Assembly: GCA_020850535.1 (NCBI GenBank)
Contig: JADZEM010000042.1
Span: 1 to 53,490, forward strand
DNA length: 53,490 nucleotides
Source: Chloroflexota bacterium
GTDB taxonomy: Bacteria; Chloroflexota; UBA6077; JACCZL01
Direction: 5' to 3'
In this document: piece after piece, positions 1 through 53,490 of the stretch
How the letters are laid out: every line of letters starts with the position of its first letter
Numbering within the stretch: position 1 is the stretch's first letter
Program-made: the position numbers and the translations under genes
The notes under the pieces: generated by a model
Seen by the model: the letters and a program-made list of their open reading frames with translations, nothing else
The model's database searches: none
What the model was told of the DNA's origin: nothing

Positions 1-207
1 CTGGTGTTCCCGAAGCGCGACGAGACGCGCAGTCGGGGGTTGAAACCCCCGCCTACACGCATTCAGTCGCTGCGCGACGGACACCGGGAACAGCCGTCGT
101 CCGGTGAGACTGGAGCGTCGCGCAGCGACTGCAGGATGGTAGGCGGGGCTTTCAAGCCCCGACGCCGCCGCACGACGACATCAACATGCAATCGCCCTGG
201 TGAGGGA
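1..207. repeat. MITE-like palindromic element, copy B1 (left end cut by window)
   Basis: The stretch carries two internal hairpin-forming blocks (around 34-57 and 140-163) and an inner inverted repeat built on CAGTCGCTGCGCGACG and its reverse complement. It ends with AACATGCAATCGCCCTGG at about 188-205. The same blocks in the same order recur at about 18773-18992, so this is a family of mobile palindromic elements rather than a chance structure. No open frame inside resembles a protein. The window begins inside or at the edge of the copy, so its left terminus is not visible. Confidence 0.7.
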
Positions 208-217
208 ATACGACCGC

Positions 218-247
218 TTGCCGACCCCGGAAAACCCGGCGTATACT
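218..247 (+). promoter_or_regulatory. Sigma-70-type promoter for the tRNA cluster
   Basis: A -35 like box TTGCCG (218-223) and a -10 like box TATACT (242-247) are separated by 18 bases. The expected transcription start lies near 254, just ahead of the tRNA-Leu gene at 262. The promoter directly follows the right end of the upstream palindromic element. Confidence 0.6.
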
Positions 248-261
248 CTTCCTGCGAGTTT

Positions 262-347
262 GCCCTCGTGGCGGAATAGGTATACGCGGCAGGTTGAGGG
301 CCTGTGTCCGGAAGGACGTGCTGGTTCGAGTCCAGTCGAGGGCACCA
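262..347 (+). tRNA. tRNA-Leu (anticodon GAG)
   Basis: The acceptor arms GCCCTCG (262-268) and CGAGGGC (337-343) pair, followed by A and an encoded CCA (345-347). The anticodon stem-loop holds GAG at 296-298. A long variable arm (GTGTCCGGAAGGAC region) is present, as expected for a class II leucine tRNA, and the T loop contains GGTTCGAGTCC. It is the first of three tRNA genes in one likely transcript. Confidence 0.95.
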
Positions 348-417
348 GGGGAGACGGTAACCGACAGCAGCGTCGTCGCCATGCGGCGCATCTGCCCGAC
401 GTGCCGGCTCACTTCTG

Positions 418-491
418 GGGCGAGTAGCTCAGTTGGCTAGAGCACCTCGCTTACACCGAGGGGGTCGCGGGTTCGAGCCCTGCCTCGCCCA
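418..491 (+). tRNA. tRNA-Val (anticodon TAC)
   Basis: GGGCGAG (418-424) pairs with CTCGCCC (484-490). The D arm contains AGCTCAGTTGG, the anticodon TAC is at 452-454, and the T loop has GGGTTCGAGCCC. The 3' CCA is not encoded. It lies 70 bases after tRNA-Leu and three bases before tRNA-Phe. Confidence 0.95.
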
Positions 492-494
492 CTT

Positions 495-570
495 GCCAAG
501 GTAGCTCAGTAGGTAGAGCATGCGACTGAAAATCGCAGTGTCAGCAGTTCGATTCTGCTCCTTGGCACCA
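495..570 (+). tRNA. tRNA-Phe (anticodon GAA)
   Basis: GCCAAGG (495-501) pairs with CCTTGGC (560-566), followed by A and an encoded CCA. The anticodon GAA is at 528-530 in a CTGAAAA loop, and the T arm contains AGTTCGATTCT. The gene begins three bases after tRNA-Val, so the two are surely cotranscribed. Confidence 0.95.
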
Positions 571-585
571 TAGTCTCGAGCTGCG

Positions 586-620
586 GCGGCCCGGTTCCTC
601 ATCGACCAGGCCGCTTCTTT
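586..620 (+). terminator. Rho-independent terminator of the tRNA cluster
   Basis: GCGGCC (586-591) pairs with GGCCGC (609-614), with an inner GGT/ACC stem after one mismatch and a nine-base loop. The hairpin is followed by TTCTTT (615-620). It lies 15 bases after tRNA-Phe. Confidence 0.65.
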
Positions 621-646
621 GTGTCTGCCGTGAGCCAGCCCGGGAA

Positions 647-756
647 GCCCTCACCCCAGGGCAATTGCCTGTTCGTTGGTGTTCCCAGATCATTGCAAGA
701 TGCGCAGTCGGGGGAGTGAGGTAGCCTCCGGGCGCTGACCGCCCGCGCCCGGCTAC
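647..756. repeat. Truncated copy (B3) of the MITE-like element plus a hairpin
   Basis: Bases 647-715 match the terminus and one internal segment of the element at 1-207 and 18773-18992 (terminus CCCAGGGCAATTGCCTGTT, inner ATGCGCAGTCGGGGG). The rest is missing, so this is a remnant. It is followed by a strong GC hairpin at 721-756 (GTAGCC...GGCTAC outer stem, GGGCGC...GCGCCC inner stem) with no T tract. Confidence 0.55.
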
Positions 757-817
757 CATCGCTCTTGCTGGCCGGGGACGCCGTCTGTCCCAGGGTCCGT
801 CAGGGAGCGCTCACCGC

Positions 818-945
818 ATGTTCGACCGGCCTCTGCTGCCCCCCGCCGACCTCGAATTCGCGGTCATGGCGGACACCCACTACATGCTCGACGCCAGCGC
901 GGCCCCGGTGGGCGGCGCTGCCGAGTTCGCGTCGCGCAGCCGGCT
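818..945 (+). pseudogene. N-terminal remnant of a metallophosphoesterase gene
   Basis: A start ATG with a GGGAG ribosome-binding site opens a frame reading MFDRPLLPPADLEFAVMADT, followed by HYMLDASAAP. The hydrophobic strand plus ADTH motif is the usual first metal-binding motif of calcineurin-like phosphoesterases. After about 40 codons the frame loses all resemblance to the family; the expected GD and GNH motifs are absent, and the open frame runs on as arginine-rich sequence overlapping the next gene. I read it as a truncated gene. The assignment rests on one motif and the family-like N-terminus, so it is tentative. Confidence 0.4.
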
Positions 946-1083
946 GACCTGCCGCACTCGCCCCTCGGGATCAGCTTGCGGCACACCCTCTCGACCCAGC
1001 TTGAGGTGCCGGCGGCTCGGGGCGTTCGCCGGCAACGACGGACGGATCACGCGGTGGTACACCGTGGGGAGTGCGCATACATC

Positions 1084-2292
1084 ATGACGGTCACGGTGCG
1101 GCTGGCCGCCTCGACCGCCGACCTGCTGGCCTGGGTCCAGTTCCCACGACGGCGGGTCTATCCGCTCGCCAGCCCGTGGACCCCGCCCCTCGACAGCGAC
1201 GTGCTCCGACTGCTCGATCCGGCCCGCAACCCGTTTTTCCGCCAGGGGCAGGCGATGCCCCTGCTGGCGACCGATGGGGATGGACGGATCGTCGGGCGGG
1301 TGCTGGCCCACATCTACCATCCCCACAACGAGCGCCACGGCGAGCGAACGGCGTTCTTCGGCTGCTTCGAGTGCCAGGACGATCGGCCGGCAGCCACGGC
1401 GCTGGTGCAGGCGGCGGCCCGCGCCGCCGCCGATTGGGGCTGCTCCACCCTGCGCGGCCCCTTCAACCTGACGGCCATGCAGGATATGGGCATCCTGTTG
1501 GACGGCTACGAGTACCCGCCGGCCGTCGATCAGACCTACACGCCGCCCTACTACCCGAGGCTGCTGGAGACGGCCGGCCTCCAGCGAACCTTTCCCCACA
1601 CCACCTGGCGCATCGACGACGTCCATGCCATCGACTTCTCGGAGCTGCTCGGGGAGCGCCACCGCATCCTGACGATGGAGCGGCGGCTCACGGTCCGCTC
1701 GGCCCGCCTGCAGCAGTTCGAGCAGGAGCTGGAGACGCTGCGCCGCCTCCTCAACGAGAGCTTCGCCGAGCTGACCCACTTCGTGCCGCTCACGGCGGAC
1801 GAGCTGCTATTTCAGGTGGGCGCGTACCGTCAGTACCTCGACCCGTCCCTGCTGCTGGTGGCCGAGATGGACGACGTGCCGCGCGGCTTCGTGCTGGCCA
1901 TGCCAGACGTCAACCCGCTGCTCAAGCAGCTGGGCGGCGCGTTCACGGGGCGCCGCGCGGTCGAGGCGCTGCCAGCGGCGGCCGGCTGGCTGTGGCAGCG
2001 TGACGCCTGCCTCATCGTCCAGGGCGTCGAGCGGCGACTCCAGGGCCAGGGCATCATGCGGGTGCTGCACCATCGGCTGGTGAGGAACTTGCGCCGACGC
2101 CGCTACCGGGCGCTGTCCGTGACCTGGATCGCCGACGAGAACGCGGCGTCCGCCGCCACGATCCAGGCACTCGGCGGCCACCCACGCCATCGCCTGACCC
2201 TGTACGAGTCACCAGTCGGGGCGCTGCTGAACCAACGATCGAGTGAGGCGGTTGCCGATCGGCGTGTACACGAGGAGAAACGTCCCAGGTGA
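1084..2292 (+). CDS. GNAT-fold acetyltransferase-like protein
   Basis: The product is about 402 aa. The start is ATG 1084 because a GGGGAG ribosome-binding site sits about ten bases upstream; an earlier in-frame start at 976 lacks one and would overlap the upstream gene remnant. Near the C-terminus the segment RRLQGQGIMRVLHHRLVR has the Q/R-x-x-G-x-G/A pattern of the acetyl-CoA pyrophosphate loop. It is followed by LSVTWIADENAASAATIQAL, resembling the last strands and helix of the GNAT fold. The N-terminal half (FNLTAMQDMGILLDGYEYPP) looks like the larger two-part GNAT-like proteins found in many bacteria, whose substrates are mostly unknown. It overlaps the next GNAT gene by four bases (GTGA), so the two are probably translationally coupled. 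Confidence 0.7.
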   Translation: MTVTVRLAASTADLLAWVQFPRRRVYPLASPWTPPLDSDVLRLLDPARNPFFRQGQAMPLLATDGDGRIVGRVLAHIYHPHNERHGERTAFFGCFECQDDRPAATALVQAAARAAADWGCSTLRGPFNLTAMQDMGILLDGYEYPPAVDQTYTPPYYPRLLETAGLQRTFPHTTWRIDDVHAIDFSELLGERHRILTMERRLTVRSARLQQFEQELETLRRLLNESFAELTHFVPLTADELLFQVGAYRQYLDPSLLLVAEMDDVPRGFVLAMPDVNPLLKQLGGAFTGRRAVEALPAAAGWLWQRDACLIVQGVERRLQGQGIMRVLHHRLVRNLRRRRYRALSVTWIADENAASAATIQALGGHPRHRLTLYESPVGALLNQRSSEAVADRRVHEEKRPR

Positions 2293-3038
2293 AACGCCCA
2301 CAGGCGGCGTCCGACCGTGACTTGCTCATCATTCAGGCCGAGGCATTGCTCGACGAAGAAGGGCGCCTGGCGAATTGCTGTGGAATCATGCTTGGAACGG
2401 CCCGTGACGGGCACGTCCTACTGATTGGAGATCGGATCCCGCCCGAACTTGCCGTGAAGTTGCGCACCGCTCTGAAGCAAGCTCCTGTCGCCCGGACGCT
2501 GGATGACGAGCCGCCGGCCCTCGCGTCGTGTCGTTCACTGCTCGAGGAGGCGTGCGGGCCGCTCGATCAGCACGATGGACCGTACTATGTGTTCGGTGAC
2601 GAGGTCCGCGTGCCCGGGAGTGTCCAGGTGCTTGGGTCAAGCGGCCCTGGCCAGGAGCTCCTGCGCGACCTCAACCCGGGCAACTGGGATCCCAACGAGT
2701 GGGACTGCTTGATCGACGGGACGCTCGGTCCGTGGGCGATGGGGCTCGCAGATGGACAGGTGGTCTCGATTTGCCATACGCCGCGACCGCTCAGCGAGCG
2801 AGCCGCCGAGTGTGGTGTCTGGACGCACCCTGACTACCGTCGGCGAGGGCACGCCGCCACCGTGACTGCGGCGTGGGCAGACATTCTCCGCCCGAGTGGG
2901 CGGTTTCTCTTCTACAGCACCAGCAGGGACAACACATCATCGCAGCATGTCGCCGCTCGGCTGGGATTGCGGCTGTTCGGCTGGACCTGGAACCTTAGAT
3001 CGACCCCGAGCCGACCCCGGATGGTCTCCATCCGCTGA
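2289..3038 (+). CDS. GNAT family N-acetyltransferase
   Basis: The product is 249 aa and starts at a GTG overlapping the stop codon of the upstream gene. The C-terminal domain carries the acetyl-CoA-binding signature at about residues 177-195 (VWTHPDYRRRGHAATVTAAW, with R-R-x-G-H-A). It is followed by FYSTSRDNTSSQHVAARLGL, the classic GNAT beta-5/alpha-4 pattern ending in LGLRLFGW. The N-terminal half is poorly conserved and probably binds the substrate. The architecture resembles the FR47/GNAT_acetyltran type. The substrate cannot be inferred. Coupling to another GNAT-fold gene suggests the two proteins act together or arose from an old duplication. Confidence 0.8.
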   Translation: MKRPQAASDRDLLIIQAEALLDEEGRLANCCGIMLGTARDGHVLLIGDRIPPELAVKLRTALKQAPVARTLDDEPPALASCRSLLEEACGPLDQHDGPYYVFGDEVRVPGSVQVLGSSGPGQELLRDLNPGNWDPNEWDCLIDGTLGPWAMGLADGQVVSICHTPRPLSERAAECGVWTHPDYRRRGHAATVTAAWADILRPSGRFLFYSTSRDNTSSQHVAARLGLRLFGWTWNLRSTPSRPRMVSIR

Positions 3039-3203
3039 TGCGTCCGCGGCCAGCCCGCATGACGGTGACGAGTCGGATCCGGCCGTCCACCCACCCCGCG
3101 GGATGGTGCAGCAGCGCATCCCCTTGACGCGCCGGGCGCCGTTTCCGGTCGTTGATACTCACCTGTGATGCCTGTGCGCCCGGTCGGGCCATTATCCTCC
3201 GAG

Positions 3204-3497
3204 ATGCAGATGCCAGAAGTCGATGCGCGCCGGAAGGCCGTTCCCAGTGTCTCGTCGTATCCGCTGGACGACGAGCTGGTGCTCTATACGCCGACGGATG
3301 GGCAGGCGTTCATCCTGAATCACACGGCAGCGCGCGTCTGGCGACTCCTCGACGGCACGCGCACCGACGCAGCCGTCGCCCGGGAGATCGCCGAGACCTA
3401 CGGCGAGGCCTATGAGCAGGTGCTGGCCGACGTTCGCGAGCTGGTCGAGCACCTGGCGGCGGTCGGGCTGGTGACGGCCGCGGCTGACCTCGCCTGA
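3204..3497 (+). CDS. PqqD-like peptide-binding protein (RRE fold)
   Basis: The product is about 97 aa from ATG 3204; GTG 3165 or ATG 3168 are in-frame alternatives, and none has a clear ribosome-binding site. The core (YPLDDELVLYTPTDGQAFIL, then NHTAARVWRLLDG, then a helical tail ending in LAAVGLV) fits the PqqD family. Members adopt a winged-helix RiPP recognition element that binds leader peptides for modifying enzymes. The next gene encodes an HPr-kinase-like P-loop protein, a pairing seen near lasso-peptide and related RiPP genes. No precursor peptide, radical SAM enzyme, B-protease or cyclase is visible nearby, so the role here is unclear. Confidence 0.75.
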   Translation: MQMPEVDARRKAVPSVSSYPLDDELVLYTPTDGQAFILNHTAARVWRLLDGTRTDAAVAREIAETYGEAYEQVLADVRELVEHLAAVGLVTAAADLA

Positions 3498-3561
3498 GCG
3501 AACCGGGAGCCTCTCTATGACTCGATTTCCGTGATCAGGCCCGTGCCAGCGAGATCCGTCG

Positions 3562-4437
3562 ATGCCTGACGACGCCATCGCCGTCCTCGACATCGCGATC
3601 CTCGAGCTGCAGGCGCGCGTGCTCGGGCCGCCGGACATCGTCGCCGCGCTCCGCGATCTCTTTCCAGATCCGCCAGCCTGGACCGTCGAGCGGGGCCGCG
3701 AGATCGCCGAAGCCGAGGGCGTGCCGGTCTTCGCGGTGACGCGCACCCAGGATGGCGCGGCGGTTGTCGAGGTGGAGGGGCACGGCGGCGCGCGCGCAAC
3801 GGTGGACGTAGGCGGTGAGCTGCTCGCCACGCTGGAGTGGGCTATCGCCAGCGTCGCCGTCGAAGTGCTGGGCGAGGGCTACCTGCTGCTCCACGGCGCA
3901 ACGGTCGCGCGCGGCGGTCGGGCCATCATCCTGCCGGCCGGCTCTGGGAGCGGCAAGAGCACGCTGGCGGCCGGCCTCGCGAGCGCCGGCTTCCTGCTCG
4001 GCAGCGACGAGGTCACCGTCCTCGATCCGCTGACGCTGGACGTGCTGCCGTTCGTGCGCGGGATCTGCATCAAGGACGGCTCACGCGAGGCCCTGGCGCA
4101 CGCCTATCCGGCGCTCCTTGCGGATGCGCCGCACCACCGGTTCGGCGGCGAAGAGGTCTGGTACATCCGTCCGCCGACGGACCGCTGGCTGCCTGCGCCG
4201 ACGCCGGTGGGAGCCGTCGTGGTGCCGCGCTACCTGGCCGGCGCCGAGACGACGCTGGAGCCGCTGCCACGCTCGGCTGCCCTCCAGGTGCTCCTGCAGC
4301 AGTCGTTCAGCGTGCCCAAGCATGGAGCGTTCGGCATCGGGACGCTGACGGACCTGCTGCAGGATGTCGAGTGCTATCGCCTGACCGTCGGCGACCTTGA
4401 CGCCGCCATCGCCCTGCTGACCCAGCTCACGGAGTAA
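3562..4437 (+). CDS. HPr kinase-like P-loop protein (HprK-related)
   Basis: The product is 291 aa. A Walker A motif GSGSGKST lies at about residues 127-134, preceded by LLLHGATVARGGRAIILPA and followed by SAGFLLGSDEVTVLDP. This arrangement is typical of HPr serine kinase C-terminal-like proteins associated with PqqD genes. In characterised RiPP clusters such kinases phosphorylate the peptide tail; in others the role is unknown. The N-terminal 100 residues are family-specific. The gene begins 64 bases after the PqqD-like gene on the same strand, so they probably form a two-gene unit. The canonical HprK regulatory N-terminal domain is missing, which argues against carbon catabolite control. Confidence 0.75.
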   Translation: MPDDAIAVLDIAILELQARVLGPPDIVAALRDLFPDPPAWTVERGREIAEAEGVPVFAVTRTQDGAAVVEVEGHGGARATVDVGGELLATLEWAIASVAVEVLGEGYLLLHGATVARGGRAIILPAGSGSGKSTLAAGLASAGFLLGSDEVTVLDPLTLDVLPFVRGICIKDGSREALAHAYPALLADAPHHRFGGEEVWYIRPPTDRWLPAPTPVGAVVVPRYLAGAETTLEPLPRSAALQVLLQQSFSVPKHGAFGIGTLTDLLQDVECYRLTVGDLDAAIALLTQLTE

Positions 4438-4570
4438 CGGCGCCCGCGCCATCGCAGGACGGGATCGCGCAGTCAGGCTACGGAGAGCGGTACTCGGGGG
4501 CAGCAGTCGTGACGCGGCCGCGGCCTCGAACGTCGAGGCCCGCGGGTGCTGGCAGGTCGGCCAGGCGGCA

Positions 4571-5740
4571 TCAGTAGTTGAGCGTCTCGGTCTGCAGGTA
4601 CTCGGACGGCTGCGGGCCAGGGCCGAGATGGATCACCGTGAACGGCGTCCCGAACCCCAGCCAGCCAAGCTCGCGCGGCGTGAACCAGCGATTCTTCCGT
4701 GCCGCCGCGAGGACCGACGCCGAGTTGCCGAAGTCGAAGCGGCCCGTGGCGTCGTCGTAGCCCTCGGCCACGTAGTAGTGCTCCGAGGCCACCACGATCA
4801 CCGGGAGGCCCGCCCGCACATCGGCGATCACGCGGTCCCAGTCGATGGAGTCCATCGACTCGCCCTGCTGGTGCGACGGTATCCCAAGCGATGCCAGCAG
4901 AGCCAGTTGCCCGCGCGGGCCGGTCATCCCCAGCCACGGGTTCCAGCCCACGTAGCGCGCAGCCGCCACCGCCTGATCTAGCGTCAGGTCCTGCCCCACC
5001 GCCCGCGCAAACGCCACGGCGGCCGCCGGCGCACAGGCCGCGTACGACTCCCAGTTGGACAGCCGCTGACCGTCCTTCAACTGGTCCGGCGTGATCGAGC
5101 GAAGCTCCGGCGGCTGCTCAGCCCAGGAACGATCCTTCGGGGCCGTCGGCTCGACGCCGGCCGTGCGCTTCAGCAGCGCCACCGTCCGCGCAGTGCGGTC
5201 CACCCCGTCCCAGGACAGCAGGAAGTCCGCTGCAACCCACCCCTGCGGGCCGTCAGGATGCTTGACCAGACGCCAGCGACGGCCGCCCTCCTCACGCTCC
5301 TCGCCCAGGTCGCGGACATCCGTGCCCTCGTCCACCAGGCGGATCTTCTCGCCAGCGCCCGGCTCGGAGCGCATCACCAGCCCCTGGAGGCCCACCCCGA
5401 CCACCGCGAACGATGGCCGGCGCAGGGCGGCGCGGGTGGGGGCCGGCGGCAGCTCCAGTTCGACGGCGATCGGCTGCGGCAGCGGCACGATCTCGGCCGG
5501 GGCCTCCACCACCGGAACCGGGCGCGGCGCTTCCGACACGGTGAACGTCAGCAGCTCCCGCGCCCAGGGCGCAGGCAACTGCACGTCAAGATCCAGCCAG
5601 ACGGGCAGCGCCGCCAGCAGTATCGCCAGGACGGGAACGATCCACGGAGCGCCGTGCTGAGAACGATTCCTCGGAACGGCCCCGGATCTCCAGGCCATTG
5701 CGCGCACTGCCATCGCGACCGCCGCACCTCCAGTCAGCAT
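4571..5740 (-). CDS. Membrane-anchored SH3-like / C39-type peptidase-fold protein
   Basis: The product is about 389 aa from ATG 5740; upstream in-frame starts would add a low-complexity leader. An N-terminal transmembrane or signal segment (WIVPVLAILLAALPVWL) precedes a proline-rich linker. Next comes an SH3-like repeat (VVGVGLQGLVMRSEPGAGEK through QGWVAADFLL), then a C-terminal papain-like domain. The latter shows the Cys in SYAACAPAAAVAFAR, a His in VVASEHYYVAEGYDD and a downstream FDFGNSAS, as in peptidase C39-like_2 proteins. It is predicted to be outside the membrane, acting on peptides or cell wall. It points toward the HprK-like gene (convergent). A second protein of the same type lies at 51738-52607. 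Confidence 0.7.
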   Translation of the reverse strand: MLTGGAAVAMAVRAMAWRSGAVPRNRSQHGAPWIVPVLAILLAALPVWLDLDVQLPAPWARELLTFTVSEAPRPVPVVEAPAEIVPLPQPIAVELELPPAPTRAALRRPSFAVVGVGLQGLVMRSEPGAGEKIRLVDEGTDVRDLGEEREEGGRRWRLVKHPDGPQGWVAADFLLSWDGVDRTARTVALLKRTAGVEPTAPKDRSWAEQPPELRSITPDQLKDGQRLSNWESYAACAPAAAVAFARAVGQDLTLDQAVAAARYVGWNPWLGMTGPRGQLALLASLGIPSHQQGESMDSIDWDRVIADVRAGLPVIVVASEHYYVAEGYDDATGRFDFGNSASVLAAARKNRWFTPRELGWLGFGTPFTVIHLGPGPQPSEYLQTETLNY

Positions 5741-5974
5741 TCCATCAGCGCATCCCTCGATCTCCGGTCGCCATACGAGACGCTGGCGCGGCGATGGGTC
5801 GACGCTCACAGAACGGCGACCGAATAGTAGCCCAAACGACACCTGTTCCGTCGAGCAACGCCGGCCAGCGCCAGAACCGTGCAACCTACGGTATCCTCAC
5901 CGCACCCGCCATGATCGCGCTGGGCCGTTCGGCGCGGTGGTATCTCGCAGCCGAGACCGGTGGAAAGGCTCACG

Positions 5975-8284
5975 ATGGCCGCGACTCCCGATTCAGCAGA
6001 TTCGTACATCGGTGCGCGGCTCAAGCGGCCCGACGGCCCGGCCAAGCTGACCGGCGAGGCGCGATACGCCGCCGACATCGCCCTGCCCAGCCTCGTGCAC
6101 GTGCGGCTGCTGCTCAGCCCCCACGCGCACGCGCGCATCCTCTCGGTGAACGCCGCCGAGGCGCGCGAGGTGCCGGGCGTCGTCGCCGTGCTGACGGCGG
6201 CCGACCTTGCTCCGTACGTCAAGAGCGCCCCGCTCTCACGGGCCCGCTGCCTGCTGGCCGAGGGCGAGGTCCGCTTCTGCGGGCAGCCGGTCGTGGCCGT
6301 GGTGGCCGTCTCCGAGGCCATCGCCCAGGACGCCCTGGCCCTGGTGGACGTCGACTACGAAGAGCTGCCGGCCGTTCTGACCGCCGACGACGCCCTGGTC
6401 CCGGGCGCCCCTGCCGTCTGGCCGGACGGCATCCCCGGCGTCGGCGCGGAAGCGGCCGGGCACGGCGTCGAAGCCGCCGGTGCGGGCGTGGCCAGCCGTG
6501 GCGACGGCGACGGGCAGCCCATCCACTCCCCGAACGTCGCCGCGCGCGAGCGGATGGACCGGGGAAACATCGCTACCGGGCTGGCCGAGGCCGAGGTGAC
6601 GATCCGCCGCACCTACCGCACGCCCATCGTGCACCAGGGGTACGTCGAGCCGCACGCCACCCTCGCCGCGCCGGAGCCGGGCGGCGGCCTGACCATCTGG
6701 TCGTCCACCCAGGGCGTCTTCCTGCCCCGTGAGGAGACGGCCCGCGTGCTCGGCTGGTCGGACTCGCAGATCCGGCTGATCCCCACGACGGTCGGCGGCG
6801 GCTTCGGCGGCAAGGGCGTCCTGCTGGAGCCGCTGGCTGGCGTGCTGGCCGTCATGCTCGCTCGGCCCGTGCGGATCGTGATGACCCGCATGGACGAGTT
6901 CCTGGCCGCCACGCCCGCGCCGCGCTGCCAGATCGAGCTGACCCTCGGGGCGAAGCGGGACGGCACGCTCACGGCCATCGACGCCCGCATCGTCTTCGAC
7001 GCCGGCCTCTACCCTGGCTCACCCGTCACCAACGCGATGATCTACGTCGGCGGCTTCTACCGCGTCCCGCACCTGCGGCTGCGCGGCTACGACGTCGTCA
7101 CCCACACCATCCCCCAGGGCGCCTATCGAGCACCCGGCGCGGTGCAGGGCGTCTTCGCCATCGAGCAGGCGATGGACGAGTTGGCGCGCGAGCTTGGCCG
7201 CGACCCCATCGATCTGCGACTGCAGAGCTGCATCGTCGAGGGCGACCTGATGCCACACGGGCAGCGCTGGGCGCGGATCGGGCTGCGCCAGTGCCTGGAG
7301 ACGCTGCGCGAGCATCGGGCCTGGCAGACGCGGGATTCGCAGCAGACCGGTCCCAACGAGGGCGTCGGCGTGGCGCTCGGCGGCCTGATGGTGACGCTCC
7401 AGTCGGCCTCGGCGCTGGTGCGCCTGGAGGCGGACGGCACCATCACCACCGTGGTCGGCTCGGTGGACATCTCCGGCTCGAACACGGCGCTCTTGCAGAT
7501 CGCCGCCGAGTCATTCGGGCTGCCCATCGAGCGGGTCGCGCTCTCCAATGCCGACAGCACCGGCGCGCCGCACTCCCCGATGTCCGGCGGCAGCAAGATC
7601 ACGCTGGTGGTCGGCGCGGCCATCACCGAGGCCTGCGCGGACGCCCGTCAGCAGGTCTTCGACATCGCAGCGGATCAACTGGAGGCGGCCCCCGAAGACC
7701 TGGAGCTCGTCGACGGTCGTGTGCGGGTGCGGGGCGCGCCGGAGCGGACCATCGGGCTGGACCGCATCCACCAGCTCACGGCGATGATGTACGCACAGCA
7801 TCCGCCGGTCCTGGGGCGCGGCAACGTCATCCTGAAGGTACGCGCCTCCGCGATGGCCGCCCACCTTGCGCGGGTCCGCGTCGATCCGGAGACCGGGCGC
7901 GTCGAGGTGCTGGAGTACGTGGCCGTCCACGACGTCGGTCGGGCCATCAACCCGGCCCTGGTCGAGGAGAACATCCACGGCGGCGTGTCGCAGGGCATCG
8001 GCTGGGCGCTCTACGAGCAGATGCTCTACGACGAGGGCGGCCGGCTGGTCACGTCGAGCCTGCTGGACTACACCCTGCCCGGCTCGCACCAGATCCCGCC
8101 CATCGAGTCGGTGATCCTGGAGATCCCGTCGCAGTCCGGGCCGTACGGGCTGCGCGGCGTCGGCGAGCCGCCGGTCATCCCGGTGGCCGCCACCATCGCG
8201 AACGCCGTCCATGCTGCCACCGGCCGCCGCCTGACCGAGATCCCGATCACCGCGCCGGCCGTGCTGCGGGCGCTCGCGGAGTAG
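5975..8284 (+). CDS. Xanthine dehydrogenase family molybdopterin-binding (large) subunit
   Basis: The product is about 769 aa. ATG 5975 is chosen because GGAAAGG lies eight bases upstream; GTG 5960 is an alternative. Recognisable CoxL/XdhA features include RPDGPAKLTGEARYAADI at the N-terminus, CGQPVVAVVA, the molybdopterin loop TTVGGGFGGKG, AYRAPGAVQGVFAIEQAMDE, and the terminal RGVGEPPVIPVAATIANA containing the active-site Glu. The family hydroxylates purines, aldehydes or CO with a molybdenum cofactor. It normally works with an FAD subunit and a 2Fe-2S subunit, but neither gene lies next to this one. A glycine/alanine-rich stretch around residues 165-200 looks like a family-atypical insertion. 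The substrate cannot be assigned; the CO dehydrogenase CoxL active-site loop was not seen. Confidence 0.85.
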   Translation: MAATPDSADSYIGARLKRPDGPAKLTGEARYAADIALPSLVHVRLLLSPHAHARILSVNAAEAREVPGVVAVLTAADLAPYVKSAPLSRARCLLAEGEVRFCGQPVVAVVAVSEAIAQDALALVDVDYEELPAVLTADDALVPGAPAVWPDGIPGVGAEAAGHGVEAAGAGVASRGDGDGQPIHSPNVAARERMDRGNIATGLAEAEVTIRRTYRTPIVHQGYVEPHATLAAPEPGGGLTIWSSTQGVFLPREETARVLGWSDSQIRLIPTTVGGGFGGKGVLLEPLAGVLAVMLARPVRIVMTRMDEFLAATPAPRCQIELTLGAKRDGTLTAIDARIVFDAGLYPGSPVTNAMIYVGGFYRVPHLRLRGYDVVTHTIPQGAYRAPGAVQGVFAIEQAMDELARELGRDPIDLRLQSCIVEGDLMPHGQRWARIGLRQCLETLREHRAWQTRDSQQTGPNEGVGVALGGLMVTLQSASALVRLEADGTITTVVGSVDISGSNTALLQIAAESFGLPIERVALSNADSTGAPHSPMSGGSKITLVVGAAITEACADARQQVFDIAADQLEAAPEDLELVDGRVRVRGAPERTIGLDRIHQLTAMMYAQHPPVLGRGNVILKVRASAMAAHLARVRVDPETGRVEVLEYVAVHDVGRAINPALVEENIHGGVSQGIGWALYEQMLYDEGGRLVTSSLLDYTLPGSHQIPPIESVILEIPSQSGPYGLRGVGEPPVIPVAATIANAVHAATGRRLTEIPITAPAVLRALAE

Positions 8285-8384
8285 CGAGCCGCACTCCGGT
8301 CGTCGCCCGCGTCGGCTCAGTCACGCCACCCGTCACGACCTACCGCGCACACCGGGCTGCCGCGAACCATCGCGCGCCACCCTT

Positions 8385-8405
8385 CGACCCACGACCCACG
8401 ACCCT
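8385..8405. repeat. Heptanucleotide repeat CGACCCA x3
   Basis: Three consecutive 7-bp units (CGACCCA, CGACCCA, CGACCCT) sit between the stop of the molybdenum enzyme and the convergent methyltransferase gene. The same heptad family occurs at 25729-25861, 52611-52652 and 52877-52925. Confidence 0.6.
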
Positions 8406-8407
8406 GG

Positions 8408-9070
8408 CTACTCGGTAACCGTCCAGTAGTAGTCGCCGGTGTAGCCGCACTCCTCGAAGATCCGCACCCAGGTCTCACGGTCGAAGTAGGTCAGCGCCGT
8501 GAGCTGCCACGCCTCGAACGCCCGGTGCTGCTCCTCGGTGAACCAGGAGTCCACCTGCAGGTAGCCGTGCCCGCCCGGCTTCTTGACCCGCTCAAGCTCG
8601 CGGATCGCCTGCTTGCACTCCTCCAGCGGGAGGTTGTGGAGCGTGTTGATCGAGAGCACCACGTCAAACGAGGCGTCCGCGAACGGCAGCGATGAGGCCG
8701 CCCCCCGCTTGAGGTACGGCTTGACGTCCGCCATCGCATGCTCGATGGCGTACTCCGAGATGTCCAGGCCGGCCACCTCGACGCCGGGGGCCACCCGACG
8801 AAGATCGTGCAGCAGGAAGCCCTTGCCACAGCCCACGTCCAGCACCCGCGTGCCAGCCGCGATGCCGTACGCATCGCGCAGGTCTTCAGCCACGCCGGTC
8901 CAGAAGCGCTCGTGGTAGGTGTAGCCGCCGTACCCCTGCGTCCTCGGGCCGTCGAAGTACGCCTGCCCGAACTGCTTGGCGATCCGGCGGTCCTCTTCGA
9001 GCACCTGCGGCCGAAGCTGGTTGCGGCCCTTCGAGACGGGGTAGCGAGCCAGCCGATTGATCTCTCTCAA
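8408..9070 (-). CDS. Class I SAM-dependent methyltransferase
   Basis: The product is 220 aa with a TTG start at 9070, preceded by GAGGG. Motif I (VLDVGCGKGFLLHDL, about residues 76-90) is followed by the acidic VAGLDISEYAIEHA, ASSLPFADASFDVVLSINTL as motif II, and ERVKKPGGHGYLQVDSW after it. This is the standard Rossmann-type methyltransferase (Methyltransf_11/25-like). It is the last gene of a minus-strand set with the epimerase (18-base gap) and the GmhB-GmhA fusion, so a sugar or sugar-nucleotide substrate is a reasonable inference. The substrate is not proven by the sequence. Confidence 0.85.
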   Translation of the reverse strand: MREINRLARYPVSKGRNQLRPQVLEEDRRIAKQFGQAYFDGPRTQGYGGYTYHERFWTGVAEDLRDAYGIAAGTRVLDVGCGKGFLLHDLRRVAPGVEVAGLDISEYAIEHAMADVKPYLKRGAASSLPFADASFDVVLSINTLHNLPLEECKQAIRELERVKKPGGHGYLQVDSWFTEEQHRAFEAWQLTALTYFDRETWVRIFEECGYTGDYYWTVTE

Positions 9071-9088
9071 GAGGCCCTCACCCGCGTC

Positions 9089-9967
9089 CTACTTCACGCC
9101 GCCCAGGCGCGCCGCCACCGTCGCCTTCAGGCCGTCCGCGAACGGCGTCAGCGTCAGGCCCGGCAGCGCCGACCGCAGCTTGCCGATGTCGAAGTCGCGG
9201 CGGCTGGTCCCACCAGACTTCGGCAGGTTGACGATCTCGAACGGCCTGGGCGAGAGCGCCTGCAGTTGCCTCGCAATCGAGCCGAAGTCGCGGCTCTCAC
9301 CCGAGGCGACGTTGAAGACGCCCGTCGCGTCGGATGCGGCCAGCGCCGCCGCGATCGCGGCCACGTCGTCCACGTAGACGTGGTCGCGGATGTCGTCGCC
9401 CTCGCCGAACATGCTCAGCTTGCCATCGCTGATGATCTGGCTGATGAAGCGGTTCGGGCCGTACGAGTTGTGGGTGTCGCCCGCGCCGTAGACGCCCGTC
9501 GGCCGCACGATCACCAGCGGGACTTTCGCCGCGCCGCAGACGTTCGCCAGCACCCGCTCGCCGGCGTACTTGGCCAGGGCGTAGAAGTCGGCCGGCTCGA
9601 CCGCCGAGGTCTCGGTCACGACCTCGTCGCTCATCGGGTACACCGCGTCCGAGCTGACGTACACGACCTTCTTGAACGGATGCCCCTCGACGTACCGCCC
9701 GACGTTCAGCGCCATCTGGAGATTGGCGTCGAGGGCGTCCACCGTCCGGCCCTTGTCCGGCGTGACCGCCGAGGCAAAAATCAACGTGGTGTCGGGGCCG
9801 GCCAGGGCGTCGAGCACGCCGAAGGCCGCACGGTCCGTCAGGTTGAGCGTCTTCGAGTTGAACCCGTGGACCGTTACGCTGTCCGCCTGGAGCCGCGCGC
9901 CAATCGCCTGCCCGAGAAAGCCCGTCGCCCCCAGCAGGACGACCGCCCCCGTTCCGTTACCGCTCAT
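9089..9967 (-). CDS. NAD-dependent epimerase/dehydratase (extended SDR)
   Basis: The product is about 292 aa. ATG 9967 overlaps the stop of the upstream gene (ATGA), which sets the start. The NAD-binding motif is LLGATGFLGQAIGARL near residues 10-25. A serine-rich strand VVYVSSDAVYP is followed by the catalytic FYALAKYAGERV (Y-x-x-x-K). RPTGVYGAGDTH and YVDDVAAI complete the extended SDR pattern of sugar-nucleotide epimerases and dehydratases. With the upstream heptose-type phosphatase/isomerase fusion, it may act on a nucleotide-activated heptose or related sugar. UDP- or dTDP-hexose substrates cannot be excluded. Confidence 0.85.
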   Translation of the reverse strand: MSGNGTGAVVLLGATGFLGQAIGARLQADSVTVHGFNSKTLNLTDRAAFGVLDALAGPDTTLIFASAVTPDKGRTVDALDANLQMALNVGRYVEGHPFKKVVYVSSDAVYPMSDEVVTETSAVEPADFYALAKYAGERVLANVCGAAKVPLVIVRPTGVYGAGDTHNSYGPNRFISQIISDGKLSMFGEGDDIRDHVYVDDVAAIAAALAASDATGVFNVASGESRDFGSIARQLQALSPRPFEIVNLPKSGGTSRRDFDIGKLRSALPGLTLTPFADGLKATVAARLGGVK

Positions 9968-11217
9968 TCGTGGATGCTCTCCCACTTCATCGGCGCTGCC
10001 TGCAGCCTCGGGTCCGAGACGAACAGGTGCCAGACGACCGCCTGGAACGCCTCGCTGTGCGCCGTCACCGTCTCCGGGCTGATCGTCGGGACGATCACGC
10101 ACTCGGTCGCCACCTTCTTCGTGTAGCCGCCGTCCCGCCCGACGATCCCGACGATTTTTGCCCCGACCTCAACGCCGACGTCCATCGCTTTGACGAGGTT
10201 CATGCTCACGTTGCGCCGCGGGTCGCCGCCACCCACCGAGAGGATCAGCAGCATGTCCTTGTTCGAGAGCTTGCTGCCCTTCAGCCAGTTTGCAAACGAG
10301 GTGTCCCAGCCGTCGTCGTTGATACGCGCCGTCAGCTCGGAGACGTTATCGGTCGGGGCGTACGCTTCGAAATGGGCGATCTTGCGGAAGTCGTTGACGG
10401 CGTGCCCGGCGTTGCCGGCGCTGCCGCCCACCCCGAGGATGAACAGCCGACCGCCGCTGTCGCGGACGCTCACCATCAGGTCGATGATGCGGTTGACCAC
10501 AGCCGTGTCGATGCCGGCTGCGACCTGTTGAACTTCCTGGAAGTAGCGCGTGACGAAATCCACAGCCTCGCTCCCCGTCCCCGGCCGGTGGGCAGCGCTC
10601 ACCGGCGCGTGCGTCTGGCCCGCCTGCGCGTGGCGCAGCACGGCGTCTACGGCCTCGGTCAGCGTCTGCACGCGGGCATCAGCCCAGGACGCTGCACTAT
10701 ACGGCCGGTCGATCAGAATCGAGTAGCAGCCGGCGTTCCGGCCGGCGTCCACGTCTCGCCAGCGGTCCCCGACGACATACGAGCGGGAGAGGTCGACGCT
10801 CCAGCGGGCCGCCGCCTCGTCCAGCATGGCCGTGTCCGGCTTGTGGCACGGGCAGCCCTCGGACTTGTCGTGCGGGCAGACGTAGATATCGTCGAGCGGG
10901 ACGGCTGCCGCCAGTTGCTGGTGCATGGTGTCGAGGTCGGCGCGCAGAAGTTCGCCGTTCGCCAGTTCGGGCTGGTTGGTGAACACGATGCACAGGAAGC
11001 CGGCCTCGCGCAGCCGCTGCACCTGCGCCCCGGCCCCCGCCACGATGCGGAAGTCGGCCACCTGGGTCGGCGCGTACGACTTGCCGTCCGCGCGGACGAT
11101 GGCCTCGGCCAGGACGCCGTCGCGGTCCAGAAAGACGGCGCATCTGCTGGCGGGGACGGACGAACGCGGCGGCTCGGCCCCCGGCGACGGCAGATGGCGA
11201 AACGGTCCGGCAGTCAC
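9964..11217 (-). CDS. Fusion of GmhB-like HAD phosphatase and GmhA-like SIS isomerase
   Basis: The product is 417 aa with a GTG start. Residues about 25-195 form a HAD-IIIA phosphatase: CAVFLDRDGVL holds the catalytic DxD, FTNQPELANG holds the second motif, a zinc-loop-like segment YVCPHDKSEGCPCHKPD follows, and VVGDRWRDVDAG is the acidic motif. This matches D-glycero-D-manno-heptose-1,7-bisphosphate phosphatase. Residues about 215-400 form a SIS domain (FILGVGGSAGNAGHAVNDFR, LLILSVGGGDPRRN, ETVTAHSEAFQAVVWHL) resembling sedoheptulose-7-phosphate isomerase. In most bacteria these are separate proteins with the heptose kinase step between them. The fusion plus the coupled epimerase suggests NDP-heptose-like sugar synthesis, perhaps for a surface glycan. 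Confidence 0.85.
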   Translation of the reverse strand: MTAGPFRHLPSPGAEPPRSSVPASRCAVFLDRDGVLAEAIVRADGKSYAPTQVADFRIVAGAGAQVQRLREAGFLCIVFTNQPELANGELLRADLDTMHQQLAAAVPLDDIYVCPHDKSEGCPCHKPDTAMLDEAAARWSVDLSRSYVVGDRWRDVDAGRNAGCYSILIDRPYSAASWADARVQTLTEAVDAVLRHAQAGQTHAPVSAAHRPGTGSEAVDFVTRYFQEVQQVAAGIDTAVVNRIIDLMVSVRDSGGRLFILGVGGSAGNAGHAVNDFRKIAHFEAYAPTDNVSELTARINDDGWDTSFANWLKGSKLSNKDMLLILSVGGGDPRRNVSMNLVKAMDVGVEVGAKIVGIVGRDGGYTKKVATECVIVPTISPETVTAHSEAFQAVVWHLFVSDPRLQAAPMKWESIHE

Positions 11218-11296
11218 GGGGCCGGATTATGCCCGATTCGCCCCTGCGAGCCGAGACAGCCGCTGCCGCTCCGGACCCCGCCGCTCCAGCGTATCG

Positions 11297-11728
11297 TCAG
11301 CGCAGGTACATGTTGGCTGATACCTCGAACGCGTCTTCGGCCTTCCCGAAGAACTCGCCAGACGGGAACATGGCCAGCTCATAGCGCTCGTTGCTGTAGG
11401 TGTAGAACCCGAACGTCCAGCGGTCGCCGGGGCCGAAGTAGCGCAGACGGCAGAGGTGCGTCGGTGTGTTTCGCAGCCGTTCGAGGTACTCCTCGCGTGT
11501 TTCCGGCCAGTCCGGCGGCGGCCAACTCGGCGTCAGCGGTTCTGGCTCGGTGTACGCATCGACATAGCAGAACTGCCCCCGAAACCGAATGTCCAGCCGC
11601 GTGTACCGTCCAGCAAAATGCTCCCCAGCGTACTTCCGCAGCTGTGACTCTGTCTGTCGCTTCACGCCGTCCGGCACCTTGCGGCCACCGGCGTCTGGGT
11701 TGAAATGCCAGCCTCCCGCTGGTGACAT
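11297..11728 (-). CDS. Conserved hypothetical protein, 143 aa
   Basis: ATG 11728 follows a GGGAGG ribosome-binding site nine bases upstream. The protein is soluble, acidic and rich in aromatic residues. It has distinctive blocks LDIRFRGQFCYVDAYTEPEP, PPPDWPETREEYLERLRNTP and HLCRLRYFGPGDRWTFGFYT. I recognise it as a conserved family of unknown function seen in several phyla, including Cyanobacteria and Chloroflexota, but I cannot name a function. It has no signal peptide and no obvious catalytic motif. It is separated by 79 bases from the GmhB-GmhA fusion gene on the same strand and could be cotranscribed with it. Confidence 0.75.
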   Translation of the reverse strand: MSPAGGWHFNPDAGGRKVPDGVKRQTESQLRKYAGEHFAGRYTRLDIRFRGQFCYVDAYTEPEPLTPSWPPPDWPETREEYLERLRNTPTHLCRLRYFGPGDRWTFGFYTYSNERYELAMFPSGEFFGKAEDAFEVSANMYLR

Positions 11729-11868
11729 CGGTATCAGCCTCCCTGTACGACATGCTGCCTGCGTGCATGCTACCGCACCATCCCTCCAGGTTCACCACGG
11801 ACTCCGAGCCAGCACGCACTATCCTGAAATGGCGGTCACGACGGCCCCCTGTCGGCTACAGTGCGTGT

Positions 11869-11889
11869 GCCCCAACGGCGGGGCGTTTT
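11869..11889 (+). terminator. Possible terminator or attenuator hairpin
   Basis: GCCCC (11869-11873) pairs with GGGGC (11880-11884) across a six-base loop and is followed by GTTTT. It lies in the 316-base divergent region upstream of the propeller gene, where no upstream plus-strand gene needs terminating, so it could be an attenuator or chance. I see nothing else in 11729-12044. Confidence 0.3.
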
Positions 11890-12044
11890 GAGGCAACCTC
11901 TGACCGCCGTACCTCCTCGCTTGCTCGCGCCAGCGACAGGGGTACATGCATCAGTCTGCCATCGGCGCCTGGTGCATTCGACCGTACACCGACCGACCCG
12001 CACCACCCGGCGCAGCCAGGGATGCTGCAGCGCAGGAGCTCTCG

Positions 12045-13271
12045 ATGCCGACCCGACTCTCTCGACGGATGTACGTCCGCGCGCTCGGCGCAACGCTCGC
12101 GGCTGGCGCGCTTGCCGCGCTGACGGAGCCGGCTGCCGCCGCTGCCAACCCCCGCCCGGCAGCCGGCTCCGAGGCGCGCCGGCCCCCGCTGCTGCTGACC
12201 GGCGGCAGTGCAGACTCGCAGGGCGTGGCCGCGCAGGACGCGACCCCCACGCCCGAACCGGCAGCCTCGCCCGCCCCGACGCCCGCGCCCGTCAACGTCT
12301 GGGCCGCCACCGCCTCGAATGACATCCCGCCCCAGCTTGCCGATCTGCCGCCGCGCGTCTACGTCCCGCACGAATTGGGCGGCGACGTGGCCGTCATCGA
12401 CCCGCTCACCATGCAGATCATCGACCGCTACTACGTCGGCCGGACGCCCCACCACGTTGCGCCGTCCTGGGACTTGACCCAGCTCTACGTCAACGTGATG
12501 GACTCGAACTACCTCACCGTGATCGACCCGCGCACCGGCAAGCCGACCGGCACCCTCCCGGCCGCCGTCCCCTACAACCTCTACTTCACCCCGGACGGCT
12601 CCAAGGCCATCGTGGCCGCCGAGCGCTTCAACCGCCTGGACTTCCACAACCCGAGTACCTGGGAGGTCATCGGCCGGCTGCCGATCCCCGGGTCAGGCGT
12701 GGATCACATGGACTTCTCGGCGGACGGCTCGTACCTGCTGGTGAGCTGCGAGTTCGGCGGGCAGGTGGTCAAGGTCGGGACGAATCCGCCGGCCGTGCTG
12801 GGCGTCTTCCGAGGCGGCCGGCTCCCCGTGGACGTGAAGCTCAACGCCGAGGGCACTCACTTCTTCGTGGCGGACCAGGGACGGCACGGCGTCATGGTCA
12901 TCGAGCCTGAGACCATGACGGAGGTCGCGTTCCTGCCGACCGGCGCTGGCGCGCACGGCATGGCCATCGCCCGGGACACCCGCGCCCTCTACGTGACCAA
13001 CCGCCTCGCCGGCACCCTCTCCGTGATCGACATGGCGGCGTTCGGGATCGCCCGCACCTGGAGGATCGGCGGCAGCCCGGACATGGTCCAGGTCTCCCCG
13101 GACGGCCAGCAGATCTGGATCTCGTCGCGGAACCACGGCACGGTGCAGGTCGTGGACAGCAACACCGGGGCGGTGCTCCACCAGCTACGGACGGGAGCGG
13201 CCCCACACGGCCTGACCTACTTCCCCCAGCCCGGCCGGATCAGCCTCGGGCACAACGGCGTCTACCGCTGA
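12045..13271 (+). CDS. Tat-exported YncE/YVTN-type beta-propeller protein
   Basis: The product is about 408 aa. ATG 12045 has an AGGAG ribosome-binding site seven bases upstream. The N-terminus RLSRRMYVRALGATLAAGAL is a twin-arginine-like signal with an alanine-rich cleavage region, followed by a Pro/Ala/Thr linker. From about residue 105 there are repeated blade units with hallmarks such as VAVIDPLTMQIIDRYYVG, LTVIDPRTGKPTGTLP, VMVIEPETMTEVAFLPTG, LSVIDMAAFGIARTWRIG and VQVVDSNTGAVLHQLRTG, each followed by a P-x-x-x/SPDG turn. This is the YVTN/cytochrome-D1-like propeller family, usually extracytoplasmic, with binding roles. Its 3' end is duplicated near 18119-18411, on the far side of the putative toxin locus. 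Confidence 0.85.
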   Translation: MPTRLSRRMYVRALGATLAAGALAALTEPAAAAANPRPAAGSEARRPPLLLTGGSADSQGVAAQDATPTPEPAASPAPTPAPVNVWAATASNDIPPQLADLPPRVYVPHELGGDVAVIDPLTMQIIDRYYVGRTPHHVAPSWDLTQLYVNVMDSNYLTVIDPRTGKPTGTLPAAVPYNLYFTPDGSKAIVAAERFNRLDFHNPSTWEVIGRLPIPGSGVDHMDFSADGSYLLVSCEFGGQVVKVGTNPPAVLGVFRGGRLPVDVKLNAEGTHFFVADQGRHGVMVIEPETMTEVAFLPTGAGAHGMAIARDTRALYVTNRLAGTLSVIDMAAFGIARTWRIGGSPDMVQVSPDGQQIWISSRNHGTVQVVDSNTGAVLHQLRTGAAPHGLTYFPQPGRISLGHNGVYR

Positions 13272-13278
13272 GACCGGG

Positions 13279-13308
13279 CTGGCGGGCCGGAGCTGTCCGA
13301 CCCGCCAG
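13279..13308. terminator. Hairpin between convergent genes
   Basis: CTGGCGGG (13279-13286) and CCCGCCAG (13301-13308) form a perfect eight-base-pair stem between the convergent propeller gene and the 376-aa gene. It could end transcription in both directions, although no T tract follows. In the duplicated copy near 18388 the second arm is lost, because the similarity ends inside the loop. Confidence 0.45.
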
Positions 13309-13314
13309 TCGGGC

Positions 13315-14445
13315 TTACAGGAGCGGCGGGTCGGTCAGCAGGCCGTAGCTGACCGGGCCGCCGGCCGGGTAGTTCGTGGCGAGCATCGCCGCGAGATCGG
13401 CCGGGATCTCCGGGAACTCGATCCGGACCCGCCCGTCTGGGTGCCGGGTCCGGAGTGTCTGGACCGCGTACAGCAGCTGGCGGTACGCGATCACCTGCCG
13501 GGCTTCGTCCAGCTCGGACCAGGGCAGCGGCAGCATCAGGACGCGCAAGCCGGTGTCGAGCACGATCACCGTGCTCAGGAGCGCCTGGATGTTGTCCTGA
13601 AACTCCGTATCCTGAGACTCTGCCAGGCTGGTCTCGTCGTCCGTGAAGTCGTCCACCACTATGGGCGCCTCCCGCCCGCGCCGCGGCGTGGCCCCGGACT
13701 TCGGCCGGGGCAGCCGGGGCCAGGCCGGACGGATATCGTGCTCCGTCAGGTACGCGCCGACGCCGGCGTAGACCCCCCGCTTCCCGGTCGCGAGGTCGAG
13801 GGCGTCCACGTCGAGCGCCTGGAAGACGCCGCCGTCGTCAAGCAGCTCGGCCTGGTCGGGCAGCCCCAGCAGCAGATCGCGCCCGTATTTCTCAACGTAC
13901 GCTGGCCCGTACCAGGTCCGCCACCCGACCACGAGGGCGCGCCGCAGCACGACAGCGGGAAGACTCAATTCACCGCTCACCCCATAGAGGATGCCGAGCG
14001 CTGGCCGGATTCTCGTGTAGAGGGCCTTGCCGATTCGTGTCAGCATCTCGGTTGACGCACCGGCAAACGCCTCAAGTGGGACACCCGCATCCTCATGGCT
14101 CCAGGTACTGATTGAGATCTTGACGTCCCAGTCGGTCTCAGAACGACGGAATATGGAGACAATCGTTCGTGTCCCCGGTGCCACTAGCCAGACCGCGCCG
14201 TAGCTCCACTCCTCGACCATGTGAAGTCGATCGACTGGTCCGTAGCCGTCGAAGACAAGGCGGATCGAGCGCAGGTGCGATTCGACGTCCTCGACCAGCC
14301 GCGGCTGTCCGCTGGCGGTGTACGCGCCAATCCCGGGCCGGAGCCCGCAATCGGCGATGATCCGAGCCACGTCCAGCACATCGGCCTCTGACGCGAGGCC
14401 CGCACACTCACGAAAATCCAGAATCAGATCTCGAAGTCGACTCAC
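13315..14445 (-). CDS. Putative immunity protein or partner of the LamG-nuclease protein
   Basis: The product is 376 aa with a GTG start overlapping the stop of the upstream 1175-aa gene by four bases (GTGA), which implies translational coupling. No signal peptide or membrane segment is seen, so it should be cytoplasmic. Characteristic blocks are RPGIGAYTASGQPRLVEDVE, WRTWYGPAYVEKYGRDLLLG and KRGVYAGVGAYLTEHDIRPA, and an acidic stretch (VVDDFTDDETSLAESQDTEF) precedes the last 100 residues. I cannot assign a named family. Its position directly after a secreted protein with a nuclease-like C-terminus, and the decayed paralog at 18370-19338, fit an immunity gene. It could also be an unrelated accessory protein. 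Confidence 0.6.
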   Translation of the reverse strand: MSRLRDLILDFRECAGLASEADVLDVARIIADCGLRPGIGAYTASGQPRLVEDVESHLRSIRLVFDGYGPVDRLHMVEEWSYGAVWLVAPGTRTIVSIFRRSETDWDVKISISTWSHEDAGVPLEAFAGASTEMLTRIGKALYTRIRPALGILYGVSGELSLPAVVLRRALVVGWRTWYGPAYVEKYGRDLLLGLPDQAELLDDGGVFQALDVDALDLATGKRGVYAGVGAYLTEHDIRPAWPRLPRPKSGATPRRGREAPIVVDDFTDDETSLAESQDTEFQDNIQALLSTVIVLDTGLRVLMLPLPWSELDEARQVIAYRQLLYAVQTLRTRHPDGRVRIEFPEIPADLAAMLATNYPAGGPVSYGLLTDPPLL

Positions 14446-17400
14446 GGCTGTGTCACCACCGACTGAAACTCAAGGCCGGCCGGGCTAATGGCCTGCTGCA
14501 GAATGCGAATCTCGACCCGGGTGAGATCCACGCCAGCACCCGCAAGCCGAAGATCTTGGGCGAGTTGGCTCGGTGACTTTGTGATCGGGTCATTCTTCGT
14601 CTGGACAAACTCAAGGACCACCCGATGATTCGGATCTCGCAGATATGCGAGGAGCTGGCCCTGTAAGCGTTCGCGCTTGGTGTCATCGACCAGCGTGCTC
14701 TGCATCCAATGCTTCACCTCGACGAAGACGTTCCTCGTCACGGTGCCACCACCACTCAGGCGCTCGAACATCCGCACCACAAGGTCGGGCGCTCTTGTCG
14801 CCGGCAAGCCTGGCCAATTCGCGGCCTTAGCCTCGACGTCGATCAGGTTGCCGCTCTGAGCATAGACCACCGCGCGGATGCTCTGACTCTCGTAGCCGTT
14901 GAGGCCGTGGTACCATCCTCCCTTGACCAAATCGTGGGCCTTCTTGAGGATCTTGTCCATCCCTTCAAGCGCTGACGCCGATATACCCCAGGCCGCCGCG
15001 TTGCTATACATCTCATTCACGGCTCGCTGGATGCGCTCTAGCGGGCCTTCATTGGGCTGCTGGCCGACGCTCGCAGTGGCGGTACCTGTCAGCGACTGGC
15101 AGACGGGGTCGTTGACTGAGAGGATGGCCGCCCCAGGTCTCGGCACAATCGCGCCAAGGCTCGGGCACATCAGATCGGTCAGTGGCGAGGCCTGACGCCA
15201 GGTGCCAACTTCCTGCGTGGCCCCGCAGACGAGGCGGCTGAGCAGCAGCCGCTGGATGAAGTTGTACGGATCGGGATACCCGACCGGGATGCACGGTGGT
15301 TCGGCGGCCGGATCGAAGATGTCATCATCCTCGCTCTCGTCACCTGCGAACACCGTGTGAATGGTGGGGGACCAGTTGATCGGACCCACGCCGAGGGCGT
15401 TGGTGGCCTGAACCCCGAACCGGTACTCCGCATCGTTGCTGACGTGGAGGCCGAGGCTCGTCGTGGTACCATCGACCTCGGCAAGGTGGGCGGCCGGGAG
15501 CTGGTCAACCTGGTACCAGAGGTCGTACTTGACGACGCCGTCACGCGGGGTCCATGAGATCGTGATCGGGTTCTCACCAGCCTCCACGCTGATCGCTGGT
15601 GGCTGCGGTGCGCCCCGCCCAACGGCGTAGTGCATGGCGACGCGATCGGGCAGCAGCGCGTGGTTGTAGAGGGCGACCTCGTCGATGCCGCCGGCGAACA
15701 GTGGGTCTTGATTCCACTCGCTCTTGCCGATGTACCCGAGACCGCGCACCGTCGTCGGGATCGGTTGGGCCTGGCCCTCCGTCACCTTCTGCCCATCCAC
15801 GTAGAGCGTCGCCCAGCCGCCGCCGGTCACCGTTCCGACCACGTGCCGCCAGGTATTGAGGGTCAGCACTCCGGGTGCGGTCAGGCCGGCACTCGGGATG
15901 GCGAAGACCAGGTTATTGGTGCCGCCATTCCGGAGGAATCCGATTGGCTGGTTGCCGTTGCCGTTGGTGTTGTTGTTCAACATGAACATCCGTGTCCATG
16001 CGCGGACCTCGGTCGGCATGATCCAGGCTTCGAGGGTCAAACCGTTGCTGAAACTGGTCTGGTCCGACGGGAGATCGACGTAGGCTCCCGGCTGGCCAAG
16101 CCCAATGGCGGCGCCGTCACCACCGACAAGCGCACCGTTCTGGCCGACGCCGACTGGCCCGATATACATCGCGTCGTGAGCCAGCGTAGCGTCACGCGCG
16201 ACGGGCACCGTTGCGTCGTCCATGCGCCAGTAGGCAGTCGGTGCGTCGGCGAGCACGGCGTTTGCGTACTCGCTGACCGCTGGCGGCGCTTCCGGTCGGC
16301 CGGCCAGGTAATGGGCCTGCACCTGCGCGGCCGTCAGCCCGTGCCCGTAGATGGCGACCTCATCGATTGTGCCGACGAACGGACCGTCCCACGAGGCCTG
16401 GGCGCTCTTGCCGATGTAGTTGGTGCTTCGCGTCACCGGGCCCGGAATTGGCCCCGTCGCCGTGCTGCTGGCGACCAGGCGCCCGTTGATGTACAGCTTC
16501 ACCGCACCGGTGTCGTCGTGGCTCCCGACGATGTGGACCCAGGTGTTGAGCGGAAGGCCTCCCGGGACCGTGACACTGCCGGTCGGCGTGGAGAAGAAGA
16601 TCTCGTTGGGGCCGCCCCGGCTATACCGTCCGATGGAGATGGTGTCGGTGGCACCGGTCCAGAAGCTCAGGTTTCCGAGGCTGAGGATGCGGTACCACTC
16701 GGTATCTGCCGTCGGATAGACCCAGGCTTCCAGCGCCGCGCCGCCGCTGAAGTCCGCGAACCCGGGCGAGAGCACAATATGCCCACGATTCGTACCCTCA
16801 AATCGCATTGCCGGATCGCTGTCGCCGCCGGCCGCGAGGCCGCCCGGTTGACCCGATGTGACGTCGTTGACGGTCCTCCCCGTGTAGGTGCCGATCGAGT
16901 CCAGGACGGTGACCGGAACACCGGGCGCACCCGCCAATTCGTTCAGGCGAAAGTACGCCATCGGTGCATCGGCAAGCACCAGCCCGGCATAGCCGCCTGA
17001 CGAGAGGCTTGCGCTCTCCTCAAGGTAGAGGATGGTGAGATCGACGACGATCGGGTAGGTGGCCGAGGCCAGAAAGTTCGGATCGAGCTGAAGCGTTGCC
17101 GAGTCCGCGGTCACGGTCAGCGCGACCTTGCCCTGCCGCCCGTTCGTGTCGACGACGGTTGGGGCCTCGATGGCAAGTTGCGGCCGGCCGCGACTGTCAT
17201 GGCCGACGAAGCCGCCCCTATTGTCCGGAGCCAGGTCGAGACCGCGCCGAGTCATCCCAAGTACGATCCGGTCGGCGGCGGGGCGCTTCGCGACGACCAG
17301 GTCTTCCTTGAGTCGGTCGCTGTAGCTTGTCCAGCGGGCAGTCAGGTCACCTGCGCGCGCCACCACCGTGGCACGCTTGGCCGTTCGGATGTCAGTGGGC

Positions 17401-17969
17401 GGTGGCAGCTCAAATTCGAGGGCGACCCCCTGGCGCGGCTTCTGAATGTTGACGGTCGCCGTAGCGCGGCCTGGTTCGAAGAAGTCGACCGCGACGCCGC
17501 CACGCGTCGCCACGTTGTAGGCCGGCGAGCCGCTGTTGCTCCGTTCACCCTCAGCTGGCGTGGCCGCCCGTGGCCGAACCGGCAGTTCGCGCGCGCCGGT
17601 GACTCCCCTGGTTGGCGGCAGAGCTGGTAGTGGCGCGGGCGTCGCGGCGGGCTCCGGTGAAGCACCGGACTGTGGCGCCGCCGTCGGCATCGCAAACGGC
17701 TTGATCGGTTCTGGTGTGCCGACGGGTGGACGCGGATCGGCTGGCCCGAGACGGAAGCCGGCCGCCGTCGTCGACACGGTTCCTGAGCGCGGCGGCGTCG
17801 ACGGGGACGGGGTATTCGTCTGTCGTGGCGTGGCCGTAGGGGTGACCGCGGCGGTCGAGGGGGGCGCCGCTGCCCAGGCCGGTGCCTGGGGTGTCAGCAT
17901 CGTAAGCATCACCAGGGCAATCAAGCCACGCTGGCAACGACGGCGTAACACACCGTAGCGCGGAGACAT
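14442..17969 (-). CDS. Secreted LamG/FN3 protein with C-terminal PD-(D/E)XK-like nuclease domain (putative toxin)
   Basis: The product is about 1175 aa. ATG 17969 has GGAG about nine bases upstream. A signal peptide (RGLIALVMLTMLTPQAPAWA) is followed by a Pro/Thr-rich linker. Residues about 125-320 form a module ending in ASATYPIVVDLTI, typical of the N-terminal part of Rhs-like and other large bacterial surface or toxin proteins. Two LamG-type lectin folds follow (about 325-550 and 560-770), with EAWVYPT and EAWIMPT motifs, then an FN3-like domain (about 775-865). The last 190 residues look like a restriction-endonuclease-fold nuclease: Asp in APDLVV (about 1062), ExK in FVEVKHW (about 1084-1086) and a Q-x-x-x-Y helix in LQGQLLAYL. 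This resembles polymorphic toxins. Toxicity is inferred, not shown. Confidence 0.65.
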   Translation of the reverse strand: MSPRYGVLRRRCQRGLIALVMLTMLTPQAPAWAAAPPSTAAVTPTATPRQTNTPSPSTPPRSGTVSTTAAGFRLGPADPRPPVGTPEPIKPFAMPTAAPQSGASPEPAATPAPLPALPPTRGVTGARELPVRPRAATPAEGERSNSGSPAYNVATRGGVAVDFFEPGRATATVNIQKPRQGVALEFELPPPTDIRTAKRATVVARAGDLTARWTSYSDRLKEDLVVAKRPAADRIVLGMTRRGLDLAPDNRGGFVGHDSRGRPQLAIEAPTVVDTNGRQGKVALTVTADSATLQLDPNFLASATYPIVVDLTILYLEESASLSSGGYAGLVLADAPMAYFRLNELAGAPGVPVTVLDSIGTYTGRTVNDVTSGQPGGLAAGGDSDPAMRFEGTNRGHIVLSPGFADFSGGAALEAWVYPTADTEWYRILSLGNLSFWTGATDTISIGRYSRGGPNEIFFSTPTGSVTVPGGLPLNTWVHIVGSHDDTGAVKLYINGRLVASSTATGPIPGPVTRSTNYIGKSAQASWDGPFVGTIDEVAIYGHGLTAAQVQAHYLAGRPEAPPAVSEYANAVLADAPTAYWRMDDATVPVARDATLAHDAMYIGPVGVGQNGALVGGDGAAIGLGQPGAYVDLPSDQTSFSNGLTLEAWIMPTEVRAWTRMFMLNNNTNGNGNQPIGFLRNGGTNNLVFAIPSAGLTAPGVLTLNTWRHVVGTVTGGGWATLYVDGQKVTEGQAQPIPTTVRGLGYIGKSEWNQDPLFAGGIDEVALYNHALLPDRVAMHYAVGRGAPQPPAISVEAGENPITISWTPRDGVVKYDLWYQVDQLPAAHLAEVDGTTTSLGLHVSNDAEYRFGVQATNALGVGPINWSPTIHTVFAGDESEDDDIFDPAAEPPCIPVGYPDPYNFIQRLLLSRLVCGATQEVGTWRQASPLTDLMCPSLGAIVPRPGAAILSVNDPVCQSLTGTATASVGQQPNEGPLERIQRAVNEMYSNAAAWGISASALEGMDKILKKAHDLVKGGWYHGLNGYESQSIRAVVYAQSGNLIDVEAKAANWPGLPATRAPDLVVRMFERLSGGGTVTRNVFVEVKHWMQSTLVDDTKRERLQGQLLAYLRDPNHRVVLEFVQTKNDPITKSPSQLAQDLRLAGAGVDLTRVEIRILQQAISPAGLEFQSVVTQP

Positions 17970-18118
17970 GCTGCATCTCCAGCATCTGACACTCAATTCC
18001 CGAACGCGACGACACCGGGAACTGACACTTGTCAGAACGGGTGCCTAGAGCGCGCTGAGACGGCGCTACGATGAGAGTCAGCCCGATTGGGTGATGCGGT
18101 GCCCATATACACCACGCT

Positions 18119-18411
18119 GGCACGCTCGCGGTGATCGACATGGCGGCGTTCGGGATCGCCCGCACCTGGAGGATCGGCGGCAGCCCGGACATGGTCCAGG
18201 TCTCCCCGGACGGCCAGCAGATCTGGATCTCGTCGCGGAACCACGGCACCGTCCAGGTCGTGGACAGCAACACCGGGGCGGTGCTCCACCAGCTACGGAC
18301 CGGAGCCGCCCCACACGGCCTGACCTACTTCCCCCAGCCGGGCCGGTTCAGCCTCGGCCACAACGGGGTCTACCGCTGAGACCGGGCTGGCGGGCCGGAG
18401 CTGTCCGACAC
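18119..18411 (+). pseudogene. Duplicated 3' fragment of the YncE-like propeller gene
   Basis: About 290 bases are nearly identical to 13011-13303, covering the last roughly 85 codons of the propeller gene, its stop codon (18377-18379) and the following intergenic bases up to GAGCTGTCCGAC. Most differences are scattered single substitutions. Upstream of 18119 there is no homology to the rest of the gene and no ribosome-binding site, so this is a fragment, not a functional gene. It lies in direct orientation about 5.1 kb from the original, with the putative toxin and immunity genes between them. Confidence 0.85.
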
Positions 18412-19330
18412 CGGTTGCGCCGCCCACCCACGGCGCGGCGTGGCACCGGACTTCGGCCGGGGCAGCCGGGGCCAGGCCGGACGGATATCGTGCTCCGTCA
18501 GGTACGCACCGACGCCAGCGTAGACCCCGCGCTTCCCGGTCACCAGGTCCAGTGGCTCGGCCCGGTCAGGCAGCCCCAGCAGCAGATCGCGCCCGTATTT
18601 CTCAACGTACTCCGGCCCGAACCAGGTCCGCCACCCGACGAGCAGTTCCCGGCGCAGGACCGGGGGTGGCATGTCGATGTCATCATCGCCCACGCCGTAG
18701 ATCAGGCCGATGGACGGCCGCATCCGAGGATAGAGCGCGCGGCCGATCTGCGCCAGAAGGTCGGCGCCCTCCCCAGGGGGATTGCATGTTGATGTCGTCG
18801 TGCCGCCTCGTCGGGGGTTGAAACCCCCGCCTACACTCCTGCAGTCGCTGCGCGACGCTGTAGTCTCACCAGTCCCTGGCCGTTCCCGACGGCCGTCGCG
18901 CAGCGACGGCGTGACTGTAGGCGGGGACTTCAGTCCCCGACCGCCCGTTCCATGATGCTTCGGGTACACCAATGAACATGCAATCGCCCTGGCGCCGCCC
19001 CGGGCAACACGGTCCAGGGGCACACCGGCAGTGTGATAGCTCCAAGACTGGAGGGTCACCCTGACATCCCAGTCCCGAGCACCACCGCGTCGCACGATCC
19101 TCACGTCGGAAAGCACGCCTCGCGATGCCAGCCAGACCGTTCCAAAGACCCAGCGCTCGAAGGCATAGCGCCGATTCGGCCATCCACCGCCGAGCGTCAG
19201 CTTGTGGAGGGTTTGGACGTAGCCCCGCACATCCTCCACGGGTTCTGGCTGGGTCGTGTCGGTGTAGGCGCCGACGCCGGGCCAGAGTCCGAGGTCGGCG
19301 ATGATCGACGGCACGGTGCAGGTGGTGGAC
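18412..19330 (-). pseudogene. Decayed paralog of the putative immunity gene
   Basis: The reading frame aligns with the 376-aa protein at 13315-14445: LGLWPGVGAYTDTTQPEPVE, VGWRTWFGPEYVEKYGRDLL, LVTGKRGVYAGVGAYLTEHD and RPAWPRLPRPKSGATPRRG. It lacks the first roughly 25 codons, has a small internal deletion before LVTGKRG, and loses the last roughly 110 residues. A 220-bp palindromic element sits inside it at about 18773-18992 without breaking the frame. At both ends it abuts fragments of the propeller gene. It is most likely an orphan immunity-gene relic, though an open frame still spans the region. Confidence 0.75.
18773..18992. mobile_element. MITE-like palindromic element, copy B2
   Basis: The ends CCAGGGGGATTGCATGTT (18773-18790) and AACATGCAATCGCCCTGG (18975-18992) are near-perfect inverted repeats. 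Inside are hairpins GGGGGTTGAAACCCCC and GGGGACTTCAGTCCCC and an inner inverted repeat TCGCTGCGCGACG/CGTCGCGCAGCGA. The hexamer GGCGCC occurs just outside both ends (18763-18768 and 18991-18996), a possible target duplication, though it is itself a palindrome. No transposase is encoded, so mobility would need an enzyme in trans. The insertion interrupts a paralog of the immunity-like gene, which gives a clear before/after comparison with the copy at 13315-14445. Confidence 0.75.
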
Positions 19331-19352
19331 AGCAGCAACGGCGTCTACCGGC
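19308..19352 (+). pseudogene. Third, internally deleted fragment of the propeller gene
   Basis: ACGGCACGGTGCAGGTGGTG followed by GACAGCAGCAACGGCGTCTACCGG joins the sequence of the blade at 13136-13160 directly to the last codons at 13250-13269. About 90 bases are missing between them. It lies at the 5' end of the decayed immunity-like gene. This shows that the propeller gene's 3' end has been copied at least twice in this region. Confidence 0.6.
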
Positions 19353-19408
19353 AATCGCACGAAGGTCGGGCGCGGACCGATGCCTCGGTCCGCACCCCGG
19401 GCCGCGGC

Positions 19409-21337
19409 TCAGGCGCGCGGCAGCCAGACCTTCATCGCGTTGACCCCACGATTCGCCCAGGCGTAGTGTGGGATCATCGTCAGCGAGACCGGCGTGCGGG
19501 CCGCCGCGCCGTCCTGCTGGAGCGGCCGGTACAGCAGGCCCTCCCAGGCCGAGCGGTCGATGACGTACCCCGAGCCGTTCACCACCTGGACGCCCTCCAG
19601 CAGGTCCGCCTGCCAGACTGCCTCCAGGGGGGCTGCTGTGTCGATCTGGAGATCGTAGATCGGGGCGGACTGGTCGCACTGCTCCACGCAGTAGACCAGC
19701 GGCCCACGCTCGACGGCCGCGCAGCCGCGCGTCGCCTCGACCCACGGGTGCGCCTCCACCAGACGCGGCGACATCGGCAGCGACAGCTCCACCACGTCGC
19801 CAGCCGCCCAGGCCCGCTCGATGCGCGCGTACCCCTTCGCGTCGGGCGTCACGCTGACGGACTGCCCGTTCACCATGGCCGTCGCGCCCGCCGCCCACGA
19901 CGGAATCCGCAGGCTCAGCGTCCAGGTGCTGCCCGTGGCCGCCGTCACCGACAGCCGGACCGTGCCATCCCACGGATAGTTGGTCTCCATCCGCAAGGCC
20001 GCCGTGCCGCCATCCGCCAGGTCGCCCGCGATCTCCGTCTGGCCGTACTGGTGAATCTGCAGACCGCTGCCGTCCCGTGTCGCCAGGTAGTGCCCGAGCG
20101 AGGCAAACAGCCGCATGACGTTCGGCGGGCAGCAGGCTACCTGATGCCACGGCTTGCGGCTCGGGCCGCCCCGGTGGATGTGCTCCTCCTCGCCGTTGTC
20201 CGCCAGCGGGTTGACGTAGAAGTAGAGCGAGCCGTCCAGCGAGACCCCCGAGAGGACCGCGTTGTAGATCGTCCGCTCGGCCAGATCGGCGAAGCGGCCC
20301 TCACCGGTGATCAGCAGCATCCGCCAGCACCACTGGATGCTGGCGATAGCCGCGCAGGTCTCGCAGTAGGCCAGATCGTTCGGCAGCTCGTACGGCTTCC
20401 CGAACGACTCCGCATGGTGCCGCGCCCCGACGCCGCCCGTCAGGTACAGCTTGCGGGTCACCATGTCCGTGAACTGGCGCTCCAGCGCGTCGAACAGCGC
20501 CTGCTCGCCGGTCTCCAGGTAGACGTCGGCCACGCCAGCCGTCAGGTAGAGCGCCCGCACCGCGTGCCCCTCGACCTCGGACGCCTCGCGCACGGGCACG
20601 CGATCCTGGTAGTAGGCGTGGCTGTTGAAGCGGAAGCTCGGGCCGAGCCACCTGTAGCCGCGCTGATCCAGCAAGAACCCGGCCAGCGCGAGATACCGCC
20701 GCTCGCCGGTCTCACGGTACAGCTCCACCAGCGCCGTCTCGATCTCCGGATGGCCGGGCGTCGCCACGCGCTTGCCGGGGCCGAAGGTCGCGTCGATGTG
20801 GTCCGCGAAGCGCCGCGCCACGTTGAGCAGCCGGTCGCTGCCCGTCGCCCGGTGGTGCGCCACCGCCGCCTGGAACAGGTGCCCGGCACAGTAGAGCTCG
20901 TGGCCGTGCCCGAAGTCGATCCACCGCTTGCCCGGCTCGGCCACCGTGTAAAACGAGTTCAGGTAGCCGTCCGCCTTCTGGGCCGGCTCGATGATGTCGA
21001 TGGCCCGATCGATCAGCGCGGCGATCTCCGCGCTCGGCTCGCGGGACAGCTCGAACGAGGCCGCCTCGATCCACTTGTAGACGTCCGAATCCATGAAGAC
21101 CGGACCACGGTAGCCGCTGCTGGCGTCCTTCGCGGCGAGGCGCAGGTTCTCGAAGTTCCCGGCCTCTTCGAGCTTGCGGAAGCCGTGCGGCAGTGCCGAC
21201 CGCCGGTTCGCCTCCTGCCGCTTCGCCCAGATGCCGCCTGTGAACGTCACGGCGTTGCCGGGCAGCGTGTGCAGGACAGCCTTCGGGCTGGAGCCGACGT
21301 CAATCGGGCCAGAAATGCGCCGAGAGAGCGCAGTCAT
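19409..21337 (-). CDS. GH127 family beta-L-arabinofuranosidase-like glycoside hydrolase
   Basis: The product is 642 aa, the usual length for GH127. The expected zinc and catalytic residues are present: Glu326 and Cys328 in DLAYCETCAA and Cys402-Cys403 in HQVACCPPNVMRL, matching the E/C...CC arrangement of HypBA1, where a cysteine is the nucleophile. GHELYCAGHLFQAAVAHHRA and FYVNPLADNGEEEHIHRGG are further family blocks. No signal peptide is seen, so it should act in the cytoplasm on imported oligosaccharides. It follows two sugar ABC permease genes on the same strand (gap 125 bases with a palindromic repeat), so L-arabinose-containing glycans are the likely substrate. Related substrates occur in GH127. 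Confidence 0.9.
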   Translation of the reverse strand: MTALSRRISGPIDVGSSPKAVLHTLPGNAVTFTGGIWAKRQEANRRSALPHGFRKLEEAGNFENLRLAAKDASSGYRGPVFMDSDVYKWIEAASFELSREPSAEIAALIDRAIDIIEPAQKADGYLNSFYTVAEPGKRWIDFGHGHELYCAGHLFQAAVAHHRATGSDRLLNVARRFADHIDATFGPGKRVATPGHPEIETALVELYRETGERRYLALAGFLLDQRGYRWLGPSFRFNSHAYYQDRVPVREASEVEGHAVRALYLTAGVADVYLETGEQALFDALERQFTDMVTRKLYLTGGVGARHHAESFGKPYELPNDLAYCETCAAIASIQWCWRMLLITGEGRFADLAERTIYNAVLSGVSLDGSLYFYVNPLADNGEEEHIHRGGPSRKPWHQVACCPPNVMRLFASLGHYLATRDGSGLQIHQYGQTEIAGDLADGGTAALRMETNYPWDGTVRLSVTAATGSTWTLSLRIPSWAAGATAMVNGQSVSVTPDAKGYARIERAWAAGDVVELSLPMSPRLVEAHPWVEATRGCAAVERGPLVYCVEQCDQSAPIYDLQIDTAAPLEAVWQADLLEGVQVVNGSGYVIDRSAWEGLLYRPLQQDGAAARTPVSLTMIPHYAWANRGVNAMKVWLPRA

Positions 21338-21385
21338 ACCGGTACCTCCCTGGAATCACATAGCGATCTGGACATGGATAGCTGC

Positions 21386-21438
21386 TCCCCTCGCTCCTCC
21401 CCCTCGCCCCTTGAGGGAGAGGGGCTGGGGGTGAGGGG
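21386..21438. repeat. Palindromic repeat between permease and GH127 genes
   Basis: CCCCTCGCCCC and GGGAGAGGGG form a hairpin inside a longer imperfect inverted repeat (CTCCTCCCCC with GGGGGTGAGGGG). Related GGGAGAGGGG/CCTCACCCCCC blocks occur inside coding sequence at 35657-35705, and CCTCACCCCCC alone at about 40000. It may also slow or end transcription between the two genes. Confidence 0.5.
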
Positions 21439-21462
21439 TGCGTGGTTGGGGCGACGGGCGCG

Positions 21463-22326
21463 CTACCCCTTCACCGCCCCCATCGTCAGCCCCTTCACGA
21501 TGTGCCGCTGCAAGAACAGCGCGACCAGCACCACCGGCAGCATGATCGACATCGCCGCCGAGCTCAGCTCACCCCACCGGATGCCACGGTCCGTCTCGAA
21601 GCCGGCCACCATCACCGGCAGCGTCCTGCTCTCCGGGCCAGCCAGGATCAGCGAGAACAGGAACTCGTTCCAGCCCAGCAGGAAGGCGAAGATCGCCGTC
21701 GTGGCGATGCCCGGGGCCGAGAGCGGGATCACCACCTTGGTCAGGATCTGCCAGCGGTTGCAGCCGTCAACTGCCGCCGCTTCCTCCAGGTCAATCGGCA
21801 GCTCCTTGAGGAACCCGATCATCATCCAGATCCCGAACGGCAGCGCGAACGTCGTGTACGACAGGATCAGCGCCGTCTTGGTGTTGAGCATTTGGATCTG
21901 GGTCAGGATCACGTAGAACGGCAGCACCAGGCTGATCCGCGGGACCATCCGAACCACCAGATAGAACAGCGGCAGGAACAGCGAGCCTCGGTACTTGAAC
22001 CGCGTGAACGAGTACGCCGAGAGGAACCCGAAGACCGTGGCCATCAGGCTCGTGACCGTCGCCACGATCAGCGTGTTCATCAAGTACCGCTGGAAGTCCG
22101 CCGACCCGAACAGCGCGATGTAGTGCTGGAACGTCGGCGGGAACACCCAGACCGGCGGCATCGACGCCACGATGTTCTCCGGCTTGATGCTCGTCAGGAA
22201 CATCCAGGCGATCGGGCCGAGCGCCCAGAACAGCATGAACGCCACCGCCACGGTCTGCCAGACCCGCCGGCCCAGCCGGCGGTTCGTGGCGGGACGGGGC
22301 AGCGCAGCGATATCGACAGTTGCCAT
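21463..22326 (-). CDS. Carbohydrate ABC transporter permease, MalG type
   Basis: The product is 287 aa. It has an N-terminal membrane segment (VAVAFMLFWALGPIAWMFLT), several further hydrophobic helices (VATVTSLMATVFGFLSAYSF, LFLPLFYLVVRMVP) and the EAA loop EEAAAVDGCNRWQILTKVVIPLSAPG, with the conserved G that contacts the ATPase. This matches CUT1 MalG/UgpE-type permeases, which end in a helix such as MSIMLPVVLVALFLQRHIVKGLTMGAVKG. It forms a heterodimer with the permease encoded 22 bases upstream. The partner ATPase and substrate-binding protein genes are not in this cluster. Confidence 0.92.
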   Translation of the reverse strand: MATVDIAALPRPATNRRLGRRVWQTVAVAFMLFWALGPIAWMFLTSIKPENIVASMPPVWVFPPTFQHYIALFGSADFQRYLMNTLIVATVTSLMATVFGFLSAYSFTRFKYRGSLFLPLFYLVVRMVPRISLVLPFYVILTQIQMLNTKTALILSYTTFALPFGIWMMIGFLKELPIDLEEAAAVDGCNRWQILTKVVIPLSAPGIATTAIFAFLLGWNEFLFSLILAGPESRTLPVMVAGFETDRGIRWGELSSAAMSIMLPVVLVALFLQRHIVKGLTMGAVKG

Positions 22327-22348
22327 GCGCCTTCTCCTCCGAAACCGG

Positions 22349-23293
22349 CTAGTCGGCCTGCGAGCGCTGCATGCGGCGCACGAAGAAGATGCTGGCCACG
22401 AACACCACCACGAAGATGATGTAGGACACCGCCGACCCGAGCCCCATGTTGTAGACCCGGAAGCTGTAGCGGTGGGTTGCCAGCGCGATGGTCTCCGTGG
22501 CGTTGCCAGGGCCGCCGCCCGTCATGATGAACAGGATGTCGAACTCACGGACGGCGTCCATGCCGCGAATGATCAGCGCCACCATGATCAGCGGCGTGAG
22601 CAACGGCAGGGTGATCCGCAAGAAGCGCTGCGCCGGTGACGCGCCGTCCACGGCGGCGGCCTCGTACAGCTCGGACGGCAGGGACTGCATGCCGGCCAGG
22701 AAGATCAGGAACATGAACGGCGTGTTTCGCCAGATGTCCACCGCCATCACCGCGAACAGCGCCAGGCTCGGATTGCCCAGCCAGACCGGCTTGCCGAGGC
22801 CGACCATCGAGACGAAGTAGTTGACGATCCCCAGGTCCGGGTGCAGCATGAACCGCCACATGAAGGCGGCCACCGCCGGCGTCATGAAGATCGGCACCAG
22901 CATCGCTGTCCGCACCAGCCCCTGCCCGAACGACAGGTTGTGCACGACCAGCGCGAACACCATCCCCAGCACGAACTGCGCGGCCACCGTCCCGATGGTA
23001 AACACCGCCGTGGTCCGCAGCGCGCTCACGAACGACGAATCCCCGAACGCCTGCACGTAGTTGGCAAACCCGATGAACCGGATGTTGGCCGGGTCCGTCA
23101 GGATGTAGCGGTAGAAGCTGATCCCGAGCGAGTACAGCAGCGGCACCACGATCACCAGCAGCGTGGCGATGAGCGCCGGCAGGATGCACAGGATCTCGAA
23201 CGGGAGCGCCTTGTTGAGACGCGTCAGCAGGGTCGGTCGGTCGCGGGAAAGGGAGCGCGGGGCATCGCTGCCTGCAATGTCGGTGATGCTCAT
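22349..23293 (-). CDS. Carbohydrate ABC transporter permease, MalF type
   Basis: The product is about 314 aa from ATG 23293; the open frame upstream has no family similarity. Membrane helices include ILCILPALIATLLVIVVPLL and FTIGTVAAQFVLGMVFALVV. The EAA loop is ELYEAAAVDGASPAQRFLRI, followed by TLPLLTPLIMVALIIRGMDA, as in CUT1 MalF/UgpA permeases. It is the first gene of the minus-strand unit MalF-MalG-GH127 and is divergent from a LacI-type regulator with a likely operator in between, so the unit is probably induced by an arabinose-containing sugar. Confidence 0.92.
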   Translation of the reverse strand: MSITDIAGSDAPRSLSRDRPTLLTRLNKALPFEILCILPALIATLLVIVVPLLYSLGISFYRYILTDPANIRFIGFANYVQAFGDSSFVSALRTTAVFTIGTVAAQFVLGMVFALVVHNLSFGQGLVRTAMLVPIFMTPAVAAFMWRFMLHPDLGIVNYFVSMVGLGKPVWLGNPSLALFAVMAVDIWRNTPFMFLIFLAGMQSLPSELYEAAAVDGASPAQRFLRITLPLLTPLIMVALIIRGMDAVREFDILFIMTGGGPGNATETIALATHRYSFRVYNMGLGSAVSYIIFVVVFVASIFFVRRMQRSQAD

Positions 23294-23387
23294 GGCCCAC
23301 TTCTTCGTGTGATGGCGGGGAGATGGTCGGACACGCCCGCGTGCCAACCGACGCGGCCCGCCAGGGTCTGACGACGGCAGCCGCGTA

Positions 23388-23401
23388 TCAAATCGGTTTG
23401 A
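23388..23401. promoter_or_regulatory. Likely LacI-family operator
   Basis: TCAAATCGGTTTGA is a near-perfect palindrome with a central CG, the usual form of LacI-family operators. It lies about 95 bases upstream of the permease start and 203 bases upstream of the regulator start, within the 310-base divergent region 23294-23603. No other clear element was seen there. Confidence 0.6.
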
Positions 23402-23603
23402 CACCCCGATTAAAGCGTCTGTAGCCTTTGGTGTCAACGTCGCGCGACTACACTGTTGCCGACAACCCGTCATGCTGGCGGGCGTCAGAACTGGCCATTC
23501 GCCAGGCTGGCGAGGCGTGCAGGCACAACGCGAGCGCCCCGCGGACGGGCGATACTGCCGCGAGCGTGGGCGACACTCTCGACACCGAAGGAGCAGGCAA
23601 GCC

Positions 23604-24680
23604 GTGACCGACGGCGGTTCAGAGGCGAACAACCTGGAGACGGCGGCCGGACGCGCGCGCCGGACCACCCACCGCGACGTGGCCCGGCATGCCGGCGTCT
23701 CGCCGGCCGTCGTCTCCTACGTGATCAACGGCGGCCCGCGCACCACCGCCCCCGACACGCGCGAGCGCGTCCTCCGGGCGATTCAGGAGCTGGGCTACCA
23801 GCCGAACGTGCTGGCGCGCGGGCTTCGCGTCCAGCGCACCCAGACCATCGGGTTTGTCGACAGTGACTACGCGCCGCTGGACGTCTTCGTCTCGCCGTAC
23901 AGCGCGGCCATCCTGACCGGCCTCACCGCCGAGCTGAGCCAGCGGGACTATCATCTGCTGATCTCGCCGATCCAGGTGGGCGAGGACGCCGCGCCCTTGC
24001 AGCGGCTGCTGCGGAGCGGACGGCTTGACGGACTGGTCGTGCGGCTGGTCGAGGACTCCCCGGCGACCGTCGCGCTGCTGGAGATGATCGCGGCGACGGG
24101 CATGCCGTGCGTCTGCATCGAGCGGCCAGCCGATCCGCGCAACGGCTTCAGCTCGGTGGTGGTGAACGACGAGGCCGGCGCCTTCGACGCCGTCGCCTAC
24201 CTTGCTGAGCGGGGCCACCGGCGCATCGCCCATATCGCCGGCGACCGGCGCTACGCCAGCGCCCAGGCTCGCGAAGCCGGCTACCGGCGCGCCCTCGCCG
24301 CCGCCGACCTGCCCCCCGACGAGGAGCTGGTGGTCTGCGGCTCCTGGGCGCCGTTCGCGGTGGACGCGGCCCTTGACACCCTGCTGGCGCTGCCAGACCC
24401 ACCGACGGCCATCTTCGCGGCCAGCGACAGCCTCGCCTTCCGGCTGGTGGAGGTGGCGCGGGCGCGCGGACGCCGCATCCCAGACGACCTTGCCGTCATC
24501 GGCTTCGACGACATCCCGCTGGCGCAGGAGATGGTCCCGCCGCTGACCACGGTCCAGATCCCCCTTCGAGAGCTCGGCCGGCAGGCCGGACGGCGGGTGC
24601 TCGACCTGATCGACGGCGGCCCCAACGGCGCGACAACCGAGGTACTCCCGGTCAGGCTCGCGCCACGCGGCACCGCCTGA
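23604..24680 (+). CDS. LacI family transcriptional regulator
   Basis: The product is about 358 aa with GTG 23604, preceded by AAGGAG ten bases upstream. The helix-turn-helix is THRDVARHAGVSPAVVSYVI followed by NGGPRTTAPDTRERVLRAIQ and the hinge ELGYQPNVLARGLR. The periplasmic-binding-protein-like domain follows, with IGFVDSDYAPLDVFVSPYSA, GHRRIAHIAGDR, AIFAASDSLAFRLVEVARAR and DLAVIGFDDIPLAQEMVPPL. It is divergent from the permease/GH127 genes and most likely represses them until the sugar binds. Confidence 0.93.
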   Translation: MTDGGSEANNLETAAGRARRTTHRDVARHAGVSPAVVSYVINGGPRTTAPDTRERVLRAIQELGYQPNVLARGLRVQRTQTIGFVDSDYAPLDVFVSPYSAAILTGLTAELSQRDYHLLISPIQVGEDAAPLQRLLRSGRLDGLVVRLVEDSPATVALLEMIAATGMPCVCIERPADPRNGFSSVVVNDEAGAFDAVAYLAERGHRRIAHIAGDRRYASAQAREAGYRRALAAADLPPDEELVVCGSWAPFAVDAALDTLLALPDPPTAIFAASDSLAFRLVEVARARGRRIPDDLAVIGFDDIPLAQEMVPPLTTVQIPLRELGRQAGRRVLDLIDGGPNGATTEVLPVRLAPRGTA

Positions 24681-24945
24681 ACCGGTACGGAATGCCCGGA
24701 TCACCCCATGAGGCCGGCCCGCGCGGACTCGACGCCGCGAGCGGCCGGGACGCCGGGCACATCAGGTGGCACAGGAGCGTGTCCCCCGCCCGGTTTGGAC
24801 GGTTCCGGGCGAGGCGCACGCCCGCCAGCCTGCAACGCCACACCACGCCATCCGTTAGAGAAGAGAAGACAGAAGCGTCACGATTGGGCAGTCTGCTCGC
24901 CGAGCAACCGTGACGGTACCCCCGCTCCAGGACGATCCGTTGTCG

Positions 24946-25449
24946 ATGTCACCTCTCACAGCCCGGCGGCTGCGCCCGCTGCTCGCCAGCCTGCTGATCC
25001 TTGTCGCGATCCTGGGGGCGCCTGGGCCGTCTACGCCCCAGGTCGCCAGCGCCACGCCCCTCCCCGATGGCCCGGCCTTCCCGTTCACGCCCGGCGAGTG
25101 CGGCCCGCCCAGCACCACCATCCCCGGCCCGCCCCCAGAGCTGATCGCCGTCGGCAAGCCGATGAGCGACTCCTGGCTGATGTGCTACATCCAGCGCGAT
25201 TTCGAGGGCCAGACGTTCTCGTTCGCGCACTGGGGCGAGGCCTACAAGGCGATGTTCCGAGGGTATCCCGTCGAGTGCTGGAATCAGGAGGTCGATCCGG
25301 CCACGGGCGGCCGGCAGACCGAGGGCATCGTGGCGCAGATCTACGGCTGGAACCTGGATCACACGCAGTACGTCCGGTTCACGTACCGCATCCAGCTCGA
25401 CGGCGACTACATCAACAACTGCAAGCAGGAGATCCTGCCGGCACCCTGA
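24946..25449 (+). CDS. Small secreted protein of unknown function
   Basis: The product is about 167 aa from ATG 24946; GTG 24910 is an in-frame alternative, and neither has a strong ribosome-binding site. A typical signal peptide (RRLRPLLASLLILVAILGAP) is followed by a mature domain with four spaced cysteines (in GECGPP, LMCYIQ, VECWNQ, NNCKQE), which may form disulphides. DFEGQTFSFAHWGEAYKAMF and YGWNLDHTQYVRFTYRIQLD are its most distinctive parts. I do not recognise the family. It stands alone between the regulator and a repeat-rich region. I see nothing convincing in 24681-24945. Confidence 0.6.
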   Translation: MSPLTARRLRPLLASLLILVAILGAPGPSTPQVASATPLPDGPAFPFTPGECGPPSTTIPGPPPELIAVGKPMSDSWLMCYIQRDFEGQTFSFAHWGEAYKAMFRGYPVECWNQEVDPATGGRQTEGIVAQIYGWNLDHTQYVRFTYRIQLDGDYINNCKQEILPAP

Positions 25450-25512
25450 GGGCGTGGATCGTGGGAGCGTACCCTCGCGCCGCCTCCTTGTAGCAACCGT
25501 GCAACACTCGTT

Positions 25513-25674
25513 GTCATCCTGAGCGCAGCGAAGGACCTCACCCGCTGACGCGAACATCGACGGTCAGGGAGCACGGTCGCCGTGGCTCCACCTTTAGGAC
25601 GGTGGAGAACCTCTCCCGCTGACACGAAACCTGAACGACTGCGGGTGAGGTCCTTCGCTGCGCTCAGGACGACA
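25513..25674. repeat. Palindromic element A1 (GTCATCCTGAGCGCAGCGAAGG family)
   Basis: The left arm GTCATCCTGAGCGCAGCGAAGG plus ACCTCACCCGCTGA (from 25513) is mirrored by GGGTGAGGTCCTTCGCTGCG and CTCAGGACGAC ending near 25674. The loop differs from the other copies. Four copies (A1-A4) occur in this window, all intergenic. Together with the heptad array to its right it fills most of the 480-base gap 25450-25929. Confidence 0.75.
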
Positions 25675-25728
25675 TGGGGGGTTGCGTTTTTACTGCATCA
25701 GAGCGGCGCGCGTCAGCCGGTACACTCC

Positions 25729-25861
25729 CGCGCCACGCGCCACGCGCCACGCGCCACGCGCCACGCGCCACGCGCCACGCGCCACGCGCCCCACGTCCAT
25801 GCGCCCCGCGCCACGCGCCGCGCGCCCCGCGCCGCGCGCCCCGCGACCCACGTCCATGCGT
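25729..25861. repeat. Heptanucleotide tandem array CGCGCCA (about 9 copies) with degenerate tail
   Basis: Uninterrupted 7-bp units CGCGCCA run from 25729 to about 25790. Degenerate units follow to 25861, in which the 10-mer CCACGTCCAT appears twice. The array lies directly to the right of palindromic element A1, and similar heptads sit beside A2 and A4. No coding role is apparent, although arginine/proline/histidine repeats are encoded in all frames. Confidence 0.75.
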
Positions 25862-25929
25862 TGACGCCGACCCGCTCCGTGGGCTTTCATCGCCCGTAAC
25901 CGCCGGAACACGCCCGGCCTCAGGGGTGC

Positions 25930-26802
25930 ATGATGCGCGCGAAGCTTCGCGGGACCGAGATCTTCTTTGACGTCGAGGGCGCGGCCCTGGTGCCGGACGG
26001 CCCCAGGATGCGCGAGAAGCCCGTCGCCTTCCTGCTCCACGGCGGCCCCGGCGGCGATCACTCCGGCTTCAAGCCAGCCTACTCCCCACTCGCCGAGAAG
26101 ATGCAGTTGATCTACGTCGATCACCGCGGGCAGGGGCGCTCGGCGCGCGGCCCGAAGGAGACCTACACCCTCGACAACAACGTGGACGACCTCGAAGCGC
26201 TCCGCCAGTATCTCGGGCTGGAGAAGGTCGTCGTCATCGGCGTGTCCTACGGCGGCATGGTGGCCCTGACCTACGCCGCTCGCTACCCGGACAGCGTCTC
26301 CCACCTGATCGCGGTGGTCACGTCGCCCAGCCACCGCTTCCTGGACAAGGCGAAGGCGATCCTGAACGAGCGTGGCAGTGAGGAGCAGAAGCGCATGGGC
26401 GACATCCTCTGGGCCGGCGCCTTCGAGAGCGAGGAGCAGCTCCAGGAGTACTACGCCGTCATGGGTCCGCTCTACTCCCTGAAGCACGATCCGGCGAAGG
26501 CGGCCGAGGGCCGTCAGCGCGGCATCCGCTCCATCGACGCCATCAACGAGGGCTTCGGCGGCTTCCTGCGAACCTACGACATCTCCGGCGAGCTTCACCA
26601 GATCACCGCGCCGACGCTGGTCATCGGCGGCCGGCACGACTGGATCTGCCCGCCCGAGCTGTCCGAGGAGATCGCACGGCTGATCCCCCACGCCGACCTG
26701 CGGATCTTCGAGAACAGCTCGCACTCCGTCGCCGCCGACGAGCACGACGACTACCTGGACGTGATCCGAGGGTTCATCGTCTACAACCGCGGCAAGCAGT
26801 AG
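25930..26802 (+). CDS. Alpha/beta hydrolase (proline iminopeptidase-like)
   Basis: The product is 290 aa from ATG 25930 (ATG 25933 follows directly). The oxyanion motif HGGPGGDHSGF, typical of prolyl-aminopeptidase-like hydrolases, lies near residue 38. The nucleophile is in VVIGVSYGGMVALTYAARYP (G-x-S-x-G), the acid in TLVIGGRHDWICPPE and the histidine in IFENSSHSVAADE. There is no signal peptide, so it should be cytoplasmic. The specificity, whether peptide, ester or C-C bond, cannot be read from the sequence. The gene sits alone between two repeat regions. Confidence 0.85.
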   Translation: MMRAKLRGTEIFFDVEGAALVPDGPRMREKPVAFLLHGGPGGDHSGFKPAYSPLAEKMQLIYVDHRGQGRSARGPKETYTLDNNVDDLEALRQYLGLEKVVVIGVSYGGMVALTYAARYPDSVSHLIAVVTSPSHRFLDKAKAILNERGSEEQKRMGDILWAGAFESEEQLQEYYAVMGPLYSLKHDPAKAAEGRQRGIRSIDAINEGFGGFLRTYDISGELHQITAPTLVIGGRHDWICPPELSEEIARLIPHADLRIFENSSHSVAADEHDDYLDVIRGFIVYNRGKQ

Positions 26803-26825
26803 GCCGATATTGCCGCAAGTTCCCA

Positions 26826-26990
26826 TGTCATCCTGAGCGCAGCGAAGGACCTCACCCGCTGACCGTCAACGCTCGCGTCAGCGGATGACCGTCATCGTGC
26901 GCCCCTCCCACACCGTCAACATTCGCGTCACCCGCTGACCGTCAACGTTCGCGTCAGCGGGTGAGGTCCTTCGCTGCGCTCAGGATGACA
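26826..26990. repeat. Palindromic element A2
   Basis: Arms TGTCATCCTGAGCGCAGCGA with AGGACCTCACCCGCTGAC (from 26826) and the exact reverse complement ending at 26990 flank a loop made of degenerate repeats of ACCGTCAACGTTCGCGTCA. A short heptad pair (CCCACGATCCACGAT, near 27018-27032) follows on the right. It lies between the hydrolase and the convergent giant gene and may help end both transcripts. Confidence 0.75.
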
Positions 26991-27035
26991 ACTGAAGCTT
27001 GCATGTTTTCACATAATTCCCACGATCCACGATCC

Positions 27036-30000
27036 CTACGGCCCGGCGTAGAGCTCCTCGACCAGCCGATCCAGGTTGACCTCCAGCACATCCGTCGTGC
27101 CGATGAGCAGCAGGCGATGCCGTCCCGGACCGCCGACGGCGACTGACTCCAGGGCCGTCCAACCCGGCGGCAGCCCCACGGTCTGACTGGCCCCGGTGTC
27201 CTGGCGCGTCAGCAGCAGCATGTTCGGGCGTACCTCGACCCAGAGCCACGGCGAGGCGTTCCCGAGCGCTGCCCGCCGCTCGGTGAACGGACGGTAGTCC
27301 GCCACGTCGAGCGGCGTCCGCCCGACAACCCCCGTCCCCGGCGCGTCCCGTGAGATCAGGCTGATGCCAGGGCGGGGGGGGCCATCGGGAGTCCAGCGGA
27401 TGCGCACGAACTCGAATGGCCCGTCCTCAACGGCCAGCAACCGCGCGCCCCGCGGCACGGCCAGCGGCAGCGGCTCGCGGGACGCGCCCGGCTGCTCCAA
27501 CCGGTAGAGGCCGTCGTCGCCGACGTAGGCAGGGGTGGTAGGATCGAGCATTGCCAGCGTGGCCGGGACACCACCCGCACCGGCAACGCTGGCCGCCAGT
27601 CCGCTGAACCCCTCCCCGACGATGCTCGTCCGCGTCAGCCGCTCGTCCAGCCGCAGCACGCCGGCCTGGGTTGGCAGCAGGTAGCCCGGACGGCCCTCCA
27701 CGAGGCTCGTGACCGGCAGGCCGAGCACCAGATCGTCGGTGAAGCGCCCGGTGCGCAACTGGCGTGTCGCGCCGCCTCCCCGTGCACGGATCGGCAGCAG
27801 CCCCGGCTGGGTCAGGTCACGCTCGTAGCGCCAGAGGTCGTCGTCGGCGAGGTGCTGCGGACACGCCTGCGGGTTGTCGCGCGAGCCGTCGTCGAAGAGG
27901 CGCAGGTAGCCGCCGACCGTCGCGCGGAGGCAGAGCGCCGTCCGCTGCTCGACGCGGGTCGTGCTGACGGCGTCAAAGGCGGTCGGATCGAGGTTGCCGA
28001 CGTCTGGCCGCCGCAGATCGAGCGCGTGGTAGCGGCTGCGTGGTGCTTGAATCCAGCCGGCATCGGTCCCGACCTCGACGGTCCCCGCTCGCGCCAATGC
28101 CACCGAGGACAGCCGGTCGAAGGTGAACCGCCCGCCGACGATCTGGAGGTCTTCGCCCTGGTCGCCGGGCGCGTCGCGGCTGAGCCAGCGGGCCGTCAGT
28201 GTGCCTGGCTGGCCGTCCCGTCGGCCGGTCAGTTGCCACCGCCAGCGGCCGGCCGCCTCCGGTGCGATCAGGGTCCGCTCGGCAAACGGATCGGCGGCGG
28301 GCAACCCCGGGAGCAGGGAGAACAGCCCCGAATCCCGCTGTCCGTCGAACGCCGCGCCCGGCGCGGTAGAGAAAACCAGCGTGCTGCTGTCACCGCAGCG
28401 GGCGCGGATCAGGCCGTCTGGCGTGGCCTCCAGGTCGGTGACGGTGCAGGGCCGGTCACCGTCGCGCGGCTCGCGGATGAGCGCCAGCGTATCCGGATCG
28501 AGAAGCGCGCGCCCGCTCGCTTCCCGCCCGAGCCGCACCAGCCCGGCTTCAGTGGCGGCCCAGAGATCGTTGCCGCGCTGGAGCACGGCTGACCAGCGGT
28601 CGATGGCGAGGCGACGGTCGCCGCTGGGGCTGGCCGACCAGGAGATCGGCTGCCAGTGACCGTCGAGCGCTTGCTGCTCGAAGATCGGGCCGACGCCGTC
28701 CTGAATCGGCAGGAGCCGTAGCCGCTGCCGCTCGAAGATCGGCGGGCGGGCGCGCCGCTCCTCCAGCCGCTGCTGCACGGTCGCATCGGCGAGGATGCTC
28801 CAGCCGGCCTGCGACCAGATCAGCCAGCGGCCGTCGTCCGTCACGCCGTAGAGTCCCGGCGCGATGACTGCCGTACCCGGTGCAGACGCCGGGATCGGCT
28901 GAGCCAGGCACACCAGCCGGCGGGGCGTCTGCTCTCCCGGGGGCGTGCTGCCGACCGGCGGAGACAGGCTCAGGTTGCTGCCGGCGTGTCCGGTCAGCCA
29001 GCCGGACTGCCAGAGCGTGAAGACCTTCCCGTCGCAGATGGCGGCGTCGGCAAGGGCGTCGTGCGGCAGCCGGCCGTTCGCGAAGGCCAGCGGGCTGGCG
29101 GGCCGACCCGTCAGGTCGCGGTACCAGCCTCGAACCTCGCCGCCGCCGTCCTGAGACCATTGCCAGAAGGCGTTCTGCACCCGCAATCGCTCGTCCAGCA
29201 GGGCCGGGTCGCGGCAGGGCGCAAACGCTGCCCCCGAGCCGCCGCTCCGCTCGATGCAGGCAGCAGCGGACCGGGCCATCAGCCGAGACGGATCGCCGAG
29301 CGGCTGGCCGACGCGGGTGACAGCGGCCAGCCCCGGCGCGGACGGGTCGCTCAGCGCGTAGAGGCCCTGCACATCGGCCAGGCCGGAGCCGCCCGCCGAG
29401 ACGGCCAGGCCGGCCGCGGTCCCGACGTACAGGTCGTTGCCGACCGTCGCGACGCTGGTCACCACGTCGAACGGGAAGCGGAACGCGCTGCCGCTCTGCA
29501 CGAAGCTGAACGCCGCCCAGGCCGAGCCGCCGCCCGCCAGATCGAGCCGTAGCTCCTTCCCGGTCTGCCCACCGGTGCGGGTCAGGCGCAGGCGGTCGGC
29601 GGCCACCAGCGGCAGGGTCGCGTACGGATCGGCCGACCCGCTGACCGCCTGAAACTGGCCGGTCGCGTCGTCGAGACGCCCGACAGCCCCGCCGGCTCGC
29701 CGGAACAGGCCCGTCGAGCCGTCCGCGAAGCGCACGTCTTCCAGGGTGTCGGCCGGGCTGGGCGCGAGGCGGCGGCCGGCCAGCCCCTTGAGGGCGTCCG
29801 CTGTGTCCGCGATCTCGAACAGACCGACCGTCATCAGGTGGAGGCGGCCAGCATGGGCGCTGCCGGTCAGCAGGCGGTCCGAGGTGAACCCGAAGCCGTC
29901 CGGCCCGAATGCCGCCGCGAATGCCTGGGCGTCGCCGCGCAGGGCCACCCCGATCTGGCCGTCCGCGAGCCGCCACGACCAGACAGCGTCGTCCAGCAGC

Positions 30001-33000
30001 GGGCGGTTGAGGGCTGGATCGGCCGGCAGGGGCTGCCACTGGCGGGCGGCAGCATCCGCGCGACGCCAGAGGCCGGCCGCGCCGCCGTCGAGCAAGGCTC
30101 CGCTGGTCCCTTCGGAGCGGAGGCGCCCGGCGCCCGTCCCCAGCCCGTTCGGCCCGCCGTCGAAGCCAGCCAGCGCATCGACGGGGTGGACCCCGGCGGC
30201 GCTCTGGAGCAGCAGCCGGCCGTCCTCGAAGGCGAGGCCGCGCCGGTCGGCGTCCCAGAGGAAGCCTCGCTCGGCAAGGGCGTCGACGGCGCTCCCGCCG
30301 AGGGCGAGTGTCGCGGCCACTCCCCGGCTCGGCTCCTCACGCAGCGTCACGTCCCCGATCTGCTGTACCAGCGCGCCGGCGCCAGCCTGGAGCGGCCCGG
30401 GCCGCCCCCCGCTGAGGGGGATCTCGCCGGCCGGCGTGGTGAAGCGGCCATGCGCGCCGACGATTGGTCCCGCCAGCGCCAGCGGTTGAAAGACCGTGTT
30501 CTGGTCGGTCAGCAGGAGGTCGGCGCGGCGATAGGTCAGGACGCCGCGCGCGTTGGCGACGTGGATCAGGTCGGCGCGCTCGGCCAGGAAGGCGTCGGCG
30601 ACCTCCCACAGCAGCCGGTCCCCGATCATCAGGTCGGATCGAGACAGGGAGACCGGACCGTTCGGGCCGGCCAGCACGAAGCTGGCGGTCTGCCGATCCC
30701 ACTGCAGCCAGCGCACGTTGAGCGGCGGGGCCGGATCGACCTGGAGCGCGCCGCGATCCGCCAGCCGGGTGCGAGTCGTCGGGCGGACGGCCAGCAGCGC
30801 GCCTCCCTGGTCAACCTCCAGCCGGGTGACCGGATCGAGCGCCAGCACGCCGCCCGGCGTGGCGGCCACGCTGCTCTGGAGGGTCGGCCAGCGATCCGGC
30901 AGGCCGCCGGACGCCGCGCCAGCGGGGGGAAGGGCGGGCGTGGACTGCGTCGGCGTGAAGCCCTGGCCGTTCCAGCTCTGCCAGCCGTCGTCCAGGCGTA
31001 CCCAGGCCTGCCCAAGGTCGTCCAGCACCAGCTCGCGAACGCCGCTCAGGGTGTCAGCCTGCAGGCCACGCGCGCCCTCGTCGGTCAGGACGGCCAGCGA
31101 CTCGCCGCCCAGGAGCAGCAGGCGCGCTCCCTGGCGGTAGGCCGTCAACGGCCCCGGCAGCGCCGCAACGGCCGGCGGCAGGTCGGCCCACTGCCCGGTG
31201 CGCGGGTCGTAGCCGCGCACACCGTCCGCCCCGACGATCGCGAACAGCTCGGGGCGCACCTCGAACGCCTGGAGCACGGCGGCCGGGTCGAGCGTGGCTG
31301 GTGCAGGCGTCGCCGTCCGGCAGGCGAACTGGCCGTTGGACAGGTCGCAACGGGTCACCTCGCCGCTCGGGAGCAGCCGCCAGACGGTCCCGTTGCCGTC
31401 GATGCCGGCCTGCTCGCCGGGCCGCAGCTCGGCCCGCGCGAAGCCCGGCGGCGTCTCGCCCAGCCCCGTGCCGACCAGCCAGGCCCGTCCGTTCTCGGCG
31501 GTCACGACGGCCCGGCCAAGCGCCAATCCAAGCTGTGCGGACGGGTCGGCGCTCGGCAGCGCAGCCTCGCCGGTCCAGGTGCGACGGCCGGGATCGTAGG
31601 TGCGGATGCGGTCCGGCAGCAGGAACGTCCAGCGGCCGCCGCCCCAGTCCTGCACGTCGAGGATCGACGAGGCCGGCGCGCCGAGCGTGGCGCTGCCGGC
31701 CGTGCTCGGCGTGAAGACCGGCGTCAGCGTCACCGCCGGGTCGGCCGGGCCAAGCGTGCCCACGAAGGCGTTGCCGCCGTCCGTCTGCGCCAGGACGGTC
31801 TCGGTGTCGCCGGCCCGTTCCACGTTCAGATCCACGATCTGCGAGACTGGTCCGGGGAACCGCGGCTGGATTGGCGTCCAGCGGCGGGCGGCGAGGTCGT
31901 ACCGCCAGAGCGGGCGGTCAGGCCGGTCGGTGGTTGCGAGGATCGTGCCGCCTGCGCCAGTCTGACGGACGTAGACCCGCCGGAGATCGGCCATGGCTGG
32001 CGCGTCGCCGGCGGGCGCGAGGATCTCGCGCGGGGTCTGCCCGGGCGTCCACTCCAGCACGGCCCCATCCGGGGTCAGCCACGCGACGCGGCCAGACGCC
32101 TCGTCTACGGCCACCGCGCGCACCGCGAACGACTCGCCCTGCACGGTCACGGGGTCCGTCGAACAACTCTCCGGCAGGCGCACCCCGGGGATCGGCGCGA
32201 TGGTCAGGCGACCCTCGGGCTGCGCGTCGTCCACCAGTACGAGGTGGCTGCCACCGGGCGTGTAGAGTCGGCCGCCGTGTGGGAGCAGGTTGGCGGGGCC
32301 ACGCAGCCAGGACCGGGCAGCGCTGCTGTAGAAGCGCAGGCCGGCGTCTGTCGCCACGGCCACCGTCCCATCCGAGAAGCCGCGCGCGTCGGTGACGCGG
32401 GTGGCGCCCTCGGCGGCCGGCGCGCGAAAGAAGCAGCGGGCGGCAGCGACGTTCGCGATCTCGTACAGCTTGAGGTAGGGGTGGCTGTCGCGCTCGCGGA
32501 CGGCGACGATCTGCCCCGCGGTGGTGGAGAGGCTGCGGACGGTCCCGCCGTCCGGGTCCAGCGGACGGTCGGCCAGGAACGCCTGCCCGCCGGTCAGGCT
32601 GAGCGGTCTGCCGTCCAGCAGGGCGCGGATCGCGACAGGCTCGTTGCCGGCCAGGGTCCAGCGGTCCCCGACGCGCCGGGTGGGGAGGTCGTACCGCTCG
32701 ACGCGCCCCTGGCCGCCCAGGAACAGATCGTTGCCCCGCAGGAGGGCGTCGCTGAGGCCGCCATCGCCGATGGTGAAGCCGCTCTCCCCGATCAGCACGG
32801 CGGCGTTGACACCCTGGCCGCCCTCCTGGACCAGCAGGTTGTCGGCGGTCCGCCCGAGCAGCCGGCCGGCCGGCCGCGCAAACTCGACGATCTCCTTGCC
32901 GAGGATGCGGAAGGTGTCGGACCACTCGCGGCGGGTGGCGCTGTAGCGGCGCAGGCCGGCGTCCGTCGCCGCGATCAGCCCGCCGTCTTCGTCGGCCACG

Positions 33001-34826
33001 TCCAGCAGGCGGGCACGGTCCAGTGCTGGCACAGCCGCGCCCGTCAGCCGCTGGACAGCCGCGCTCGTGACCCGGTAGACGCTGCCATCCGTCGCCAGCA
33101 GCCCGAGCGTCTGATCGGGCCAGACCCAGGTCCGGGCGTCGGCGTCCGGCAGGCTGGCCGGCGCCACGACCGGCTGGGCTTGCCGCAAGTCGCCACTGTA
33201 GTAGCTGCCGTCCGCCAGCCGCGCGCCGTCGAGCGTGAAGACCGCCGTACTGGTGGCCGAGGGCAGGATGGCGTACAGCCGGTCGGACGCGCTGACGAAG
33301 CGGAGGCCCGGCTGTTTGAGCCAGTCGGGGAGGTTGGCGGCCGGGACATCTTCGTAGCGGCGGCGGGCAACATCGTGCAGGAGTGCGCCGTCGGGGCCGA
33401 ACAGGACGACCGTCGTGCCAACGGCGAAGCCGGTCCGCAGCAGCTCCGGTGCGAGGTGCGTGCCGGTCCCGGCGTAGACGAGGCGGGCGTCAGCATTCCG
33501 GAGCAGGCTGTAGACGTTGCCGCGCTCGGTCAGCGCCAGCGCCTCGTTCGGTGCGCCCGGGGCCAGCCGCACGATCCGCTCGTCGCCAACCGACCAGCGG
33601 TCTTGGTCTACTTCCTGGAACAGGCCCGCGCCACCGGCGAAGGCGAAATAGAACCCCGAGCCATCGGGCAGGGGGAGCGTCGCCAGGATCGGGTCCGTGG
33701 CGATCTGCTCCCAGGCGTGACGCTGGGCATCGTAGGCGTAGACGCCCCGCTGGCCGGCCACTGCCAGGGTGTTGCCAGCGTACTGCGCGAAGCTCAGGCC
33801 GGTCAGGCTCAGCTCTGGGTAGAGACGGCGCTCGGCCACCATCTCGCGGAGGGGGCCGCCGAGCTGATCGAGTGCCACCAGCTGCTGGCAGCCGGTGATG
33901 CCGTTTTCGCAGGCCTGCCGCGCCAGCACGAACAGCGAGCCGTCAGGATCGGCGTCAAGACCGGCGATCTCGCCGGTGACCCCGGCGACGGACTCGACCC
34001 GCGCGCCCCCGTCGCTCGCCGTCAGCGAGGCCAGCCCCGCCGTGCCGCCGATCCAGAAGCGGTCGCGCCACCACGCGAGGTGGGTGACCCGCAGGCTCGG
34101 AAGCTGGCGGCTGATCTCGGCAGTCGGGAGCCAGCGATGCTCGCGCACGTCGTACAGGCCGATGCCGTCCTGGCGCGTGCCCACGGCCAGCCAGCGCCCA
34201 TCCGCCGAGACGGCGGCGGCGGTCAGGTCGGCATTCTCCAGCGGCTGCCCGGTCTGCCCGAGCAGGCTGCTGTCCCCGACCACCACGCCCCAGGCGCCGC
34301 CCGCCCGCCGCGCCAGGCCGCCGTCCCCGTTGAGCGCCCACAGCGAGGACGGATCGGGGCAGCGGCCGGCCTCCCGTGAGCGTGGATCGCTGCCGCAGCC
34401 GGAGCGTAGCTGCAGGAAGTCGCGGTTGAGCAGCCGATCAGCGAGCGGATCTTCGGTCTGCCAGAGGCCCGTGCGGGGATCGTAACGATGGACCGTGCCG
34501 CCGCGCTGCGCCGTGTAGGCGGCCCCCTCCGGCGCGTGGAGGACAGCCGACAGGAGGGGATCGGCGGGGAGACGGTCGCGGAGGTTGGTCAGGATGCGCT
34601 CGTCGGCCACCGGGCGAGCGGTCCAGGCGTTCAGCCAGCCGGCCCGGTCGGCCAGCTCGACGACGCCCACACAGAGCAAGACCAGCCCGCCCAGCAGCAA
34701 CCCGATCGTGACCAGGAAGATCGGATCGATCCGCCGCTTGAGCGGCAGCGTGTGCAGGGCGGCCCAGGTGGTAAGCCAGGAGCGGCGGTCAGGCGTGCGG
34801 CCGGGCGTGTGCCAGCGGGGGATCAT
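27036..34826 (-). CDS. Giant membrane-anchored propeller-like protein (about 2596 aa)
   Basis: ATG 34826 overlaps the stop of the upstream gene (ATGA). A single membrane segment (IFLVTIGLLLGGLVLLCVGV) lies near residues 36-58, after a basic, arginine-rich N-terminus, so the rest is predicted to be outside the membrane. The remaining 2500 residues consist of many degenerate beta-propeller-like units with the recurring pattern YD-x-x-x-x-x-W, for example VHRYDPRTGLWQTE, GLYDVREHRWLP, YAYDAQRHAWEQI, LRRYSATRREWSDTF, LWRYDLAARRWTPI, RTYDPGRRTWTGEA and RGYDPRTGQWADLP. No catalytic motif was found. It is the last and largest gene of the MoxR operon. The function is unknown; a large surface scaffold or sensor is my inference. 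Confidence 0.75.
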   Translation of the reverse strand: MIPRWHTPGRTPDRRSWLTTWAALHTLPLKRRIDPIFLVTIGLLLGGLVLLCVGVVELADRAGWLNAWTARPVADERILTNLRDRLPADPLLSAVLHAPEGAAYTAQRGGTVHRYDPRTGLWQTEDPLADRLLNRDFLQLRSGCGSDPRSREAGRCPDPSSLWALNGDGGLARRAGGAWGVVVGDSSLLGQTGQPLENADLTAAAVSADGRWLAVGTRQDGIGLYDVREHRWLPTAEISRQLPSLRVTHLAWWRDRFWIGGTAGLASLTASDGGARVESVAGVTGEIAGLDADPDGSLFVLARQACENGITGCQQLVALDQLGGPLREMVAERRLYPELSLTGLSFAQYAGNTLAVAGQRGVYAYDAQRHAWEQIATDPILATLPLPDGSGFYFAFAGGAGLFQEVDQDRWSVGDERIVRLAPGAPNEALALTERGNVYSLLRNADARLVYAGTGTHLAPELLRTGFAVGTTVVLFGPDGALLHDVARRRYEDVPAANLPDWLKQPGLRFVSASDRLYAILPSATSTAVFTLDGARLADGSYYSGDLRQAQPVVAPASLPDADARTWVWPDQTLGLLATDGSVYRVTSAAVQRLTGAAVPALDRARLLDVADEDGGLIAATDAGLRRYSATRREWSDTFRILGKEIVEFARPAGRLLGRTADNLLVQEGGQGVNAAVLIGESGFTIGDGGLSDALLRGNDLFLGGQGRVERYDLPTRRVGDRWTLAGNEPVAIRALLDGRPLSLTGGQAFLADRPLDPDGGTVRSLSTTAGQIVAVRERDSHPYLKLYEIANVAAARCFFRAPAAEGATRVTDARGFSDGTVAVATDAGLRFYSSAARSWLRGPANLLPHGGRLYTPGGSHLVLVDDAQPEGRLTIAPIPGVRLPESCSTDPVTVQGESFAVRAVAVDEASGRVAWLTPDGAVLEWTPGQTPREILAPAGDAPAMADLRRVYVRQTGAGGTILATTDRPDRPLWRYDLAARRWTPIQPRFPGPVSQIVDLNVERAGDTETVLAQTDGGNAFVGTLGPADPAVTLTPVFTPSTAGSATLGAPASSILDVQDWGGGRWTFLLPDRIRTYDPGRRTWTGEAALPSADPSAQLGLALGRAVVTAENGRAWLVGTGLGETPPGFARAELRPGEQAGIDGNGTVWRLLPSGEVTRCDLSNGQFACRTATPAPATLDPAAVLQAFEVRPELFAIVGADGVRGYDPRTGQWADLPPAVAALPGPLTAYRQGARLLLLGGESLAVLTDEGARGLQADTLSGVRELVLDDLGQAWVRLDDGWQSWNGQGFTPTQSTPALPPAGAASGGLPDRWPTLQSSVAATPGGVLALDPVTRLEVDQGGALLAVRPTTRTRLADRGALQVDPAPPLNVRWLQWDRQTASFVLAGPNGPVSLSRSDLMIGDRLLWEVADAFLAERADLIHVANARGVLTYRRADLLLTDQNTVFQPLALAGPIVGAHGRFTTPAGEIPLSGGRPGPLQAGAGALVQQIGDVTLREEPSRGVAATLALGGSAVDALAERGFLWDADRRGLAFEDGRLLLQSAAGVHPVDALAGFDGGPNGLGTGAGRLRSEGTSGALLDGGAAGLWRRADAAARQWQPLPADPALNRPLLDDAVWSWRLADGQIGVALRGDAQAFAAAFGPDGFGFTSDRLLTGSAHAGRLHLMTVGLFEIADTADALKGLAGRRLAPSPADTLEDVRFADGSTGLFRRAGGAVGRLDDATGQFQAVSGSADPYATLPLVAADRLRLTRTGGQTGKELRLDLAGGGSAWAAFSFVQSGSAFRFPFDVVTSVATVGNDLYVGTAAGLAVSAGGSGLADVQGLYALSDPSAPGLAAVTRVGQPLGDPSRLMARSAAACIERSGGSGAAFAPCRDPALLDERLRVQNAFWQWSQDGGGEVRGWYRDLTGRPASPLAFANGRLPHDALADAAICDGKVFTLWQSGWLTGHAGSNLSLSPPVGSTPPGEQTPRRLVCLAQPIPASAPGTAVIAPGLYGVTDDGRWLIWSQAGWSILADATVQQRLEERRARPPIFERQRLRLLPIQDGVGPIFEQQALDGHWQPISWSASPSGDRRLAIDRWSAVLQRGNDLWAATEAGLVRLGREASGRALLDPDTLALIREPRDGDRPCTVTDLEATPDGLIRARCGDSSTLVFSTAPGAAFDGQRDSGLFSLLPGLPAADPFAERTLIAPEAAGRWRWQLTGRRDGQPGTLTARWLSRDAPGDQGEDLQIVGGRFTFDRLSSVALARAGTVEVGTDAGWIQAPRSRYHALDLRRPDVGNLDPTAFDAVSTTRVEQRTALCLRATVGGYLRLFDDGSRDNPQACPQHLADDDLWRYERDLTQPGLLPIRARGGGATRQLRTGRFTDDLVLGLPVTSLVEGRPGYLLPTQAGVLRLDERLTRTSIVGEGFSGLAASVAGAGGVPATLAMLDPTTPAYVGDDGLYRLEQPGASREPLPLAVPRGARLLAVEDGPFEFVRIRWTPDGPPRPGISLISRDAPGTGVVGRTPLDVADYRPFTERRAALGNASPWLWVEVRPNMLLLTRQDTGASQTVGLPPGWTALESVAVGGPGRHRLLLIGTTDVLEVNLDRLVEELYAGP

Positions 34827-36496
34827 GCGTCCGGACCGCCCGCAAGCTGCATGGCCGTCTGCCGCTGGCGGGCCAGGGCCAGATCGTCGGGGTGGACGAC
34901 GCCGTTGGGGGACGCCCTGCCCGCCCACCCTTCCAGCCGGCCGTGCGGGTCGGCAGCGGCGATGCGCGCACAGACGGCGTACTGCTCGGCGTTCGGGAGG
35001 CCGGCCACCAGCCCCGAGAGCCGTGGCTCCAGGTCGGATGACCCAGACAGGGCGGCGTAGAGGTCGAGGCTCAGGGCCAGCGCTTCGACAGCCTCCAACG
35101 ACGCCTCGGCCAGGGCCGGCGCCTGCCCGAGATCGGCTACGAGCAGCGCAAGATCGAGGTGCAGTTGCCCGGCCAGAGCCAGTTGCTCCGGCGGGATGCT
35201 CGCGCCGAACGGCAGCGGGAGACTGCTCCCGCCACCGCTCCCCCCGCCGCGCGCCCCGAAGCGCCGTACCTCGACGATGCCGCGCACCCGCTCCAGCAGG
35301 TCGCGGCGGGCGTCCACGGCGACGGCCAGGGCGCGGAGCCGGCTCAGCGGGATCGCCTCGGCCAGGGCGCGCGCCCGATCCCCGCGCGCCTCGGCTGACT
35401 GCGCCGCGCGCGCCAGCCGCCGCTCGATCTCGGTCAGCAGATCCAGGTCTCGGGCGAAGGCCGCCAGGGTGAAGCCCGTGTCGGAGGGGGCGGCGTCAGC
35501 CCCGGCCTGAGCCGAACGCAAACCGTCCAGCAGCAGCGGCGCAACGTCCAGCAGCGGGCCGGCCAGGGCATCCTGTCGTTGGATGCGGACCGCCAGCAGA
35601 CCGCGCAACCAGATCGCTGCGACCTGGAGCGGCAGTAGGGACGGAACAACGGATCGCCCCTCACCCCCCGCCCCCCTCTCCCGCGCGCGGGAGAGGGGGA
35701 GTCCATACGCATCACCGGCGCGATCAAAGTCGTCCAGATGAGGCTTCAGCGGTCCAGGCGCAAATGGCGACAGCATGGTGAGGCGGATGGTCAGGAGGGT
35801 CAGGCGGATGGCGCGGCGGCAGGCGATGCCGCCGGCGTTCGGATGGGTCAGCAGGCGGCGGACGGCTTGCTTGCGCTCGTGGTCGGCGACCCGCAGCAGC
35901 AGCTCGCAGGCGAGGCCGCGCCGCCGGAGCACGCCGACCGACCGCACCAGTACGCCATCCAGCAGCGGCCAGCCGACTATCCAGCGGGCCATGACGGCGT
36001 GCGGCCGGCGCACAAACGAGCGGTCGCTCAGCCAGGAGGCCAGGAGCAGCGCCAGCAGCAGCGCCGCGAAGCCCCACCAGATCAGGCTGGTCGGCAGGAA
36101 CGCCGTGTAGGCATGCCCCTTGATCGGCAGGAAGACGCCGTCATGCAGGCCGTAGAGGGCCTGCCCAAGGGCGCCCTCACGGGGGACCAGCCGCCCCAGC
36201 ACGATGCCAACCACCAGCAGCAACGCCCCTCCGACACCCCCGGCGACAGTCGCCCGCCGCACGATCCGCTGCCGGCGGCCGAGGGTGGGCGGCTGCGGCA
36301 GCGACGCCAGCATCGGGGAGCGGATGCCGGCGTGCGGCGGGGCGGATGGGGCAGGGGTGGCCGATGGGCTGGGCGCGGCCTGCGGGTGGGTCGGCTGCCC
36401 GTCGCCCCCTGGCCCTGCTTGCATGGTGCCGGCCTGCTCGCCCGTAGGACGTGCCGGGGGGCGGGTACGGCTACGGGAGTCGAATCTTGCGGCCAC
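34823..36496 (-). CDS. Unknown membrane protein of the MoxR operon, 557 aa
   Basis: The GTG start is at 36496, three bases after the previous gene; ATG 36424 is an alternative. A Pro/Ala-rich N-terminus precedes two membrane segments (VAGGVGGALLLVVGIVLGRL near 85-105 and LIWWGFAALLLALLLASWLS near 135-155), followed by a long alpha-helical, Leu/Ala/Arg-rich domain. Around residues 263-280 an insertion reading LPLSRARERGAGGEGR comes from a palindromic DNA repeat (35657-35705) that keeps the frame. No known family is recognised. It is tightly coupled to the genes on both sides, so it should work with the giant membrane protein. Confidence 0.7.
   Translation of the reverse strand: MAARFDSRSRTRPPARPTGEQAGTMQAGPGGDGQPTHPQAAPSPSATPAPSAPPHAGIRSPMLASLPQPPTLGRRQRIVRRATVAGGVGGALLLVVGIVLGRLVPREGALGQALYGLHDGVFLPIKGHAYTAFLPTSLIWWGFAALLLALLLASWLSDRSFVRRPHAVMARWIVGWPLLDGVLVRSVGVLRRRGLACELLLRVADHERKQAVRRLLTHPNAGGIACRRAIRLTLLTIRLTMLSPFAPGPLKPHLDDFDRAGDAYGLPLSRARERGAGGEGRSVVPSLLPLQVAAIWLRGLLAVRIQRQDALAGPLLDVAPLLLDGLRSAQAGADAAPSDTGFTLAAFARDLDLLTEIERRLARAAQSAEARGDRARALAEAIPLSRLRALAVAVDARRDLLERVRGIVEVRRFGARGGGSGGGSSLPLPFGASIPPEQLALAGQLHLDLALLVADLGQAPALAEASLEAVEALALSLDLYAALSGSSDLEPRLSGLVAGLPNAEQYAVCARIAAADPHGRLEGWAGRASPNGVVHPDDLALARQRQTAMQLAGGPDA
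35657..35705. repeat. Palindromic repeat inside a coding sequence
   Basis: CCTCACCCCCCGCCCCCCTC followed by TCCCGCGCGCGGGAGAGGGG contains a perfect CCCTCTCCCGCGCGCGGGAGAGGG-type hairpin. It is in frame in the 557-aa gene. Related blocks occur at 21386-21438, and a CCTCACCCCCCG tract near 39999. Confidence 0.6.
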
Positions 36497-36499
36497 CGG

Positions 36500-37198
36500 T
36501 CAGTCGTCTCCCGAGAAGAACGGCTCGGAGCGGACCGGGTCGAAGCGCGGCGCAGCCGACCGCACCGACTCCATCATATCGAGGATCGAGCCCTGGTTCT
36601 GCTGCAGCAGCCAGATCAGCCCGACCAGTCCGGCCACGATCAGCGCCACGACGCCGTAGAAGAGGATGGCCTCACGGTTGACCCACAGCCAGACGATGGC
36701 GATCTGGAGCTGCAAGCTGAGGATGCGGAGGCGCAGGCGGATGGCGCGGGCGCTCCACCAGAGGGCCGCCCGCACTCGCCCGATCTCGTGCAGCTCGTGG
36801 CCGATGGCGCGCTGGTCAATCGGATGGCGGCGGCGGCCAATCGCCTCGATCTCGCGGCGCAGGGCCGGCAGCCGGTCTTCCAGCACCTGCTGACGGAGCG
36901 TCCAGCGGTCCGGCTCGACGCCGCGCGGCGGGCTGTCCAGCCGCACCAGCCCGAATGTCAGGAACAGCACCCAGGTCCGGACCAGCCGCTGCGCCCGTAA
37001 CGAGAGCCGTGCCGTCCAGAGAGGGGTCTGGTCCAGCCGCCAGCGCGGCGGCTCCGCGACGACCGCCTCGCCCATCTCGATGATCGCAGCGGCCTCGGCG
37101 GCCCCATCCGCGAGCCGGTCGGCCGGCTGACGGTAGACGGCGCGCAGGCCCAGCTCCGGGCGGCGCGGCGGGGCCGGCGTCGAAGCTTCCGCCGTCAC
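36500..37198 (-). CDS. Unknown membrane protein of the MoxR operon, 232 aa
   Basis: The GTG start overlaps the previous stop by four bases. The protein has an amphipathic, arginine-rich central helix region (RQQVLEDRLPALRREIEAIG) and a hydrophobic C-terminal half with two likely membrane segments (LQIAIVWLWVNREAILFYGV and ALIVAGLVGLIWLLQQN), ending in an acidic tail (RSEPFFSGDD). A weaker hydrophobic stretch occurs near residue 75. No known family is recognised. Its size and place between soluble and membrane partners suggest an adaptor that ties the 758-aa protein to the membrane; this is inference. Confidence 0.7.
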   Translation of the reverse strand: MTAEASTPAPPRRPELGLRAVYRQPADRLADGAAEAAAIIEMGEAVVAEPPRWRLDQTPLWTARLSLRAQRLVRTWVLFLTFGLVRLDSPPRGVEPDRWTLRQQVLEDRLPALRREIEAIGRRRHPIDQRAIGHELHEIGRVRAALWWSARAIRLRLRILSLQLQIAIVWLWVNREAILFYGVVALIVAGLVGLIWLLQQNQGSILDMMESVRSAAPRFDPVRSEPFFSGDD

Positions 37199-39471
37199 AG
37201 CAGCTCGTCCAGCAGCTTTTCGAGGTGTTCGCGGGTCGCCTTGAGGCGCGTGGCGGCCTCCGCGATCTCCTTGTTGGCGGTGACGCGGACGGTGTCGGCG
37301 CGCAGCACGGCCTGCTGGGCCTTGCTCAACTGCGCGTTGTAGTAGGCGTTGAGGCCGTCGGCTGCCGCGCCGGCCTCCTGAGCCATGCCGGTCACCTCGG
37401 CGTCGAGTCGGCGCATGTCCAGGCGGGTCGTGTCGAGATCGCGCAGCCGGTTCTTGAGGCGGACCACGTCGGTGGTGGTGCGCTGCGCCCGCTCGATCAG
37501 GCCGGCCATCTCCTTGTTCAGGGCGTCGAGCAGCTCGCGCAGGCGGGCCGCGACGTGCGCGTTGGCGGCCTCAACGGTCCGGTCGAACGTCTCCTCGGCG
37601 GCGTCGGCCCGCGCGGTGATCGTCCCGACCACCGCCTCGCGGGTGCGGGCGTCCGCGATCTCGGCGATGATGTCATCGACGTCGGGATCGGGGCGCATCG
37701 CTTCGAGGTTGGTGTTGATCCAGCCGATGCGCTGCTGGAGCGGCACGAAGCCGTCGCGGTCCAGCACGCTGACGTGGATGGTGGCGTGCAGGTCGGCCGG
37801 GCCGTCGAAGAGGTAGACGGCACGCTCGGGCAGGCTGTCGTCCGCGTCCGGATCGATAGACTGCCCCGTCATCGGACCAGCGGTCGGGCCAAACCAGCGG
37901 CTCACGGCGAACCGCAGGTACTCGCGCATCTCCCCGACGTTCCAGTCGTGCATGGCGGGGAACAGGGCCGTCCCGTACGGCACGAAGACCAGGCAGTCGT
38001 CGCGCTCACTCTGCTCGTCGAGGTAGTAGCGCGCCCAGTACGGGTCGAGCCAGAAGCGCATCGTCGGGCCGCCGAGCGGCATCTCCGGAAACCGCAGCTT
38101 CTCGGTCATCGCGCCGGTCAGCGACGGATCGACCAGCAGGTAGTGCAGCCCGGAGCGCTCGCCGGGGACCGGCTCGCCGCCGCGCGCGCCAGCGGCCGGC
38201 TGAAAAGCGTACTGCAAGTGGCCTTCAGCCAGGACGCGCGGCGGGTAGGCGCGCAGCACGTCGGCCAGCCCCGCCAACTGCTGCTGGCTGAAGCGGTAGA
38301 GGACCGGCTTCTGGAGGGTGATGCTCCGCAGGGCCGCGCGTCGCAGCTCGAGGTCGAAGATCTCCTGGTCCAGCCGGGCCAGCTCGCCCTCCTCGGGCGG
38401 CTCGGCGTAGTCGGTCGGGCGCAGCTCCAGGCGGTAGCCGATGCCCGCGCCAGACCGCTCGATGACATCGCGCAGGCGGTTGGCGATGGCCGGGCTGCTT
38501 CGCAGATCGACGACCTCGAAGGCGCCTGCACGGCGGCGCGGCTCCAGGTCGACGCGGTCGCGGAACTGGAGGCCGGCCAGGTAGGCCACGGCGAACCGGG
38601 CCGTGTCGGGGCCGCCCGGGTAGACGGCCACCAGTCGCTCGTCGCGGTCGGGGCGTGCGCCAGCAGGGGGTGGGGCTGCAGTCGTCATCGGGGCGGCGGG
38701 GCCGACCGCGGTGACGGGGCCAGCGCCGCTCGTCAGCGGCAGCGCCCGCACGACCTCCCGGAAGGCGGCAAGCTCGGCGCGGCCGGGTGCGAGCGCGGCC
38801 GGCAGGAAGACCTTCGCGCCGCCGCCCGCGTCGAAACAGGCCAGCTGCACACAGTCCGCGAACCACTCGCCGGCCAGCGCGCCCTGGAACGTCGAGCGGC
38901 GGCCACGGTCGTCGCGGATGTGGAAGAGGAAGACGCCGGCGTCTTCCAGGCCGCCACGCCCGCCCGCCGGACTCGGCCAGCGGTCGCCGCGCGTTTCGGC
39001 CACCAGCGTCCGGACGCTCGTCGCGTCGAAGGCGGCATCCTCCAGGATCTGCGCCGCCCGTTCCCCGTCGATGCCCTCGGCGACCAGCAGGCATTCCGAC
39101 GGCTCGGGCGGCACGGGATCGTCGGAGGGCTGGAGCAGCAGCCGGGCCAGCCCCTCGGCCAGCGGGCAGGTGTCGTCGGTGGAGATGCCGCGGGGCGACG
39201 GCAGGATGTTGCCCACCCGCTCGCTGTAGGCCCGCAGCAGGGCGTCGGTGGCCTGCTGCCGGCCGGGCGCCGCTCCCCGGCCCTCAGCGACCGGAGCCAG
39301 CAGCGTCGCGCTGGCGATCGCCCCGAGCACCTCGATGCTGACCCGCACCTCCAACAGGGGGGTTGGATCGAGGCGGGCGGCGCGGAGCCCCACCGCTGCA
39401 CCGGCCAGGATCTGGAGCGCGGTCAGCGGGCTGAGGTTGTCGAGCACCAGGAACAGGCTGCGTTCAGCCAC
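37195..39471 (-). CDS. Unknown 758-aa protein of the MoxR operon with C-terminal coiled coil
   Basis: The GTG start overlaps the previous gene by eight bases. The N-terminus MAERSLFLVLDNLSPLTALQ leads into an alpha/beta domain. A second globular part follows a proline-rich linker (residues about 250-280), with blocks RFWLDPYWARYYLDEQSERD and CLVFVPYGTALFPAMHDWNV. From about residue 590 the sequence is a long coiled coil rich in R/E/A/L (RTREAVVGTITARADAAEET and onward), ending RLKATREHLEKLLDELL. No signal peptide or membrane segment is seen. I do not recognise a family. The coiled coil suggests assembly or partner binding within the operon's complex. Confidence 0.7.
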   Translation of the reverse strand: MAERSLFLVLDNLSPLTALQILAGAAVGLRAARLDPTPLLEVRVSIEVLGAIASATLLAPVAEGRGAAPGRQQATDALLRAYSERVGNILPSPRGISTDDTCPLAEGLARLLLQPSDDPVPPEPSECLLVAEGIDGERAAQILEDAAFDATSVRTLVAETRGDRWPSPAGGRGGLEDAGVFLFHIRDDRGRRSTFQGALAGEWFADCVQLACFDAGGGAKVFLPAALAPGRAELAAFREVVRALPLTSGAGPVTAVGPAAPMTTAAPPPAGARPDRDERLVAVYPGGPDTARFAVAYLAGLQFRDRVDLEPRRRAGAFEVVDLRSSPAIANRLRDVIERSGAGIGYRLELRPTDYAEPPEEGELARLDQEIFDLELRRAALRSITLQKPVLYRFSQQQLAGLADVLRAYPPRVLAEGHLQYAFQPAAGARGGEPVPGERSGLHYLLVDPSLTGAMTEKLRFPEMPLGGPTMRFWLDPYWARYYLDEQSERDDCLVFVPYGTALFPAMHDWNVGEMREYLRFAVSRWFGPTAGPMTGQSIDPDADDSLPERAVYLFDGPADLHATIHVSVLDRDGFVPLQQRIGWINTNLEAMRPDPDVDDIIAEIADARTREAVVGTITARADAAEETFDRTVEAANAHVAARLRELLDALNKEMAGLIERAQRTTTDVVRLKNRLRDLDTTRLDMRRLDAEVTGMAQEAGAAADGLNAYYNAQLSKAQQAVLRADTVRVTANKEIAEAATRLKATREHLEKLLDELL

Positions 39472-41425
39472 CGCTCAGATCCTCCGTGACGCCCGTCAGC
39501 CAGGTGGTGACCAGCCGTCCAGCCAGCTCGTGCTCGTCAAGGGTGTCAGGCGGCGCGTCCTCGTCCGCCAGCCGCACGCCGACGCGCCGACGAGTGTCGA
39601 CGGTCCAGCCGCCCGCGTCCGAGAGGTCGTCGGGCGTCCAGGTGACGCTGACCTGCCGGTCGGCCCGTGCGCCCATCCCCAGCCGCGCCCGCAGCTCACG
39701 GATGACGGTCCGGGCGCTGTCCAGCCCGAGGCCGTCGCGTGGGCGCATGGCGGCCGGCAGGAAGAGCATGACGTGGACGTAGGCGAAGCTCTCGACGGGG
39801 GCGGCGTCGGCGGGCGCGCCCGGATGCGGACGCCGGCCGTTCCGCTGGTGCGTGGCCCGGCCGGAGCCGCGCACGGTGTAGCTGGCGTGGCCGCCGCGTG
39901 GCTGCTGCGCGCGCCAGCACTGGACGACCCACTCGGGCACGAGAGAGCGGCCGGTGGACTCCAGCAGGATGTCGTCGGGATCGGGGATGCCGGGATGGCC
40001 CTCACCCCCCGTCCCTCCGCTGCGCGGTGCGAATACCGGCTTCGCCGACATCATCTCGGCTGCGCCGCCTCTCCGTGTCGCCGATATCCCTGTGTGCGGG
40101 AGCGGGGAGTCCCCCTGAAGCTGTCCACGTTCATCTACTGAGGCGCCGCGAGGCGGCATAGGGGTGTCGCCCTGGAAGTGTGCGCGCTCGTCCACGTAGC
40201 CGGGCAGCCAGCGCATCGCGTTCAGCAGCCCTTCGCGCCGGCCCTGGCTCAGCTGCACGGGGTCGTCGGCGGCGTCCGAGAGCGGGATGTCCTCCAGGCC
40301 AAAGGTGCAGGCGCGGAACCGCTCGAAGGCGTCTCCTTCGAGCCACCGTAGCTCGCTCTTGAGCAGCTGGTGCTGGCGCAGCAGGGTGCTGAGCCGCAGC
40401 GCGAAGTCTACCCAGCTCGCCTTGACGAGATCGCCGCCGGCCCGCCCGGCCAGCGACGGCGGCAGCATCCCGACCACCAGCACGTCGCGGACGCGCTGCC
40501 GGCGCGGCTTGCGCTCCAGGGCGTAGTAGCCGGTGTTGAGCAACCGGTCCAGCCGGATCGCCCTCGGCATCATCATCTCGCTCAGGAGCATGGCCGGCAG
40601 ATCTTCGTCGCGGTGGGTGAGGTGGATGCCGACGTAGCCAGCCTCGCGCCGCCGCTGGCCGCCGGTTGGGGCAGTCGGGGTGGGCAACTGTCGGCGGCGT
40701 GCCCACGCGCTGTCGGTCAGGCGGGGACGCAGCCGAAGCAGCAGCCCCAGCTCGACAGGGTCCGAGGACGGCAGCGCCCGCGAGCCTGACCCATCCGTGC
40801 CTCGCCGCACCAGCCCGGCGAGGGTGGCGGCCGGCTCGAACCAGAACGGATCGCGGGGCAGCTCGCCGGTCTCGGGATCGGGAGCAGGAACCTTCGACGC
40901 CCGGTCGAGGATCGCCGTTGCCAGCTCTTGCATGTAGCGCGTGTACGCCTCGGGCGAGACTGACGTGCCGGCGTCGTCGGCGGCGAACAGGCAGTTCTGC
41001 CCGATCTCTGCGCAGGCCGCCAGGATCAGCGGCGTCAACACCTTCAGGACGGTGTACGTGCCAGACGCGCCCAGGGCGATGCCGCCGTGGTACTGGCCGG
41101 CCCGCGGGCCGTCCCGTGCGGGTGGGGTGATCTCCTGGACCAGCCGCCGCAGCACCACCTGCCAGCCGCGCTCACCGCCGGATGCCCCGCCGCGCGCGCT
41201 GGTGCGGGGATCGAGCAGCAGCGGCACGAGCTGCGAGACCAGCCAGGGGGTGATCCCGACGTGGCGATTGTGGAGCGTCCAGAGGACCGTCTCGGCGAGG
41301 CGCGCGGCGGCCGGTCCGTGTGGGGCCAGCATGGCGAACGCATCGGCCACCTGGGGCTGCCAGACGCGCGGCGCGACGAGCCGCACCTGAAGCTCGCTGA
41401 GCGGGGCCGGGGGCGGGGGAGGCAC
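39464..41425 (-). CDS. Unknown 653-aa protein of the MoxR operon
   Basis: The GTG start is preceded by AGGAG. Blocks that may define a family are GQYHGGIALGASGTYTVLKV, GQNCLFAADDAGTSVSPEAY, SEMMMPRAIRLDRLLNTGYY and DVLVVGMLPPSLAGRAGGDL. The C-terminal part (SFAYVHVMLFLPAAMRPRDG) is alpha/beta-like. No MIDAS-type DxSxS motif of vWA domains was found, although vWA proteins often accompany MoxR ATPases. Residues about 415-480 are a low-complexity, repeat-derived insertion in which DERAHFQGD and DERGQLQGD are tandem copies. No membrane segment is seen. The function is unknown. Confidence 0.7.
   Translation of the reverse strand: MPPPPPAPLSELQVRLVAPRVWQPQVADAFAMLAPHGPAAARLAETVLWTLHNRHVGITPWLVSQLVPLLLDPRTSARGGASGGERGWQVVLRRLVQEITPPARDGPRAGQYHGGIALGASGTYTVLKVLTPLILAACAEIGQNCLFAADDAGTSVSPEAYTRYMQELATAILDRASKVPAPDPETGELPRDPFWFEPAATLAGLVRRGTDGSGSRALPSSDPVELGLLLRLRPRLTDSAWARRRQLPTPTAPTGGQRRREAGYVGIHLTHRDEDLPAMLLSEMMMPRAIRLDRLLNTGYYALERKPRRQRVRDVLVVGMLPPSLAGRAGGDLVKASWVDFALRLSTLLRQHQLLKSELRWLEGDAFERFRACTFGLEDIPLSDAADDPVQLSQGRREGLLNAMRWLPGYVDERAHFQGDTPMPPRGASVDERGQLQGDSPLPHTGISATRRGGAAEMMSAKPVFAPRSGGTGGEGHPGIPDPDDILLESTGRSLVPEWVVQCWRAQQPRGGHASYTVRGSGRATHQRNGRRPHPGAPADAAPVESFAYVHVMLFLPAAMRPRDGLGLDSARTVIRELRARLGMGARADRQVSVTWTPDDLSDAGGWTVDTRRRVGVRLADEDAPPDTLDEHELAGRLVTTWLTGVTEDLSGG
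39997..40190. repeat. Repeat-derived insertion inside the 653-aa gene
   Basis: The stretch starts with CCTCACCCCCCGTCCCTCCG, shared in part with 35657-35705. It continues with two related segments CTGAAGCTGTCCACG and CTGGAAGTGTGCGCG that encode DERGQLQGD and DERAHFQGD. Flanking protein sequence (GIPDPDDILLES and MRWLPGYV) looks like normal conserved sequence, so the block appears inserted without breaking the frame. Confidence 0.5.
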
Positions 41426-41440
41426 GGGCCTGCTGCTCCT

Positions 41441-42478
41441 CTATCTGACCAGCGCTCGGTTCAGCTTCCGCACCACTTCGTCGTCGGCCCGGTCCAGGAA
41501 GAACCGCCCGACCAGCCCCAGCTCGGCCGGCCCCAGCGTCAGCGACCGCTCGTCCAGCTCACCGCGCCGCACGGAACGGTACACGCAGTGCAGCAGCATG
41601 ATGTGGAGCATCTTCACCAGCCGCCGATTCGACATCTCGGAGAGGTCGTCGTCGCGGGTGATCCGGATCAGGCGGGCCAGCTCCTGGAAGAATGGGCTGC
41701 GCTCCTGGGGCTGGAGCACGCCACGGTCGGTCAGCTCGCGGATCTCGTCGCGGAGGTCGTCGGCAAGCTCCAGCAGCGTGGTGTAGACGCGCGAGCCGCC
41801 ACGGCTGCCGAACGTCTCGGCCCAGCCGCGCGTCAGCAGCGTCCCGACCCGTTCTGGCCCGCCAGGGACGTGGACGTCCACGTTCTTGACGGTGCAGCGC
41901 AGCAGGAAGCGGTCGAAGACGGCCCGCAGCTCGGGAGTGTCGGGGATCTCGTTGGTGGCGGCGAAGAGGCACTGCAACTGGACGGGCGTGCGCTCGCCAC
42001 GGTCGTGAAAGACGCGCTCGTTCATGACGGCGAGCAGCGAGTTGAGGATGGCGCTCGATCCGTTGAAGACCTCGTCGAGGTAGACGACGCGCGCCGACTG
42101 GAGCCAGTCCCCGGACAGCCGCACCAGCCGGCCGTGGGTGGCCGCCTGGGCCACGTCGTAGAACCCGAACAGCTCGCCCGGCTCGGTGAACGGCGTCAGC
42201 AGGTACTCGAAGTAGTGCGGGTGGCGAACCTGCGGGTTCTCCAGGTCGAGCAGGCCCAGCAGGTTGCAGAACGCGCGGATCAGCCGCGACTTGGCCGTCC
42301 CGGGCGGCCCGACCAGCAGCAGCGCCTCGCCGCTGAGGATCGAGAGCATCAGGGCGTCAATCGCCTCGTCCAGGCCGGAGAAGCGGCCCTTCAGCTCGTC
42401 CTCGACCTGCCCAAGCTGCCCGAACAGCTCGCCGTGCTGCCGCGCCAGCCAGATCAGCGGTTGTGCGGGGAAGACCAT
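41441..42478 (-). CDS. MoxR-type AAA+ ATPase
   Basis: The product is 345 aa from ATG 42478; the frame stays open further upstream, but that part is a shadow of the neighbouring gene. Walker A is GPPGTAKS (57-64), Walker B is VVYLDEVF (131-138), sensor 1 is LFAATNE with Asn176, and FDRFLLR (188-194) gives the likely arginine finger. HGRLVRLSGDWLQSARV is typical of RavA/MoxR proteins. MoxR ATPases remodel or insert cofactors into protein partners, usually with vWA proteins; here the partners would be the downstream unknowns. It is separated by eight bases from the upstream 331-aa gene and 15 bases from the downstream 653-aa gene. Confidence 0.9.
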   Translation of the reverse strand: MVFPAQPLIWLARQHGELFGQLGQVEDELKGRFSGLDEAIDALMLSILSGEALLLVGPPGTAKSRLIRAFCNLLGLLDLENPQVRHPHYFEYLLTPFTEPGELFGFYDVAQAATHGRLVRLSGDWLQSARVVYLDEVFNGSSAILNSLLAVMNERVFHDRGERTPVQLQCLFAATNEIPDTPELRAVFDRFLLRCTVKNVDVHVPGGPERVGTLLTRGWAETFGSRGGSRVYTTLLELADDLRDEIRELTDRGVLQPQERSPFFQELARLIRITRDDDLSEMSNRRLVKMLHIMLLHCVYRSVRRGELDERSLTLGPAELGLVGRFFLDRADDEVVRKLNRALVR

Positions 42479-42486
42479 GGGCGCCG

Positions 42487-43482
42487 CTATCCTCCGACCA
42501 GTGCCCGGGGATCGTACTGGCTGGCCAACCAGGCTGGCCGGTCGGCCTCCCACGACGGATGGGCGAGCAGCGGCAGCGTGGTCACCGGCGGTGTCCCCCG
42601 AGCGTCCGTGCGCTGCGAGGATACGTGTCCCAGCGCCTCGCTGACAACGGGAAGGTCTGTCAGGCCCTTGCGGAGCGCGGCCGGCAGGGGCGGATGCCCG
42701 CCGTGCCAGGCCAGGATCGCCTGCATGATGACGTACTGGTCCCAGAAGCCGGCCCAGCCGCTGACAGCCAGCGTCTGGACACTGGCCTGCTGTCCCAGGG
42801 CGCGTGCGGCCTGCCGCCGGCGGGTGGCCCGGGTGGGGATCCACTCCCAGCGGCTGAACGGCAGCCGGCCCCAGAGCGTCCACCCGACGCGTCCGAGCTG
42901 GGCCGCGAGCCGGCCCGGGGAGCGCAGGGTGTCTCTCCGAAACAGGCCGCGCAGCGCCGGCCCGAGCGCTGGTGTGTGCGGCGCCTGGGCCAGCGCCAGC
43001 AGCGCCCAGAATGTCCCCGGCGCGAAGACGGGGGTGGGCAGGCCGCCCTGCGGGAAGAGGTACTGTTCCTGGAGGACGCCTCTCGCCAGCAGGGCGGCCT
43101 CGCGCTGGAAGGCGGGGCTGGCCCAGGCGCGCTCGGCGACCGTCGGCCAGAGGAAGTCGGGGAGGTAGCCGGGGGTGGTCTGCCCGATTCGGGACCGCAA
43201 CTGGCTCCAGACCCGCCGCTGCCAGACGGCCGGTGAGAGGCCGCGTCTGGTGGCCCGGGCGACGGTCACCCGGTAGCTGACGGGGGCCAGCCGATGGCCC
43301 TGGCGCGTCGCCAGCTTCCGCGCGACGCCGTCTGGCAGGAGATCGGCCAGGGAGGGGCGCTCGTCGTCGGCGTTCGCCAGCAACGCCTGTCGCAGCAGCC
43401 CCAGCCCGAGATCGCGCAGCAGGCCGGTCGCCTCGTCCAACGGGAGCGCGGCAAAGTCGAGCGCGGGAGTGCGCCGCCTCAT
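42487..43482 (-). CDS. Unknown 331-aa protein, first gene of the MoxR operon
   Basis: ATG 43482 opens the operon. The protein is soluble, basic and rich in Arg, Ala, Leu and Trp. Blocks include ALDFAALPLDEATGLLRDLG, RLAPVSYRVTVARATRRGLS and WAGFWDQYVIMQAILAWHGG. No catalytic motif, membrane segment or known domain was found. Its tight spacing to the MoxR gene suggests it is a dedicated partner or substrate adaptor of that ATPase. A promoter should lie in 43483-43736, but I could not identify one with confidence. Confidence 0.65.
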   Translation of the reverse strand: MRRRTPALDFAALPLDEATGLLRDLGLGLLRQALLANADDERPSLADLLPDGVARKLATRQGHRLAPVSYRVTVARATRRGLSPAVWQRRVWSQLRSRIGQTTPGYLPDFLWPTVAERAWASPAFQREAALLARGVLQEQYLFPQGGLPTPVFAPGTFWALLALAQAPHTPALGPALRGLFRRDTLRSPGRLAAQLGRVGWTLWGRLPFSRWEWIPTRATRRRQAARALGQQASVQTLAVSGWAGFWDQYVIMQAILAWHGGHPPLPAALRKGLTDLPVVSEALGHVSSQRTDARGTPPVTTLPLLAHPSWEADRPAWLASQYDPRALVGG

Positions 43483-43736
43483 GCTGCCGCGTCACGCTGT
43501 GTGTGCGTCGTCATACGGCCAATGGTGTACCGCATCCGATGGGGGCAGCGCCGATGTGTGGGCATGCCCTGTTGCGATACGATGACCCGCACAGAGTCCG
43601 CCATGCGTCAAGCAGCTCGTGACCAGCTATCCAGGACTGCGCCGACGCGGGTGTGCGCCGGCCAGTGGCGATGTCTTCCAGCTACCCGACCGGGACTCTG
43701 GTGCGAGCGGGTGATGGGAGCCGCGGGAGTCCGACC

Positions 43737-44717
43737 ATGTTGACGCCACTGGCGCAGCTCACACGCGAATCGATGCGCGCAGGCCTCACCCGCGAGAACC
43801 TGCACGGGGTCTGGGCCGCGATTGGCACCCCGTTTGACGCTCGTGAACGGTTCGACGAGGAGGTCTTTCGCGAGAATATTCGGCGGCTGCACGCCGCAGG
43901 CGTTCACGGCATCTACACGACCGACAGTGACGGCGAGTTCTACGCCATCGAGCTGGACGAGTTTCGGCACATCGTCGACGTGTTTGCCGACGAAACACAG
44001 CGCATCGGCGCGGCGGCCATGGTCGGCGTGACCTGGTGCAACACCGAGGGCGTCGTGGCCCGGCTGCGCCACGCCGTGGACCGGGGCATCCTGGGCGCGC
44101 ACGTCGGCCACCCGTTCTTCATGCCGTCAACCGCTGCATCGTACCGAGGGTTCTGGGAAGATATCAGCGCAGCGGCGCCTGACGGGTTCGGCCTCGTCCA
44201 GTACAACACGCCGCGCTGCCACAACTACCTGCGCGGACCGGACTACGCCGTCCTCCAGCGCGATTTCCCGAAGCTCATCGGCACGAAGCACGTCGGCGTC
44301 GATTTCACCGAGTTCATGTCGGTGATGGCGGATGCGCCACAGATCAGCCACCTCGTCGGCGAGGGCGTCATGGCGCCGTACCTCATGTTCGGCGGGCGCG
44401 GCATCAACTCGTGGTTCACGAACTTCAACCCGCGGTTCGTACTCGACCTCTACAACGACGTGGTCGCGGGGCGCTGGGACTCGGCGCGCCAGCGTCAGAA
44501 ACGGCTGCACGCGTTCATCGGCGCTATCGACGTACTCCAGGAGACCGGCAACCTGCACGGCATCATCGGCAAGGCCGTGACCGAGGCCTCACCATTCCTG
44601 ATCTCGACGCCGACCACCCGCCGGCCGTACCAGCCCGTCGTCCGTGAAGCGGTCGAGCGGTTCCGCCGCATCGTGGAGGAGCAGTTCCAGGATCTTCAGT
44701 GGCCGGGGCGAGGCTGA
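43737..44717 (+). CDS. DapA/NanA-family aldolase (dihydrodipicolinate synthase-like)
   Basis: The product is about 326 aa. ATG 43737 has GGGAG eight bases upstream. The N-terminal GVWAAIGTPFDARERFDEEV is the family signature, followed by GIYTTDSDGEFYAIELDEFR, where GTTGE is usual. The catalytic Tyr is likely in LVQYNTPRCHNYLR and the Schiff-base Lys in KLIGTKHVGVDF. The family makes or cleaves C-C bonds with pyruvate. The altered GTTGE segment (TTDSDGEF) argues against true DapA and for a catabolic or uncharacterised subfamily. It is convergent with the potassium transporter gene and stands alone. Confidence 0.85.
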   Translation: MLTPLAQLTRESMRAGLTRENLHGVWAAIGTPFDARERFDEEVFRENIRRLHAAGVHGIYTTDSDGEFYAIELDEFRHIVDVFADETQRIGAAAMVGVTWCNTEGVVARLRHAVDRGILGAHVGHPFFMPSTAASYRGFWEDISAAAPDGFGLVQYNTPRCHNYLRGPDYAVLQRDFPKLIGTKHVGVDFTEFMSVMADAPQISHLVGEGVMAPYLMFGGRGINSWFTNFNPRFVLDLYNDVVAGRWDSARQRQKRLHAFIGAIDVLQETGNLHGIIGKAVTEASPFLISTPTTRRPYQPVVREAVERFRRIVEEQFQDLQWPGRG

Positions 44718-44756
44718 GCCTCCCGCGGCACTGCACTGCGACGGCCAGAAGCGCCG

Positions 44757-47024
44757 TCAGCGGATCAGGTGGTACGGCACGTCGATGACCGCCGTGTTGG
44801 GGCGGAAGAAGAGCGTCCCCTTCAGCCGCAGCGCCGTCTGGTTGTGCAGCGGCCACTCCCACCAGCGGCGTGGCACGTACTCAGCCAGCACCACCGTGAT
44901 CGGCGTGTCCGGATTCTGCTTGGAGACGGCGTCCAGGTAGTGCAGCATCGGCCCCGTCAGCGCCCGATACCGTGACTCCAGGATCACCAGCGGGACATCG
45001 GTGCCCCACTCCTTCCAGCGACGGCGCACCTCGGCGGCGTCTTCAAGATCGTCGGTGACGTGCAGCGCCGTCACGTTGCTGGAGAGCGCCCGCGCGTAGC
45101 GGATCGTCCGGGCGACGGCGCGGTTGAGCCCCGGCACCGGGACCACCAGGATCGGGGCGGGCAGGCCGTCCGGCGGCTCGTCCGTTGGCTCCATCGCCAA
45201 CTGCTCGGCCACGCGGGTGTAGTGGGCGTGGATCCGCCAGAGCACCGCCACCTGCATCGGGATCAGCACGATGACCAGCCACGCGCCGTGCGTGAACTGG
45301 GTGATGGACTGGATGATCGCCACGGCGAACGTCGTCAGCGCGCCCGCCGTGTTGACGATCAGCCCGTAGTGCCAGCCCGGCTCGCGGCGGCTCCACCAGC
45401 GCTTGACCATGCCCGCCTGTGAGCAGGTGAACGCCACGAAGACGCCGATGGCGTACAGCGGGATCAGCGCGTGGGTGTCTGCATTGAAGAAGAAGACGAT
45501 GACGCCCGAGATGATGCCGAGCGTCGAGATGCCCGTGGAGAACGCCAGGCGGTCGCCCCGGAAGCTGAACTGGTGTGGCATGTAGTGGTCACGGGCCAGG
45601 AACCAGGACAGGCGTGGGAAGTCCGCGAACGCCGTGTTGGCGGCCAGCACCAGGATCAGCATGGTGGACCACTGCATCAGAAGGTACAGGAGGCCATCGC
45701 CGAAGATCTCGCGGCTGATCATCGAGACGACGGACTCGGCCTCGTCCACGTCTGGCATGATGGCAAGCTGGGTCGAGAGGAAGGAGATCCCCAGGAACAG
45801 CACCGCCAGGATGATGCCCATCCAAAGCAGCGTCGTGCGGGCGTTCTTCCACTCCGGCGGCTTGAACGCCGGCACGCCGTCCGAGATGGCTTCCGTCCCG
45901 GTGAGCGCGGCGCAGCCCTGCGCGAACGCTCGGAGCACCAGCAGCAGGCCGATCCCTTCGAAGGCGTGTTTCGCCTCCCAGCCGGCCAGCTCCATCTCGT
46001 GACGCGGCATGTTCGCCACGAGGTCGCCGGTGGCGATGCGGAAGAGGCCGTACCCGATCATCAGCATCGCCATGACGATGAACATGTAGGTGGGCACGGC
46101 GAAGATGGTGCCCGACTCGCTGACGCCGCGCAGGTTGATGAGCGTCATCAGGGCGATCAGCGCGATGGCGATCCAGACGCGAAAGTCGTGGAGATCGGGG
46201 TAGGCCGAGGTCAGCGCGAAGACGCCGGCCGAGATGCTCACGGCCACCGTCAGGACGTAGCTCACCAGCAGCGATGAGGCGGCCACCAGGGCCGGAACGT
46301 TGCCCAGGTTGTCCTTGCTGACGATGTAGGAGCCGCCGCCGTGCGGGTACGCCTTGATCGTCTGGCGGTAGGAGATGACGACAATCGCCAGCAGCAGCCC
46401 GATGGCAGCCGCGACCGGCAGCGTGAACGTCAGCCCGAGCGCCCCGCCCAGCACCAGGATCCGCAGGATCTCCTCGGTGGCATACGAGGAGGACGACAGC
46501 GCGTCCGAGGCGAAGACGGCCAGCGCCTTCGTCTTGGGCAGCCGCTCATGGGCCAGCTCAGAGGACGCCAGCGGCTTCCCGATCAGGAAGCGTCGGCACA
46601 GTCCCCACAGCTTGCCCATCGTGCCGCGCGGAGCATACGCCGTGTCGCGGGCCACCAGCGTGTCGCCGGAGGCCTCGCGGAAGGTGTCGTGGAACGGCCG
46701 GTGGATGCGGACGTACCGCTCGCCCGGCTTGTGGCCCTGGCGCACCTCCCGAATGTGCACCGTTGGAATGGTGCTGCCGTCCGCCGCCCTCTTCTCAGCA
46801 CGGGCATCGCTGCTACCGCGGGCCTCGCCGCCGCGGACATCGCCATTGCGCGGGGTATCAGGAGGCTCGGGCTTCGCCGGCCCGCTGGACGATGAGCCTC
46901 GACCCTCGCCGTCTTCGGCGTTCGTGTCGCACCTCCGCTCTACTGGAGACGCCACAAGGTTGCTGGAGTGGTGCCCGGTTGAGCAGCATGCAGCCCACCC
47001 CATCCGCAGTATAGCAACCGCCAC
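44757..47024 (-). CDS. APC superfamily transporter, KimA/YdaO-like potassium importer
   Basis: The open frame is 755 aa. The true start is uncertain: the first 80 residues are low complexity, and a GTG beginning HIREVRQGHKPGERY (near 46761) is an alternative. The conserved part has LPKTKALAVFASDALSSSSY, then about twelve membrane helices (for example LGLTFTLPVAAAIGLLLAIV). The loop SYRQTIKAYPHGGGSYIVSK and a cytoplasmic C-terminal domain of about 150 residues (APILVVPVPGLNRAVARTIR, LHNQTALRLKGTLFFRPNTA) follow. This is the KimA-type arrangement of high-affinity K+/H+ symporters. The divergent KtrB/KtrA genes support a potassium role. An amino acid substrate is a less likely alternative. Confidence 0.85.
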   Translation of the reverse strand: MAVAILRMGWAACCSTGHHSSNLVASPVERRCDTNAEDGEGRGSSSSGPAKPEPPDTPRNGDVRGGEARGSSDARAEKRAADGSTIPTVHIREVRQGHKPGERYVRIHRPFHDTFREASGDTLVARDTAYAPRGTMGKLWGLCRRFLIGKPLASSELAHERLPKTKALAVFASDALSSSSYATEEILRILVLGGALGLTFTLPVAAAIGLLLAIVVISYRQTIKAYPHGGGSYIVSKDNLGNVPALVAASSLLVSYVLTVAVSISAGVFALTSAYPDLHDFRVWIAIALIALMTLINLRGVSESGTIFAVPTYMFIVMAMLMIGYGLFRIATGDLVANMPRHEMELAGWEAKHAFEGIGLLLVLRAFAQGCAALTGTEAISDGVPAFKPPEWKNARTTLLWMGIILAVLFLGISFLSTQLAIMPDVDEAESVVSMISREIFGDGLLYLLMQWSTMLILVLAANTAFADFPRLSWFLARDHYMPHQFSFRGDRLAFSTGISTLGIISGVIVFFFNADTHALIPLYAIGVFVAFTCSQAGMVKRWWSRREPGWHYGLIVNTAGALTTFAVAIIQSITQFTHGAWLVIVLIPMQVAVLWRIHAHYTRVAEQLAMEPTDEPPDGLPAPILVVPVPGLNRAVARTIRYARALSSNVTALHVTDDLEDAAEVRRRWKEWGTDVPLVILESRYRALTGPMLHYLDAVSKQNPDTPITVVLAEYVPRRWWEWPLHNQTALRLKGTLFFRPNTAVIDVPYHLIR

Positions 47025-47105
47025 TCATCTGAGAATCATTCGGCTGAGAATTGCTCGGCGCGTATCATGATGCCGCCATCCTGACAGCCCCGGAGCCAGC
47101 GCCGC

Positions 47106-48533
47106 GTGCCGCGATTGCCGATCCCCCGCCTCCCCAGGACGCCGCTCACCGCGGGGCGGCAGCTCCCCCGGCGCAGTGTGCGGGTGCCGTTGGGGGTCAC
47201 GCGGCCCCCACGGCGCGCGCTGAACGCCGGGCTGGTCTTTGCGGGCGGCTTCGCGGCGCTCATCGCCATCGGCACGGTGCTGCTGATGCTGCCGATCTCC
47301 CAGGTCGATGGACGCTGGACCCCGCTGCGCGACGCGGCATTCATCGCTGTCTCGGCGGCCTGCGTGACGGGGCTGGTCGTCGTGGACACCGGGACGCACT
47401 GGAGCTTCTTCGGGCAGGTCGTGATGGCCGGGCTGGTGCAGATCGGCGGCTTCGGCTTCATGATCCTGTCCACCTTTCTGCTCCGGTTGGCCGGGCGGCG
47501 CACCAGTCTCCGCGAGCGACTGCTGCTCCAGGAGTCCATTGGCGGAAGCGATGTCGGGTCGGCGCTGACGCTGGCGCAGCGCGTCCTGCTGTTCACCGTG
47601 GTGGTCGAAGGGGCCGGCGCGGTCATGCTGACGCTCGCCTTCCTGGAGCGGCAGCCGCTCAGCACCGCCATCTGGTGGGGGATCTTTCACTCGATCACGG
47701 CGTTCAACAACGCCGGCTTCGATCTGACGGGCGGCTATCAGAGTATGGTGCCGTTCGCGGATGCGCCGATGGTGCTCCTGCCGCTCAGCGTGCTGGTGAT
47801 CCTCGGCAGCCTCTCCTACGGCGTCGTCGAGGACGTGGTGCGGCGGCGGTCGTTTGCGCGGCTGACGCTCGACAGCAAGCTGGTGCTGGTGGTCAGCGCG
47901 GGACTGCTCGTCGGCGGGACGGGGCTGCTCCTGTTCACGGAGCGTGCGAACGGCGACACATTCGCCCCGATGCCGTTCTGGATGCAGGTGTTGAACGCCT
48001 TCTTTCACTCGACGGTGACACGGTCGGCCGGGTTCAACTCGGTGGATCTGGCGGCGGTGACAGATGGCGGCCTGCTGGTGCTGATCGGGCTGATGCTGAT
48101 CGGCGGGGCGGCCGGCTCGACGGCCGGCGGCATCAAGGTCCAGACGCTCGGCATCCTGCTGAGCGCCACGGCGTCGGCCATTCGCGGCCTGCCGGACGTC
48201 GTGGCGTTCGAGCGGCGCGTGCCGATACCAGACGTGCTGCGGGCCATCGCCGTGACGGTGTTGGCCTTCGCGCTGGTCTTCGTCGCGACCTTCCTGCTGG
48301 GGCTGACCAGCACCCAGCCGTTCCTCCGCGAGCTGTTCGAGGTGGTCTCGGCGTTCGCGACGGCCGGGATGTCGATAGGGCTGACGGGCGAGAGCAGCCC
48401 GGCTGGACGCTTGATCTTGATGGCCATGATGTTTGTCGGCCGGTTGGGACCGCTGACACTGGCGCTCGCCCTGGCCGCGCGCGAGCACGGTTCGCCATTG
48501 CGCTGGCCGGCGGCGGCTGTGCGGATCGGCTGA
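47106..48533 (+). CDS. ktrB: Potassium uptake channel subunit, TrkH/KtrB family
   Basis: The product is 475 aa with a GTG start at 47106. Four pore regions are visible with the conserved selectivity-filter glycines: AACVTGLVVVDTG, ITAFNNAGFDLTG, TVTRSAGFNSVDL and SAFATAGMSIGLT. These are embedded in four M1-P-M2 repeats. The gating-loop-like segment GAAGSTAGGIKVQTL is present. The protein forms a K+ (Na+-coupled) channel regulated by a KtrA ring; the ktrA gene follows 33 bases downstream. The start of the divergent KimA-like gene is only 81 bases away, too little room for a long riboswitch. Confidence 0.92.
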   Translation: MPRLPIPRLPRTPLTAGRQLPRRSVRVPLGVTRPPRRALNAGLVFAGGFAALIAIGTVLLMLPISQVDGRWTPLRDAAFIAVSAACVTGLVVVDTGTHWSFFGQVVMAGLVQIGGFGFMILSTFLLRLAGRRTSLRERLLLQESIGGSDVGSALTLAQRVLLFTVVVEGAGAVMLTLAFLERQPLSTAIWWGIFHSITAFNNAGFDLTGGYQSMVPFADAPMVLLPLSVLVILGSLSYGVVEDVVRRRSFARLTLDSKLVLVVSAGLLVGGTGLLLFTERANGDTFAPMPFWMQVLNAFFHSTVTRSAGFNSVDLAAVTDGGLLVLIGLMLIGGAAGSTAGGIKVQTLGILLSATASAIRGLPDVVAFERRVPIPDVLRAIAVTVLAFALVFVATFLLGLTSTQPFLRELFEVVSAFATAGMSIGLTGESSPAGRLILMAMMFVGRLGPLTLALALAAREHGSPLRWPAAAVRIG

Positions 48534-48566
48534 CGCGCCCGCCGGCGCGCAGGAAGAGAGGGGCGC

Positions 48567-49229
48567 ATGCCCACGACACGACAGATAGCCGTCCTCGGGC
48601 TGGGGCGGTTCGGGCAGGCAGTGGCCCGCGAGCTGGCCCGCCTGGGCCACGACGTGCTGGCCGTGGACCGCGACGAGCGCATCGTGCAGGACCTGGCGGA
48701 CGACGTGACGCACGCTGTCCAGGCCGACATCACCGATCCTGACGCGCTGGTGGCGCTCGGGCTGGCCGAGTTCGACACCGTCATCGTCGGCGTCTCCGAG
48801 TCCCTGGAAGTGAGCATCATGGCGACGGTGCTGCTCAAGCGCATGGGCGTCCAGCGGGTGATCGCCAAGGCGGCCCACGAGCTGCACGGCTCGATCTTGG
48901 AGCAGCTTGGGGTGCTGCGGGTGGTGTATCCCGAGCGCGAGACGGGCTTTCGGGTGGCGCACAGCTTCCACGCGCCGGGCGTCCAGGACTACCTCGACGC
49001 CGCGCCGGGCTACGGTATCGCGCGGGTGGCCCTGGTGGAGCGATGGGTTGGCCGGACGCTCGGCGATCTCGACTTCCCACGGAGCTGCAGCCTGACCGTC
49101 CTGGCGCTGGCGCGGACCGATACGGTGATCCTCAACCCGGCGCCCGCGGAGCGCCTCGCGGCTGGGGATGCGCTGATTGTCGCCGGGCTGGACGAGGATC
49201 TGGAGCGTATCCCCGACGCCGCGTCATGA
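48567..49229 (+). CDS. ktrA: Potassium uptake regulatory protein, KtrA/TrkA family
   Basis: The product is 220 aa from ATG 48567, preceded by a GAGAGG ribosome-binding site. An RCK_N Rossmann domain (IAVLGLGRFGQAVARELARL, with GxGxxG, then VLAVDRDERIVQDLADDVTH) is followed by an RCK_C domain starting near residue 140. It binds nucleotides such as ATP, ADP or NAD(H), and in other bacteria also c-di-AMP, to gate KtrB. It lies directly downstream of ktrB in the same operon. Confidence 0.92.
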   Translation: MPTTRQIAVLGLGRFGQAVARELARLGHDVLAVDRDERIVQDLADDVTHAVQADITDPDALVALGLAEFDTVIVGVSESLEVSIMATVLLKRMGVQRVIAKAAHELHGSILEQLGVLRVVYPERETGFRVAHSFHAPGVQDYLDAAPGYGIARVALVERWVGRTLGDLDFPRSCSLTVLALARTDTVILNPAPAERLAAGDALIVAGLDEDLERIPDAAS

Positions 49230-49429
49230 CATGTGCGTCACTGTGACAAACCCTCCCATGGATGCGGTACGCTCGACGTGCCGGAAAGCACGCTGACCAG
49301 ATGTCGTCAGCGTGACAGACGGAGCGGCCCGTTGAACGTAGGCTGGTCGTTAGGCATCAGGAAGAATTGTCGAACACCGCGCGTTCGCGGGTGATTGGGA
49401 ACGCTCCGCTGGGTCTGAGGAGGCTCGTC

Positions 49430-49933
49430 ATGGTAGTGAGGATTGGACTGGTCGCGGCGGTGCTGGCGACGTTCGTGGTGATCGGCATGCCGTGGCGCGG
49501 GGCGTCGAGCGCGTTCCAGCCGACCATGGTGGCTGCCGCGCCGGCTGACACCACGACGAATGGGCTGACCTTCTCGAAGAGCGTCGATTCCGACGCCCGC
49601 GCGATTCACCCGGATGTCGAGTTCGGCCGTGGGACAGAGGTCGTGTGGGCCTCGTTCGACTACACCGATCACGACGGCAACGCCAAGGTGACGTATCTCG
49701 TGCGGGCGAACGGCGAGGACTACCGCTGGGGCACGCTGGACTGCTGCAAGGGCGGCTCGGGCCGGGCGGCGTTCCCGATTGAGAAGCGCAGCGGCCACGG
49801 CAACCTGCCGGGCGCGGCCTACGAGGTGCGGGTCTACGTGAATGGCGCAGAGGTGGCCGTCGGCGGCTTCGGCGTCAAGGGCGGGCGCGGCCTGGACAAC
49901 GACGGCCAGGGGCACGGCAACGACAACGACTGA
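49430..49933 (+). CDS. Small secreted protein of unknown function
   Basis: The product is about 167 aa. ATG 49430 has a perfect AGGAGG six bases upstream, which decides the start over the ATG at 49367. A signal peptide (VVRIGLVAAVLATFVVIGMP) leads into a beta-rich domain (VVWASFDYTDHDGNAKVTYL, DYRWGTLDCCKGGSGRAAFP, AAYEVRVYVNGAEVAVGGFG), resembling carbohydrate-binding or Ig-like secreted domains. The tail is Gly/Asp/His-rich (LDNDGQGHGNDND). The exact family is not recognised. It lies alone, 200 bases after ktrA; I see no clear element in 49230-49429. Confidence 0.7.
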   Translation: MVVRIGLVAAVLATFVVIGMPWRGASSAFQPTMVAAAPADTTTNGLTFSKSVDSDARAIHPDVEFGRGTEVVWASFDYTDHDGNAKVTYLVRANGEDYRWGTLDCCKGGSGRAAFPIEKRSGHGNLPGAAYEVRVYVNGAEVAVGGFGVKGGRGLDNDGQGHGNDND

Positions 49934-49941
49934 GACCAGGA

Positions 49942-50016
49942 CAGCGAAGGATCTCACCCGCTGATGCGATTGTTGACGGTCAGCGGGTGAGATCCTTCGC
50001 TGCGCTCAGGATGACA
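49942..50016. repeat. Palindromic element A3 (short form)
   Basis: CAGCGAAGGATCTCACCCGC and its reverse complement frame a short loop (GATGCGATTGTTGACGGT). The right arm continues to CGCTCAGGATGACA at 50016, while the outer part of the left arm is missing. It sits between the convergent secreted protein and citrate synthase genes and can form a strong terminator-like hairpin. Confidence 0.7.
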
Positions 50017-50037
50017 TGCTCTTGGCTGATGGCTGAC

Positions 50038-51216
50038 CTATCGTTTTTCGATCGGCACGAACTCCAGGCCCCGCGGCCCGTTGTACTCTGACTGCGGGCG
50101 GATCAGCCGGCCGCTGTCGTGCTGCTCGATGACGTGGGCCGTCCAGCCGACCGTCCGCCCGATGCCGAAGGCGCAGGAGAACAGGTCCGGCGTCAGGCCG
50201 ACATCGCGCAGGAGCAGGGCGGTGTAGAACTCGACGTTCGTGTTCAGGTTGCGGCCGGGCTTGGCCTCTTCCAGCACGTTGATGGCCACCCGCTCAACCT
50301 CGCGCGCCAGCTCCAGCGAGGTCTGCTCGCCGGTCTGCTCGGCCAGCAGCCAGGCGGCGCGGTAGAGCACCTCGGCGCGCGGGTCGCGCACCTTGTAGAC
50401 GCGGTGCCCGAAGCCCATCAGCCGCTGCCCGTGCGCCACGGCGTTCTTCATCCAGGATTCGGCGCGGTCCGGCGTCCCGATGGACTCGATCATGTCCAGG
50501 GCCGGGCCGGGAGCGCCGCCGTGGAGGGGGCCCTTCAGCGCGCCGACGCCGCCGACGACCGCCGAGACCATGTCCGACGCCGTGGACGCGATCACCCGGG
50601 TGGTGAACGTCGAGGCGTTCATGCCGTGGTCGGTGACCGTCACGAAGTAGGTCTCCAGACCGCGCACCTTGGCGGGGTCCGGCTCCTCGCCGGTCATCTG
50701 GAAGAGCAGGTTGGCGGTGATGCCGAGGTCGGCGCGCGGCTCGACGACCTGCCCGCCGCTCCTGAGCCGCTGGTACATGCCGACGATGATCGGCACGCGG
50801 GCCACCAGCATCTCGGCGCGCGTGAGGTTGACCTCGTGCGCGTTGTTGCCGGGGTCTGGGTCGTCGGCGGTCAGCGCGGCAACGGCGAAACGGAGCGCGT
50901 CCATCGGGAGCATCCGCTTCGCGGCCGCCTGGACGGCCATCCGGGCCTCGTCGGGCAGGCGGCGGTAGCCGACCAGCCGGCGGTGCAGATCGTCCAGCTC
51001 CTGCTGGGTCGGGAGCTTGCCATGCCAGAGCAGGAAGGCCGCTTCTTCAAGGCTGATCTTGCTGGCGATCTGCTCGATGTCGTAGCCACGGATCGTCAGG
51101 ACACCATGCAGACCATCGACCTCGCTGAGCGGCGTTCGCGCGGCAACGATCCCTTCCAGACCGCTGGTCGCGGGATCCGGCGCCGGCTTCCCATTGGTTG
51201 CCGATCCGGTGGTCAT
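50038..51216 (-). CDS. Citrate synthase family protein
   Basis: The product is about 392 aa from ATG 51216, which has GAGGAGGAA about eight bases upstream; longer frames to 51441 have no family similarity. The family blocks are present: GVLTIRGYDIEQIASKISLE, TVTDHGMNASTFTTRVIAST with the first active-site His, GGVGALKGPLHGGAPGPALD, and MGFGHRVYKVRDPRA with the second His. The usual active-site Asp block (NVDFY) reads NTNVEFYTALLL, a Glu in place of Asp. The enzyme joins oxaloacetate and acetyl-CoA for the TCA cycle. A 2-methylcitrate synthase role cannot be excluded. Confidence 0.93.
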   Translation of the reverse strand: MTTGSATNGKPAPDPATSGLEGIVAARTPLSEVDGLHGVLTIRGYDIEQIASKISLEEAAFLLWHGKLPTQQELDDLHRRLVGYRRLPDEARMAVQAAAKRMLPMDALRFAVAALTADDPDPGNNAHEVNLTRAEMLVARVPIIVGMYQRLRSGGQVVEPRADLGITANLLFQMTGEEPDPAKVRGLETYFVTVTDHGMNASTFTTRVIASTASDMVSAVVGGVGALKGPLHGGAPGPALDMIESIGTPDRAESWMKNAVAHGQRLMGFGHRVYKVRDPRAEVLYRAAWLLAEQTGEQTSLELAREVERVAINVLEEAKPGRNLNTNVEFYTALLLRDVGLTPDLFSCAFGIGRTVGWTAHVIEQHDSGRLIRPQSEYNGPRGLEFVPIEKR

Positions 51217-51737
51217 GACCCTGTTCCTCCTCATCGGTTCACGTCGTCGTGAGCTCGCGCTCGGAGTCCGTAGCCTGCTGCGCGCAGGGCCACGGGCTCC
51301 TTTTCGTCCAGCGTGGTGTGCGTGCTCGTCGGCTGGCGGACACAGGGCTGTGGGCGCCGCTCCGGTGAGCCTGGTTGCGTCGTGCCCGGGGCCGGCTGGC
51401 TGGGCTGCACGTCGATGCTCGTAAGGTAGCAGATTCGACACCCAGACGCCGCCCCATCATCTGTATGTCGCTGCTGTTTCCGCGATCCTGCCTCGGGTTC
51501 TGCCGTGAATGCGCCGATCTCCCGACGTTCCGTAGGCAGGGTGCGGGCCATCGTCAGGAGTTTTCCCGATCCTGGAGCATCCTGCGCGCTCCTACGCTCA
51601 CTGGTGATCTCATCCCGCTGTGACGCCGCTCCGCTCTGACACTGCGTGTGGCTCGACGGCGGGCCGCCGAGGAGCGGCCGCGGCGCGGCCTGGGGAGACG
51701 ACCGGCGAGCGCGTGGGTATCCGAAGGAGGAGACATC

Positions 51738-52607
51738 ATGGCGCGGGGAGGCAGCATGTGCGAGGCGACTGTGGAGCGCCCAGGTGCGCGGCGGCGGCTG
51801 GCCGGCCCGATCATCCGGTCAGCGTATGCAGGCCAATCGGACCACCGCCCTGCCCCACCGGGGGCGGGCGTCTCCCTGACAGCCCTCTCCCTGCGGGTGG
51901 CGCGGGTCAGCCCGGACTCGCTGAACCTGCGGGCTGGGCCGGGGATCGGGGCGGCCATCGTGGGGCGGCTGGCCGAGGACATGCTGCTGCGCCCCCTCGG
52001 GCTGGCGGCGACCGTGGACGGCCTGCTCTGGGTGCAGGTGCAGACGGCGGAGGGCATGGAAGGCTGGGCCGCCGGCCGGTATCTGGAGCTTGCGGCAGCG
52101 CCGCTCGAGCTGCCGTCAGGGCCGGAGCCGCACGGGGAGGGGCGGCAGCCGTTCGACCCCACAACGCCGACCGAGCTGCAGCGCCAGGACTGGACCTGTG
52201 CGATTCGCGCCACCATGTGGATGCTGAAGTCGCTGGGCGTGGCCGTGACGCCGGAGGAGGCGCAGGACGCGATGTCCCCACAGTACGTGCGGAGCGACGT
52301 CGGCCTGCTCGACGCGACCGGCGCCGGTATCGTGGCGGTGCTCCGAGAGCGGTGGGGGGTGCGGGCGTTCAACCGCTCGCCGGTCACCTTCGATGCGGTC
52401 GCCGGCTGGGCCGGCCGCGCGCCCGTGGCGATGGGCGGCCGGGCCTGGAACCACTGGACGGCGGTCCGCGGCTACGACGCGGCTGCTGACGTGCTGGTGC
52501 TGGCGAACCCCGGCGGCACGGGCCCGCGCTACGGGCAGCAGACGCTGAATCGGCAGCAGTTCGAGGCGTTGGGCTGGTTCTCGGCGGTCGTGGCCCCCGT
52601 CGAGTAA
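51738..52607 (+). CDS. SH3-like / C39-type peptidase-fold protein
   Basis: The product is about 289 aa. ATG 51738 has a strong AAGGAGG seven bases upstream. A bacterial SH3 repeat spans about residues 50-110 (LRVARVSPDSLNLRAGPGIG to EGWAAGRYLEL). The C-terminal papain-like domain has Cys in WTCAIRATMWMLKSLGV and His in WNHWTAVRGYDAAADVLVLA, followed by NPGG, the C39-like_2 pattern. No clear signal peptide is seen, unlike the related protein at 4571-5740, so export is uncertain. I see no gene in the 521-base gap 51217-51737. Confidence 0.75.
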   Translation: MARGGSMCEATVERPGARRRLAGPIIRSAYAGQSDHRPAPPGAGVSLTALSLRVARVSPDSLNLRAGPGIGAAIVGRLAEDMLLRPLGLAATVDGLLWVQVQTAEGMEGWAAGRYLELAAAPLELPSGPEPHGEGRQPFDPTTPTELQRQDWTCAIRATMWMLKSLGVAVTPEEAQDAMSPQYVRSDVGLLDATGAGIVAVLRERWGVRAFNRSPVTFDAVAGWAGRAPVAMGGRAWNHWTAVRGYDAAADVLVLANPGGTGPRYGQQTLNRQQFEALGWFSAVVAPVE

Positions 52608-52610
52608 CGG

Positions 52611-52652
52611 TCGTGCGTCGTGCGTCGTGCGTCGTGCGTCGTGCGTCGTGCG
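52611..52652. repeat. Heptanucleotide array TCGTGCG x6
   Basis: Six perfect tandem copies of TCGTGCG begin three bases after the stop of the SH3/C39 gene. The array forms the left outer flank of the long palindrome A4. Confidence 0.85.
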
Positions 52653-52661
52653 AGCATGTCA

Positions 52662-52872
52662 GTGAAAGCGTGCGAGTTCCAGTTGTCATCCTGAGCGCAG
52701 CGAAGGATCTCACCCGCTGACGCGAATGTTGACGGTCAGCGCGTAGGGCAGACGATGACGGTCAGCGCGTAGGGCAGACGATGACGGTCAGCGCGTAGGG
52801 CAGACGATGACGGTCAGCGGGTGAGATCCTTCGCTGCGCTCAGGATGACAACTGGAACTCGCACGCTTTCAC
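52662..52872. repeat. Long perfect palindromic element A4 with 60-bp arms
   Basis: Bases 52662-52721 are the exact reverse complement of 52813-52872, giving 60-bp perfect arms around a 91-base loop. The inner part is the GTCATCCTGAGCGCAGCGAA repeat shared with A1-A3; the outer part (GTGAAAGCGTGCGAGTTCCA) is specific to this copy. Perfect arms imply recent formation or gene-conversion-like maintenance. No open frame inside looks real. Confidence 0.85.
52731..52808. repeat. 26-bp tandem repeat (3 copies) in the palindrome loop
   Basis: Three perfect units beginning GACGGTCAGCGCGTAGGGCA and ending GACGAT run from 52731 to 52808, followed by a partial fourth. They fill most of the loop of element A4. 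Confidence 0.85.
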
Positions 52873-52876
52873 CAAC

Positions 52877-52925
52877 ACCCACGACCCACGACCCACGCCT
52901 CACGCCTCACGCCTCACGCCTCACG
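52877..52925. repeat. Heptanucleotide array ACCCACG x3 + CCTCACG x4
   Basis: Three ACCCACG units are followed by four CCTCACG units without a gap, directly to the right of palindrome A4. On the opposite strand they read CGTGGGT and CGTGAGG, so they are inverted relatives of the TCGTGCG array on the left flank. Confidence 0.85.
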
Positions 52926-53066
52926 ACGAAGGATTTTCCTGACGCCGGCTGTCGGGGAATCTCCCCTTGATCTCGGCGCGCGGCCCGCCTACGATTCCTG
53001 CCAAGCCACGCCCCACTGCCGTGGCGTGGACCTGGCCCCGCTGAAGGGCGCCGAGGAGGTATTCCT

Positions 53067-53490
53067 ATGCTCGCTGAAGAGCGCCGGACTCGCGCGACCG
53101 CGAACGCCCTGGACCGCAACCTCTCGTTCGAGTTGGCGCGCGTCACCGAAGCCGCCGCGTTGGCGTCGGCCCGCTGGATGGGGAAGGGCGACAAGAACGC
53201 GGCGGATCAGGCGGCCGTCAACGCGATGCGCTTTGCGCTGGACTCCGTCGACATGGATGGCATCGTCGTGATCGGCGAGGGCGAGAAGGACGAGGCGCCG
53301 ATGCTCTACACCGGCGAGCGCATCGGGAACGGTCTGCCGCCCGAGGTCGATATCGCCGTGGATCCGATTGACGGCACGACGCTGCTCTCCAAGGGGCTGC
53401 CGAACTCCGTGGCCGTCGTGGCGCTGGCCCGGCGCGGCTCGATGCTCCCCTGGAAGGGCATCGCCTACATGGAGAAGATCGCCGTCGGGC
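53067..53490 (+). CDS. glpX: Class II fructose-1,6-bisphosphatase (GlpX), 3' end outside window
   Basis: ATG 53067 has GAGGAGGT six bases upstream. The 141 visible residues match Glp[41 protein letters not shown], the metal-binding [18 protein letters not shown] and [14 protein letters not shown] with the D-P-x-D-G-T motif. The enzyme removes the 1-phosphate of fructose-1,6-bisphosphate in gluconeogenesis. The gene is cut by the window end. Nothing but a short spacer separates it from the heptad array at 52877-52925. Confidence 0.95.

Follow-up and report, generated by a model that had tools for sequence, protein, structure and literature searches.

MoxR ATPases paired with vWA proteins are widespread, and few of these pairs have a known client. 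In NorQ/NorD, maturation of a membrane enzyme requires both ATP hydrolysis, which is supplied by NorQ, and the MIDAS motif, which the vWA domain of NorD needs in order to act on its client (PMC9976466). In the propeller ternary systems a GxxxTAKS P-loop is frequent in the MoxR protein, and the third component of the MoxR-vWA-beta-propeller system combines a variable N-terminal region, a membrane segment, TPR and a propeller (PMC7159879); vWA proteins without the aspartates have been described in the FtsH and propeller classes (Kaur et al., PMC7159879). The locus described here concerns how a cytoplasmic ring could act on partners beyond the membrane.

The window analysed is a stretch of 53,490 nucleotides from a Chloroflexota bacterium (contig JADZEM010000042.1), in which an initial annotation had recognised a seven-gene unit around a MoxR ATPase. 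It is clear from comparison with other genomes that the seven operon genes and a second cassette, comprising an upstream gene, MoxR1, DUF58, vWA1 and vWA2, form one co-inherited set. The missing MIDAS partners were found through phylogenetic co-occurrence and not through gene neighbourhood in the window genome, and a reading of a single window can miss half a system.

Layout and conservation of the operon

Seven open reading frames, all on the minus strand and closely packed, occupy positions 27036-43482 (Table 1). The junctions, taken in order from the 331-aa gene to the giant gene, measure +8, +15, -8, -4, +3 and -4 bp, which agrees with the spacing first described, from 8-base overlaps to 15-base gaps, and makes a single transcript for the seven genes likely. 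Because G+C-rich DNA carries long false antisense frames, conservation and not length was used as the test of each gene, and a 1513-aa plus-strand frame antisense to the giant gene (29838-34379) is put down to the base composition of G+C-rich coding sequence. Chance is excluded for the seven frames, since counterparts in the same order occur in Niveispirillum and Paracoccus and most are also present at other loci. The MoxR, 653-aa, 758-aa and giant proteins have clear tblastn matches, in order; for the 331-, 232- and 557-aa families, HMMs built with the window left out were searched against the 172 open reading frames of the window. Where contigs permit reading, the gene order is 331, bpMoxR, 653, 758, 232, 557 and giant protein, and the linkage of this gene set with MoxR, proposed at the outset as a check, held across lineages. 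The description of the unit as seven minus-strand genes with mostly unrecognised products is thus borne out, the MoxR gene alone passing the Pfam cut-off. In the intergenic stretch 26820-27010, beyond the giant gene, short sequences around gaggtccttcgctgcgctcaggatgac and cgctgacgcgaacgttgacggtcagcggg recur, some copies being inverted, and the stretch looks like a dispersed intergenic repeat.

Table 1. Genes of the operon, by position in the window.
Feature	Position	Strand	Remarks
331-aa family	42487..43482	-	no transmembrane segment; no Pfam match
bpMoxR, MoxR-clade AAA+ ATPase, RavA-like, 345 aa	41441..42478	-	Pfam PF20030, E 1.7e-48
653-aa family	39464..41425	-	orthologues of 23-34% identity in 7 loci
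758-aa family	37195..39471	-	orthologues of 20-34% identity; marker gene for distribution
232-aa protein	36500..37198	-	one transmembrane segment near C-terminus
557-aa protein	34823..36496	-	two N-terminal-proximal transmembrane helices, large C-terminal helical part
2596-aa giant protein	27036..34826	-	collinear orthologues of 2663, 2750 and ~2730 aa

Properties of the operon proteins

The ATPase, which starts at an ATG at 42478 and carries the P-loop GPPGTAKS and the Walker B motif VVYLDEV, is of a known kind, its Pfam match being to bpMoxR, the MoxR family of the ternary systems published with vWA and beta-propeller partners. This match is not specific, because E. coli and other control genomes also score above cut-off with the PF20030 model. 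In the tree, the window copy and seven other system MoxRs form one clade (97/99) beside E. coli RavA and distant from MoxR1, within which the window protein groups weakly (86/70) with the Aminicenantes bpMoxR. Seven of the eight have the P-loop GPPGTAKS and the eighth has TGKS; a TAKS-type P-loop is also found outside the system, in the MoxRs of L010, from the window's phylum, and of the archaeon L014. Both of these were considered as members and rejected as RavA-side relatives outside the system clade, and no homologue of the other operon genes was detected in the compared stretch of either, apart from a short, weak antisense match in L010. The L014 gene, from a Desulfurococcales archaeon, lies near genes for a 1578-aa and other unknown proteins (2409-12424) and possibly belongs to a different archaeal MoxR system.

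None of the 331-, 653- and 758-aa and MoxR proteins has a convincing membrane helix, the hydropathy peaks of MoxR and of the 758-aa protein being treated as globular. An HMM from seven copies in other genomes, with the window left out, finds the 331-aa protein among the 172 window frames at E 6.7e-27, and tblastn matches to it occur in L013, L031, L042 and L015/L016; since its gene is located between vWA2 and bpMoxR in other genomes, it joins the two cassettes. The AlphaFold2 (AF2) model of the 653-aa protein (mean pLDDT 50) has a helical N-terminal half and an alpha/beta C-terminal half, the latter with the vWA-like order strand-helix-strand-strand-helix, strand-helix-strand and a final helix. 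With this model Foldseek gave no significant match and no E-value below 0.4; the best match was a vWFA domain (E 0.49, probability 0.69), and several of the top 50 were vWA domains. At the positions equivalent to DxSxS the window protein reads GMLPP, and none of the orthologues has DxSxS. The 653-aa protein may be a degenerate vWA protein without the MIDAS residues, a reading put forward as a hypothesis because hhalign detected no signal between the family and vWA2 or between the family and ViaA (probability 0.2 on a 0-100 scale in the latter case); the aspartate-less vWA proteins of Kaur et al. fit this assignment but do not prove it.

The 758-aa protein is modelled, at low confidence, with a mixed alpha/beta region of about 590 N-terminal residues and a long C-terminal coiled coil (about 598-757). 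Its model (pLDDT 50) likewise had no significant Foldseek match. A PII-like match of the 758-aa model (Foldseek E 0.05) was dismissed as low-confidence, and a DxSxT string at residue 448 was rejected as a MIDAS since it is not conserved in orthologues. In sequence searches of solved structures, the 653 and 758 families matched nothing except through the 758 coiled coil, for which the matches were mostly to apolipoproteins, designed bundles and other coiled coils.

The 232-aa protein is the positional equivalent of 150-154-aa proteins at other loci, to which it shows weak similarity (tblastn E 0.008 to L012; leave-out HMM full-sequence E 0.083, ranked top of 172), and a tentative homology is suggested mainly by position and topology. 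The 557-aa protein is recovered by its leave-window-out HMM at E 1.9e-29 among the 172 frames, and its two helices, which lie near the N-terminus, recur in L013, L016 and L027; by the positive-inside rule both ends are predicted to be inside and the C-terminal part cytoplasmic.

The giant protein has a basic N-terminus and one transmembrane helix (38-56), followed by about 2540 residues. Sixteen of its 17 cysteines form eight pairs, the positions of which recur in the Niveispirillum and Paracoccus proteins (18 and 20 cysteines, respectively). The single N-terminal helix and the eight conserved cysteine pairs indicate that the bulk of the protein probably lies outside the cytoplasm, and the conserved pairing suggests disulfides there. 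It had been described as a membrane-anchored propeller: the anchor is present, and the propeller is plausible but weak, as WD40 and Kelch matches fall below the Pfam threshold, a 48-residue autocorrelation of beta-propensity was seen in the window protein only, and a profile of the orthologues matched no solved structure. In Paracoccus (L015 14725-24653) a weak peptidoglycan-binding match, below cut-off at E 0.011, lies at the C-terminal end of the giant protein, and the gene that follows encodes a protein with a weak TerB_N match.

The second cassette and the distribution of the set

Directly upstream of the operon in Niveispirillum, both Paracoccus plasmids and the alphaproteobacterial genome G729 are genes for MoxR1 (AAA_3), DUF58, vWA1 and vWA2; in L013 Pfam identifies MoxR1 as AAA_3, DUF58, vWA1 by a weak BatA match, and vWA2. 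The window genome holds the same genes unlinked to the operon, with MoxR1, DUF58 and vWA1 adjacent on contig 13 (tblastn with the L013 proteins) and vWA2 on contig 200 (979-3636). The latter contig, of 8.4 kb, contains no other system gene, and the neighbours of vWA2 are, by eye, PRC-barrel-like and pyruvate-dehydrogenase-like genes. The contig-13 MoxR1 groups in one clade (99/100) with the MoxR1 proteins of the system, and five other MoxR paralogues from the window genome fall outside it. In G794, from the Aminicenantes phylum, vWA2, MoxR1, DUF58 and vWA1 lie on a contig that has 141 identical bases of overlap with the contig of the operon. The alphaproteobacterial MAG G401 has vWA1, vWA2 and the 331 gene on one contig and MoxR on another; these contigs match at their ends over 100 bases at 86% and probably adjoin. 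In the Aminicenantes MAG vWA2 adjoins the 331 gene on another contig. A further gene lies upstream of MoxR1 in several carriers, including the window genome (L053 11571-13559, L054 11787-13292, L025 264-2417); its product has a hydrophobic region close to the N-terminus, at least in L054 and L025, and it is a possible twelfth member.

Both MIDAS vWA proteins are membrane-anchored, and in the window genome both retain an intact DxSxS. vWA2 has two vWA domains, each with an invariant DxSxS, the second also with a conserved GGT and downstream Asp; it has two invariant cysteines and two N-terminal helices, and the arginine-rich loop between these helices places the vWA domains, as predicted by the positive-inside rule, outside the membrane.

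Homologous gene sets occur at seven other loci: two Paracoccus megaplasmids, Niveispirillum, two further alphaproteobacterial genomes and two genomes of the Aminicenantes phylum. A genome-wide scan with the MoxR protein returned an Aminicenantes MAG, an alphaproteobacterial MAG, Niveispirillum and one archaeon, and in the first three tblastn found 653- and 758-family genes directly after MoxR. The full set is present on Paracoccus versutus pBEN and P. aminovorans p_IV, both typed as conjugative, which were the only two records found in a plasmid search for more copies. Surveys added G729 and G794 as carriers. Of 400 genomes searched in the window's phylum, only the window genome has the 758 family, which was also found in 3 of 385 alphaproteobacteria and 2 of 199 genomes of the Aminicenantes phylum, and vWA2, searched with a query from genomes where it is linked to the operon, occurs in exactly the same genomes (the same 3/385 and 2/199, and 1/121); vWA1 was found in 1 of 121 relatives, the window genome alone. 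The probability of this 758/vWA2 agreement by chance is about 1e-9 with the query-source genomes left out, a figure that assumes simple sampling, ignores relatedness and serves only as a guide. Because the two families occur in identical genomes, the statement that no partner has a MIDAS, which a pattern search upholds for the operon itself, does not extend to the system; the agreement shows a shared fate and is not proof of direct contact. The patchy spread across lineages suggests horizontal transfer.

Several carriers have additional genes nearby. Before the operon of the Aminicenantes MAG (L011 50-7794) are two near-identical genes of 311 and 323 aa that by eye are Rpn-transposase-like, along with a STAND-like ATPase with WD40 repeats and a CHAT-peptidase-like protein, also by eye. 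In G794 (L027 6301-10949) a family 9 glycosyltransferase gene lies between the 557-like and giant genes, and the 758- and 557-like genes are separated by CBS-domain and PIN-like genes.

A proposed envelope machine and its relation to known systems

We consider it moderately probable that the operon is the bpMoxR half of a two-ATPase, envelope-spanning machine for remodelling or assembly, and an ATP-driven assembly at the envelope, as first proposed, remains the best reading after the evidence of gene set, MIDAS motifs and topology. This reading is favoured because gene order is conserved in eight loci and the 758 and vWA2 genome sets are identical; because in the window genome MoxR1, DUF58 and vWA1 adjoin, MoxR1 belongs to the system clade and DxSxS is kept; because topology and paired cysteines put the giant protein and vWA2 outside the membrane; and because the NorD MIDAS acts on the client while NorQ hydrolyses ATP (PMC9976466). 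In such a machine bpMoxR would form a cytoplasmic ring working with the 653-aa protein, possibly a MIDAS-less vWA adaptor, and the 758-aa coiled-coil protein, and the 232- and 557-aa membrane proteins would transmit ATP-driven movement to the outside face of the membrane. Outside, the MIDAS vWA domains (two in vWA2, one in vWA1) would bind acidic residues of a client, and the giant disulfide-bonded protein would be scaffold, receptor or client. If the machine works as NorQ/NorD and RavA/ViaA do, hydrolysis of ATP would serve to remodel a bound protein, or to load it, in the membrane or beyond, and the biological role may be either maturation of an envelope complex or defence. We infer the mechanism from the analogy with these two systems, and the topology and disulfides from the protein sequences. 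That two MoxRs, membrane adaptors, outer MIDAS vWA proteins and a disulfide-bonded protein of more than 2500 residues constitute a new class of trans-envelope machine, in which cytoplasmic ATP hydrolysis would remodel a structure beyond the membrane, is a tentative possibility.

The view implied by the initial annotation, that the operon works by itself as a MoxR system without vWA proteins and has no relation to the vWA cassette found elsewhere, agrees with the location of the two on different contigs in the window genome, but they are contiguous at four other loci and probably at a fifth, the genome sets are identical in three surveys and MoxR1 forms a system-specific clade; largely refuted by co-occurrence, it is now very improbable. 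It is rather unlikely that the set serves, in the manner of NorQD or the mxa genes, as a chaperone dedicated to maturing a single extracytoplasmic (metallo)enzyme or respiratory complex, the giant protein being its client or cofactor-loading platform, since no enzyme gene is conserved at the locus across lineages and the neighbours vary by genome. In favour of this explanation, the MoxR1-DUF58-vWA-vWA cassette resembles Bat/Mxa-type clusters. Maturation is also the established role of MoxR-vWA pairs (PMC9976466, PMC3893208).

A role in biological conflict, anti-phage or inter-bacterial, would make the set a divergent branch of the MoxR-vWA-beta-propeller systems, in which the giant protein senses the invader and the ATPase sets the threshold. 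Such a role is consistent with the bpMoxR match and the GxxxTAKS P-loop of that class in seven of eight members (PMC7159879), with the patchy, probably transferred distribution and the Paracoccus copies on conjugative megaplasmids, and with a propeller-like partner anchored in the membrane. It is nonetheless unlikely: PADLOC returned no model match of note (only MkoA, rejected at E 0.0054 over 38 residues of the ATPase), no member has an effector domain and Pfam matched no VMAP, inactive STAND, EAD or effector domain in any operon protein, the window flanks include ordinary metabolic genes, and all parts are collinear with no hypervariable region seen.

For the preferred reading as an envelope machine, the rare co-inherited set of 11-12 genes is a parts list with inferred topology, and its presence in Paracoccus and Niveispirillum places it in culturable bacteria. 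The gene combination is novel within the collections searched; literature searches for it yielded, besides general work on MoxR, only the papers of Kaur and Burroughs and a related one in PNAS (2024). The initial statement that the partners match no known MoxR system stands insofar as most belong to nameless families, but bpMoxR is a named family, and vWA proteins, DUF58 and a second MoxR belong to the set.

NorQ-NorD of Paracoccus is alike in principle, a MoxR ring and a MIDAS vWA protein remodelling a membrane complex (PMC9976466), but has a known client and lacks a giant protein, DUF58 and a second MoxR. E. coli RavA is the nearest characterised AAA+ relative of bpMoxR (38% over 167 aa), and a partner with a helical N-terminal and a vWA C-terminal part, as in RavA-ViaA, would parallel a vWA-like 653-aa protein; in contrast, the ATPase here has 345 aa and RavA 498 aa, the partners are many more, and the 653-aa protein has no profile similarity to ViaA. 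The operons of MoxR-proper, DUF58 and BatA-type vWA proteins are reproduced by MoxR1 (AAA_3), DUF58, vWA1 (weak BatA match) and vWA2, with adjacent MoxR (AAA_3), DUF58 and MIDAS vWA genes present both in L013 (Pfam) and on contig 13 of the window genome (tblastn), but here this cassette is tied to a RavA-type MoxR operon with the 653-, 758-, 232- and 557-aa and giant proteins. The MoxR-vWA-beta-propeller systems (subsystem 4 of Kaur et al., 2020; PMC7159879) share bpMoxR, the GxxxTAKS P-loop, a membrane-anchored propeller-like partner, extra genes of unknown superfamily and possibly, in the 653-aa protein, a divergent vWA without the MIDAS aspartates. They differ in that here the giant protein is separate, no non-MoxR operon protein is above the Pfam cut-off, and there is an extra MoxR1-DUF58-vWA1-vWA2 cassette. 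Compared with the third component of those systems, the giant protein has the membrane helix, weak propeller matches, no TPR match and an N-terminal region not seen to be hypervariable. No propeller family was detected by sequence in the 653-aa protein, vWA1 or vWA2, and domains of the bpX series, the other curated Pfam domains of the MoxR-vWA-beta-propeller system, had no match at E up to 1 in the operon proteins or the 653 and 758 orthologues (for A2, among the first 25 of 34 families). The operon is not filed as a member of subsystem 4, because sequence searches showed no vWA-propeller fusion and, at these thresholds, none of the other Pfam domains; the machine is best read as related to the published MoxR-vWA-beta-propeller systems rather than as an established member of them.
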